Assembly: GCF_030733205.1 (NCBI RefSeq)
Contig: NZ_JASHJL010000043.1
Span: 1 to 45,147 of the forward strand
Length of the DNA stretch: 45,147 bases
Reading direction: 5' to 3'
Source of the DNA: Mameliella sp. MMSF_3455
GTDB lineage: Bacteria; Pseudomonadota; Alphaproteobacteria; Rhodobacterales; Rhodobacteraceae
Positions 1 to 45,147 of this stretch are shown here, piece by piece. Both the position numbers and the translations under genes were made by a program. The notes beneath the pieces are model-generated. The model did no database searches and was not told the origin of the DNA. It was given only the letters and a program-made list of their open reading frames with translations. Every line of letters begins with the position of its first letter. The stretch's first letter is position 1.

Positions 1-65
1 TCCACATCAGTGTAAGGGGGTCATTTTTGGACGCCGATCACCCCTCTACGGGGTCAAAATTGCAC
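1..65. mobile_element. Possible end of an IS21-family element (remnant)
   Basis: Two related direct repeats lie side by side: one starts GGGGTCATTTTTGGACGCCG (about 17-40) and the other GGGGTCAAAATTGCACGCCG (about 50-74). IS21-family elements carry several such repeats at each end, and the wording resembles ends I know from rhodobacterial IS21 copies. No istA or istB gene is in the window, so this is either the edge of an element lying to the left or a remnant. Confidence 0.4.
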
Positions 66-230
66 GCCGGTTCACAATATGCATCGATGCATACGTTCGA
101 TACCTATGCCCCCATCGACGTGGCGTTCAAGAATGCGATGACCATGAACCAGCACATTTATCGGTTCTTGAAACTCAGGCAGGAAGGGCGATTGCCCTTC
201 GACGTGATCCCGCGTTCACAAATCAACTAG
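27..230 (+). pseudogene. Short ORF, probable C-terminal gene fragment
   Basis: A 67-codon open frame whose first 15-20 codons are translated from the IS21-like end repeats, so the predicted start is not believable. The rest, from about residue 21 (MHTFDTYAPIDVAF), reads like ordinary coding sequence and ends with DVIPRSQIN and a TAG stop. The simplest reading is the C-terminal tail of a gene cut by the insertion sequence on the left. I do not recognise the family. The following 231-529 stretch shows no convincing gene. Confidence 0.3.
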
Positions 231-529
231 CCCCCAAGAAAGGCGGGCGGGGGGAGCGCAGCGGCTCAGAGCCGAAAATCTCGGCAGTCGATATGATCCC
301 TCGTCTGCCCGCAGGGTGCGCGCCGATAAAAAAACGCCTCCCCCCATGCCCCTGTGGCCGACCTGCGACAACGCCGCGCGGAACGCCTCGGACCGACCCG
401 TTGACTATCTATCAGACTGTCGGATGCGAGCCGGACCCGAATTGTTGAGTCTTTTCATGCAGTCCGCATTCGCGCTGGGTTTCGGCATCGCGCGCCGGGT
501 TCCACTCGGGTGGCAAGCTGCTCGGGCGG

Positions 530-760
530 TCATTCTTGCACCCATCCCTTGCGATGGTAGTCGCGCAAGACAATTGCGCGGTTGAACATGGGGAAGCCGA
601 TCCACAGGCCGTTCAAGGTGAAGAACGACAAGATCGCCCACAGGAACATGCTCTTGAACAGGTAGTAGAACGGCCCGAACAGCAGGCACCACAGGCGGTG
701 CCAGTTGCCCAAGATGATTTTCGTCTGGCCGTTGGAGGCCCATTTCGCGCGTATCGTCAT
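530..760 (-). CDS. DUF2628-like small membrane protein
   Basis: A 76-residue protein, read from the ATG at 760 because GAGGAAAT lies about 7 bases before it; a longer frame from 814 has no such site. After a short polar N-terminus (MTIRAKWASNG) come two hydrophobic stretches with the pattern LFGPFYYLFKSMFLWAIL, then a C-terminal NRAIVLRDYHRKGW. Alternating Trp/Phe/Gly-Pro-Phe-Tyr followed by a basic 'Y-R-GW' tail is what I know from DUF2628 inner-membrane proteins, whose function is unknown. It stands alone among gene fragments. The family call is from memory of the pattern and is moderately sure; that it is a real membrane protein is more certain. Confidence 0.65.
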   Translation of the reverse strand: MTIRAKWASNGQTKIILGNWHRLWCLLFGPFYYLFKSMFLWAILSFFTLNGLWIGFPMFNRAIVLRDYHRKGWVQE

Positions 761-1020
761 GCCGATTTCCTCGCTGGCTGGTTTCGATGCCAGCGCAATA
801 AGATCGGGGACCATCGCCCGTCAGGGTAATTCCCGCGCGGTCGAGGGAGACCACAGGGGTAGCCGCGTCCGCGCAGATTTCGGGTTGATCGCCCTGAGCG
901 CAGCGCACAGCGCGCCAGCCGGGGTTGCGACGGGATCACCATGCCCGAGGCACGCCCCGGCGCTGCTGGCTCAATACAACGCCGCCGCGCGCGCGTTTCG
1001 CTCTCGATCCTCGGGGTTAA

Positions 1021-1143
1021 TTGCAGGCGCGGACAGTTTCGCCCCGGAGCGCGGCACAGATCGTCAACCCGTCGATCCTGGTGGCCGAACGCATCGCCAA
1101 GACCCTCGGCGTGGACACCTCGGAAAACCTCAAACCGAATTAG
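1021..1143 (+). pseudogene. Possible HTH (XRE-like) gene fragment
   Basis: A 40-codon open frame without a start codon, following a TAA at 1018. Its second half (NPSILVAERIAKTLGVD, then SENLKPN and stop) resembles the last helices of XRE/Cro-type DNA-binding domains, where 'P-S-I/L...L-x-I-A-K-A-L-G-V' is common. No matching N-terminal part is visible upstream in any frame. The 761-1208 interval otherwise holds no gene I can support. This is a weak call based on one motif. Confidence 0.25.
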
Positions 1144-1208
1144 GGTTATCCCTGACATGCTCTACCTTTGCGTCTTATCTAGCTGTATCAGCAACTTAGG
1201 AGATCGAC

Positions 1209-1424
1209 ATGACCGATATCGTGACGCTCAAGGCCATCTGCGAAGAACTAAAGATCGACCCGCGCGAGGCACGCGAACGCTTGCGCGCCGCCGCTAGCGA
1301 CACCAAGGCGAACCCAGAACTGGCGAAAACACGAAAGCCGCGCACCCCATGGCAGTGGGTGAAGGGTTCAGTTGCCGAAAAGGAAGCTCGCAAGGTTCTT
1401 TCGTCCTCAACCGCGTCAACATGA
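1209..1424 (+). CDS. Small conserved hypothetical protein
   Basis: A 71-residue basic, helical protein. The ATG at 1209 is preceded by AGGAG about 6 bases away, a good ribosome site. The pattern 'TLKAICEELKIDPREARERLR', with Lys/Arg-rich 'KTRKPRTPWQWVKGS' after it, matches small hypothetical proteins I have seen often in alphaproteobacterial genomes, where the first part looks like a winged-helix or HTH segment and the Trp-rich part is conserved. Function unknown; possibly nucleic-acid binding. It lies just upstream of the ABC-3C module, about 45 bases before its first ORF, but the codon use there changes and I do not think it belongs to that module. Confidence 0.65.
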   Translation: MTDIVTLKAICEELKIDPREARERLRAAASDTKANPELAKTRKPRTPWQWVKGSVAEKEARKVLSSSTAST

Positions 1425-1470
1425 TCCGGCGGGCGAAAGCCCTCAGCTAGACGCTTGACTTACTGGGGAA

Positions 1471-2433
1471 TTGTTCCGAGTCTACCTCAGCTCTAAAGTG
1501 AGTTGGGGTAGGCTATTGGCATTTAAGTATAGAAGAGATTGGGATGGCAAGGAATGGCAGCGCTATTCCAAGCAGCTTGTGCAAGTGCGGCACCTTCCCC
1601 AAAATGTGCAAGACATTCCTGATAGGGTTCAGGGTGATGCAGGCCTCGAATTCATCACCACCGATGGGTGCTGCTACCAGAGCTATGCGCCTGAAGAAAC
1701 GTCGGACGTTGCAAAAGCTGCCAGTGCAATGAAAGCAAAAGGTTCCCGTGATCTTCGAAAACTGGTGAAGAACAAAGATGTCATTTCCAAAATACTAGGG
1801 GATCGCAAAATATCTAATTGGATTTTGCTTTGCCCCTTTCTGGACAACAAAGATGTTATTTCTCATGTCCAAGCGGTCGCCAAGGAGGTGAAGGAAGCCG
1901 GATTGGATTTCTTGGCACCTGATTTTTGCGCTCTTGTGCAAAGTCAAGAGGATTTCGAGACTGAGTATCAACAACTTCGCACAAAGGCTGTGGGGGCACC
2001 CTTATCCATCAAGAAGCCTAGCCCGGATCAGCTTGAAGCTGTGCACCTTAAACTCGATAAGCGCGTCGAGAATAAGCTCAAGCGTGCGTTTCCTCTTGAT
2101 GATGATGGGAGAACCGAGAAGAAAAAGAAAACCTATGTTTATGCCCACGTTGAGCGGGAGAATATTCTTTCAGACTTGCGAGACGAGTTTCCCGATTTTT
2201 GGGAGGCATCAACTGAGTGCATCGACTCCGAAGAGCGCCGTCTTGAGATGGCTGGAGCCGAAGGGGATACCGCTTCCCAGCAGATAAATTCTTCGATAGA
2301 TCGCGTCGCGAATTCCCTAAGAAGCCAGGTGCCGGGGCTTTCCGAGAAGCAGATTGCCTCAATTTCGCAAGGTCAAGTAGGAACTTGGCTCATTGAATGC
2401 CCATTGGATTTTCAGGAGCCGAACGGAAAATGA
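1471..2433 (+). CDS. ABC-3C-type effector with PD-(D/E)XK-like nuclease domain
   Basis: A 320-residue protein, first gene of a three-gene + strand set. The N-terminal part has W29-x2-Y32, then G55-D-A-G-L-E60 and D65-G-x2-Y69-Q70-x-Y72-A-P, the order seen in Mrr-like PD-(D/E)XK nucleases (Asp, Glu, then Gln/Lys on the next strand). The middle repeats 'WILLCPFLDNKDV' and is otherwise alpha/beta; the C-terminal third is charged and helical. No ATG fits: the frame opens after a TGA at 1456-1458 and the likely start is TTG at 1471, with GGGGAA immediately before it, so the start is uncertain. The stop overlaps the next gene. Context with a middle component and SMC ATPase is that of ABC-three-component conflict systems (established family), in which the effector is expected to cut nucleic acid once the ATPase senses an invader (inference). 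Confidence 0.72.
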   Translation: MFRVYLSSKVSWGRLLAFKYRRDWDGKEWQRYSKQLVQVRHLPQNVQDIPDRVQGDAGLEFITTDGCCYQSYAPEETSDVAKAASAMKAKGSRDLRKLVKNKDVISKILGDRKISNWILLCPFLDNKDVISHVQAVAKEVKEAGLDFLAPDFCALVQSQEDFETEYQQLRTKAVGAPLSIKKPSPDQLEAVHLKLDKRVENKLKRAFPLDDDGRTEKKKKTYVYAHVERENILSDLRDEFPDFWEASTECIDSEERRLEMAGAEGDTASQQINSSIDRVANSLRSQVPGLSEKQIASISQGQVGTWLIECPLDFQEPNGK

Positions 2434-2915
2434 ACTTTGAAATTCACACGGATCGAAAATTTTCCTTCGAACGCAAGCCTTCGCCTGTACCGGGCGATCT
2501 TCGTATCGGCTGGCGTATCCCGCTGACACTTTTGATGCTGAACTATTCGCGCGGGAAGAAAGCGTCCCTAGCGAAGTTAAATCTATTAAACGACGCGCTA
2601 CGTTCAGAGCGGTCGCGGAAGAAATTGGGCCAAATCATTAGTGGTGAAACAGCACTCATAGAGTGGCGAATGCGTGTTGAACCTGCCTTTTCTCGAAATG
2701 TAGACCTGCTAACGGGCGGGCAACTGGCCGAATGGATGGTGGCAAACGGCAAAGCGGCGATTTGTCTTACAGACAAGGGAAAGAAAATTGCAAAGAAGCT
2801 TGAAGACGACGAAGAGAGCTTCGTGACTGAAAAGGCGTTTCTCAGAGAGTTCTCGAGCAAGATCACAGAAGGCTTTGTGACCCAAATCTTGCTAGCCAAC
2901 AAGGCCCCGTCATGA
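2430..2915 (+). CDS. ABC-3C system middle component
   Basis: A 161-residue protein starting at the ATG at 2430, which overlaps the stop of the effector gene (ATGA type overlap), so the two are translationally coupled; a longer frame from 2397 would run far into the upstream gene. The section 'GWRIPLTLLMLNYSRGKKASLAKLNLLNDALRS' (about residues 27-60) is the helical, Leu-rich N-terminus typical of ABC-3C middle components, followed by a probable winged helix and a turn 'AAICLTDKGKKIAKKL'. These small proteins sit between the effector and the ATPase in gene order and are thought to bridge them. Its own stop overlaps the ATPase start by four bases. The functional role is inferred from family and order, not from catalytic residues. 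Confidence 0.75.
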   Translation: MNFEIHTDRKFSFERKPSPVPGDLRIGWRIPLTLLMLNYSRGKKASLAKLNLLNDALRSERSRKKLGQIISGETALIEWRMRVEPAFSRNVDLLTGGQLAEWMVANGKAAICLTDKGKKIAKKLEDDEESFVTEKAFLREFSSKITEGFVTQILLANKAPS

Positions 2916-4969
2916 TCCAAGTTTGTTCTCTGAAGCTGAGATCGATCACAGCAAGAACTGTGTATGGGGTCGATCTTGATTTCACTTCCGGTCTTAACAT
3001 CGTCCAAGCAGACAACACGTCTGGCAAGTCAACCTGCCTGCAAGCCATTATCTACGTTCTGGGTTTGGAGCGTTCCTTGAGTGCAAATTTGTCGGTCCCA
3101 TTGCCATTCGCAATGAGGGAACGAATTCATGAATCCAAGGATGACCCATATGAGGAGGTGCTTCAGTCCTATGTCGAAATTGTAGTTTGCAGCCACAAAG
3201 GTGAGACGCTTCGCATCCGGCGAAGCATAGTTGGGGATGCAGATCCAAAACTCATCTCCACATGGTCTACACCGGAAGCCGAGGAGACTGATCAGGTCAG
3301 GGAAAGACAGCGAGACTTCTTTGTTCATGATCCGGGATCGGCCACCAGAGAAAGTGGGTTCCATCACTTCCTCGCTGATTTCTTGGGATGGGAGTTGCCG
3401 CTTGTTCCTAGGTTCGATGGGACTGAGTGTCCGCTGTACGTCGAAACCCTATTCCCCATGTTCTTTGTGGAACAGAAGCGTGGTTGGTCCACAGTTCAAG
3501 GGCCGTTGCCGACGCATTTCCGGATACAGGACATTAACAGACGTGTCCTCGAATTCGTTCTGAACCTCGACGCCGGAAAGGTGCGTCGGGAAAGGGCTGA
3601 GCTGAATAAGCGTATCGGTTTCCTTGAAAGTGACTGGGCCGACAAACGACGTGTGCTGGAGAGAGGTGGTGTCGACCTCATCCGATTTATTGGCGTACCC
3701 AAGGCACCTACCGCCGAATTCTCACATCAGGCAGATATTTCTCTGGAAGTATTCATGGATGGCGAGTGGTTGCCTCTAGAAGTCGCCTCCAAGGAGCTTC
3801 AGGAAGAGATTGAAGAGCTAAACAACATTGAACTTGTTTCCACCGAAGAGGCCGAGGCGAGCACACAAAAAGCCCTTGAAGCAGCTCAGTTGCGCTATGA
3901 TGAACTCGGAGCAATGTTTGAAGTCGCGAGAACTGAATTTCGCTCGGTTCTCGAAGAAAACAGGGCATTGCAGAAACGCCTAGACGTGCTTGATATCGAC
4001 CTCAAGCGTCATCAGGACACCAAAAAACTAATGGCGCTTGGTTCGGAGGTTACTGATGCCGTGGCATTTGAGAGTTGCCCGACCTGCCATCAACATTTGC
4101 CTCAAGAGTTGCTACCACCAAGTTCCTCAGGGGCGATGGCCCTTGATGAAAACATAGCTTTCATAAAATCGCAGCAACTCATGTACAAGTCAGCGTTGGC
4201 AGCCACCGAAGAGAGGCTTGGGGAGCTTCGTCTGCGAGGCCGGTCCATCGAACAAGACTACAAAGAAGCTCAAAGCGAGTTGCGTAGCTTGAAACGTGCG
4301 CTTGTGCGCCCAGCGTCGAGCATTAACAGGACCACAATTGAAAAATCGGTTCGGTTGCAGGCGCGCTTGGCGCAATGGGAAGGTATGCAGGAGCGCGCGG
4401 ACAGCCTAGTTGACGAGCTGGTCGTAGTCGCTAAGGAATGGGCCCGACTTTCATCCCGACTTAAGGAATTGCGGACTGGAGACGACTTTTCCTTGGAGGA
4501 CAAGAACAAGATTTCCCGCCTTCAATCCCTCGTACAGGGGCACCTGAAGACTTTTGATTTCCATTCCTTCCCACCCTCTGAAATCACCTTGGCTAGGGAC
4601 AACTTCAGACCACAGGTGTTGGTGGTTGATAAGGATTCTGGCGGGGAAATTGAAAAGGACATCGGCTTCGAAGCGTCTGCCAGCGATGGCATTCGCCTGA
4701 AGTGGTCATACTATCTTTCTCTTCTAGAGCTGGATGAAAACTACAATACCAACCATGCAGGGCTGGTAGTGTTCGATGAACCGGGGCAACAAGCTGCTGA
4801 CCCGGTGAACCTTACAAGTTTGTTTCAAGAGTCGGCCAAGGTCAGACCGGATCGACATCAGATCTTGATCGCAACCTCAGAAAAGGAACATGCCATCAAG
4901 GCGGGACTTGGCGATCGTCCATACAATCTAATCTCATTTAACGGCTACATCTTGAAACCGCTGAACTGA
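2912..4969 (+). CDS. SMC/Rad50-like ATPase of an ABC-3C system
   Basis: A 685-residue ATPase. Walker A is at about 33-41 (ADNTSGKST), after a strand and 'GLNIVQ' as in RecF/Rad50/SMC proteins. Long coiled-coil stretches (about 210-360 and 410-530) flank a CPTC pair near residues 389-392 that looks like a Rad50-type zinc hook. Walker B is the VVFDEP near 619-624. The length is short for true Rad50 and fits the ATPase subunit of ABC-three-component systems. The ATG at 2912 overlaps the middle-component stop (ATGA), giving a tightly coupled effector / middle / ATPase operon. The expected role is ATP-driven sensing of invading DNA and control of the nuclease-like effector; the ATP and zinc-hook motifs are seen, the anti-phage role is inferred. 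The gene is complete. Confidence 0.82.
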   Translation: MIQVCSLKLRSITARTVYGVDLDFTSGLNIVQADNTSGKSTCLQAIIYVLGLERSLSANLSVPLPFAMRERIHESKDDPYEEVLQSYVEIVVCSHKGETLRIRRSIVGDADPKLISTWSTPEAEETDQVRERQRDFFVHDPGSATRESGFHHFLADFLGWELPLVPRFDGTECPLYVETLFPMFFVEQKRGWSTVQGPLPTHFRIQDINRRVLEFVLNLDAGKVRRERAELNKRIGFLESDWADKRRVLERGGVDLIRFIGVPKAPTAEFSHQADISLEVFMDGEWLPLEVASKELQEEIEELNNIELVSTEEAEASTQKALEAAQLRYDELGAMFEVARTEFRSVLEENRALQKRLDVLDIDLKRHQDTKKLMALGSEVTDAVAFESCPTCHQHLPQELLPPSSSGAMALDENIAFIKSQQLMYKSALAATEERLGELRLRGRSIEQDYKEAQSELRSLKRALVRPASSINRTTIEKSVRLQARLAQWEGMQERADSLVDELVVVAKEWARLSSRLKELRTGDDFSLEDKNKISRLQSLVQGHLKTFDFHSFPPSEITLARDNFRPQVLVVDKDSGGEIEKDIGFEASASDGIRLKWSYYLSLLELDENYNTNHAGLVVFDEPGQQAADPVNLTSLFQESAKVRPDRHQILIATSEKEHAIKAGLGDRPYNLISFNGYILKPLN

Positions 4970-5088
4970 TCAAGATCAGCTAAGGTCGATAAATGCGTCA
5001 GTTCTTTTCCACCATTACTTCGGCGCAAGAAACCGCTGCTGCTCGTGATCAGAGACGACTGTGAAACACAATTTCGGAAACAGCTCTT

Positions 5089-5556
5089 ATGATGAATTTT
5101 CAGCGTGAAGGGTCGATCAGCAACGCCCATGTCGGCCGTGATTTCGAGGCTCGCGCCTGCGCCATCCTTGCCGCCCACGGTATCCCCTTGCAAATGAACC
5201 ACAAGGTGCCCTGTGGTCTAGGGAACGACAAGAAGCTGCACACCTTCGATCTTGGCTCGGAAGACCTGCCCGTGATCGTCGAGTGCAAGTCGCAGACTTG
5301 GACAAAGGGCGACGTGGTTCCCAGCGCCAAGATGAAGAACTGGGCCGAGGCGATGTTCTATTTCCACATGGCCCCGCCAATGTATCGCAAGATTTTCTTC
5401 GTCGGGCGGAGCTTACGTGTCCGCACGGGCGAAAGCCTGCTCGCCTATTTCCGCCGCACTCAAAGCCACATGATCCCGCCGGACGTGGAATTCTGGGAAC
5501 TGCCGCGCGACAGCGACGAGGTCGAGATTTTCGGGAGCAATGCCGATGGACGCTGA
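5089..5556 (+). CDS. PD-(D/E)XK nuclease-like protein
   Basis: A 155-residue single-domain protein. E20 in the first helix, D54 (HTFDLGSE) and E65-C-K67 (VIVECKSQTW) form the E...D...ExK signature of the PD-(D/E)XK fold, and the spacing of 11 residues between D54 and E65 is normal for it. The following 'KMKNWAEAMFYFHM' helix is common after the catalytic Lys in restriction-type members. The ATG at 5089 was kept (a second Met follows at once); the ribosome site is weak. Its stop overlaps the start of the DUF262 gene, so the two very likely act together as a restriction module against foreign or modified DNA (inference). No methyltransferase lies next to it, in line with a type IV-like system. 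The substrate cannot be told from sequence. Confidence 0.75.
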   Translation: MMNFQREGSISNAHVGRDFEARACAILAAHGIPLQMNHKVPCGLGNDKKLHTFDLGSEDLPVIVECKSQTWTKGDVVPSAKMKNWAEAMFYFHMAPPMYRKIFFVGRSLRVRTGESLLAYFRRTQSHMIPPDVEFWELPRDSDEVEIFGSNADGR

Positions 5557-7447
5557 CGATCACCCGGTCGAAGTCGTATTGAAGGAAGCACGTCGGTTCA
5601 TGGTGCCGCTTTACCAGCGCAAGTACCAGTGGGGCGATGAACGACTGGTCCCTTTCTGGGAGGATGTCGCCGCCAAGGCCGCGGAGGTGCTGGAAGGCGA
5701 AAGCAAGTTCGAGCACTATATGGGGGCGCTGATCCTCGCCCCGGTCGATAGCGGAGCGAAATTCGCATTCACGCCCACCGTGCAGGTAGTGGATGGGCAG
5801 CAACGGCTGACCACGTTCCAACTGTTTCTCGCTTCATTGCGCGAGGTGGCCCGCACTCACGGTCAAGACGATTTCATCGACCACATCAACGGCTATTTGA
5901 CCAATGTTCCACAGAGCAAGGACACCGACCCGCTGACGCGGTTCAAGCTGACGCCCACGCCCTCCGACCGAGACTTGTTCCACGACATCATCGATCTGAC
6001 CGCCGCCGAGGCTGACAAGAAATACAAATCCCTGTTCTGGGGCAAGTCGGTGCCGAAGAACCGGCCCGAACGCGCGTTTCGCGCCTTTCACCTGTTCCGC
6101 CAGTGGATCGAGGATTTCGTTCAGCACGGCCCGCAAGATTTCGAGGACGCCTCAGACGAGCCAGAAGACGCCGAGGGTCATATCGACGTGGGTATCACGC
6201 CTGAGGACGTGTCGGCACGTCTGGAGACGCTCCTGAGCGCGCTGCTGGATCGTTTGAAGCTGGTGGTCATTACGCTTGGCGAAGGCGACGACGCGCAGGT
6301 GATCTTCGAGACATTGAATTCGAAGGGCGAACCGCTGTTGGCGATGGACCTCGTTCGCAACAACATCTTCCACCGCGCCGAGAAGCAGAAGGCCAAGGTC
6401 GAGACGCTTTACAAGAAGCTGTGGGACCCACTCGACCACCCTTGGTGGCGTGAGCCTGCACCGAATGCGCGCCCCAAGCGCCCGCGCCTCGATCACTTTC
6501 TTGCACACATGCTTGCCGCCGAAACCGGGCAGAAGATTTCGATCCGCGAGCTATACGCCGAGTATCGGGATTTCGCCGTACCGAAGGGTCGCCCGCGTTT
6601 CGAGAACGTCGAGGATGAACTCAAGCTGCTTGAAAAGTATGCACCCGTCTATCGCACGCTAGAGGGCAAGGAGGATTGCGATCCGTCTCTGAAATGGCTC
6701 GGGCGAAAGCTGACGACATGGCAGGTGACGACCGTTTACCCGGTGGCCTTGCAGATGGGGCAGGAGGGTGTAGCGCCCGAGGAACGAGAGAAACTCGCAC
6801 AACTGATCTATTCCTATCTGGTGCGTCGAACGCTCTGCAATCTCACGACCAAGAACCTCAACAAGGTGTTTCAGTCCATCGCCGCCGAGTTCCTTGAGAA
6901 CGGCGTATCGGTTGCGAGCTTCAAGGGTTACTTCTCGAAGAAGGCCGGGGTCAGCAGCCGGTTTCCCACTGACCGCGACGTTCGGCACGGTATCTTGAAC
7001 GAGAACGCGTATGCGATTTCGCCGCGTCCGCGACTGACGGACATCCTGTGGGAACTGGAGCTCGCAAGCAGGTCAAAACTCGCCGAGCAGTCCGACCAGC
7101 CCCCTAACCTGTGGGTCGAGCATGTCATGCCGCAGTCATGGGGCGATGACTGGCCCTATGAAGACGGATCGACCGGTCGCCCCTCGGATGACGATGCGAA
7201 GGCAATCGCACGAAACGCCATCCTTCACACCTTGGGCAACCTTACGCTGCTCACAGGCGGTCTGAACATCTCATCGGGGAACAAGGGTTTCAAAGAGAAG
7301 AAGGCAAAATTTGCCGAGCACACAGGCCTGTTCTTGAACAAGTGGTTCACCGGGAAAACGCAGTGGACCGAAGATGAAATACGAGATCGCGGCGAGCGGT
7401 TCGCAGACCTTGCCGTTTCCCGTTGGATCGGTTTGGACGGAGGCTAA
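5546..7447 (+). CDS. GmrSD-like DUF262/DUF1524 (HNH) restriction protein
   Basis: A 633-residue protein joining two domains that are separate subunits in some relatives. Near the N-terminus is VPLYQRKYQW, then VVDGQQRLTTF about 60 residues on: the two hallmarks of the DUF262 ParB-like NTPase/nuclease domain. Near the C-terminus are EHVMPQSW and, about 30 residues later, N-x5-LGNLTLL...N...KGF-x-EKK, the HNH-type DUF1524 pattern. GmrSD enzymes cut glucosylated or otherwise modified phage DNA in a nucleotide-dependent way (established for the family). I placed the start at the second ATG (5546), eight bases after GGGAG; the first ATG at 5540 is only two bases from it. It overlaps the nuclease gene upstream by 11 bases. 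Complete, with no frameshift. Confidence 0.85.
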   Translation: MDADDHPVEVVLKEARRFMVPLYQRKYQWGDERLVPFWEDVAAKAAEVLEGESKFEHYMGALILAPVDSGAKFAFTPTVQVVDGQQRLTTFQLFLASLREVARTHGQDDFIDHINGYLTNVPQSKDTDPLTRFKLTPTPSDRDLFHDIIDLTAAEADKKYKSLFWGKSVPKNRPERAFRAFHLFRQWIEDFVQHGPQDFEDASDEPEDAEGHIDVGITPEDVSARLETLLSALLDRLKLVVITLGEGDDAQVIFETLNSKGEPLLAMDLVRNNIFHRAEKQKAKVETLYKKLWDPLDHPWWREPAPNARPKRPRLDHFLAHMLAAETGQKISIRELYAEYRDFAVPKGRPRFENVEDELKLLEKYAPVYRTLEGKEDCDPSLKWLGRKLTTWQVTTVYPVALQMGQEGVAPEEREKLAQLIYSYLVRRTLCNLTTKNLNKVFQSIAAEFLENGVSVASFKGYFSKKAGVSSRFPTDRDVRHGILNENAYAISPRPRLTDILWELELASRSKLAEQSDQPPNLWVEHVMPQSWGDDWPYEDGSTGRPSDDDAKAIARNAILHTLGNLTLLTGGLNISSGNKGFKEKKAKFAEHTGLFLNKWFTGKTQWTEDEIRDRGERFADLAVSRWIGLDGG

Positions 7448-7592
7448 CTGTTTTAGCGACAACACAACTCCGAGCCAGCCGTGCAAATCGGCAATGGCTC
7501 CAACATGCTACCCCAATGCTACCCACGTGACAAAGCACAGCCCATACTACGAACTTGATCTGCCACAACGCGTTGTCATCATTGAGTTTTAA

Positions 7593-7638
7593 TGGTGCCC
7601 GGGGGCGGAATCGAACCACCGACACGAGGATTTTCAAA
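7593..7638 (-). other. Attachment site: 3' part of a tRNA-Phe gene
   Basis: Read on the minus strand this is TTTGAAAATCC (anticodon loop with GAA), GTGTC, the T-arm GGTGGTTCGATTCCGCC and the acceptor end GGGCACCA. It matches the 3' half of a bacterial tRNA-Phe including CCA, but no 5' half or D-arm lies to its right, so this is not a working tRNA gene. It sits 143 bases before a P4-type integrase gene that points away from it. Such a split is the normal trace of an element that integrated in the 3' end of a tRNA gene. The orientation implies that the element runs to the right and that an intact tRNA-Phe lies beyond the right end of this window. Confidence 0.8.
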
Positions 7639-7780
7639 CAAATTCTGACGTTTTTCATGGCTGAACATAGGTGTTCACAAGTATCTGAAAATACTGTACT
7701 TATGGACGATAAGGTGAACAAGCCTGATCATAGAAACACCCCCAAGCACGTGCTTTTTAAGAGCCTATAGAGAGCCTAAG

Positions 7781-8911
7781 ATGCCCACCGCTTCCCTGTC
7801 GGACAGGACACTGAAGTCGCTCCCCGCGCCGGACAGCGGGCAGGTGACATACTGGGACAGTAGCCTGTCCGGATTTGGTGTGCGGGTGTCGCAAGGCGGG
7901 GCCAAGAGCTTTGTCGTGGTCTATGGACCCAATCGGACGCGTAAGACGATTGGCCGCTACCCCACCATCTCGCTCAAGCAAGCCCGGGACAAGGCAAGGG
8001 AGTTGAAGGCTGCCTTCACACTTGGGTTGGACCGACAGCGCTCCATCACCTGGGCTGAAGCGCGTCAGTTTTTCCTGGAAGACTGCGAGCGCCGGAACCG
8101 ACCGGCAACCGTCAGATACTACAAGAGCCGCCTCGATACCCATTTTCGCTTCGGTAAGCGCAATCTCAGCGACCTTTCCCGCCAAGACTTCCAGAACAAG
8201 ATCCGGGGGTGTCAAACCTCTCGTGGTGAACAGCGTCACGCACTGGTCGCCGCCCGCACATTGCTCAACTGGGCAGTGCGGGAACAATACCTCGATGCCA
8301 GTCCCTTGGCTGGCATGCGCGGGTTCAAACCACCAAAAGCGCGCGAGCGGACGCTGTCGGAAGCAGAGCTCAAAGAGGTATTCACGAAGGCCAGGGCAGC
8401 GCCATATCCCTTCGGCGACATCGTTTCCCTCTTGGTCCTCACGGGCATGAGGCGAAGTGAAGTCAGTCACCTGCGATGGGACTGGATCGACCAATCAGCG
8501 CGGGCCATCACGCTCCCGGCTGACCTGACCAAGAACGGGCGCTCACACATTGTTCCGTTCGGACGATGGGCATCCGATGTCTTGGAGCAAGTGCCTGAAA
8601 TGAGCGACTACCTCTTCCCCGCTCGCAGCGGGAAGGGGCCGGTGTTCAACGGCTGGGGCAAGTCGTTCGAGCGGTTTTGCGGCACTCTGGACGAGGTGGA
8701 ACCCTTCTCGCTCCATGATCTGCGACGCACGTTCGCCACGGTTCATGCCAAACTCGGCACGCCGATCCACGTTACCGAACGGCTCTTGAACCATATCTCA
8801 GGGACCATCAGTGGCGTTGCAGCGATATACAACCGGCACGATTACCTGAACGAAATGCGGGTCGCGCAGGACAACTTTGACGATTTTCTCGCCAAGCTCT
8901 TGGGAGACTAG
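7781..8911 (+). CDS. P4-type tyrosine integrase
   Basis: A 376-residue tyrosine recombinase. The N-terminal 100 residues hold the DUF4102-like arm-binding domain (SLSDRTLKSLP...YWDSSLSGFGVRVS...IGRYPTISLKQAR). A SAM-like core-binding segment follows, then the catalytic domain: Arg in TGMRRSE, Lys in LTKNGR, H-D-L-R-R in SLHDLRRTFAT, His in LLNHISG and the nucleophile Tyr in AIYNRHDY. The set is complete, with LNH in place of the more usual LGH. It should carry out site-specific integration and excision at the tRNA-Phe 3' end just upstream. The ATG at 7781 follows AGAGCCTAAG. The stop lies directly at the end of an IS5-type element, which therefore inserted just behind the gene without breaking it. 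Confidence 0.9.
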   Translation: MPTASLSDRTLKSLPAPDSGQVTYWDSSLSGFGVRVSQGGAKSFVVVYGPNRTRKTIGRYPTISLKQARDKARELKAAFTLGLDRQRSITWAEARQFFLEDCERRNRPATVRYYKSRLDTHFRFGKRNLSDLSRQDFQNKIRGCQTSRGEQRHALVAARTLLNWAVREQYLDASPLAGMRGFKPPKARERTLSEAELKEVFTKARAAPYPFGDIVSLLVLTGMRRSEVSHLRWDWIDQSARAITLPADLTKNGRSHIVPFGRWASDVLEQVPEMSDYLFPARSGKGPVFNGWGKSFERFCGTLDEVEPFSLHDLRRTFATVHAKLGTPIHVTERLLNHISGTISGVAAIYNRHDYLNEMRVAQDNFDDFLAKLLGD

Positions 8912-9759
8912 GTCATGTTGAAAAATGGCGCACCCAAAATCGGATGCATGTGATATCGATGAAGCCGAGAAATCTCTCGGCCGTCTACTGGTAACGGGTG
9001 GCGACGCGTCGAGCGTTCTTCAGCTTGTTGAAGCAACGCTCGACCAGACTGCGCAGGCGGTATAGGGATCTGTCCAAGCCGACCCGCATCTTGCGCGACT
9101 TTCACATCGGGATTTCGGCTAGGACATGACGCTTGCTCATAGTTGCCCGAATTCTGTCAGCGTCATAGCCCCGGTCCGCGAGCAGTACGCTCGGTTGTGT
9201 CAAGTTATCGGTCATGACCATGTCGAAACCGACATAGTCCGAGGCTTGGCCTGCTGTGATCTCGGTCCTCATCGGCAAGCCTATCGCGTTGACGCGGTGA
9301 TGGATCTTGGTTGTGAAGCCATCTCGAGAACGGCCAAAACCCTGTCGCTGAGTCCCCCTTTTGCGCCCGCTGCCTGATGATGGGCGCGAACCATGGTGCT
9401 GTCGATCATCTGCAGCGCATCGGGAACGGCACCGCTCTGGTTAAGGGCCTCCATGATGTCCTCCCACAGTCCGGCCAGTGTCCAACGTCGGGACTGGCGG
9501 TAGACGCTTGACCACTTGCCGAACTCTTCCGGCAGATCGCGCCAAGGAGAGCCTGTGCGCGCGATCCAGAAAATCCCGGCAAGAACAAGGCGGTGGTTGG
9601 TGGGTTTGCGCCCGTTCGGGGCGCGGACTGTCAGGATGAAACGCTCAAAGAACGCCCATTCCTCGTCCAACATCAGGCCTCGTGCCAAGCTGGTCTCCAT
9701 CGCAGATACCAGCTTGAACCACGCTTGCCGCGCAGTGTGAATCCCTTTTGTCAACACGT
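8912..9759 (-). mobile_element. IS5 family (IS427-type) insertion sequence, decayed
   Basis: An approximately 848-bp element with imperfect terminal inverted repeats: at the transposase-distal end (+ strand, from 8916) TGTTGAAAAATGG, and at the other end (minus strand, from about 9756) TGTTGACAAAAGGG. The length, two-frame transposase and end sequence fit the IS427 subgroup of IS5. One end touches the stop codon of the integrase gene. The exact outer bases and any target duplication could not be fixed by eye. The following 9760-10033 shows nothing I can name. Confidence 0.75.
8913..9700 (-). pseudogene. IS5/IS427-type transposase with two nonsense changes
   Basis: The first frame (from about 9700: METSLARGLMLDEEW) carries the N-terminal transposase part with SPWRDLPEEFGKWSSVY and IDSTMVRAHHQAAGAKGG, which holds the first catalytic Asp. 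The second half continues in the -1 frame after GCAAAAGGGGG (near 9355): TQRQGFGRSRDGFTTKIH, then LLADRGYDAD with the second Asp, and a C-terminal LVERCFNKLKN. A shift from orfA to orfB at an A/G run is normal in this subgroup. What is not normal are a TGA in the 'IPM*KSRKMR' segment (near 9104) and a TAG in 'RYQ*TAE' (near 8980), both in conserved positions. The transposase is therefore dead unless these stops are suppressed. Confidence 0.75.
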
Positions 9760-10033
9760 CCCAGGATACATGAACAGCGCATCGAAAACAACTTTCGTGG
9801 CGCAATAGTTGATAGACCCCAATTTCCCACTTGACGAACTCTCGACGCCCCTGACGCAGGAGCAATCACGCCATTTGGGTCGCCAAGATGCTTCACGTAG
9901 GTTGACAGAGGTTTGAACGATGATGCATTGTAAATTGCGCAGATAAATTGAGCCGTGCCGCCGCTAGTGAATTCCCATCGGTGTTAGCTTGTGTTCATAT
10001 GGTCAGTTGTGAGAAATCTGTTGGGGGAGTGCG

Positions 10034-10267
10034 ATGAGAGCAAAGCCGTTTGTTCTTCGGGTTCTTGATCGAAGGCCATTTTTTTCGTTTGCATTCGTGC
10101 TCGCTTCGTACATAGGCTTAGCTTGGATCGCCAACGCCTTGTCGAGCAGCGCGTCCAATTACTTGAGGGAGTTGGGGAAAGGTTTCGAAATTCTTTTTGT
10201 GTTATGGGGGCTTGTGAGTTCGCCTTTAGTCGTTACCAGACTTGTGCGGCACCTCAAAGGCAAGTAG
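10034..10267 (+). CDS. Small two-helix membrane protein upstream of giant RTX gene
   Basis: A 77-residue protein with two hydrophobic stretches (about 19-38 and 50-66) and basic ends (MRAKPFVLRVLDRR; RLVRHLKGK), so a small inner-membrane hairpin is likely. The ATG at 10034 follows TTGGGGGAG at a good distance. Its stop is only three bases before the ATG of the 4402-residue RTX protein, so both are almost certainly in one transcript and perhaps translationally coupled. The region is AT-richer than its surroundings. I do not recognise the family; a role in export or control of the giant protein is only suggested by position. Confidence 0.6.
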   Translation: MRAKPFVLRVLDRRPFFSFAFVLASYIGLAWIANALSSSASNYLRELGKGFEILFVLWGLVSSPLVVTRLVRHLKGK

Positions 10268-10270
10268 TTC

Positions 10271-13200
10271 ATGGGAAAATTTAGTAACGGTACTAATTTA
10301 GCCAATTCCGACCCTCCCTTGGAAGGTAAATTTGGAGATGATGTACTCGGGCTAAGCTATAAGGGTATGGATCAGCCTCTAGCCTTGAATGGCGCGGAGC
10401 CGGAGATTAAGTTTGGCTATGGAATTGGGAGGGGGAGTGGCGCTAAGATAGGCGGGTCGATCGTCGATGGCCCATCGGGGCTAATCGCCACAGTCGAAAG
10501 CAGCGTCGCTGCTGGCTTTAAGGGTGATCTGACTGTAACCCTTGACTTGGGGAAAGGGCTTATTGAGGGGTTCTCCGTGTCTGGCGCCTTTGGCGTAGGT
10601 GTGATTTTCGGTGCATATTACAAGACGCCAATTGGAGAGCTTGGAGCTATCGCTGATGCGGGCTTCTTGGCCGAAAGTGATTTGCCCAATTATCAAGGCT
10701 TCCTTGGCTTCAAGGCAAACGCAGTATTTGCTGATGGAATGCACAAAGTCGAGATTAACGCGCATTATGGTGTGGACCTTTCGCCTCTTGGCCCCGCAGT
10801 TAATTCTCGCGGACCACATTTGGCTGACCCTCTTGGAGTTTTTTTGGATGACTATGGGAGGCCATTTAAAGTAGTAATCCGTGACGACGGGACATCTATT
10901 GGGTACCTTCCCTACGACACGATATACGGACTTGATCTATACTACGGCCTCGACCCTCGTGGATATGGTTCGAATTGGGGATACAATGCCCCTACTATTT
11001 CATCGCCGCCGCCGTTTCCCCGTACTTCTCCAATTTCCTTTGGCCCCCTCGCGTTCCCCGAAGACATCGCACCTCCTCTTTTGGGGTCCGGTCTTCTTTG
11101 GGACTCTGGCTCCGTTCCGCCGGGGGGCTTCACTTGGGGTAATACGCTGGACGGTCTCGACCCCAGTTGGCCCTCGGCTATTGGGCCTAATCTGAGTATG
11201 GGTGAACCCGTCACAGATGTACCTAGGCCCGGCGAAAGGGGCGAGGACTCCAACGACAATTCGAGCTCCTATGACGGAAGCGGTGCAACCAGAACGGGGC
11301 CAGCAGGCGATGGAACTCGAGGTTCGGCGCCTTACGACGGAACAAATGGGGCCGGACAAGACTATACCACAGGAAACTTTGAATCCTCTGGAGGCTCCTG
11401 GACAGAGACACCTGACGGCCCGAGTGGCACGGGTACACCAAATCCCGGCCTTCCTGAGAACCCCGATTACACGGGCGTCCAACCCATTCTCCTCGATCTA
11501 AACGGCAACGGGATCGAGATCACCGAATTTTCGCAAACCACCACCTTCCTCGACAGCGATGGCGACGGCCTCGAGAACCGCACGTCCTGGGCGGCGCCGG
11601 GCGATGGCGTTCTGTTTTTCGACGCCGATGGCGACGGGGCGATCAGCGAGGCGCTGGAGTTCATCTTTACCGAATGGGATCCAACGGCGCCCACAGATAT
11701 CGCGGCGCTCAAGGCGGTGTTCGATACCGATGACGATGGCGATATCGACGCCAATGACCCGGCGACCTGGGATGTGAACGGCGACGGGGTGATCAATGCC
11801 TCGGACAAGCCCTTCGACTATTTCAAGGTGCTGGTCACCAATGAGGACGGCTCGCAGGAAGCCAAGACGCTTGCGCAACTGGGCATCACTTCGCTGAACC
11901 TGAACGAGGATGCCACCAACATAGAACTGCCGGACGGGTCGGTGATCACCGGCAAGGCGAGTTTCTCCTTTTCCGGGGGCGGAACCGGAACCCTGGGCGA
12001 CGTCACCCTGGTGGCGGATGGCCAGAGCTATCGGGTCACGCGCAGCGATACCGTGGCCAATGGCGAACGCACGGTGGTCCAGACCGGCTATGATGGCAGC
12101 GGTGCGGTCGCCTTTGTCTATACGGCGGTCAGTGCATTGGACGGCTCGGAGGTCACGAACTTCTATGACGACAATGGTGATGGCGTTGTCGACCGGGTTC
12201 AGACGATCGAGATCGCCACGACGGTTGGCGTCGAAACCGAACGGAAGGTCACCAATTACATCGGTTCGGAGGTTGCCACGGGCGTCCTGGTGAATGAAAC
12301 CACGACGACGCGTAGTGCTGACGGAAGCTCGGTCACGATCCAACGGGACACCAAGGGTGGCGGTTGGATCGACCAGGAGGAAACGCGGGTCCTGCAGGCC
12401 AACGGGGCTTGGCATATCACGATCAAGGACCTTGCCGAGGATGGCAGCACCATTCGCAAGACCTTCGAGACCTTGACGGCGACAGGCCAGCAAAGGACGG
12501 ATCGGGTCGATCTGGACGGCGATGGCGACTGGGACGTGACCACGACCCAGACGCTTTCGGCCACGCAAGATCCGCGCACCGAGACGTTCGTGGTCACCAA
12601 TACCGATGGGTCAATCCGCAAGTCTCATACCGAGGTCACAAACCTCGATGGCACGGACCGCACGGTAAGTCGGGACATCGATGGCGACGGGGTTGCGGAT
12701 GTCGAGGAGGTCACCGACCTGTCCATCCTTGCCGATGGGAGCACCCAGACCATCTACGAGGTCCTGAATGGGGATGGATCGCTGCGTCATGCGTCGACCA
12801 TCACGCAATCGGACGACGCGCTGATCACCACAACGGTCTCCGATCTCGACGGCGATGGGGATACCGACCTGACAACGCATGACGCGACGGTGTTGAATGC
12901 GGACGGCAGCCGGATGCAGACGGTGACCAAGACCAATACCGACGGTTCCGTCCGGAGCAAGGTTCGTGTCGAGCTTGACGCGGACCAGGTTGGAATGACC
13001 CGCAAGGTCGATCTTGCGCAGGACGGCGTGTTTGATGCCACGGACCTGATCGACGAGGTTGTAGAGGATGCGGTCACATTGGAGCGGGTTGCCAGCCATT
13101 GGGATCGCAACCCGGATGGCAGTATTCGGGCGACCTCGGTGGAGACCACCAGCGAGGATGGTCTGTCCAAGACGACCGAGCTGGATTCGGATGGCGACGG

Positions 13201-16200
13201 GGATCTCGATCTTATCGTCACCGATGTCACGACACTGAATGCGAACGGGACGACAACCAGGATCGTCACGCGCACCAGTCAAAACGATGATCTTCTTGGT
13301 GCCGATACCATCGTCTCAAGCGCGGACGGGCTCGACGTCACGACCAGCAGTGATTTGGACGGGGATGGCCTTGCCGACCAGGTCAGGAGCGTTACCTTCT
13401 CGAAAAACCCCGATGGCAGCCGGTTGGAGACCGAACAGCTGTTCGCGGGAGATGGCACCACCTTGCTTTACAGTCACACGGTTCTTGAAAGCGCGGACAG
13501 GCTGAACGCGCTGACGACAATTGATGCCGATGGTGACGGGAACACGGACGAAACCCGTCAAAAGGTGATCGCCTCTGACGGCAGTTCGGTGACCACTGTG
13601 ACCCGTTTCGCCCCGGACGGCACGACGATCGACGTCACACGGATCGAGACGAGCTCCAATGGCCTGGTCTCGACCACCTCTGTCGACCTGGACGGAGACA
13701 GCTTCGATGATCGCATTCAATTGTCTTCCACAGCCTTGCAGGATGATGGCAGCACCATCCTGACGAAGGAAATCCAGAATCGCGACGGCAGCACGCGCTC
13801 GCTGACCGTCCTGGAAACCAGCGACGACGGGTTGGAAACGGCTCTGGATCTGGACGCGGATGGCGACGGTGTGTTCGAACGCAGCACCGAGACCCAGACC
13901 GATCTGCTGAGCGGTGGCGGGACCTCGACCCTGGCCACCACCCGGGCGGCCGATGGCACAGTCTTGGGCAAGATCCGGACGGATGTCAGCGACGATGGTT
14001 TGGACCGCAAGGTTTCCAGTGACTCCGATGGAGACGGTGTCTTCGATCTTGTGGAGACATCCACGACCATACTGCGCCATGATGGCGGCACCGTGGATCG
14101 GTTCGAAGTCACTGACCGGGAGGGAGATCTGCGCAGGTTCACGCAGGTGATTGCCAGCGATAACGGGCGCTCTGTTGTTACGGAAAGTGATCTGGACGGC
14201 GACGGCGACTGGGATCTCAGAACCGACTATGCCATCGCGATGGATGGGACCGTGACGGAAACCACGGAGGCCCTGAACGCGAACGGGTCACTGCAATCAC
14301 GCACACGGTTGGAAACCAGCGACACCGGGTTGGTCCAGACCAGCCGGCTGGATCGCGACGGCGATCTTGCCTACGAAACCGTTGTGAGAACCCAAACCGT
14401 TCTGGGAGCGGATGGATCCCAGGTGACCACGACCGACTATAAAGGCACGAACGGGACCATCTACCGCCGCGACACACTGGATGTGTCCGGCGACGGGCGC
14501 GAAGTGGTGGAAACCTATGATCTGGATTTCGACAGCGATGCGGACCTGACGGTCACCACGACAACGGACCTGGCCCAGGACGGAACCGAAACCGTGACGG
14601 TCGAGGAACGGGCCGCCAACACCGACCTGCTGGCCGGGTCCACCAGCGTGACCTCGGCGGATGGCAGGACCTCGACCCTTTCGCGGGATGCGGACGGCGA
14701 TGGCTTTGATGACTCGGTAACGGTGATTTCAGAAGCCGATGACGGAACGATCACGAAGGCCGCCACCTACTTCCAGGGGGAAAGCCTGCTCGGGACCCGG
14801 ACCGCGACCATCTCCGCGGATGGATTGACGACAACTCTGGATGTCGACACCAATGGCGACGGGTTGGCCGATTATGCCATGCGTGACATCACCAGCCTGG
14901 CCGCCAGCGGGGTGACACGACGGGATGTCACGCACCTGGACGCGCGGTTCGAGGTGATTGCCTCCGCCACTTACCTGACAAGTACCAATGGAATGGCGGT
15001 CTCCGGCCGGATCGACCTTGACGGGGATGGCGTCTCGGATTTCCTGACCCGGGATGAGACCATTTTTGCTGAAGATGGCGCGACCCTGCGGGTCCAGACC
15101 ACGCGTGACGCATCCTCGACCCTCCTGACCGAAATCACAAACTACACCAGCGGTGACGGCCTCTATACAACGGTCTCCACCGACAGTGACGGGGACGGGA
15201 CTGCGAACCGGATTTACTCCCGCCAGGATGGCGCAAGCGGTGGCTATGTCGAGACCTTGCAGCGGTATGCCGCCGGCTATGTGCTGACCTTTGAATCGAT
15301 CAAGATCGTCAGCGACGATGGACTCGAGACCTCGCTGGCCATCGATTTGGATGGCGACGGCCTGTTGGATCGCGAAGTCGAAAGCAGTCTGGACGCAAAC
15401 CAGGCGCTTACCACGCAGTATCGGGACATTGGCGCAGGCGGCTCTGTAGATGCAGAGATCATACGTGTGGAAGCGGCCAACGGCATGTTTCGGCAGACCG
15501 TGCTGGACCTGGACGCGGATGGCAGTGGGGATATCGAACGCAGCATGGATACCTCTTTCGAGGCAGATGGTGCCCGCAAACTGGTCATCCAGGAGATGAT
15601 CGGCGCGCAACTGACCTACGAATCCACGGAAATCACGGCTGCGGATGGCCTTTCCTCAGTGTGTAGCATCGACATGGACGGCGACGGCGATATCGACGGG
15701 TCCGAAACTTCTACCACCACGTTGCACGACGATGGTCGCCGGACAATCCTGCGCGAAGTTACCTATGCCAATGGCGACCTGCGCAGCCGGTCCGTGACCG
15801 AGATCAGCGCGGACGGACGGACCGTCCAACGGACGCTGGATTATGACGGCAACGGGTTGCCGGACAAGACCATCGAGACCCAGGTGTTCGCGGACGGAAA
15901 AGAGATCACGACAACCCGGACGTTCGACGAATTTGGCGCCGAGACCAGCCGTTTCGTGGAAACGCTTGACGCTGATGGACTGGTCATGACCGAGCATCGG
16001 GGCGACCTGGTCCAGACCACGCGCTATGTGCCAGATGGCAGCGGCAGCTATAGCTGGGACAATGGCGGTGACGTTGCCAATGCCCAGATCAATATCTCCA
16101 CGCATCATGAGGTCGATCCTTTCGGTGTCGAACACTGGACGCTGGTGATCAGTAGCCCCGGAACGCCGGAGCCCTGGCTGACCTACACACACGGGTATAT

Positions 16201-19200
16201 CTCCGAACTGCTCGACCTGGCAGCGCCGGATCCCGAAGTGGAGACTTATTCCACATCGCTCGACCAGAAGACCAAGGCCGCGATCATCGCCGAGGCCGAA
16301 CGGCTCTATGACACCCTCCTCGACCGCGATCTTGACGCCTACGAGCTGGAAACGCTGGTCTACTATATCGCCGATGGGCAACTGGATGCCGAGCAGCTTG
16401 CCAGCGACCTGATGGGCTCTGGCGAGTTCACCGCGCGCTATGGTGAGGAACTGACCGATGCGGAATTCATTACCCAGGTCTTCCTGAACAGCTATGGCCG
16501 AGCTCCCAGCCTGGATGAGCTGGACACCTATCTTCAGGCGCTGTCGAATTTCGACACGAACGAAGAGGAAGAAGAACCTTCGCTTCCGGCCGGGGACCCG
16601 GAGGATCCGATCACCATAGCGGGGATGTCACGGCAGGATCTGGTTCACCATATCGCGGACTCCTCGGAACATATCGTCGTGGGCAATAGCCACCGGATCA
16701 CGAACAACTTCGACGTGGTCATGAATCCGGCGGAATTCGAGCGGGTGCTTGACCGGACCTATGTCGAGGCGTTGGTCACGAACCTGATCGATGTCATCTA
16801 TGATCGGGTGCCCAGCACGCAGGAACTGGCCGAGCTGACGGACCGTTTGATGAACGGCCCGGCAGACCCGGAGGGCACGCCGGAGACGCTTGAGGACCTG
16901 GCCCTGGAATTGCTCGCGCTCGACGGTGACGTTCACGGCGTTGAGGCCGCTGGCCTCGGCGGGCTGACCAATGCGCAACTGGTCACCCAAGCCTACTGGA
17001 ACGGGCTAGGTCGCGCGCCCACTGCCGCCGAACAGGCGCTGTGGGAAGGTCACCTTGACTCGGGTCGGATTTCCAAGGCGCAGTTCGCTGTTTCATTGGC
17101 ACAAAGCGCCGACCACCTCGCGACCGGCAACGCTCATATCGCCCCCGCATTGGCGACGATCAATCAGCAATCCGGCGGGGCGGGCGCCCAGAACCTGGTC
17201 GGGACTACCGGGCAGGATTCGCTGGATGGTGGAGCCGGAGACGACACGATCAATGGCGCCAACGGCGCTGACCTGCTGGACGGAGGGACAGGCAGCGACG
17301 TTCTTGATGGCGGGAACGGAAGCGATCTTTACATTTGGGCACCGGGCGATGGCAACGACACGATCTCGGATGGTGGGCAATCGCTACTCGAAGCTGACAG
17401 GCTGGAACTGGCCCAGGTCCTACCGGGACAGGTCACGCTGACGCGCCCTTCGGGAACCAAGGACCTGGTCATCTCCATCGACACAGGCCAGGGGATCGAG
17501 ACAATAACGGTGACGAACCGTTTTCAGGACGCCACACACGGTAAAGGGATCGAAGAAATCCTTTTCTCCAACGGCACGGTCTGGTCGCTGGACGACATAT
17601 TGGCCGCGACCAGTTCCGAACCGTCTGCCCAAGGAGGGAATGTCGGCGGCACCGATTACGATGACAACCTCGTCGGAGACAGCGGCGCCCAGAAACTGAC
17701 TGGTGACCTGGGCGATGACACGCTGACCGGCGGTCTTGGGGACGATACCCTCGATGGTGGTGAGGGAAGCGACATCTATCGCTGGGCCAAAGGCGATGGA
17801 AACGACACGATCTCGGAGGATACGACCAAGTTGATCCCGGATCCGGAATATCCTTTGGGGCCGGAGATTGAGGTCGATATTGCTGACGCAACCGACTGGT
17901 TGGAATTGGCCGATGTCGGTCCCGAAGATGTCGCGATGCGACAGGTTGGCGATGATCTGAAGATCTACATCTCGCCACCTGGCGAAAGCACCGAAACCAT
18001 CACGGTCAAGAATTTCTTTGCCGGCTCCACGCAGGGAGCAACAAACAGCCTGTCCGGGATCCTGTTTCCGGATGGGACCACCTGGTCGCAGGCGCAGATC
18101 TTCGAACTGGCCTCGGTCTATGGCAACGCAAATGCCAATACTCTGACTTCCGGAGGGCGCGACGATCTTCTGGAAGGCCTGGCGGGTGCGGATACGCTCC
18201 AATCCGGTGCTGGCGACGATACACTGATCGGCGGGGAGGATAGTGATCTTCTCCAAGGTGGAAATGGTCACGACAGCTATGTTTGGTCGCGCGGGGATGG
18301 CGATGATACGATCTCGGATTCCGGGACGTCGCTTGTCGAAATCGATACACTCCTCCTTGAAGATGTCTCGCGCGGGGATGTCACACTGACCCGTATCCCG
18401 GGCAGCGACGATTTGACCGTCACGATCGCAGGGCCGGATGGCGGCACCCTCCTGGTCAAAAACCGGTTCGAGCATACGGATGAATTCCGGGGCATCGAGG
18501 TGATCGAATTCGGCGACGGGACGCGGCTGGAACTCGACGATATACTGGCCCTGACGGAAACGCGGGGGGACGCCACATCGGAAGCATTGAACGGGACCGG
18601 CTACGGCGACAACCTCCTCGGCTTCGGTGGAAACGATACCATAAACGCGGGTTCCGGCGACGATATCGTCGAAGGGGGAACTGGAAACGACAGCCTCCTC
18701 GGCGGAAATGGCAACGATGCCTATGTCTGGTCACCCGGCGATGGCAGCGACACGATCAACGATAGCGGGCCTGCCGGAGAAACTGACGCCTTGCACTTGA
18801 ATGGTGTTGGGCATGATGAATTGACGCTCTCCCGGTCCGGTGACGATATCCTCGTAACCATAAGCGGGTCCGGCGAGGTTATCACGATCAAGGACCGCCT
18901 TGCGTCTGCCTCCACAGGCAAAGGCGTTGAGCGGATTTTCCTGGAAGATGGAACCGTTCTGGACGTGCTGGACGACGAGGCGGCACAGGAGATCAGCATC
19001 GGGACAAATGCCGCGGACACGCTGTCTGGGACAGGGGTGGACGATTTCATCGATGGCCTCGACGGAACGGACGTCCTGAACGGCAACGGCGGTGACGATA
19101 CGATCGACGGTGGATTGCACCAGGATACACTCGACGGCGGCAGTGGCAGCGATACCTACCTCTGGGCTTTCTGGGATGGAAATGACCAGATCGTCGATAC

Positions 19201-22200
19201 TGGTTCCGACACAACCGAGATAGACCGCCTGGTCCTGACAGATGTCATGCCCGGTGACGTGGAGCTGATACGCGAGGCGGCGAGCGACGACCTCAAGATC
19301 CTCGTTACACAATTCGGTTCGACCAGCACGATCACGGTGACGGACCGTTTCGCCCAGGCAAACCTTGGGCTGGGGATCGAAGAGATCGAATTTCAGGACG
19401 GTTCGGTCTGGAACCTGGACCAGATCCTTGCCAACACCTCGCTGACCGGCACCGTGGGTGCCGATACGCTGAGCGGCACGGAACTGAGGGATGTGATCGA
19501 TGGCGGCGCGGGCGATGACAGCCTGTTGGGCGACGCGGCCAATGACACGTTGATCGGTGGGGCCGGGAGCGACACGCTTGTCGGAGAGGCGGGCAGCGAT
19601 ACCTACCATTGGTTGGACGGCGATGGCGCCGACCTCGTGCATGACGGAGGAAGCGCCTCGGACGCCGACATCCTGGCACTGGGAGATGTGGCGCCGGGAG
19701 AGGTTTCGCTCATACGTGTTCCAAACAGCAACAACCTGACCGTTCGGATTGTCACATCTTCCGGTCTGACCGATATCGAAATCTGGGACCAGTTCCGCGA
19801 TCCGACGGACGGGCGCGGGATCGAAGCGATCACCTTTGACAATGGTCAGACCTGGACGCTGGAACAAATACAGGACAGGGCCCGGCTCTCTGGCACATCC
19901 AATGATGACGTCGTCGACGGCACCGCGTACCGGGACTATATCCTCGGCCTGGAAGGCGCGGACACACTGGACGGTGGCGATGGCAACGACACTCTCGACG
20001 GTGGCGCGGGAGCTGATTCACTTGTCGGTCGTGACGGTTCCGACACCTACGTATGGCGGCGGGGCGATGGCAACGACATAATTTCGGATGCGGGACTGCC
20101 GGTAGCAGATGCGGATGTGCTCTGGTTGATGGATGTCGCCCTTGGAGAATTGGCTCTTCAACTCGGAACCGATCCAGATGACATGGAAGTTGTTGTCGAT
20201 GGCGGGAGCGGCGCTGAGACTATCCTCATCCGAAACCAGTACGACGGATCGGAATCGGGTGGAATCGAGGCGCTGATCTACGGCGATGGCACGATTTGGA
20301 CCAGGGAGAATTTCACCGGTGTCTCGCGTACGGGCGCCGAGAACGCCGAACACCTCGATGGCACCGAGGGCAATGACACGCTGAACGGTCTCTTGGGGGC
20401 AGACTCCCTATACGGACTAGGTGGAGCGGATATCCTCGTAGGCGGCGCCGGTGACGACCTGGTGGATGGCGGTGATGGCGCAGACCTGCTTGGCGGCGGA
20501 GCCGGCCAGGACTGGCTGCTGGGGCGGGCCGGAAACGACACCTTGTTCGGTGCGGATGGTGCGGACACGCTCGATGGCGGTGAAGGCAACGACAGCCTGT
20601 ATGGAGATGCCGGTGCGGATGCGCTGGACGGCGGGGCGGCGGATGACACGCTCTTCGGCGGTGATGGCGCTGACACCGTTGAAGGTGGTGGGGCTGCAGA
20701 TGTCGTCGACGGTGGGGCCGGTGATGATCGCCTTCTCGGTCAGACAGGCAATGACACTCTCTATGGTCAGGGAGGCAGCGATACGCTTCTCGGGCATGGT
20801 GGCAACGATCTGCTCTATTCCGAAGTCTGGAACTACAAGACCGATCCTGTCGCCATCGAATTTGTTCAGTACTACGGCGCGGCTATGGCCCGCGATCCTG
20901 ATCAATCCGGCCACCTCCATTGGGTCAACCAGGTGGTCAACGGCTCGTTGTCGATGGAAGCTGCTGCGGAGCAATTCCTTGCTTCGCCCGAGTTCCAGGC
21001 ACAGGGTACAATGACGGACGAGGAGTTCGTCACCCATCTCTACGTCAACGGGCTTGGCCGCCAACCGGACCCGACGGGGTTGAGTACCTGGACCACGCAT
21101 CTCGCCAACGGGACGAAGACCCGTGCCGAGGTTGTGGTCGGAATCGCGCTCAGCGCCGAAGCGGATGGCTATTGGGCCGATGCCGCCCTGCTCTTTACCG
21201 ATGCGGGTTACCAGGCGGCCTATACGGACGATCTGTTCCGTCTCTACACGGCCTTGGTAAGCGGAGATCCCAGTACAATCGACCTGGACACTTACCTGGG
21301 CGAGACGCTCGACCTGGCACAGGGCAAAAGCTTCGGCGAACTTGTCGCTGAGTATGTCGCTTCAAGCGCCTTCCAAAGCAGTTATGGCGCGCTTGGCAAC
21401 CAAGCCTTCGTCGAGGCCATGTATTCAGAGATTCTGGGGCGCAGCGGAACATCGCAGGAAATCCTTGATGGCACCACAGCGCTCGACAACGGCCAAACAA
21501 GGGCAGAATTCGTCGAAGCGATGGTCCAGAGCGACGAGTTCGTCGCGGCGACGGGCACGGATGTCTATAACTGGGTCCGGTCGAACAGCTTCGACGATAT
21601 TCTCGACAGCGGTTCCGGTGATGACACGGTCTTTGGTGGCATCCTGATGGACCGCTACGTGATCCGGGCTGGTGACAGCGGGACGGACACCATCGTCGGT
21701 CTCGAAGACTGGGACCAGCTTGTCTTTGCGGATTTTGGCTTCACCACTGCCGCGCAGGTCCGGGCCTTGCTCACGCAACAGGGCGAGAACGTCGTCTTTG
21801 CCAGCGGAGGCGTCACGATTGTCTTTCTGCGCAAGCAATTGTCGGATTTCAACGACGACAGCATGTTCGTCTTCACCGTCTCCCCTGCATTCGATCCGGA
21901 CTGGCGGGACAATGGGCAGGGTTATTTCAAGGTGGACGGAAGTGCCGGAAACGACTCGCTTTATGGCCATGTCGAACAGGACATCCTTTTCGGTCTTGGC
22001 GGAAATGACGAGCTGAATGGTTCGGAAGGCAACGATATCCTCTACGGCGGGGATGGCGTTGACACGCTCTATGGTGACGAAGGTCATGACATCCTGATCG
22101 GCGGCGCCGGTTCCGACCAACTGCGCGGCGGAACAGGCATTGATGTCGCGCAATACACCGACGCGCCCTCGGGACTGACGATCGATCTCGCCAACACGGC

Positions 22201-23479
22201 GTTGAACACAGGTTATGCAGCCGGTGACAGCTATTTCGGGATCGAGGAAATCCGAGGAAGTGCTTACAGTGACGCTCTTTCTGGTGACATGACCGATGAC
22301 ACACTGCATGGCGATGCCGGGGCGGACGCCTTAGATGGTCGGGATGGAAACGACAGTCTGACTGGCGGCGCCGGCAATGATGTACTGACCGGCGGCGCCG
22401 GAGCCGACACGCTAGATGGTGGCGATGGCCTGGACTTCGCACTCTACTACGCCGCCGACAGCGCCTTTGTGGCTGACCTGCAAATCTCGGCGAACAATAC
22501 CGGTTCTGCCGCAGGAGACGTCTATATCTCGGTGGAGAACCTGACAGGCGGAAATGGCGACGACACTCTCCGCGGCGATACCGGCAGCAACCTCATCCAG
22601 GGACGGGGCGGCCATGACCAGATCCACGGTCGCAGCGGCAACGACAGTCTCGACGGCGGCACCGGCGATGATATCCTCTGGGGTGGCGCGGGAGCCGATA
22701 CTTTGAACGGTGGCGATGGCATCGACCGTGCCCAGTATTACACCACGGATAGCGGATTGGTCGCGGATCTGGCAACGCCTGGGAACAACAGCGGTGCTGC
22801 GGCCGGCGATATCTACATTGATATCGAGAACCTCCACGGCGGGGGCGGTGACGACACCCTGTATGGTGACGATGCCGAGAACGTTCTTTGGGGCGGCCTT
22901 GGCCATGATGAAATCCAGGGCCGCGCGGGCGACGACCTCCTGTCCGGCATGGACGGCAATGATAGTCTGATCGGCGGCCAAGGGGCGGATACGCTGAACG
23001 GCGGGGACGGTGTGGACCGGGCGCAATACAACACCGCGACAACGGCCGTGCGGGCCGATCTGGCCTCTCCGGGCGTCAATACCGGCGAGGCCGCTGGAGA
23101 CAGCTACATCAGCATCGAAAACCTGCATGGCGGCAATTTCTCGGATATTCTTTCCGGGGATGGATCTGCCAACACGATCTGGGGTGGCGGTGGAGACGAC
23201 ACGATCAGCGGTCGGGCCGGTGACGACATCCTCTTTGGTCATTCAGGTGCCGACACCTTCCGTTTCACAAGCGGATGGGACCACGATCAGATCAATGACT
23301 TCGAAGATGACGTCGACGAGATCCTGTTGTTCAACATGGGCTACGCCACGGTTCAGGATGCCCTGGCAGATGCCTCGCAACAAGGCAGCGACGTTGTATT
23401 CGATTTCGGGAACGGCGATACGCTGACAATCCTCAACGTCACGCTGGCTGATTTGCAGGACGATATCGTGCTAGCCTAG
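10271..23479 (+). CDS. Giant RTX-type secreted protein (4402 residues)
   Basis: A single uninterrupted reading frame. Order of parts: residues 1 to about 395, a Gly-rich unique region with no signal peptide; about 400-560, EF-hand-like DxDxDG motifs ([32 protein letters not shown]); about 631-1910, some 23 tandem 54-residue repeats each opening with a DLDGDG-type loop; about 1990-2300, DUF4214-like helical repeats; about 2308-3515, blocks of GGxGxD nonapeptides alternating with 'haemolysin-related' segments that end in IEEIxFxDGTxW; about 3520-3770, a second DUF4214 region; about 3890-4330, more RTX nonapeptides; and a C-terminal 70 residues of the type used as an uncleaved type I secretion signal. 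Such proteins are exported by HlyB/D/TolC-type machines and fold on binding calcium outside; adhesin or biofilm roles are common. No type I secretion genes are in the window. Codon use in the first 1.2 kb is AT-richer than the rest. Confidence 0.85.
12163..16000 (+). repeat. About 23 tandem 54-residue Asp-rich repeats
   Basis: Coding repeats inside the giant RTX gene (residues about 631-1910). Each unit is 50-58 residues and begins with a loop such as [18 protein letters not shown] or DSDGDGVFD. Next come strands rich in Thr/Val/Glu, a mid-unit 'xxDGSxxTxT', and a closing 'S-x-D-G-L-x-T-x' before the next loop. Units differ too much for recent duplication at DNA level. The DxDGDG loops imply calcium sites. 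This is distinct from the RTX nonapeptides further on. I do not know a named domain for it. Confidence 0.7.
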
Positions 23480-23661
23480 AGGGAGATAACGAGCGTCCTG
23501 CGGGGACATTTGCTCTGATATTGGTCAGACGCGCCCATCCAACGCACGACAACGTTTTGGGTTGTAGCTAGATCGCCCAAACGGCTTCTGCTACTGTCGA
23601 TCACCCCGGGCCAACGTCAACCCTGGGCATCGCGATGCTCTTCAATCATGGAGAGATCGTG

Positions 23662-23859
23662 ATGAGGATACTATCAAAGCGTCAGGTCAAGGAACTGGTC
23701 CTGTATTCGCCGCAACACATAGCCCGCTTGGAGAAAGCCGGCCAATTCCCAAAACGGGTACAGCTGGGCGTGAACCGGGTTGGCTGGGTGGAAGCGGAAG
23801 TGCTGGACTGGCTCGAAGAACGGCTTGCCCGCCGCGAAGTCCAAGACGAACGCTCCTGA
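23662..23859 (+). CDS. AlpA-family DNA-binding regulator
   Basis: A 65-residue HTH protein: MRILSKRQVKELVLYSPQHIARLEKAGQFPKRVQLG...VGWVEAEVLDWLEERLARR is the AlpA/excisionase pattern, with recognition helix around residues 15-28 and the 'FPKRVQLG-x-N-R-V-G-W' wing. I placed the start at the ATG at 23662, behind GGAGAG; a longer frame from 23635 adds nine unlike residues. AlpA proteins control or assist excision of integrated elements by acting with the integrase (established for the P4 and CP4-57 members). Here it lies 15 kb from the P4-type integrase but next to the mobilization block, so it may be the excision factor or regulator of the element (inference). Confidence 0.8.
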   Translation: MRILSKRQVKELVLYSPQHIARLEKAGQFPKRVQLGVNRVGWVEAEVLDWLEERLARREVQDERS

Positions 23860-23870
23860 TCTCAGGAGCC

Positions 23871-23900
23871 GGGTGATCGGGGTTGCAAACCCGGTCACCC
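23871..23900 (+). terminator. Probable terminator after AlpA gene
   Basis: GGGTGA-(2)-GGGTT, loop TGCA, AACCC-(2)-TCACCC, followed by ATTTTCTTT. A strong GC-rich hairpin with a T-rich tail, 12 bases after the alpA-like stop codon. A second short palindrome, CTCCTGATCTCAGGAG, overlaps the stop itself. Confidence 0.65.
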
Positions 23901-23936
23901 ATTTTCTTTGGGTCAATGATTTTGACAAAATCCGCG

Positions 23937-24833
23937 CTACACCCCCGCCACCTCCACGCCGCACCCGGACACCCACGGCCCTTGGTGCACCTCTGCCATG
24001 TTTGCCCACGTCAGCGATTCAGGCATCGTCTTTACCAAAAAATACCCGGCGTACCCCCCTGCGCGTTCCCCCACCATGTCGCGGAAGGTTTGCGCCCTTA
24101 GGAGGCTTGTGAACACGAAGGCCACCAACGTGCTGGCCTTGAGACCATAGTGTTGGCGGTGCAAGTTCTTAGCGATCATCATGCTATACAGATCAGTGGT
24201 TTGGGACAGGCTTTTTCGAGCGGCGCCTGATCGAAATGGTTCGGTGCCACGATCAACTTCGAGAAAAAAGGCGCGATACCCATCGGGGTAGCGAACTGCA
24301 TAGAGCTGGTCCGGGATCAAGCGGTGGCGGTCTATTTGAATGGCGAGATCTGCACCGCTGCGCTCCAGGATGCGGTGGGCGGGAATAAACTCACAGCCGC
24401 GTTGCCGTAGGTGAATATCGAGAGTTCCTGTGAAAGCGGAAACGGCGTAGCCATGCCACCAATGTCCGGTTGGACGCACTGTCGGCTCCCGGATGCCAAG
24501 CTCTTCGAGGTGATCGGTGCCGCGCAGCGCCAGATCGTAAATATATGGCCTGCACTCGGCACGTTCTGTGGCCCGTTGCTGTGGCGGCAACCTGAGATAT
24601 CCCGCCGCCCTGAGTTTCTGCATGGCGCGCAGGGCGGTGTCCTTGCAGCGATGCGTGTCGCGGGTCAGTTCAAAAAGATACTGCGAGGACTGCGGGCCGT
24701 GGCGCTCGATGTGTTTCAGCCAACGGACCTCGCGCTCGGTCAGGCGGACACCCGCGACCGGGGCGATGTGGTGGAAGGTGGCGCGGCCCAGTGTGTCGGT
24801 CTGTTTCATGGGTCGCAGCTTAGCCGGGATCAC
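23937..24833 (-). CDS. Replication-relaxation family protein
   Basis: A 298-residue protein, last gene of the minus-strand mobilization block. Residues about 30-95 form a winged helix (LTEREVRWLKHIERHGPQ...ALRAMQKLRAAGYL); the C-terminal part has 'HWWHGYAVSAFTG', then '...P-D-Q-L-Y...Y-R-A-F-F-L-E-V-D-R-G-T-E'. That order (wHTH followed by a PD-(D/E)XK-like 'FLEVDRGTE' core) is what I know from the Replic_Relax family, found on plasmids and mobilizable elements next to T4CP genes. The GTG at 24833 overlaps the stop of the T4CP gene (GTGA); an ATG at 24809 is an alternative with no better ribosome site. Likely role: DNA processing or relaxosome accessory protein in transfer (inference); whether it has nuclease activity is not known. 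Confidence 0.72.
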   Translation of the reverse strand: MIPAKLRPMKQTDTLGRATFHHIAPVAGVRLTEREVRWLKHIERHGPQSSQYLFELTRDTHRCKDTALRAMQKLRAAGYLRLPPQQRATERAECRPYIYDLALRGTDHLEELGIREPTVRPTGHWWHGYAVSAFTGTLDIHLRQRGCEFIPAHRILERSGADLAIQIDRHRLIPDQLYAVRYPDGYRAFFLEVDRGTEPFRSGAARKSLSQTTDLYSMMIAKNLHRQHYGLKASTLVAFVFTSLLRAQTFRDMVGERAGGYAGYFLVKTMPESLTWANMAEVHQGPWVSGCGVEVAGV

Positions 24834-26905
24834 AATTCCGGCGAAGGTTTCGTTGGATCATCACCGTCGTATTTTTCTTCGGGTTCAGGAGGTTCTGGTT
24901 CTTCTGGGGCGGTATGTTCCGCCCTGCGCCGCAGTGGTTCGGCGTAGCGCTCGCGGCTGTGTTGCCGGATTGCATCGACCTCGTCCTTTATGGCGCGCGG
25001 AAGCTTTTCCAGCACGAAGAACGGAAAGCTGATCGGGACAGCGCGCTCGGTGAGGCCGCGCACATAGGTCGCAAACGTCCCTTTCGGCTGGCGCTGGATG
25101 GTATCGGCATCAGAGGACATCTGTCCCGCCAGTGCGCGGGCGTCGCGGGCAGAAACGCCACCGGCCAGCTTGATCGAGGTGTTGGCTTCGAACGCCTCCT
25201 GCAAGCCGCCGGAGAGCTGGCCGAGATATTGGTGCGCCATCACCATGCCGACGTTGTACTTGCGGGCCTGGCTGAGGATCACGCCGATGTTCTGGTCGAA
25301 ATAGTCCTGGGCCTCGTCGATGTAAACGAGGGTCGGCAGGCGGTCATAATCCGGCAGCGTGGCGCGTTCCTGGGCGGCCTGGGCGATGAGCGCGATGAAG
25401 AAGCGGCCGAAGATCTCGGTGCCCTGTTCCTTCAGCAGGCTCTTCGAAGTGTTGATCAGGATCAGCTTCCCGGCGTTCATCTCGAAAAACATGTCGAACT
25501 TCGACGCTGGGTGGGAAAACATCCGTTCGAAGGTCTGGTTCTCCAGAACGCCGTAGAGGCGGCGCAGGACCTGCGTCTTGGTGTTGGTGAATTCCTTGCT
25601 GTCGAACTCGGTCTCGAAGAACCGGCGCGGCGTGCCGTCGAGCTTGGCGATGTGTTCGCGGTATTTCTCGGTACCGCCCGGCTCCATCAACTCGCGCAGC
25701 GTGTGGATGGTGGCGTCGGGGATGTGGAACATCAGACGGGTCACATAGCGGAAGACCACGCTCTGCTTGGAGGTCATTCCCGCCGAAAGCAGAGAACCCA
25801 GCACGAAATCATAAAGCTCGATGATCGAGTTGGTCAGCCGTTCCCGTTCCAGGTCGCCATAGTCCGCCAGCCGTTCCTGGCCGACCGAGAAGAGGTTCAG
25901 GCTGACCGGGTAGCCGATGTCCTCCGGGTCGATCAGGACGATCCGCTCGGGCGGCAGCGTCCGGGCACGCAGCAGGTTGTTGATCAGGTCCCCTTGGCTG
26001 TCGATTACGATGACCGTCTTGTCGCCCCGTGCGACCTCCTCGAGATCCCGGGCGATGAAATACTGAAGGGTTTGGGATTTGCCGTGCCCAGACCCGGCCA
26101 CGATATGCGTGTGCTCAAAGCGCCGCGCTTCCGGGATCTCGAAGGGTGTCCGCAACCGGAACAGTTCCTTGAGGCGGGTGCCCTTGAGGTAGACGTCGAC
26201 GACATCGTCGCCCTTGTAGTCGCGCGGGTATATCGGCTGGCTGCGGTGGGTGCTCTGCAGGTTGGCATCAAGCCGTTCCCGGAGGCCCTTGAAGTGCTGG
26301 TAATCATTGTCCGCGAAGAAAGGTGCGATCACGGCTTCGACCGATTGACCCAGCGGGTGCACAAACTGCGTCACCTCGACCAACACATCGCCGTCTATCG
26401 GTGGCACGGCCCGGGCAATGGTCCCGAGGCTCTGCGAGATCGCGTCGATTGCGGAGAGGACCATGACCCGGTCATTCCGCGCCTGCCCCAGCCGGGCGAT
26501 TTGGTCGCGATAGCGTCCGCCCTCGACCGTGTTGCAGAGTGCGGGAGGCGGCGGGATTTCTGGGGTCAGCCCTTCGTCGTCCAGGATTGCCCGCCCGATC
26601 TGCACAAGCTGCACACGCAGCGGCTCCGGCATGTCCGGAGGCCAATGGCGCATGAGGGCCTCATCGATTTCCCCGTCGGTCAGCTCCGCCTGTCCGGCTT
26701 GCGCGTGGCGGTAGAGCATCTCGGTTTCCTCGCGGGCCAGCCGTTCAAGGCGGGCCGGGCTCTGCCTGTACAGGCGGATGCCAATGATGGCCGGGACCGC
26801 GACCAGAGCGATGGGTGTGAGCACGATGGTCAGGAGCAAGGCCAGCGCCAGGGCGATCGACAGGAACAGAAGGCTGTCCGCGATGTCGAACTGCGCGCGC
26901 CGCAT
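24830..26905 (-). CDS. VirD4/TraD-type ATPase (putative coupling protein)
   Basis: A 691-residue protein. Two N-terminal hydrophobic segments (about 9-45) anchor it in the inner membrane; a charged linker follows. Walker A is AGSGHGKSQT (about residues 269-278), the second conserved block is VIVIDSQGDLI, Walker B is LVYIDEAQDYF (about 525-535), and 'MVMAHQYLGQL' is the sensor strand with His/Gln. This layout is that of TraD/VirD4-like coupling ATPases and HerA-related pumps that bring the relaxosome to the transfer channel. The C-terminal tail is acidic and Pro-rich (EEPEPPEPEE). The start overlaps the stop of the upstream gene by a TGATG. No mating-pore genes are present in the window, so it would depend on another element's type IV machine (inference). 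Confidence 0.82.
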   Translation of the reverse strand: MRRAQFDIADSLLFLSIALALALLLTIVLTPIALVAVPAIIGIRLYRQSPARLERLAREETEMLYRHAQAGQAELTDGEIDEALMRHWPPDMPEPLRVQLVQIGRAILDDEGLTPEIPPPPALCNTVEGGRYRDQIARLGQARNDRVMVLSAIDAISQSLGTIARAVPPIDGDVLVEVTQFVHPLGQSVEAVIAPFFADNDYQHFKGLRERLDANLQSTHRSQPIYPRDYKGDDVVDVYLKGTRLKELFRLRTPFEIPEARRFEHTHIVAGSGHGKSQTLQYFIARDLEEVARGDKTVIVIDSQGDLINNLLRARTLPPERIVLIDPEDIGYPVSLNLFSVGQERLADYGDLERERLTNSIIELYDFVLGSLLSAGMTSKQSVVFRYVTRLMFHIPDATIHTLRELMEPGGTEKYREHIAKLDGTPRRFFETEFDSKEFTNTKTQVLRRLYGVLENQTFERMFSHPASKFDMFFEMNAGKLILINTSKSLLKEQGTEIFGRFFIALIAQAAQERATLPDYDRLPTLVYIDEAQDYFDQNIGVILSQARKYNVGMVMAHQYLGQLSGGLQEAFEANTSIKLAGGVSARDARALAGQMSSDADTIQRQPKGTFATYVRGLTERAVPISFPFFVLEKLPRAIKDEVDAIRQHSRERYAEPLRRRAEHTAPEEPEPPEPEEKYDGDDPTKPSPEL

Positions 26906-27264
26906 CAGAGTTCGATCACCGTGCCGCTGCCGGTCTCGGCGTTATCCGACAACCAGAGCTTCATCTGCCGCAACATGACCAGGAGATCTTCCTCGTAGAT
27001 CTTCGCCTTTGACGGCGTGGCACAAAGAAAGCGGTCGGTCCGTCCATCCATCAGGTGTTCGACGCGCAGCTCGAACTTTTCGTCCCGATCATCGTTGCGC
27101 GCCGTGGCTGGTCGGCGGTCGACCAGCTTGGTCTTTTGCAGGTTCCGCTGCCGGATGATCTGCTTTTCCTCATGCGTCAGGGCAACCGACAACGTCACCT
27201 CGTAGTAGGTGGTCTTGAACAATAACCCCTTCTGGATCGTGTTGTGTGAAATCGAGACGCGCAT
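26905..27264 (-). CDS. Hypothetical protein of the mobilization block
   Basis: A 119-residue mixed alpha/beta protein. I chose ATG at 27264 (MRVSISHNTIQKG), because the upstream extension to a TTG at 27309 is a Pro-rich, low-content stretch; the longer form cannot be excluded. It has the segment YYEVTLSVALTHEEKQIIRQRNL and a charged middle with KFELRVEHLMDG, then LLVMLRQMKLWLSDN. The stop overlaps the ATPase start, so it is part of that operon. I know no function; proteins like this accompany T4CP genes in rhodobacterial elements. It may be cytoplasmic; no membrane segment is seen. Confidence 0.6.
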   Translation of the reverse strand: MRVSISHNTIQKGLLFKTTYYEVTLSVALTHEEKQIIRQRNLQKTKLVDRRPATARNDDRDEKFELRVEHLMDGRTDRFLCATPSKAKIYEEDLLVMLRQMKLWLSDNAETGSGTVIEL

Positions 27265-27396
27265 CGGATCATCCGGATCAGGTATTGAGGGCGGGCGTGG
27301 TGGGTTCAACTGCGAAAGCAGGTGAAGTCACGGTCGGAGCAGTGGGGTTTTGGTTCAGGTATGAGCAGCTATGGCCCTCCATGTTTCCCCATACAT

Positions 27397-27432
27397 GACC
27401 CCCATACGGGTTGGGGGTGCCGTATGGGGGTC
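27397..27432 (-). terminator. Perfect 13-bp hairpin overlapping a stop codon
   Basis: GACCCCCATACGG, loop of 10, CCGTATGGGGGTC. The arms are fully complementary. On the minus-strand transcript the hairpin begins within the stop codon of the membrane protein gene (27431-27433). No T-run follows, so it may act as an RNA 3' stabiliser, attenuator or weak terminator. Confidence 0.5.
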
Positions 27433-28105
27433 AGGACCGCTTGAAACTGGCGCTGAGATCGGCGGGCGCAACGTCCAGGGTGTCGAGTTTGGGGCGGGTC
27501 AATTGAGGTTCGGGTGGGAGGAAGTGACCCTCTTCGTCAATCTTGGCTTTCGCCTCTTCGAGGGTGTTGTACGTCTGCGCGCTGAACACGAAACCGGCCT
27601 CCACGACACGGATTGTCTTGGTTCGGTAGGTTAGGAAATCTCCCGGCTGATATGTTTGCGAAGGTGTCTTGACCGAAGGAGGTGTCGCCGTTCCTGCTTT
27701 GGATTTGTTGTAGGTTGCGCCGTCTGTTGCCCCGTCTGACAAAGGGGTTTCTAGCTGGAGGGGTTCGAAACTCTGCTGCGGTGCGCCTCCCTGTTTCAGC
27801 GACTGCTTGGACACTTCAAGCTGGTCCCGGGCGATCTTCAGCATCTGCTGTGTGTATTCGGCCGTATCGACCCCGGCGCGTCCCAACTGCACTAACACCA
27901 AGGCAAGAAAGCCAAGGAATGCCAGAATGAGGCCCGGCATGGCGGCCATCATGCCCGCCATTGCGCCGCCGGTCACGCCGAAGCTACGTGTCTGGCTGAC
28001 TGCAGATCCTGCGCCAATGGCGACGAGAATGCCGCCGATAATTGCGCACCAGGCTAGGAAGCCGAGAAAGCTCAACAGGCCCCGGGCCGCTTCATAGGAT
28101 CGCAT
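27431..28105 (-). CDS. Membrane protein of the mobilization block
   Basis: A 224-residue protein. I took the ATG at 28105 (MRSYEAARG), six bases after GGAGAA; the frame extends 10 residues further up without such a site. Two long hydrophobic stretches are seen (about 9-32 and 43-78; the second is Gly/Ala/Met-rich, GGAMAGMMAAMPGLILAFLGFLALVLVQL). After them come a short helical piece (YTQQMLKIARDQLEVSKQSL) and a soluble Pro/Thr-rich C-terminal half with 'YRTKTIRVVEAGFVFSAQTYNTLEEAKAKI'. So two TM segments and a cytoplasmic or periplasmic domain of about 130 residues. The family is not known to me. It lies between the RNase H-fold gene and the 119-residue gene on the same strand. Confidence 0.68.
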   Translation of the reverse strand: MRSYEAARGLLSFLGFLAWCAIIGGILVAIGAGSAVSQTRSFGVTGGAMAGMMAAMPGLILAFLGFLALVLVQLGRAGVDTAEYTQQMLKIARDQLEVSKQSLKQGGAPQQSFEPLQLETPLSDGATDGATYNKSKAGTATPPSVKTPSQTYQPGDFLTYRTKTIRVVEAGFVFSAQTYNTLEEAKAKIDEEGHFLPPEPQLTRPKLDTLDVAPADLSASFKRS

Positions 28106-28131
28106 GATGAAGTTCTCCGTCGCAAACAAGA

Positions 28132-28160
28132 ACAAGCTGCAACCCTGAGGCGCAGCTTGT
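28132..28160 (-). terminator. Probable terminator downstream of the RNase H-fold gene
   Basis: ACAAGCTGC, loop of 11, GCAGCTTGT: nine perfect pairs. On the minus strand the tail reads TCTTGTTTG. It lies 36 bases behind the stop of the gene ending at 28196 and before the ATG of the membrane protein gene at 28105, so it separates the XRE/RNase H pair from the rest of the block. Confidence 0.55.
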
Positions 28161-28195
28161 CAAATGAAAGAACGTATGTGGCGACCGGTCACCTG

Positions 28196-28672
28196 CTATT
28201 GCATTGGATTAGGCTTCAGCAGACCTGCATCGCGAATGAGTGCCAGCGCTTCGAAATAGATCAGGCGATAGGGCTCCTTCTTCCAGATCGGTGGCTGTAC
28301 CGGCAGGAGCGGAGCCAGGTCTGGAAATCCCTCGGCGAAAGCAGCCGCCTCGTCATAGACATTGTCGTAGAGGCGTTGTCGGCGAATGACGATATTGAGA
28401 ATGCCGGCTTCCTGGCCGACATCAACCAAGGCGCGTAGAATTCGAAGCTGTCGCCCCCGTTTCCGACCGGCGTGATCCGGGTTTTCGGTCACCAGCACGT
28501 CGGGGCGAAACTCGTCGAGCCAGCACTGCAATTTCCTGACCGCACTTTCCGTCGAAGATGCGGCGGATCGTGACCCGTCCCAGATGATCAGATCACCATG
28601 ATCAACAACCACGCACCCCAGGCGTCCACACCGAACGGCGACCCCGAGGATGCGCTGCGCGCTAGCTGTCAT
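28196..28672 (-). CDS. RNase H-fold (RuvC-like) protein
   Basis: A 158-residue protein whose layout resembles RuvC-type resolvase cores: an opening strand pair ILGVAVRCGRLGCVVVDHGDLIIW, a helix with 'AVRKLQCWLDEFRPDVLVTENP' (the E in the usual second acidic place) and a helix 'RGRQLRILRALVDVG'. The first-strand Asp typical of RuvC (D-P-G) is missing; the strand reads G-V-A-V-R. So either the protein is not catalytic, or the fold guess is wrong. It starts 11 bases inside the XRE gene end (ATG at 28672), hence coupled. Role unknown; DNA-junction binding in the mobile element is a guess. Confidence 0.55.
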   Translation of the reverse strand: MTASAQRILGVAVRCGRLGCVVVDHGDLIIWDGSRSAASSTESAVRKLQCWLDEFRPDVLVTENPDHAGRKRGRQLRILRALVDVGQEAGILNIVIRRQRLYDNVYDEAAAFAEGFPDLAPLLPVQPPIWKKEPYRLIYFEALALIRDAGLLKPNPMQ

Positions 28673-29009
28673 CCTTTCCCGGTTTGGCTTGCAATCGGTT
28701 GCTCAAACCGTTGAGGAAGGTTTCGCGCGCGTGGTGGTCGCAGTCCTGCCCGGGCAGCTGCGGGATAGACTGCAGGTTCCGACGCAGCCGGTCGCGCGCG
28801 TCGCCCACGCAGGTGGCGTAGAAACTCTCGAAGGTCTTGCCGAAGAGGAGTTGCAGGCAACAGATCTCCTCGACACTGGGCGGACGGTCACCGCGTTCTA
28901 TGCGACCAAAGATGGTGGGGCTGACCCCAATGAGATGCGCGCAGTCCTCCTGGCCGAGGCCAGACTTCTGGCGCATGGACTTCAACTCTAAAATGAACTC
29001 GTGATACAT
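28662..29009 (-). CDS. XRE-family transcriptional regulator
   Basis: A 115-residue protein with an N-terminal HTH_3 domain: LKSMRQKSGLGQEDCAHLIGVSPTIFGRIERGDRPPSVEEICCLQLLFG (about 9-57), with the Q-E-x3-L-I-G-V turn and the P-S-x-E end typical of Cro/CI-like repressors. The C-terminal half is polar and may serve in dimerisation. It heads a short transcript with the RNase H-fold gene, overlapping it by 11 bases. A long inverted repeat lies directly upstream (29090-29205), and a smaller one (GGGCGGT-agc-ACCGCCC, 29060-29076) is closer still; either could be its operator or a transfer origin. It most likely controls the mobilization genes (inference). Confidence 0.8.
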   Translation of the reverse strand: MYHEFILELKSMRQKSGLGQEDCAHLIGVSPTIFGRIERGDRPPSVEEICCLQLLFGKTFESFYATCVGDARDRLRRNLQSIPQLPGQDCDHHARETFLNGLSNRLQAKPGKDDS

Positions 29010-29089
29010 GGAAAATGAACTAAGCGGGTAACGCGGTCATCATAGGCGATGACGGTTTCGGGCGGTAGCACCGCCCACCTGCGTTTCTT

Positions 29090-29205
29090 GAAAACGGGTG
29101 GTGCCCGGGGTGCCGGGCTCTGGTGCTGAGGGTAGGGCGGAGAGCGGAAGGCTGACGCCCTCCGCGCGACCCGCACCGGAGCCCCCGGTGGCACCACCCG
29201 TTTTC
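29090..29205. repeat. 116-bp imperfect inverted repeat, candidate oriT or regulatory cruciform
   Basis: The left arm starts GAAAACGGGTGGTGCC (29090) and ends CTCTGGTGC (29126); the right arm starts GCACCGGAG (29173) and ends GGCACCACCCGTTTTC (29205). The outer 16 bases pair perfectly; inner parts pair with a few bulges, and further pairing (GGGCGGAG / CTCCGC) continues inward. It lies in a 312-bp gene-free stretch between the XRE gene and the next minus-strand gene. No ORF of note is inside. Confidence 0.65.
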
Positions 29206-29295
29206 AATCCTGGAACAAGTCCATTTTCGCCGATTTCGAAACCCAGCGCCAGTCCCACCAGTCCACGGAAACCGCAGCTCACCAGAGACAGAGGA

Positions 29296-29317
29296 GGCCC
29301 GCCGATAGCGGCGGGCC
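29296..29317 (-). terminator. Hairpin after the 114-residue gene
   Basis: GGCCCGCCG, loop ATAG, CGGCGGGCC: nine perfect GC pairs starting four bases after the stop codon of the gene ending at 29322. The minus-strand tail (TCCTCTGTCTC) is only moderately pyrimidine-rich. Confidence 0.5.
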
Positions 29318-29321
29318 CGCC

Positions 29322-29666
29322 TTAGAAAAGCGACATCTGCCGGTCATTGGGATTGGCAATTCCGTAGACATGCCGGGCCATTGCGATGGTCGCGTTACCT
29401 TTGAAGAGCGGCGCCTCGGTGACATGATTGACGATATGCCAACCGGCCCAAATCTTGAGACCTGCGCCCTGAAATACGACATCCAGCCTTCCTGGACCGC
29501 AGCTGCCACCCCAGATACCGAGCACCCGGACTAAGGCCGCTTCGAGATCCTCATCAGTCATACCGGCGGCGATGTCGTCGGCATACCAGCACGTGAGCGC
29601 CTTGGTGGCGATCCGGAACGCTTCCTCTTTGTCCGCCTGACTGAGCGGACGGGCTTCGCGGGCCAT
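29322..29666 (-). CDS. Hypothetical protein, element-associated
   Basis: A 114-residue protein starting at the ATG at 29666, inside the stop codon (TGATG) of a 20-codon ORF; a longer frame from 29777 would run through the leader and is not believable. Features: a helical N-terminus (SQADKEEAFRIATKALTCWYADDIAAGMTDEDLEAALVRVLGIWGG) followed by 'GPGRLDVVFQGAGLKIWAGWHIVN' and 'ATIAMARHVYGI'. No catalytic motif is recognised. It is small, probably soluble, and translated by coupling from the upstream mini-ORF. I have seen like proteins beside DUF932/DUF3768 genes on rhodobacterial plasmids, but know no function. Confidence 0.6.
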   Translation of the reverse strand: MAREARPLSQADKEEAFRIATKALTCWYADDIAAGMTDEDLEAALVRVLGIWGGSCGPGRLDVVFQGAGLKIWAGWHIVNHVTEAPLFKGNATIAMARHVYGIANPNDRQMSLF

Positions 29667-29728
29667 CAGTCTTCGCCGGCCAGCATGATGACATGGAAAC
29701 AGTGAGTTGCAGGTTGGGTATCCCCCAT
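29666..29728 (-). pseudogene. 20-codon ORF, likely internal-deletion remnant of a DUF3768 gene
   Basis: Reads MGDTQPATHCFHVIMLAGED and a TGA. It begins behind the same leader and ribosome site as the full DUF3768 gene at 38771-39301 and starts with M-G; its end (VIMLAGED) resembles that gene's end (TIMLASEY). The simplest explanation is a gene that lost its middle while keeping its first and last few codons. It may now serve only to load ribosomes for the coupled gene behind it. Confidence 0.45.
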
Positions 29729-29870
29729 GATGGTTCTCCTTCCGTAGGGTGGCCGCCCGAAGTGATTTCAGGCGCACCCTTCGAAAGGAGAGAAAGAGCG
29801 GTCTGGCCTTATTGTTGGCAGTCCTGTACGAACCGACAACTCCCCCTCATCTGCGGATTTTACAGATGGA
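29726..29870 (-). promoter_or_regulatory. Leader with SD-covering hairpin and operator-like palindrome, copy 1
   Basis: The left arm CTCCTTCCGTAGGGTG (29736-29751) pairs with CACCCTTCGAAAGGAG (29775-29790) with two mismatches. On the minus-strand RNA the second arm carries the AGGAG that precedes the ATG at 29728, so the hairpin would cover the ribosome site. A palindrome ATCTG(c)...CAGAT at 29849-29867 lies farther upstream. The whole block recurs at 39299-39443 with the same spacing. The adjoining 29871-30146 shows no gene. Confidence 0.6.
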
Positions 29871-30146
29871 CAGACGGGCGGCTATATGTAGGGAGCAGTC
29901 CCTGGAAACTGGAATTGTCGTTCATCGAGACATGCCCGGTCCCAAGGTGATATTTGTCTCGGTGAATCGTGCCGTATTGTCGCGTTCCCAACGCTAACGT
30001 TGGTAGACCTCGCGACTATCGCGCTGTTCGTTTTTTAGGGGGGACTGTATTTTCGCCATGCCTTAGACCTCGGAAAACCTAGTCCATCTCCTGCCTGAGC
30101 ATAGGTCGAAAAAGAAGCAACGGACTCGGATATTTTTGGGTGCAGA

Positions 30147-31169
30147 ATGATCCTCTACAAGACAATCGCCTTGCAGTATGGGCGCTATCTCGAAACTGGG
30201 CAGCCCGGCAATGACTTCGATCCCGTGGGTCGCATGGTTTCGACGATGGAAACTCGCGTGCAACGGCAGGACATCCTCAACGACCTTGCCACGGCTCGGA
30301 TATATCTACTCGACCACCGTGCGGCGAATTATCTCGACAGTCTGCGGATGGATGCCCAGGGCACGTCGATGGAAGATGGGCAAGAAGCTCGAATTCAAGA
30401 CTATGTGCGCGATGTCAAATTCCCACAGGATCTCGTCTGGGTCGAATACGACAGCCGAAAACTCTGGGAGGACCGTATCGCGCGCGGCTTGACGACGATG
30501 AGCGAAGAGGAGTTGCGTAATTGGCATCAACGAGGGTTCCTGTTCGATAATCGGTCTCCAGACACGATGACTGTGCGGCTCTTCTCCGCCTTAACCGATC
30601 GCAGCTTTTGGGACTCACCCCTCACGCTGGTGCTGAATAAATCGCCAGGTGGCAGACCCGACTTTAATGACGCCAGCTGGTGGCCTCAGAAGAACGTCGT
30701 CTCGGCGCATCTGGAACTCGGCCCCGGCGACCGGGAGCAGGCTGTGAGGGACCATTTAGAGGTGCATAAAGGTCACCTCAGCTACGAGATGGTGATCGGG
30801 TTCATGCTTTTCGCGGCGCTTGCTGCGCGCGACGATGATCTTCTATCTCGTGAGGCTCCAAGCCTATCTACCGCACAGGCGAAGGCAGCACGAAAATTCG
30901 GTAGAACCTGGGTGACCGAGACCCTTCGGTCGCACGTCACGATCCGGATTGGACCTGCTGGCGAACGGCACCTCATCGAGCGCGCGGCGCGACGTCAGTT
31001 CGAAAAGGCGCAGGTTTCCGATCGTACGGCGCCGACCGAGCACTGGGTTGCCGAACACGAGCGGCGCTATGCAAGCGGCAAGGTGGTGCGGGTTCGCACC
31101 CACAAGCGGGGCCGACCTGCGAACCGGGAATTGCCTGCCCGGGTAATGGGCCCGCGAATAGAGAGCTGA
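30147..31169 (+). CDS. Hypothetical protein, 340 residues
   Basis: A complete frame from ATG at 30147 to TGA at 31169; the ribosome site is weak (GGGTGCAGA). The protein is soluble with no membrane segment. Noticeable parts: a mid-protein 'KLWEDRIARGLTTMSEEELRNWHQRGFLFD', a hydrophobic 'SYEMVIGFMLFAALAARDDDLL', and a very basic C-terminus with 'EHWVAEHERRYASGKVVRVRTHKRGRP'. The last piece (His-x-Val-x3-His-x-R-R-Y-x-S-G-K) resembles a C-terminal motif in some phage-encoded proteins of unknown role. Nothing suggests a catalytic activity. It stands alone, with the leader/114-residue block diverging on the left and a YecA-like gene on the right, both probably separate transcripts. Confidence 0.6.
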   Translation: MILYKTIALQYGRYLETGQPGNDFDPVGRMVSTMETRVQRQDILNDLATARIYLLDHRAANYLDSLRMDAQGTSMEDGQEARIQDYVRDVKFPQDLVWVEYDSRKLWEDRIARGLTTMSEEELRNWHQRGFLFDNRSPDTMTVRLFSALTDRSFWDSPLTLVLNKSPGGRPDFNDASWWPQKNVVSAHLELGPGDREQAVRDHLEVHKGHLSYEMVIGFMLFAALAARDDDLLSREAPSLSTAQAKAARKFGRTWVTETLRSHVTIRIGPAGERHLIERAARRQFEKAQVSDRTAPTEHWVAEHERRYASGKVVRVRTHKRGRPANRELPARVMGPRIES

Positions 31170-31402
31170 GGTGCCCTGCGGCTCTCCTTATTGTGGTCGA
31201 GATTTGAAGTACCTAACCATGCTTTCGCGACCGGCCCATATCGAACCTTGACCATTCGATCAAACGCCGCCCGGCAGCTTCGCGATACCAGACGTTGATA
31301 GTGTCCAGAGCGCTATTGAGGCCGTGCTTGAAGCTGATTTTGCGCGGATTGCGGGTTCGCTTTGCACAGAGTAAAAGTTCAGCGCGTTACCGGGAGGTTG
31401 TC

Positions 31403-32086
31403 ATGGATCAATCCGACCAAGAGCTCGAAAGTCTCAGCGCGCTGTTGCATGCGCTGCCCGTAGAGAACATGCCTATGACGCTCAGCGAACTTGATGGCTA
31501 CATAGTCGGTGTTCTTGCCTGCCCCGAGATGATTCCGCCCTCGGATTGGTTGCCTCATGTCTGGGGTGAGACGGGAGAGGCAGAGTTTCCCGATCAACAG
31601 TCCGCCGAGGACACCATTGGTGCGGTGATGGCGCATTACAACTCGGTCGTTGAGGCGATAGCCGGCTCGCTTTGGGTCGAACCGATCTACGAGGTTGATC
31701 CCAATAGTGACGACGTCATGTGGGAGCTTTGGGTCGATGGCTTCACGCGTGCCATGCGGCTGCGACCGGATGCTTGGAGTCGACTACTCGATCAGGCCAG
31801 CGAAGAGGCGCGGGCAAAGATGATCTTCCTGATGGCGCTTCAGGATATCTACACCGGCCAGAGCAACTTCACGGATGACGAGATTGACGAGATCGACCGT
31901 GAAGCACCGGATCAAATACCAAACTGTGTCGCCACAATACTCTGCCAGTCCCGGCCCGAGCTATCCCAGCGAGAGCCCGCGAATCTCCCTGACATGCCGT
32001 TCAAGGCCAGTCCCCGGCCAAGGCGTAACGATCCGTGTTCCTGTGGGTCGGGCCTTAAGTATAAGCGGTGTTGCGGTCGGAACTGA
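31403..32086 (+). CDS. UPF0149/YecA-like protein with C-terminal SEC-C zinc motif
   Basis: A 227-residue protein. The ATG at 31403 has GGGAGG five bases before it; a longer frame from 31295 adds a basic tail and is rejected. The N-terminal two-thirds are helical and match the YgfB/YecA pattern (LSELDGYIVGVLACPEMIPPSDWLPHVWG...; WELWVDGFTRAM). At the C-terminus is RNDPCSCGSGLKYKRCCGRN, the SEC-C zinc motif of SecA and of YecA-like proteins (Cys-x-Cys...Cys-Cys). The function of YecA proteins is not settled; SecA- or ribosome-linked roles have been proposed for SEC-C relatives. It looks like an ordinary genome gene rather than mobile cargo, but its immediate neighbours are accessory. Confidence 0.85.
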   Translation: MDQSDQELESLSALLHALPVENMPMTLSELDGYIVGVLACPEMIPPSDWLPHVWGETGEAEFPDQQSAEDTIGAVMAHYNSVVEAIAGSLWVEPIYEVDPNSDDVMWELWVDGFTRAMRLRPDAWSRLLDQASEEARAKMIFLMALQDIYTGQSNFTDDEIDEIDREAPDQIPNCVATILCQSRPELSQREPANLPDMPFKASPRPRRNDPCSCGSGLKYKRCCGRN

Positions 32087-32167
32087 CCGCCAGTTCGAAC
32101 CTTTCCGGCCCAAAGCCGACACTCGAATTCACTGCCTACTCTGCAATGCAGCGAACCAAGAACAGTT

Positions 32168-33811
32168 TCATGAGCCATGTCTAAGACGATGCGTCCTTAT
32201 CGTCTTGAGCGCCTCCCGAACCATTGAAACCTGTCTCTCAGAAAGGGACAGCTCGCACGCCAATCTGCGGTCCGCGTGATCAAAGTTCGCTGCTTCAGGA
32301 GATTTAGATTGAGGAAATCTGTCGATGAACTCACGATACTGTAGCTCGGTCGGGTGTTGGAAATGTATTGGCACTCCTCTGAATTCTTTGGGTGTCAGCT
32401 CGAGGACACCGCCGCCGTAGAAGCGACCATCCATCTCACAAAACAGTAGCGCCAAACTGTTGTAGAACGAGAAGGTAAGATCCTGAATCGCAAAGCCTTT
32501 CCGCATCTTGACCTGATATGCCGTATCAGTCACTAGAACCCTTGCTTGGTTGATGCATAGTCTTGGAAAGCTGTGTGACCGCTTAAAAAATATCCCGTCA
32601 GATGCTTCAACTATCGGAATGTTGTACCAAGGCGAACGATGACGACACTTGTATCTTTGGTCGAGCCCCAGCTTTTCTCCTGCTGCGATGTAGGATTGCG
32701 CTTCCTGCGAAAGCGGTGGAGCTCCGTCACGTACAAAATCCAAAAGGAAAGCTGGTTCGCGTTTTGATATTTCAGCCAGGTCATCCTCTGAGAAAACAGG
32801 ACCTGATGGCAGGTAAGCACCCTTCTTCAGTATTGGGCGCGCCCATTGGCCCAATCCGCGATCACTGATTTCGTTGGACCTAAGGATGAAGAAGTCATTC
32901 GCCGCCGAGACCACTCCCGCGGAACTCGTCGCATAGTCGCCAAGCGTCTTCAGATTTGAGCGTAGCTTGTGTAACAAAGACGCCGTTTCGTCATCGAAGA
33001 AAATCGAGTTGAGGTCGATGGAACTCGCTTGCTTGCCGCTGAAGCAGATACTGCGGGATTTTATGGGTTCTAGCTTGGCTAGTGTCTTGACTGAGCTGAG
33101 CGTTACCCCAGAAATTGCCTTGGGCGCGGCTTTCGATGCCACCAAAGCGACAGCATCCTGATCAAGCTTGCGAAAGGCCTTATCTTGAGGCGTAAAGACC
33201 TCTACCGAAACGAAATTATCTACAAGAAATGCCTGAAGATACTGGCCATACTTTACGTTTAGGAGCTCATATGGAACGATAAACGCCAAGACACCTGTAT
33301 CGGACAAGAGCATGCTAGAGGCCACAACGAACGCGGCCCAGGCATTCTTAAGTTCCGAAAGTGGATAATCTGCGATCTGGCTGAGATCTTCGATACTTTT
33401 CATCAGCGCTCCGCCAAAATTATGGCGCCGGATGTAGGGCGGATTACCGATAACTAAATCGTATTTGGGCCCATCATGGGTGACGGCATATTCTATGAAG
33501 TCTTGGCACTTGAACTTCGCAGCCGGGAAATCCCTTTCTAGCAAGTCCGTAGCTGCCTGATCGATGTCAAGGCCGTGGACTCTTAAGCTGCCCTCTGTCA
33601 AAGCGGCAAGTGCGCGCAGAAAGGCGCCATCACCAGCACTAGGTTCCAGAATCGTGTTCGGTACTTTGTGACGCCTGGCCAAAGCGAATTTGGTCAGTTC
33701 CGACGCTACATCATCAGGCGTATATACCACGCCCAAAAGTCGCTCTATTCCTGGTTCAAGCTTCAAAAGCACGGCGACGGTACTCTCGATGTTCGCGTGT
33801 AACTCGAGCAA
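32168..33811 (-). CDS. N6-adenine DNA methyltransferase
   Basis: A 547-residue enzyme, last gene of the five-gene minus-strand operon. GVVYTP (27-32) is the family's N-terminal motif; motif I is EPSAGDGAF (56-64); the acidic end of the next strand is GLDID (80-84); motif IV is NPPY (123-126). This order is that of Eco57I/TaqI-type (gamma-class) N6-adenine methyltransferases. The C-terminal 300 residues, with 'GQWARPILKKGAYLPSG' and 'CRHRSPWYNIP', resemble the target-recognition part of TaqI-like enzymes. No nuclease domain is fused. It overlaps the HNH gene upstream by 56 bases and should either protect host DNA from that nuclease or mark DNA for it (inference). Complete. Confidence 0.87.
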   Translation of the reverse strand: MLELHANIESTVAVLLKLEPGIERLLGVVYTPDDVASELTKFALARRHKVPNTILEPSAGDGAFLRALAALTEGSLRVHGLDIDQAATDLLERDFPAAKFKCQDFIEYAVTHDGPKYDLVIGNPPYIRRHNFGGALMKSIEDLSQIADYPLSELKNAWAAFVVASSMLLSDTGVLAFIVPYELLNVKYGQYLQAFLVDNFVSVEVFTPQDKAFRKLDQDAVALVASKAAPKAISGVTLSSVKTLAKLEPIKSRSICFSGKQASSIDLNSIFFDDETASLLHKLRSNLKTLGDYATSSAGVVSAANDFFILRSNEISDRGLGQWARPILKKGAYLPSGPVFSEDDLAEISKREPAFLLDFVRDGAPPLSQEAQSYIAAGEKLGLDQRYKCRHRSPWYNIPIVEASDGIFFKRSHSFPRLCINQARVLVTDTAYQVKMRKGFAIQDLTFSFYNSLALLFCEMDGRFYGGGVLELTPKEFRGVPIHFQHPTELQYREFIDRFPQSKSPEAANFDHADRRLACELSLSERQVSMVREALKTIRTHRLRHGS

Positions 33812-34346
33812 TTTCCTGCAAGACAGACCGATAGTGCTCGGTATCCGCAGACAGTCGCGCTTCGAGTTCTAGCAGTTCGCCTAGTAGCTCATCCATTTTT
33901 TGGGTCTGCCAAACGAACTGGTGACGGATAAGCGACAAGTTCAAGTTCGCTATCATGTAACGACCAAGTTCGGTTTTGGCACGAATTCTACCGTGATTGT
34001 CTCGTTCAAGATGGTTGTCGAGATCCGGATCGCACGGATCTACAAAGCCACTCAATCCGTCATTGGGTACGTTTTTGTCATCTCCAATCCATTTGTTCGA
34101 CTTTGCGCGGTTACAAAAAGGGCATGAGTAGACCAAATTGCGGTACTCGAGTAACCATTCCGGGAACAAAGACTTCGGAGCAAAGTGGTCGATTTGATAA
34201 CCCCGCACTCCGCCAAAGAACTCGTCTAAGGCGTCGCAGTAGCCACATCTGCTAGAGAAATCTCTCCGCAAGTCTTCCTTGTAAGCGCGATAGGTAGTTT
34301 GCGCCGCAACTACCGAACGAACCGGTGTACCCTTCCGCAGCACCAC
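33756..34346 (-). CDS. HNH endonuclease
   Basis: A 196-residue protein with a full HNH/zinc pattern: C34-G-Y-C37, then IDHF (D53-H54), C75-P-F-C78-N79-x4-N84-K85. The two Cys pairs bind structural zinc; H54 and the Asn/Lys near 79-85 are the catalytic region. The C-terminal 80 residues are helical and charged. The start is GTG at 34346, sharing one base with the TAG of the receiver gene (TAGTG), so translation is coupled; its end overlaps the methyltransferase by 56 bases. Pairing with an adenine methyltransferase is that of a restriction-modification set, but here it is downstream of a kinase-like ATPase and a receiver, which is unusual. Confidence 0.85.
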   Translation of the reverse strand: MVLRKGTPVRSVVAAQTTYRAYKEDLRRDFSSRCGYCDALDEFFGGVRGYQIDHFAPKSLFPEWLLEYRNLVYSCPFCNRAKSNKWIGDDKNVPNDGLSGFVDPCDPDLDNHLERDNHGRIRAKTELGRYMIANLNLSLIRHQFVWQTQKMDELLGELLELEARLSADTEHYRSVLQEIARVTREHREYRRRAFEA

Positions 34347-35026
34347 TACGATCCACCCCGTTCGTCAGGCTCAGCAAGTTCGTTCTTGATCCTCTCTATC
34401 AGCTCTTCGGTGCGGCCAATCAACCGGTCGAATGGCTCTAAGGCCCGAACTTTCACATGGCGTTCGATTGCAAACTGAGCACCCAAGACAGCTTCCAGAT
34501 AGCTGTCGAGATCAAGGAATCTCTGAGTCTCGCTGGCATCCAGATCTCGTTCCAGAGCTTGTGCAGAGAGGTGCTCCAACTCTGCCTGAGCATCTGCAAC
34601 CTGTCTTTCGTGTTCCGCGATTTTCTTCCTTACTCGCTTGAAGAACGGGAGGTCGCTGTTTTTGGCCTCTTCACGATCCAAGAAATCGGATTTGGGAAAT
34701 ACCATGTTTGTGTCTAGGGTCTCATCAACAGCTTGGTCCGGAAATGATGTAGTAACGAAGCAAGGAAATTCGGCGAACCTATCCCTGAAGGCTCGAACTA
34801 AGTCCGCACCATTAAATTCTACATCTGGTTTGTGGTCTGATAGGCGGTAGTCTGTAATCAACACCTTGCAGTGCAATTCGGAAATCTGCTGAATGGTGTC
34901 ATCTAAGGTGCTCTCTGGTTCGATGGCTCGTACCTGATCCGGGGTGAATTCACCTGATGCCACGGCGCTTCTGAGAACTTGACCAGCCTGCGCCTTTTGC
35001 TCGTCGATATACACTAACTCTGCCAA
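34346..35026 (-). CDS. Receiver-domain protein with C-terminal coiled coil
   Basis: A 226-residue protein. The first 115 residues follow the CheY-like receiver layout: acidic pair D8-E9 (VYIDEQ), phospho-acceptor D59 (VLITDYRL), Thr/Ser at 92-94 (FVTTSFP) and K112 (MVFPKSDFL). All key places are filled, so phosphorylation is plausible. The rest is a long charged helix (about 120-220), probably a coiled coil, with no DNA-binding output domain. It starts 10 bases after the dual-GHKL gene and shares its last base with the HNH start. Because it lacks an HTH output, it probably passes the signal by protein contact, most simply to the HNH nuclease (inference). Confidence 0.8.
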   Translation of the reverse strand: MAELVYIDEQKAQAGQVLRSAVASGEFTPDQVRAIEPESTLDDTIQQISELHCKVLITDYRLSDHKPDVEFNGADLVRAFRDRFAEFPCFVTTSFPDQAVDETLDTNMVFPKSDFLDREEAKNSDLPFFKRVRKKIAEHERQVADAQAELEHLSAQALERDLDASETQRFLDLDSYLEAVLGAQFAIERHVKVRALEPFDRLIGRTEELIERIKNELAEPDERGGS

Positions 35027-35036
35027 GACCGTTTCC

Positions 35037-37523
35037 TTACTTCTTCAAAGGGAGGAGAATTTCCATCCGGAAACCTGGCTCTTTGCCCGGTCCGTATGCT
35101 CGGAATGAACCACCGTAGGCCTGTACGACGGCGGCCAATATCCACATCCCCAGTCCTGTGCCATTTGCCTGACCAGACGCATCGCGCTTGGTCGTGACAG
35201 CGAACTTAAAGATGCTCGCTGGATCGCGTATCGAGGGATCAAGGCCTGGACCGTTGTCACGATAGTTAATCCTAACTTGCGGCCCCGACTGTTCGACTTT
35301 GATTGTGATCTCGCGCGCGCCTTGATGTCGATCAGACAAGAGCGCTTCAACTGAGTTAAGGATTAGGTTGTTGAACACGCTGTCGAGATCTATCTCGAAG
35401 GCTAGCACGTTCACCTCTGAGGCTTCCTGGACGACATCGTAGGTGAGAGTGATGTGCCTCGGCTCCAAGAAGCCCTTCCATGTCTTCTTGGTTTTTTGCA
35501 GGTGCTGCTGCAAATTGATCTTTTTACGGCGCCGTTTGTCGGCTCGAATGGAAGACAGAGCGAAGGTAAACCATTGGCGTACCTTTTTGTCATCCTCTTC
35601 CCATTCTTCGAGTATCTCGAATGGATTGAACGCTCCGCCCACCCCCATGAGAGAGTCTCGATCGATATAGGACGACAAGATGTCCGAGAGCTCGGTTGAC
35701 CTCCCGCCCATCGTGTTCTGGAGTTGGCCCATTTCGTGTGAAAACGAAATTAACACCGTCCCTAGAGTCGCCAGAGCTCGCAGCATCGTCTGTTCGTCGC
35801 GAAGCTCCCTAATCTCTTCCTGCTGTGCGGTGTATGCCCTCGCAAGTGTTTGAGCGTCTTCAGGCGTCGCCTTTTCAGGCGCCTTAGTTACACGTGCCGC
35901 GGTTTCGGCGCCTTCACTCTTCGACTTTTCCGCCTCATTCTTGCTTTGGAAAAGGCGATTGAGGTTGTAGTGGATGTGGCTTCGATCATCTTCAAATTCC
36001 TGAATGACCCGTTTCACAAGCTCACGGAACGTCGCGAAATACTCGTTTTCGATGATCCCTTCACGGTTGGATTGGTCGTTTAACTTGGCGTTTTCGAGGC
36101 GTGAAATAGTCACTGTACCGGCTAAGTTCTGGGGGCTGACCTTCCAGCCCTTTCGTGATGCTTGAACAGGGCTGATCGCGACCCGCTGGCCGAGTGCGAG
36201 CCAATCAAAGGCTCGTCCACCCAACTCACCGTAAGGACGGACAGCGAAATTGTCCCGGTATATCTTCAGACCTCCGAACTCTTCAATCCATGCCTTTCTT
36301 GGTCCCGGTTGAAACGCCCGATACGGATAGATACGACCGTCTCGCGCGCTTGGTGCTCCCTTCTTGTAGAACCGGAGATTTACCTTAAAAGAGCCAAGCG
36401 CCTCAGCATTTCTTTTGAAGTCATCTGGCGCCCCTGGGAACAGCTCGTGCAAGGTTTTCGTGTATTTGAGCTCGGCCTTTCTGAATGACTTCTCATCGAA
36501 TGGAGCATCACTCATCTCATCGAGTTCGAACAGGTCCGGATCAATTCGATCGACATCAAGTTCGTTCCTCACAAGCGTGATCGTCACGGTTCCCTGCGAA
36601 GAAATCTCAGCATCAATCTTGTAGTCGTAGTCATTAAGAACTTCAGCAGTCACAACGCCATAGTTGCTCGGTTCTCGGGCATCAAAGAGAAAGAGATTAA
36701 GTACCCGCTGGTCTAGTGGAGGTATCAACTCGGCGAGCATCTTGTACAAATGCTGCACATCGCGTGCATGCCAATCATCTCGCAGCAAACCAATACGAAT
36801 AGCGGTACCCTTGAACCAATTGAAACCCTTTCCTGCCAGCTGCGAAACTGCGGTTGAGATAGGAGGGTGATCATCGAGAAACCGAAGCCTGTCATCCAAC
36901 GCAGTTTGGTCTTCTCTTAAGACGGCTTTGATATCTTCTAGCGTCTTGTCGGCGGCGTCGAAATCATCCCAGTTGACCACCCATTCCAAATTGCTGATGG
37001 CTTCACTTGTGGCTGAACTAGAGAACAGCTGACACTCTGATCCTAGACGATCGAGCGCAAATCTGCCAATTCCCTTGGCACCTGTCCGGGCTCTGCCACT
37101 TTCGGACGTCGCATTTTGCTCTTTATTGTTGGTGCCAATAACCATCCAATTGTCTTCGATGGTCTTCGCAGTCATGCCATCACCGTTGTCGATCAGCCAA
37201 AGATCTAGGAGGCCCGATGCCAGCTTGTCGACAACCTCGACGTTGAGATCGTAAGCAGCGTCGCGTCGCTCATAGCCCTCGGACTGCTGCGCGTAGAACT
37301 CTTCGATCTCTGGATGAATTTTGCGAAGTCGATCAAACTCAGACTTCTTCAGCCTACTGGGTGCATTATTGAACCTTGGAATAAAGCAAACTAGGCACAT
37401 TGTAGCGTCGGCATCGTATGTGTTTTTTACGAGTTCTGATATAGCACCTTCGGCGTTCGAAACGTTCTCGCGACCAAAGAGCCTGGCTGTCTTGGCAGCA
37501 ACTTTGAAAGAGAGTTCTCTCAT
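35037..37523 (-). CDS. Dual GHKL ATPase: MORC/Hsp90-like plus histidine-kinase-like
   Basis: An 828-residue protein. The N-terminal ATPase has E30-L-V-K-N34-x-Y-D-A-D, DNGDGM (112-117) and GAKGIGRFAL (148-157): the Hsp90/MutL/MORC type of GHKL fold, with the long lid typical of MORC-like members. A linker and a coiled coil (about 530-590) follow. The C-terminal 240 residues are a second GHKL unit: SFSHEM with a candidate phospho-His near 596, NNLILNSVEAL (N-box, about 718), DNGPGLDPS (G1, about 756) and GTGLGMWI (G2, about 788), as in histidine kinases. I used the ATG at 37523, which overlaps the HTH gene stop (ATGA); a longer frame from 37568 is in conflict with it. Likely a sensor-kinase with two ATP sites that signals to the receiver gene behind it (inference). 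Confidence 0.85.
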   Translation of the reverse strand: MRELSFKVAAKTARLFGRENVSNAEGAISELVKNTYDADATMCLVCFIPRFNNAPSRLKKSEFDRLRKIHPEIEEFYAQQSEGYERRDAAYDLNVEVVDKLASGLLDLWLIDNGDGMTAKTIEDNWMVIGTNNKEQNATSESGRARTGAKGIGRFALDRLGSECQLFSSSATSEAISNLEWVVNWDDFDAADKTLEDIKAVLREDQTALDDRLRFLDDHPPISTAVSQLAGKGFNWFKGTAIRIGLLRDDWHARDVQHLYKMLAELIPPLDQRVLNLFLFDAREPSNYGVVTAEVLNDYDYKIDAEISSQGTVTITLVRNELDVDRIDPDLFELDEMSDAPFDEKSFRKAELKYTKTLHELFPGAPDDFKRNAEALGSFKVNLRFYKKGAPSARDGRIYPYRAFQPGPRKAWIEEFGGLKIYRDNFAVRPYGELGGRAFDWLALGQRVAISPVQASRKGWKVSPQNLAGTVTISRLENAKLNDQSNREGIIENEYFATFRELVKRVIQEFEDDRSHIHYNLNRLFQSKNEAEKSKSEGAETAARVTKAPEKATPEDAQTLARAYTAQQEEIRELRDEQTMLRALATLGTVLISFSHEMGQLQNTMGGRSTELSDILSSYIDRDSLMGVGGAFNPFEILEEWEEDDKKVRQWFTFALSSIRADKRRRKKINLQQHLQKTKKTWKGFLEPRHITLTYDVVQEASEVNVLAFEIDLDSVFNNLILNSVEALLSDRHQGAREITIKVEQSGPQVRINYRDNGPGLDPSIRDPASIFKFAVTTKRDASGQANGTGLGMWILAAVVQAYGGSFRAYGPGKEPGFRMEILLPLKK

Positions 37524-37714
37524 GTCTGCCCCTCGTTCTTGCCACTCGCGGCTTGCGTATCCATCCACCGCCGGAGTTCGTCCGCTCGAAACCTCCAGCT
37601 ACCTCCCACCTTGAAACCAGGAATTTCAGACTGAGATGCAAGCCTGTAGGCGGTTTTCTCATTTATCTTCAGTAGCTTCGCAACTTCGGGGATAGTAAGA
37701 ATCTCATCATCCAT
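37520..37714 (-). CDS. Small helix-turn-helix (excisionase-type) protein
   Basis: A 64-residue protein: ILTIPEVAKLLKINEKTAYRLASQSEIPGFKVGGSWRFRADELRRWMD is the 'helix-turn-helix domain 17' or excisionase-like (MerR-related) pattern with recognition helix around 15-26 and the wing F-K-V-G-G-S-W-R-F. The ATG at 37714 was chosen, with AGGGAAC before it; a longer frame to 37771 looks non-coding. Its stop overlaps the ATG of the dual-GHKL gene, so it opens the operon. In defence loci such proteins are often autoregulators; it may bind its own promoter. It could also be a leftover excisionase of the element. Confidence 0.75.
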   Translation of the reverse strand: MDDEILTIPEVAKLLKINEKTAYRLASQSEIPGFKVGGSWRFRADELRRWMDTQAASGKNEGQT

Positions 37715-37902
37715 GTAGAAGTTCCCTGATTTTTGAGGAATATAATGGAAAATTTGCCAACCTGAAAGCAAAAGCTGGTGCGGCTAAAAAGAGTAACTCA
37801 TCGGCTGATTTCATTTCTCTTGTGAATGTGCCCACGCCGCGAAAGGCGGCTCTCCGCCCATACCGTTGAAAAAGTCTTCGTTGCAGCGCAATAACAGGAC
37901 GA

Positions 37903-37930
37903 AAAAGGCCCGCTCCAACGGCGGCGGGCC
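37903..37930 (-). terminator. Rho-independent terminator after the DUF932 gene
   Basis: On the minus strand GGCCCGC, loop of about 11, GCGGGCC, then TTTTTC. Classic GC stem with a T-run, about 55 bases behind the DUF932 stop at 37984. It insulates the HTH/GHKL operon from upstream transcription. Confidence 0.8.
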
Positions 37931-37983
37931 AGTCATCTTCAAGGAACAATCGTCCACCTTGGATGTGCCGATATACAGGGCGA

Positions 37984-38691
37984 TCACGCCGCCACGGCGT
38001 CGACGACCTTGTGCAACTCGGTGGTGGCCTTCGGGTTCTCTACCACACGTCCTTCGAGCACATAGGTCACGGCGTTGAAGAGCCGCCAGACCGTCCGTCC
38101 ACCCCAGTCGAAAGGTGGGTTCTCGAAGTGGCCGAGGATCTCTGGGATCTTCGTCACTGTGATGACCCGCTTGCGATAGAGTTGCAGGATCAGGTGATCG
38201 ACTGCCTCAGGGCTCAATTCCGTCGCCTGGTAGCGGCGGAACTGGTCATGTTGCGAAGCCCGCTGGGCCTGCAGGGGTTCGACCACGCCCGCTACGATAC
38301 CCGGCAGATCGCGCTTGGCATGCACCGTGTGCTTGCGCCGGATCACCGTGTCGCCGGAAAACGCGAGGTTGTCACAGACGAAGACACGGCTGCCGAAGCT
38401 GATCCCGATCGGGAAGGTCTTGTCGTGGCTGTTTCGGAGGCCCACCGTGTCGGTGTATCCACCGTAGGGGCTTTGCAGTGACAGGACGCCGAAGAAGCGC
38501 ATCCCGTCCGGGGTCACCCCGAAATCCTCCTCCGTGATATCGTGGCCGTAGTAGCCGAGGGCATAGCGGACCATGTCAACGACAGCGCTGTGCGCGATCG
38601 GGACATGGGTTTGTGTGGCCTCGGGCGTGGGCATCAGGTGCAGAGTGTCGTAGTCGACGGGCTCCGCCCCGGCATGAAGCATGAGTGACAT
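37984..38691 (-). CDS. DUF932 domain protein
   Basis: A 235-residue protein starting at the ATG at 38691, with AAGGAG about eight bases before it; the longer frame from 38781 is in a different context and rejected. The body shows the DUF932 pattern: a start with 'PTPEATQTHVPIAHSAVVDMVRYAL', 'FGVTPDGMRFFGVLSL', 'DTVGLRNSHDKTFPIGISFGSRVFVCDNLAFSGD' and a C-terminal 'GGRTVWRLFNAVTYVLEG'. The N-H-D...G...V-F-V-C-D-N-L-x-F element is the family's best signature. DUF932 genes occur on plasmids and phages beside anti-restriction and transfer genes; their function is not firmly known. Here it is followed by a strong terminator. Confidence 0.85.
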   Translation of the reverse strand: MSLMLHAGAEPVDYDTLHLMPTPEATQTHVPIAHSAVVDMVRYALGYYGHDITEEDFGVTPDGMRFFGVLSLQSPYGGYTDTVGLRNSHDKTFPIGISFGSRVFVCDNLAFSGDTVIRRKHTVHAKRDLPGIVAGVVEPLQAQRASQHDQFRRYQATELSPEAVDHLILQLYRKRVITVTKIPEILGHFENPPFDWGGRTVWRLFNAVTYVLEGRVVENPKATTELHKVVDAVAA

Positions 38692-38770
38692 GAGTCTTCT
38701 CCTTGAATTTGGGGAAATTTTGGGTTCGCCTTGCTGAACGGCGTGGCCCCCGCGGGGCTCCATGATGACG

Positions 38771-39301
38771 TCAGTATTCACTGGCCAGCATGATGGTCAG
38801 CACGCGATGGGTGCGGGCTGGATTGGCCGCGTCGTCGGAATGGCGCTCCATCTCCAGATCGAAATAGTCGATCTTGAAAAAGAGCTTTTGCCCGTCGATT
38901 TCGAAGGCCCCGAAATCATGTTCGCCGTGCGGATCATTGTCTTCGCCGAACGCATCGAATGTCATCGTGCGTTCAAGCGCCTGTCTGACGAACTTGTCAC
39001 CTTCCGCCTGTACCCCGGCAGTCATGACGATGGTAGCATGCTCTGCTTGCCCCTGTCGCAGCAGGTCATTCAGGCGGCGAATGCGCTGTTGTCGGTACGC
39101 TTCGTCCACGCGCCAGTCCGGCACCTCTTCGTCACCGCAATTGTCGCAATTGAAATGGTCGAAGATCGCTTGGAGCTGCCAGTCTTGGCTGGCCATACTC
39201 CACGCGGCCCAGGCATCGCGCACCACCTGTTTCGAGCCGCAGCCAGGACAGATCGGATAGGCCCCGACCATATCCCAGATGTGGGATTTCTTGGTCCCCA
39301 T
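38771..39301 (-). CDS. DUF3768 protein with N-terminal zinc ribbon
   Basis: A 176-residue protein. The first part has C18-P-G-C21 and C52-D-N-C55, a four-Cys zinc ribbon. The second part, 'TAGVQAEGDKFVRQAL...FDAFGEDNDPHGEHDFGAF...FFKIDYFDLEMERHSDD', is the DUF3768 domain known from rhodobacterial and rhizobial plasmids. Function unknown; the conserved NDPHGEHDFG segment could be metal- or ligand-binding. The ATG at 39301 is seven bases behind AGGAG, which lies inside the leader hairpin described at 39299-39443. It is probably co-transcribed with the DUF932 gene, 79 bases further on. Confidence 0.82.
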   Translation of the reverse strand: MGTKKSHIWDMVGAYPICPGCGSKQVVRDAWAAWSMASQDWQLQAIFDHFNCDNCGDEEVPDWRVDEAYRQQRIRRLNDLLRQGQAEHATIVMTAGVQAEGDKFVRQALERTMTFDAFGEDNDPHGEHDFGAFEIDGQKLFFKIDYFDLEMERHSDDAANPARTHRVLTIMLASEY

Positions 39302-39443
39302 GATGGTTCTCCTTTCGTAGGGTGGCCGCCCGAAGGGAGTTCAGGCGCACCCTTCGAAAGGAGAGAAAGAACGATCCTTTTCTATTGTTGACGGAACTGC
39401 ACGAGCCAGCAACTCCTCCTCATCTGCAAATTTCGCAGATGCC
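39299..39443 (-). promoter_or_regulatory. Leader with SD-covering hairpin and operator-like palindrome, copy 2
   Basis: CTCCTTTCGTAGGGTG (39309-39324) and CACCCTTCGAAAGGAG (39348-39363) pair with one mismatch. On the minus-strand RNA the AGGAG used by the DUF3768 ATG at 39301 is inside this stem. A perfect palindrome CATCTGC-(7)-GCAGATG at 39421-39441 may be an operator for the divergent promoters of the DUF3768 and the ATPase gene to the right. It is the better preserved of the two copies. Confidence 0.65.
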
Positions 39444-39498
39444 AAGCGAAGGACGGGGGCACTACGCTAGCCGCGCCAATGGGGGCAAACTGGGCGGC

Positions 39499-40650
39499 AT
39501 GGCAGTCTTTCCCATCACCCCCACCGCCCTTGGTCTGGCGTATTCACGCTATGGCGATAGGCTATCTGCGATCCGGCAGGTGGACCGGCTCCTGCACATG
39601 TATATCGTTGGCCAGACCGGGGTCGGAAAATCAACCTTGCTCGGACGCATGGTGGAACAGGACGATGCCGCCGGACGTGGGTTCTGTCTCATCGATCCTC
39701 ATGGCGACCTCGCCGAAGCCGTTCATGCATGCTGCCCGGACGCCCTTTATTGGAACGTCGCCGACCCGGCCTCACCCTACGGATACAACCCGCTCACCAG
39801 AACCTCACCTGCGCTGCGTCCGTTGGTGACGTCCGGTCTCATTGAGGCACTGCGCAAACAATGGGCCGATGCCTGGGGCGTGCGAATGGAACATCTGCTG
39901 CGTCATGCGATCTTGGCGTTGCTGGATTGTCCTGACGCGGACCTGCGCGACATACCCCGATTGTTTCTCGATCGAAGTTTCCGGGTCGAGGTGCTGACGC
40001 ATGTCACCGACCCCCAGGTGCGACAGTTTTGGACGGCGGAATATCCGGCGATGAACTACAAAAACGCTTCTGATGGTTTTGCACCCATCGCGAACAAGCT
40101 GGGAGCCTTTCTTTCCCACCCAACGGTTCGGCAAGCCCTCTGCGAGCCGGAACAGCCACTGCGGTTCCGCGCCATCATGGACCAGGGGCAGGGGCTGATT
40201 GTGAACCTGGCCAAGGGGCGTCTCGGAGCCGACGTCGCCAATGTTCTTGGTGGTATTTTGGTGTCCAGTATCACCCATGCCGCCTTCACGCGCCACGACA
40301 TCCCGGAAGCCGCCCGACGTCCGTTCTTCCTCTACGTTGACGAATTCCACAGCTTCACTACCGAGGCCGTGGCAGATCTCTTGTCCGAGACTCGAAAGTA
40401 CCGACTGGGGTTGATCCTCGCTCAACAGCACATTCAGCAGACCGTACCGCCGGTCTTCGCCTCGATCATCGGCAACGCCGGGACCATGATTGTGTTCCGG
40501 GTCGGTGCCAGTGACGCGCTACTGCTAGCTGCCCATCTTGGGCTGGAGCATCCTGGTGACTTGCTGACGCAGCCGAACTACCGGGCCAACGTGCGCATGA
40601 TGCTCGACAACGCGCCTAGTCGAGCGTTTTCGATGCGTACATGTCCTTGA
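39499..40650 (+). CDS. HerA/VirD4-type ATPase (second putative transfer ATPase)
   Basis: A 383-residue protein. I used the ATG at 39499 (MAVFPITPTALG), since the extension to 39322 is translated leader. Walker A is VGQTGVGKST (about 37-46), followed by 'FCLIDPHGDLAEAV'; Walker B is FLYVDEFHSF (about 277-286), and 'LGLILAQQHIQQ' is the arginine/glutamine sensor strand. The protein belongs to the HerA/FtsK/VirD4 group but has no N-terminal membrane anchor, unlike the ATPase at 24830-26905. The C-terminus ends in 'RAFSMRTCP', shortly before the recombinase module, and may be natural or slightly trimmed. Possible jobs are DNA pumping in transfer or a HerA-like role; the family call is firm, the role is not. 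Confidence 0.78.
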   Translation: MAVFPITPTALGLAYSRYGDRLSAIRQVDRLLHMYIVGQTGVGKSTLLGRMVEQDDAAGRGFCLIDPHGDLAEAVHACCPDALYWNVADPASPYGYNPLTRTSPALRPLVTSGLIEALRKQWADAWGVRMEHLLRHAILALLDCPDADLRDIPRLFLDRSFRVEVLTHVTDPQVRQFWTAEYPAMNYKNASDGFAPIANKLGAFLSHPTVRQALCEPEQPLRFRAIMDQGQGLIVNLAKGRLGADVANVLGGILVSSITHAAFTRHDIPEAARRPFFLYVDEFHSFTTEAVADLLSETRKYRLGLILAQQHIQQTVPPVFASIIGNAGTMIVFRVGASDALLLAAHLGLEHPGDLLTQPNYRANVRMMLDNAPSRAFSMRTCP

Positions 40651-40711
40651 CTGCAGGACGCGCCGTTCCGGCCCACTACAACCCTCGATCGCAGGCCGGT
40701 ATCCTGCCAAC

Positions 40712-40858
40712 ATGAACCATGAAGAGCACCTGCAAGAACACCTCGCCATCTGCAAAGCAGTGGTCGAACACCTCAAAGCAACCGGGCGGTGGCCGTGGCG
40801 TGATTCGCAATTTTCCGAGGATTTGGTAGAGTCGGACGGTAACAACGACGACGCATGA
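40712..40858 (+). CDS. Small protein coupled to serine recombinase
   Basis: A 48-residue ORF, MNHEEHLQEHLAICKAVVEH...GRWPWRDSQFSEDLVESDGN and TGA, too short for most gene finders. It is His/Glu-rich at the N-terminus and ends in an acidic tail. Its stop overlaps the ATG of the recombinase (ATGA), and similar small ORFs precede recombinases of this kind in rhodobacterial genomes (from memory). It may be a directionality factor or simply a translational coupler. The ATG at 40712 has a weak ribosome site. Confidence 0.6.
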   Translation: MNHEEHLQEHLAICKAVVEHLKATGRWPWRDSQFSEDLVESDGNNDDA

Positions 40859-42351
40859 AACCCTGTTTTGGATACATCCGGGTTTCCACCCAGAAGCAAG
40901 GTTTGGGAGTATCTCTGGAAGCTCAACAAGAAGCCATCACGCGGTTTGCGAGTCAGCACAATCTCGACGTCATCCAATGGTTTGAGGAAAAAGAAACCGC
41001 CGCCAAGCGAGGCAGGCCCATATTCAACCACATGTTGCGACAGCTCAAGCGCGGCAAGGCGGCAGGGCTGATCATGCACAAGATCGACCGTTCCGCTCGA
41101 AATCTGCGGGACTGGGCGCTGGTTTCAGAACTGCCGAGCCAGGGCATTGACCTGTTCTTCGCCACGGAGACACTGGACTTCCAATCAAGGGGAGGGCGGC
41201 TGGCCGCCAACTTGCAAGCGGTCATCGCCGAGGACTACATCCACAATCTCCGCGAAGAAACGATCAAAGGTCTGGCTGGACGGCTCAAGCAGGGTTTGTA
41301 TCCGTTTCGCGCCCCCATAGGGTATCTCGACAACGGTCGCGGACAACCGAAAACACCTTGCCCGGTCAAAGCCCCCTTGGTCCGCCAAGCCTTTGAACTC
41401 TACGCGTCAAACCAACACTCGTTGCGTACTCTCCTAGCGGAAATGCACCGCTTAGGGCTGCGAAACCACGACAACAAGCCGCTGTCGCTGCACGGCCTGG
41501 AAACCATCCTGAATAATCCTTTCTACACCGGCACCATCGTCATCAAACGCACCGGGGCCGTCTACCAGGGGCAACACAAAGCTATCGTACCGACCCGGCT
41601 GTTCCAGCGCGTGCAGGAGATCAAGACCGGCAAGTCAGGCAAGAAGGTTACGCGCCACAACCACTTGTATCGCGGTCTCTTCCGTTGCGGGCTATGCTCT
41701 GGACCCATGTCCCCGGAAAGACAGAAGGGGCGCGTCTACTATCGCTGTCAGCTTTCGTCCTGTCCGACGACCACCGTACGTGAGGACAGTATCGACAAAG
41801 CGGTCACCACGGAGCTTCGCCGTTGGCAACTTGCCGATACCGATGTCGCCCGGCTGTTCAAGCAGTGGAGTGCGGAACTCGATAGCGGTGAGCCGGAGAA
41901 GCTGTTGGCGTCCTACGAACTGCAAATCGCTCAATTGAACGCGAAGCTTGATCGACTGATGGACTTGCTGCTCGACGGCACTATCGGCCAGAATGACTAC
42001 AATGAACGCCGGCTGAAACTGAAGTTCGACATCGAGTCTCTTGAGGAGATGGCCCGAGAACTGGGCGAATCCCGCATCACAGACGCGCAAACCGCAGATT
42101 TACTCGAACTCCTAAAAAGCCTTGCCCAGCTTCATATTCTGGGAAATACGTCAACAAAACGCCGAATCGTCGAAAATTGCTTCTCGAACCGGACAGTGAT
42201 CGGAAAAAACCTTTATTTAGAGCCATATAATTGGCTTCAGAAGGCAAAATTTTCCGAACTGTCCCCTTTGGTGACCCAGAACGATACACTTCTCGAACTC
42301 TTACGTGGTGACTGCAGGCCGGAGGGAGATGAGCTGGACGAGGCAGCGTGA
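40855..42351 (+). CDS. Large serine recombinase
   Basis: A 498-residue recombinase, complete. The resolvase domain opens with FGYIRVST, with catalytic S11 and R9; 'KRGRPIFNHMLRQL...GLIMHKIDRSARNLRDW' carries the conserved D-R-S-x-R. The recombinase domain follows (FRAPIGYL...ILNNPFYTG), then a zinc ribbon (CGLCSGPM...YYRCQLSSCP) and a C-terminal coiled coil of about 100 residues. It fits the large serine integrase/transposase group that moves elements by site-specific exchange. The ATG at 40855 overlaps the small ORF before it. About 1.2 kb downstream begins a truncated relative; DNA identity is high over about 115 bases at the start of that copy and about 95 bases at the end. Confidence 0.9.
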   Translation: MKPCFGYIRVSTQKQGLGVSLEAQQEAITRFASQHNLDVIQWFEEKETAAKRGRPIFNHMLRQLKRGKAAGLIMHKIDRSARNLRDWALVSELPSQGIDLFFATETLDFQSRGGRLAANLQAVIAEDYIHNLREETIKGLAGRLKQGLYPFRAPIGYLDNGRGQPKTPCPVKAPLVRQAFELYASNQHSLRTLLAEMHRLGLRNHDNKPLSLHGLETILNNPFYTGTIVIKRTGAVYQGQHKAIVPTRLFQRVQEIKTGKSGKKVTRHNHLYRGLFRCGLCSGPMSPERQKGRVYYRCQLSSCPTTTVREDSIDKAVTTELRRWQLADTDVARLFKQWSAELDSGEPEKLLASYELQIAQLNAKLDRLMDLLLDGTIGQNDYNERRLKLKFDIESLEEMARELGESRITDAQTADLLELLKSLAQLHILGNTSTKRRIVENCFSNRTVIGKNLYLEPYNWLQKAKFSELSPLVTQNDTLLELLRGDCRPEGDELDEAA

Positions 42352-42472
42352 TCGCTGGAACGTCTACCTATCCCGCCGCTAGCACCCAGTCCCCCTTACA
42401 GGGTTTTGCTGAGCGTCTTTTGGATTTTTCTGGATGAAATCAAGACAGGTGGGACCTACGTCCACTTTGTTA

Positions 42473-42922
42473 TCATGGTGCAGAAGGAACGTATCCCTGC
42501 CAAATGTCATATGCGTCTCTTAGGATTCGGTACGCTCGATCACCAACTTCAACGATTATTTCTTCTTGTTCTCCGCGGCGGCCAAACTCGACTACTAACT
42601 CAATGAACTCAAGTCGCTTAAGAGTGCTTATGCCTTCGAAACTGTACGAGAATACAATCTTCGTATCTTCAAATATTGGTCGTCCTTCGTCTCGTGAGAA
42701 ATAGGCGCCTTTGGCTGAGCCTTGGACCGTAGCCCCTCCAACTATAGTAGTTAGAGCCTCAACCAATATGTGCACTTCCTCCATCTGTCTGCCTACGTCT
42801 TCTTCCTGCAATGTTTTTCCATGGCTGTCCTTTCTTGGGAAGAAGCTGGGAATGTAATATGTCACCTTCGAGTTTGATGCGTCGGTATCAAAGAAGCTAT
42901 CTGTATCACCGGATGTAGACAC
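42473..42922 (-). CDS. Hypothetical protein (DUF3574-like pattern)
   Basis: A 149-residue protein beginning with GTG at 42922, eight bases behind GGAGAG. Pattern: a strand 'VTYYIPSFFPRKDSHG', a helix 'EEVHILVEALTTIVGGATVQGSAKGAYF', and a strand 'RPIFEDTKIVFSYSFEG'. The order 'P-S-x-D-x-x-G ... L-x-x-L-x-x-x-G-G-A-T ... G-x-W/Y ... E-D-T-x-I-V-x-S-Y' is reminiscent of DUF3574-type proteins of unknown role; the match is by memory and loose. Codon use is AT-richer than the flanking recombinases. It is the second gene of a minus-strand pair placed between the two recombinase copies, 29 bases behind the other gene. Confidence 0.55.
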   Translation of the reverse strand: MSTSGDTDSFFDTDASNSKVTYYIPSFFPRKDSHGKTLQEEDVGRQMEEVHILVEALTTIVGGATVQGSAKGAYFSRDEGRPIFEDTKIVFSYSFEGISTLKRLEFIELVVEFGRRGEQEEIIVEVGDRAYRILRDAYDIWQGYVPSAP

Positions 42923-42951
42923 GTGTTACCCTCTCCAAAAAAAATCAACCC

Positions 42952-43539
42952 TCACTTTTCAAAGGGTTGACCAGTCCTATTGATTTGTATGGCCCCAGTA
43001 ACAAGTTTCATCTCTTGAACAGTTAGCTCTGAGCCTTCCAGCAATTTTTTTGCGATTTCAGGGTGCTGGGTTTTTATCGCATTAACCTTTCTGGCCAGTG
43101 AGTTCTGTACGCGTGCTAGTAACGCATTTGTCTCATTGGTCAGAGGGCTTCGACCCTCCCAATTTGAGAACCCTGCGTCGCTTTCGAAATTGTACCAATC
43201 CGATTTCGTGCGGGACATGCCACCCTCCTTTTGAGGAGCAGTGCCGTGTTGCGCGTCGCTGAAGGTGTCTTCAGAGGAGCGCTCAACCGGCACTCCTCGC
43301 AATTTACTTTGATCACCCCTATTCAGATTAACAAATCTCAGATTTTGTCGCAAGATTGACGAGGTGTCAATGGAAGTGGTGGATATTCGCGGAGCCGTGG
43401 TTTTGTTGTCCCATTTTTCCAAAATGCGGGTCGCAATTTTTTGGACAACTCCTCTTGGGTTCGTGGGTAAGGAAGCTGTTCCAGCCTTTACAGTAATCGC
43501 ATCTTTGGGCTGGAAGAAAGCGTGCTTTAGATTAAACAT
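42952..43539 (-). CDS. Hypothetical cargo protein between recombinase copies
   Basis: A 195-residue protein of unknown family. I chose ATG at 43539 (MFNLKHAFFQPKDA), nine bases behind AGGAG; the longer frame to 43677 would be translated from the opposite strand of the truncated recombinase and is rejected. It is basic and polar, with a disordered middle (ERSSEDTFSDAQHGTAPQKEGG) and a helical C-terminus (NALLARVQNSLARKVNAIKTQHPEIAKKLLEG). No signal peptide or membrane segment is seen. AT-rich codon use suggests a different origin from the recombinases. It forms a likely operon with the 149-residue gene; an antiphage or toxin-antitoxin role is possible, but there is no direct sign of it. Confidence 0.5.
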   Translation of the reverse strand: MFNLKHAFFQPKDAITVKAGTASLPTNPRGVVQKIATRILEKWDNKTTAPRISTTSIDTSSILRQNLRFVNLNRGDQSKLRGVPVERSSEDTFSDAQHGTAPQKEGGMSRTKSDWYNFESDAGFSNWEGRSPLTNETNALLARVQNSLARKVNAIKTQHPEIAKKLLEGSELTVQEMKLVTGAIQINRTGQPFEK

Positions 43540-43575
43540 CTTGGGAAAACTCCTGCTCGATTTCTTCCAGACGTA

Positions 43576-44643
43576 TGGTTTGAGGAAAAAGAAACCGCCG
43601 CCAAGCGAGGCAGGCCCATATTCAATCACATGTTGCGCCAGCTCAAACGCGGCAAGGCGGCGGGTCTGATCATGCACAAGATCGACCGTAGCGCTCGATA
43701 CCTACGCGACTGGGCCGATCTTGGCGATGCTATCGACCTCGGCATCGATGTGCGCTTCGTACATGATCCGATCGACCTGCACACCCGTGGTGGACGCCTC
43801 ACTGCTGATATCCAAGCAGTCATCGCCGCTGACTTCATTCGCAACCTGCGGGAGGAGGTGCGCAAGGGTATCCAGGGGCGACTGCGCCAGGGCTTCTATC
43901 CTTTTAAGGCACCGCGTGGCTACCTTGATGCCGGTCCTCGCCAGGTCAAACGTCCTGATCCAGCAATCGCACCGCTCATTGTTTTCGCCTTCCAGCGCTA
44001 TGCCTGCGGTACGGTGAGTTTGGCCCAGCTCGGGAAGACACTCCATGAGCGCGGACTGGAGACCAAAGCAGGCACACCCCTAACCCCCGGCATTCTCTCC
44101 GCCATCCTCCATAATCCCTTCTACAAAGGCACCGTTGTCGTCAAAGGCCAACATTTCGATGGTCATCATCAACCGCTGGTGACCGAAGCGCTCTTTGACA
44201 AGGTGCAGAAAGTGTTCGAGTCCAAGAAGCAACGCCGACGAACCAAGCATCATTTCCGCTACCGACAAACGCTACGGTGCACTACGTGTGGCCGTCACTT
44301 GGTCGGTGAGCAACAAAAGGGACGGGTGTATTATCGGTGCCAGCGGCGGCACGTTTGTGTGCGGGAAGACCGCATTTCGGCCCAAGATGACAGATATGAG
44401 CTTTTTTCAGGGGTACTTGCGCCCGAAAACGGCCAACTGGAGCCCTGGGGAAAGTTCGATTCCCCGAGGGGTATTGACCAACCGCAGGATTCGACTTGTG
44501 ATAAATGGCTTAGCTGAGCGGTATAATACGCGAAACACCTCCGTTTGGAGGTGTTTCGAGTGGTGACCCAGAACGACACACTTATCGAACTTTTGCGCAA
44601 TGAGCGCAGGCCGGAGGGAGATGAGTTGGATGAGGCAGCGTGA
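43576..44643 (+). pseudogene. N-terminally truncated serine recombinase remnant
   Basis: A homologue of the intact recombinase that begins abruptly at codons for WFEEKETAAKRGRPIFNH (43576), so the catalytic Ser and Arg are missing. It runs through the D-R-S-x-R and recombinase segments (GLIMHKIDRSARYLRD; AILHNPFYKGT) and zinc ribbon (CTTCGRHLVGEQQKGRVYYRCQ) to about 44380, then leaves homology and stops at 44517. The last 27 codons of the intact gene recur at 44563-44643 (VTQNDTLIELL...DELDEAA, TGA). The piece between (about 44385-44562) replaces the coiled coil and includes a strong hairpin. Not functional as a recombinase by itself. Confidence 0.8.
44531..44558. repeat. Perfect 12-bp hairpin inside recombinase remnant
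   Basis: CGAAACACCTCC, loop GTTT, GGAGGTGTTTCG: 12 perfect pairs directly before the resumed recombinase tail. TATAAT lies just upstream at 44523-44528. No T-run follows. It could be the end of an inserted segment, a recombination site or a terminator. Confidence 0.55.
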
Positions 44644-44857
44644 TCGATGCAACGTCTACTACCCTCCAAGTGCAGTATCCGCAGATGTGACCCAGCTCGG
44701 ACAACTTCTTGAACTGCTGTCATGTAGGAAAATATCAGAAGAAAACGAGTCTGAGATTCTACAGTGGAAGTTCAACCTCAATAACCAACAACTTGGTGAC
44801 ACGAGAGAAGGTGTAGTCTAGTTTGTAAAAACACTTTGCTGTGGCAGTATGTAGGAC

Positions 44858-45073
44858 ATGCGACGAATACTCTTCTACTCTTGGCAGTCTGATCTACCGA
44901 ACTCGACAAATCGAGGTTTTATCCAACGAGCCCTTGAGGATGCAGCTGTAAAGATTGCGGCAGACGATACTGTTGCTGTCGAGCCCGTAGTTGACCGAGA
45001 CACGCAGGGTGTTCCCGGATCGCCAGACATTGCGGCAACAATCTTTGGGAAGATTGCAGGCGCGGACATCTGA
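44858..45073 (+). pseudogene. TIR-like domain gene truncated by an insertion sequence
   Basis: Seventy-one codons: MRRILFYSWQSDLPNSTNRGFIQRALEDA...VVDRDTQGVPGSPDIAATIFGKIAGADI and TGA. The FYSWQSD start, 'N-R-x-F-I-x-x-A-L' helix and 'D-R-D-T-x-G-x-x-G-S-P-D-I-x-x-x-I-F-x-K-I' match a TIR-like (toll/interleukin-1 receptor fold) group of bacterial proteins in which the next residues should be a strand such as 'F-V-A-D-V'. Here the frame ends where an IS3-type end begins (45071). Many bacterial TIR proteins break down NAD in phage defence; this one is presumably inactive. If the rest of the gene lies beyond the insertion, it is outside the window. An upstream stretch, 44644-44857, shows no gene. 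Confidence 0.7.
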
Positions 45074-45147
45074 AGTGGTCCCATCTTTTCGGACAGGTTT
45101 GCAGCGTTTCTAAGGTGTATCGGGTTTAGGTTTCATGCTGCGTGTCG
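45071..45147. mobile_element. End of an IS3-family-like insertion sequence (continues past window)
   Basis: TGAAGTGGTCCCATCTTTTCGGACAG at 45071 resembles the terminal inverted repeats of IS3-group elements (the TGGTCC...GGACAG type). It interrupts the TIR-like frame. Only 77 bases are in the window and no transposase can be read, so the family call rests on the end sequence alone. Confidence 0.55.

What the first reader, a model, noticed from the sequence alone, without database searches (positions are those of the whole stretch)
32168..37714. Five-gene operon linking a dual-GHKL kinase-like ATPase and a receiver to an HNH nuclease and an adenine methyltransferase
Order HTH, dual GHKL (MORC/Hsp90-like plus histidine-kinase-like), receiver with intact Asp59, HNH, N6-adenine methyltransferase; all on the minus strand with overlaps or 10-base gaps, so they are almost certainly one functional unit. 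GHKL ATPases beside restriction enzymes are known (MORC relatives), and two-component-like phage defence (Detocs) is known, but I know of no described system with this full set. Model (inference): the N-terminal GHKL unit senses damage or foreign DNA, the C-terminal unit phosphorylates the receiver, and the receiver switches the HNH nuclease, with the methyltransferase giving self-recognition.
Basis: partly seen in the sequence, partly recalled or inferred. Interest (0 to 1): 0.9.

Follow-up and report, generated by a model that had tools for sequence, protein, structure and literature searches.

The report
Phosphorelay-linked HNH restriction cassette
A compact mobile gene cassette joins a DNA-clamp-like ATPase fused to a signalling kinase, its partner receiver protein, a DNA-cutting enzyme and a DNA-marking enzyme, suggesting that bacteria and phages may switch a restriction-type defence by passing a phosphate.

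Summary
Five minus-strand genes (32168-37714) encode an excisionase-type HTH, an 828-aa protein with a MORC-like GHKL and a histidine-kinase half, a 226-aa receiver, a PtuB-like HNH nuclease and an M.Eco57I-type adenine methyltransferase. In two genomes 95% identity ends 145 bp before and 63-65 bp after the operon: a discrete cassette. The HTH recurs in only 3 of 21 other loci. GHKL-receiver-HNH are adjacent in 22 of 22 full-length loci found of this kinase clade (Pseudomonadota, Bacteroidota, Deinococcota, viral contigs); a methyltransferase is beside them in 21, and one contig ends first. His596, Asp59 and HNH His54/Asn79 never vary in these. In a 53-kinase tree the clades follow the partner: HNH, MBL-fold protein, receiver-fused protein, or the published HEF_HK type. 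Dual-GHKL kinases with receivers beside restriction-modification genes were reported in 2021 (PMC8011034); neither of that paper's Pfam domains matches here, but the kinases are full-length homologues. No PADLOC, NCBIfam or Pfam hit names the set. Verdict: a real, conserved new branch of a known kind for which I saw no functional test. Most likely a restriction or defence module switched by phosphotransfer; the switching itself is inference.

The parts
32103..37859 (-). Whole cassette: the stretch shared at 95% identity with L009 and L010, whose other held DNA does not match the window
   Evidence: (blastn, E <= 1e-10): 32103-37859 in L009, 32105-37859 in L010; L011 (76%) 32172-37769; no other match in their held flanks
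37520..37714 (-). 64-aa excisionase/MerR-type HTH; accessory of this sub-branch, probably an operon regulator
   Evidence: HTH_17 3.9e-17; MAD1 model NF047737 67.5 bits, under its cut-off of 80; in 3 of 21 other HNH-type loci
35037..37523 (-). 828-aa dual-GHKL protein: N-terminal MORC-like GHKL half, long helices, DHp-like helix with His596, C-terminal histidine-kinase ATPase
   Evidence: AlphaFold2 model pLDDT 77.0, pTM 0.59; Foldseek matches to HK853-RR468 (6.4e-12) and MORC2 with DNA (6.6e-11); motifs
36981..37454 (-). HATPase_c_3 (residues 24-181), the N-terminal GHKL domain; Asp112, Gly114, Gly116, Gly148, Lys150, Gly151, Gly153 in 22 of 22
35736..35738 (-). His596 codon, predicted phospho-accepting histidine; invariant in 22 of 22 HNH-type kinases and in the 21-row and 18-row wider alignments
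35043..35393 (-). HATPase_c (residues 711-827), histidine-kinase catalytic domain; N719, N723, G758, G788, G790, G792 in 22 of 22; D756 and G760 in 21 of 22
34346..35026 (-). 226-aa receiver protein: receiver fold plus C-terminal helices (128-217), no DNA-binding domain detected
34850..34852 (-). Asp59 codon, predicted phospho-acceptor; with Asp8, Thr93, Lys112 invariant in 22 of 22
33756..34346 (-). 196-aa PtuB-like HNH nuclease; His54, Asn70, Asn79, Lys82 in 22 of 22
32168..33811 (-). 547-aa N6-adenine DNA methyltransferase, M.Eco57I/BseCI type
   Evidence: M_Eco57I_C 7.8e-26; PADLOC type II MTase 8.7e-118; BseCI 7qw5 6.4e-30
33434..33445 (-). NPPY motif of the methyltransferase (residues 123-126); NPP in 21 of 21, Tyr in 18 of 21

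Best explanation
The cassette is a mobile restriction-type defence module whose nuclease is gated by a two-component phosphorelay. The adenine methyltransferase marks the host's own DNA (inferred from family). The N-terminal MORC-like GHKL half of the 828-aa protein works as an ATP-driven clamp that engages foreign, unmethylated or phage DNA, alone or with the methyltransferase as reader (inference). Clamp closure changes the dimer so that the C-terminal kinase half phosphorylates His596 (residues shown, reaction inferred) and passes the phosphate to Asp59 of the receiver (residues and fold shown, reaction inferred). The phosphorylated receiver, which has no detectable DNA-binding output domain, activates the adjacent HNH nuclease by protein contact (inference from fixed gene order, matched divergence and exchange of the partner in sister clades). 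The HNH then cuts DNA lacking the methyl mark. The HTH of this sub-branch probably regulates expression.
For: One unit: GHKL-receiver-HNH adjacent, same strand, spacers -41 to +19 bp in 22 of 22 loci; MTase downstream in 19, upstream in 2, contig ends in 1. Of plasmid HNH relatives at E <= 1e-12, 5 of 5 sit beside a kinase and receiver gene (the Rhizobium kinase, L017, is broken). Matched divergence over 18 loci: kinase-receiver r 0.91, receiver-HNH 0.86, kinase-HNH 0.84, kinase-MTase 0.73; 0 of 2000 shuffles as high for each. Phosphorelay residues kept: His596, Asp8, Asp59, Thr93, Lys112 in 22 of 22. Folds: the kinase model matches HK853-RR468 and MORC2 with DNA (aligned ranges are not printed, so that MORC2 matches the N-terminal half is my inference from the domain hits); receiver fold. 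The partner changes with kinase clade: HNH 22 rows in one clade (98/93), MBL 6 (100/100), receiver-fused 9 (100/98), HEF_HK 6 (100/100), so the receiver plausibly drives an exchangeable effector. Mobility and defence setting: discrete cassette; phage-type genes near the six of eight viral-contig copies whose neighbours were scanned; after a TnsE gene in L012.
Against: I saw no experiment on this branch or, in the passages seen, on dual-GHKL kinase/receiver systems. L103 has Asn and Thr at kinase positions 756 and 760, and L098 has His at 597. In 3 of 5 MBL-clade receivers aligned (L022, L087, L053) the Lys is not kept, and in 2 (L083, L077) a Lys lies one column off, so not every member of the superfamily need run a normal phosphorelay. 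Three HNH copies (L071, L074, L098) lost one Cys of each Cys pair. The HNH has no recognised target-reading domain. Residues 181-220 of the receiver model have pLDDT 60-70, so its contact with the HNH is unknown; complexes were not predicted. The MORC2 match has a modest TM-score (0.27/0.45, rmsd 8.9). Matched divergence shows co-inheritance, not contact.
Confidence: 0.55

Rival explanations
1. A MORC-clamp restriction system without phosphotransfer: both GHKL units are only ATP-driven conformational motors and the receiver is a structural adaptor that holds the HNH.
For: VcSduA (paraMORC3 type with a nuclease domain, no kinase half described in the passages) is a tested defence protein whose GHKL is hypothesised to control the nuclease (PMC12137116 passages). 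L103 has a changed kinase G1 box; 3 of 5 MBL-clade receivers lack the Lys.
Against: His596 and the receiver residues D8, D59, T93, K112 are invariant in 22 of 22 loci spanning several phyla; an adaptor would not need them.
Confidence: 0.2
2. Abortive infection of Detocs type: the kinase senses infection (not DNA methylation), the receiver unleashes the HNH on all DNA including the host's, and the methyltransferase is a loosely coupled or immunity partner.
For: Detocs is a 'defensive two-component system' of three genes (PMC11249213 passage; exchangeable effectors recalled); the MTase is the least co-inherited part and of another type or place in L071, L103, L050; PtuB is named as retron-Ec78 effector nuclease.
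Against: A DNA methyltransferase is beside the kinase in 21 of 22 loci and NPP is kept in 21 of 21; 7 of 9 sister-clade neighbour genes scanned are DNA methyltransferases. Against this counter-argument: some relatives (L088, L091, L093, L094, L096) show no adjacent annotated methyltransferase.
Confidence: 0.15
3. Expression control: kinase, receiver and HTH regulate transcription of an otherwise ordinary HNH/MTase R-M pair, as controller proteins do.
For: An HTH heads the operon in the window and three relatives; R-M systems often carry regulators (general knowledge).
Against: No homologue of the HTH was found beside the kinase in 18 of 21 other HNH-type loci (other regulator types upstream not excluded, L098 has a CI-like gene there); the receiver shows no DNA-binding domain; in a sister clade the receiver is fused to a domain without Pfam match.
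Confidence: 0.07
4. Chance neighbours: an R-M pair next to an unrelated two-component pair.
For: The MTase family is common elsewhere (53 plasmid records).
Against: 22 of 22 synteny across phyla and viral contigs, overlapping genes, one shared cassette boundary.
Confidence: 0.02

Closest known systems
HEF_HK (PF19191) / Response_reg_2 (PF19192) TCS-like elements with R-M systems, Bellieny-Rabelo 2021 (PMC8011034)
   Same: HATPase_c_3 + His-bearing helix + HATPase_c architecture, receiver-like gene adjacent, R-M genes nearby; kinases homologous end to end (hhalign probability 100, E 3.1e-47).
   Different: No PF19191 or PF19192 hit here (E up to 1); receiver 226 aa against 542-595 aa in the six I aligned and profile comparison only 9%; N6 Eco57I-type MTase and PtuB-like HNH instead of mostly C5 MTase/Vsr; separate clade in the kinase tree.
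paraMORC1 with HNH (Iyer 2008, PMC2292703)
   Same: N-terminal GHKL beside HNH and methyltransferase genes.
   Different: The text has 0 occurrences of receiver or two-component.
Detocs
   Same: Two-component-type defence operon.
   Different: Three genes with a PNP effector in the best-described case; here HNH plus DNA methyltransferase and a MORC-like N-terminal half.
Septu / retron-Ec78 PtuB
   Same: HNH effector related (PADLOC PtuB 66.8 bits; TIGR02646 43.1 bits).
   Different: Below the NCBIfam cut-offs (52.15 and 150 bits); no PtuA-type ATPase among the five genes; a receiver gene instead.
VcSduA (paraMORC3-Shedu type I-D, PMC12137116)
   Same: GHKL ATPase hypothesised to control a defence nuclease; MORC-like clamp idea.
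   Different: Single protein with PD-(D/E)xK nuclease; no receiver or methyltransferase described as part of it in the passages seen.
Type II R-M with M.Eco57I / M.BseCI methyltransferase
   Same: MTase family and nuclease neighbour.
   Different: Adds an ATPase-kinase and a receiver; nuclease has no recognised target-reading domain.

Membership tests
HEF_HK / Response_reg_2 TCS-like R-M elements (PMC8011034) | HEF_HK domain PF19191 in the kinase | tested here: not met
   no PF19191 hit at E <= 1; no match in G000 at E <= 1e-5, while 9 of 398 sampled genomes of the phylum have one
HEF_HK / Response_reg_2 TCS-like R-M elements (PMC8011034) | Response_reg_2 domain PF19192 in the partner | tested here: not met
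   no hit; positive control L032 partner hits PF19192 at 1.1e-31; profile comparison 9%
HEF_HK / Response_reg_2 TCS-like R-M elements (PMC8011034) | HATPase_c_3 at the N-terminus, His-bearing helix, HATPase_c at the C-terminus, homologous over full length | tested here: met
HEF_HK / Response_reg_2 TCS-like R-M elements (PMC8011034) | receiver-like partner gene adjacent and R-M genes nearby | tested here: met
   MTase type differs (N6 rather than mainly C5)
Detocs | PNP effector of the best-described case | tested here: not met
   no PNP Pfam hit in any of the five proteins
Detocs | kinase and receiver homologous to DtcA and DtcB (names recalled) | not tested
   no such sequence was fetched; no Detocs-named PADLOC model is among the hits shown, but whether that library holds one was not checked
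MADS | MAD1 HTH over the NCBIfam cut-off | tested here: not met
   NF047737 67.5 bits, cut-off 80
MADS | MAD2 and further mad genes | tested here: inconclusive
   MTase matches mad2 only in part (56.9 bits) and a type II MTase far better (392.6); no other mad model in the hits shown for the five proteins; flanking genes not scanned against PADLOC
Septu / retron-Ec78 (PtuB) | PtuB over curated cut-off, with PtuA ATPase | tested here: not met
   NF041761 30.0 of 150 bits, TIGR02646 43.1 of 52.15; no PtuA-type ATPase among the five genes (the PtuA model hits are to the HNH protein)
Two-component system | DHp His plus HATPase_c, and REC with acidic pair, Asp, Thr, Lys | tested here: met
   (22 of 22, except E597 19, E9 20, D756 21, G760 21 of 22)
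Two-component system | phosphotransfer from kinase to receiver | not testable with these tools
   needs biochemistry
Type II restriction-modification | N6-adenine MTase with NPPY | tested here: met
Type II restriction-modification | nuclease cutting at the site that the MTase protects | not testable with these tools
   needs methylome and cleavage assays

The most novel reading that the evidence does not exclude
The cassette is the first restriction-type system whose DNA nuclease is switched on post-translationally by a His-Asp phosphorelay fed from a MORC-like DNA clamp, and it is one branch of a superfamily of phosphorelay-gated, methylation-linked defence systems in which each kinase clade has adopted its own effector (HNH, MBL-fold, receiver-fused domain, Response_reg_2).
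Probability: 0.45. Interest if true: 0.82.

Novelty: new variant of a known kind. Interest (0 to 1): 0.64.

Why it matters
Two-component phosphorelays are known mainly for controlling transcription or motility, and restriction nucleases are usually gated by methylation alone or by translocation (general knowledge). A conserved operon that hard-wires a histidine kinase and receiver to a nuclease and a methyltransferase would be a different way of licensing DNA cleavage. It would also put MORC-type ATPases, whose bacterial members 'remain poorly understood' (PMC8011034), into a chain with a chemical read-out (phosphate on Asp59). The four-gene unit is about 5.4 kb, occurs on plasmids and in viral contigs, and each step has a predicted key residue, so the question can be tested directly.

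Tried and rejected
Rejected: chance neighbourhood (22 of 22 synteny); the HTH as a core part (3 of 21 other loci); plain membership in the 2021 HEF_HK/Response_reg_2 family (domains not met); Septu or Detocs-PNP membership (see table; MADS only partly tested).

Led nowhere: viral-contig scan with the single protein (none of 23 candidates confirmed; the profile scan, then found 13); phages collection (one weak partial hit); promoter and terminator scan (2 promoter-like and 4 terminator-like sites, below the shuffled means of 4.0 and 6.6); a Detocs paper search (none) and a MADS paper search (unrelated papers in the ten listed); the pdb_via library (not on the machine). In the dN/dS script the L011 methyltransferase was given a wrong start by me and is not counted; its ORF 11752-13368 is open; two L011 dS values were saturated (HTH, HNH).

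Rows left out of the 22-locus counts: L017 (Rhizobium, kinase in two ORFs, receiver and HNH present, no MTase found), L021 (Klebsiella plasmid, kinase in three ORFs, MTase-kinase-receiver-HNH order) and L080/G1152 (kinase fragments with stops, no receiver or HNH hit). They were described only. L041, L110, L111 and L112 are second copies of L009, L102, L098 and L103; L001 and L014 are short copies. For the distance test L009, L010 (near copies), L097 (no MTase in the held DNA) and L102 (MTase cut) were left out. L050 was found through its HNH, so it is not an independent test; the other 20 besides the window were found through the kinase. Pfam scans of sister-clade neighbours took 10 proteins each, chosen by me. 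In one search the L085 neighbour scanned was an unrelated gene and L053's gave no hit. Of the six kinases labelled MBL in the tree, a Lactamase_B hit was seen for five (L022, L087, L083, L077; L053 at 22.6 bits, just under the cut-off of 22.7); L019 rests on the record's own annotation, and the part scanned had no hit. The tree flags long branches and composition differences.

Full report
OBSERVATION. The window is contig C50 of a 5.7-Mb genome; two loci 98% identical in the kinase are named uncultured Rhodobacteraceae and uncultured Tateyamaria in their records. Domain hits: HTH_17; HATPase_c_3 and HATPase_c in one 828-aa protein; HNH; M_Eco57I_C/Eco57I. The receiver has no receiver-domain Pfam hit, but its family profile finds solved receivers and its model has the receiver fold (the best Foldseek hits are mostly response regulators, E 1.6e-4 and weaker).

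CASSETTE. Blastn of the window against L009 and L010 gives one block of 95%, 32103-37859 (32105 in L010), and nothing else in their held flanks; L011 gives 76% over 32172-37769. So the five genes with short flanks move as a unit between different surroundings. dN/dS of the five genes against L009 and L010 is 0.04-0.13: all are kept working. The neighbourhood carries a TrwB-like coupling protein, a large serine recombinase and a partial second one. A profile search of 101 genomes (own genome and relatives) found the full-length kinase in the own genome only at E <= 1e-60.

CONSERVED CORE. Loci of the same kinase type came from one scan of genome contigs (5), plasmids by kinase (L015, L016, L018 with full sets, L017 broken), plasmids by HNH (L050), sampled genomes in the phylum of the Lentimicrobiaceae MAG (L071-L074) and viral contigs (8 of 13 loci, L097-L104). 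With the window there are 22 full-length loci. In 22 of 22 the receiver and then the HNH follow the kinase directly, with spacers of -41 to +19 bp. The methyltransferase is downstream in 19, upstream in 2 (L103, L050), and one contig ends before it (L097). In L071 the downstream methyltransferase is another Eco57I-family type (55 bits to the family profile; Pfam Eco57I 5.4e-31). The HTH was found beside the kinase in 3 of the 21 other loci (L009, L010, L011).

SPECIFICITY OF THE LINK. Of plasmid records with an HNH relative at E <= 1e-12, 5 of 5 have the kinase and receiver beside it, one of them with a broken kinase; with a receiver relative at E <= 1e-4, 3 of 3. In viral contigs 3 of 5 HNH loci are the same system; L113 and L114 are short ORFs (122 aa) with no kinase hit in the held DNA. 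In nine genomes with the system, the HNH profile also found four weaker HNH proteins (E 2e-13 to 6e-7) elsewhere, three in G805 and one in the own genome. The methyltransferase is a common type: 53 plasmid records at E <= 1e-30, of which three (Ensifer, Salipiger, Bacteroides) are records of this system and the others were not examined. Distance matrices agree best for kinase and receiver (r 0.91), then receiver-HNH (0.86), kinase-HNH (0.84), kinase-MTase (0.73), receiver-MTase (0.63) and HNH-MTase (0.61) over 18 loci, 0 of 2000 shuffles as high for each. Related loci raise such correlations by descent alone, so this shows co-inheritance, not contact.

ACTIVE SITES. Kinase His596, N719, N723, G758, G788, G790, G792: 22 of 22; D756 and G760: 21 of 22 (L103 differs); E597: 19 of 22. 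N-terminal GHKL D112, G114, G116, G148, K150, G151, G153: 22 of 22; E30, N34, D37: 21 of 22 (the called L016 ORF starts later, because an IS66 element lies between its first 28 codons and the rest). Receiver D8, D59, T93, K112: 22 of 22; E9: 20 of 22. HNH C34, H54, N70, C75, N79, K82: 22 of 22; D53: 21; C37 and C78: 19 (lost in L071, L074, L098). MTase NPP: 21 of 21.

STRUCTURE. The kinase model (mean pLDDT 77.0, pTM 0.59) matches histidine kinases, best HK853 from its complex with receiver RR468 (6.4e-12), and also MORC2 with DNA (6.6e-11; TM-scores 0.27/0.45). The output gives no aligned ranges; with the domain hits I read this as a MORC-like module joined to a kinase module. No complex was modelled.

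WIDER FAMILY. Relatives with other partners turned up: MTase, kinase, receiver, MBL-fold protein (Burkholderia L022, Hymenobacter L087, L083, L077; in L053 the upstream gene gave no MTase hit); C5 MTase, kinase, receiver fused to an unknown domain (C5 hits in 5 of 5 such upstream genes scanned: L052, L075, L076, L078, L081); kinase with a protein of about 635-680 aa (L020, L088, L093, L094, L096); and HEF_HK kinases of about 990-1155 aa (nine loci), six of them with an adjacent 542-595-aa partner (PF19192 confirmed for L032, the only one scanned). In a tree of 53 kinases, HNH (22), MBL (6), receiver-fused (9) and HEF_HK (6) each form one clade; the mixed group 'other' (10) does not. Some long branches (L050 and L103 among them) and composition differences are flagged in that tree. 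Sampled prevalence of full-length matches to this type: 2 of 398 genomes of the own phylum, only the own genome of 385 in its class, 5 of 296 in the phylum of G748, the centre included, and 1 of 274 in the class of G747 (the centre) plus one broken copy. In these four searches only the top two or three candidates per genome were scored, so the counts are lower bounds.

PRIOR ART. PMC8011034 (abstract, text parts 1-4 of 7 and Discussion read) describes dual-GHKL HEF_HK proteins with Response_reg_2 partners and an excess of R-M domains nearby, chiefly C5 MTases, with Vsr, HNH_2 and N6/N4 MTase neighbours, and speculates on control of R-M systems. PMC2292703 (passages) describes paraMORCs in R-M operons, including paraMORC1 with HNH. 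PMC12137116 (passages) shows a GHKL-Shedu defence protein at work. Paper searches led to eight papers that I opened (the three above and, by passages, PMC12839542, PMC10952713, PMC11249213, PMC7824862, PMC3710099); in what I saw of them none describes this kinase-receiver-HNH-Eco57I-MTase set. Other listed papers were not opened, and the library holds open-licence papers only. Scans of the window proteins against PADLOC 2.0.0, NCBIfam 20 and Pfam gave no hit that names the set. Three receiver-fused relatives hit the PADLOC candidate models PDC-M60B or PDC-M60C weakly (E 1.6e-4 to 1.5e-3); no PDC-M60 model was among the hits shown for the window proteins.

MECHANISM. Shown: gene set, order, cassette boundary, selection, residues, predicted folds of single chains. 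Inferred: DNA sensing by the MORC-like half, phosphotransfer, activation of the HNH by the receiver, self-marking by the MTase. I put 0.55 on the whole chain and consider a defence or restriction role of some kind much more likely than that.

VERDICT. A real and conserved operon, a new branch of a published kind for which I saw no functional test; interesting because the predicted control step is unusual and directly testable.

Noticed in passing
L052, L076, L078, L081, L082, L085, L089, L091, L075 (receiver-fused proteins): The C-terminal domain (conserved PxCD and RFSxYYxRQGxP motifs) had no clear Pfam match in any of the nine and no NCBIfam match in the five scanned; it is related to the C-terminus of Response_reg_2 proteins (hhalign 92%, E 5e-7). 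Probably an unnamed effector domain.
   Followed up: partly
L022, L087, L053, L083, L077 (MBL-type receivers): The Lys equivalent to Lys112 is not kept in L022, L087 and L053 and lies one column off in L083 and L077, although the Asp is kept; the phosphorelay there may be unusual.
   Followed up: no
L012 1-8000: The Pseudocolwellia copy lies directly after a TnsE gene; four upstream same-strand ORFs have sizes that fit TnsABCD (recalled, not scanned), so it may be cargo of a Tn7-like transposon.
   Followed up: partly
L097-L104: Eight copies lie in viral contigs; flanking genes scanned from L098, L099, L100, L101, L103 and L104 include phage tail, endolysin, neck, CII-like, integrase and DNA polymerase families, suggesting that temperate phages carry the system.
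   Followed up: partly
L016 5451-8094: In Salipiger plasmid pTPRO7 an IS66 element separates the first 28 codons of the kinase from the rest.
   Followed up: no
window 10271-23479, + strand: A single ORF of 4402 aa, not examined.
   Followed up: no
window 38771-44517: DUF3768 protein, TrwB-like coupling protein, a large serine recombinase and a partial second one: plasmid- or ICE-like surroundings.
   Followed up: partly
L020, L088, L093, L094, L096: Dual-GHKL kinases followed by a protein of about 635-680 aa; the one scanned (L093) has no clear Pfam, NCBIfam or PADLOC match. A further uncharacterised branch on plasmids.
   Followed up: no
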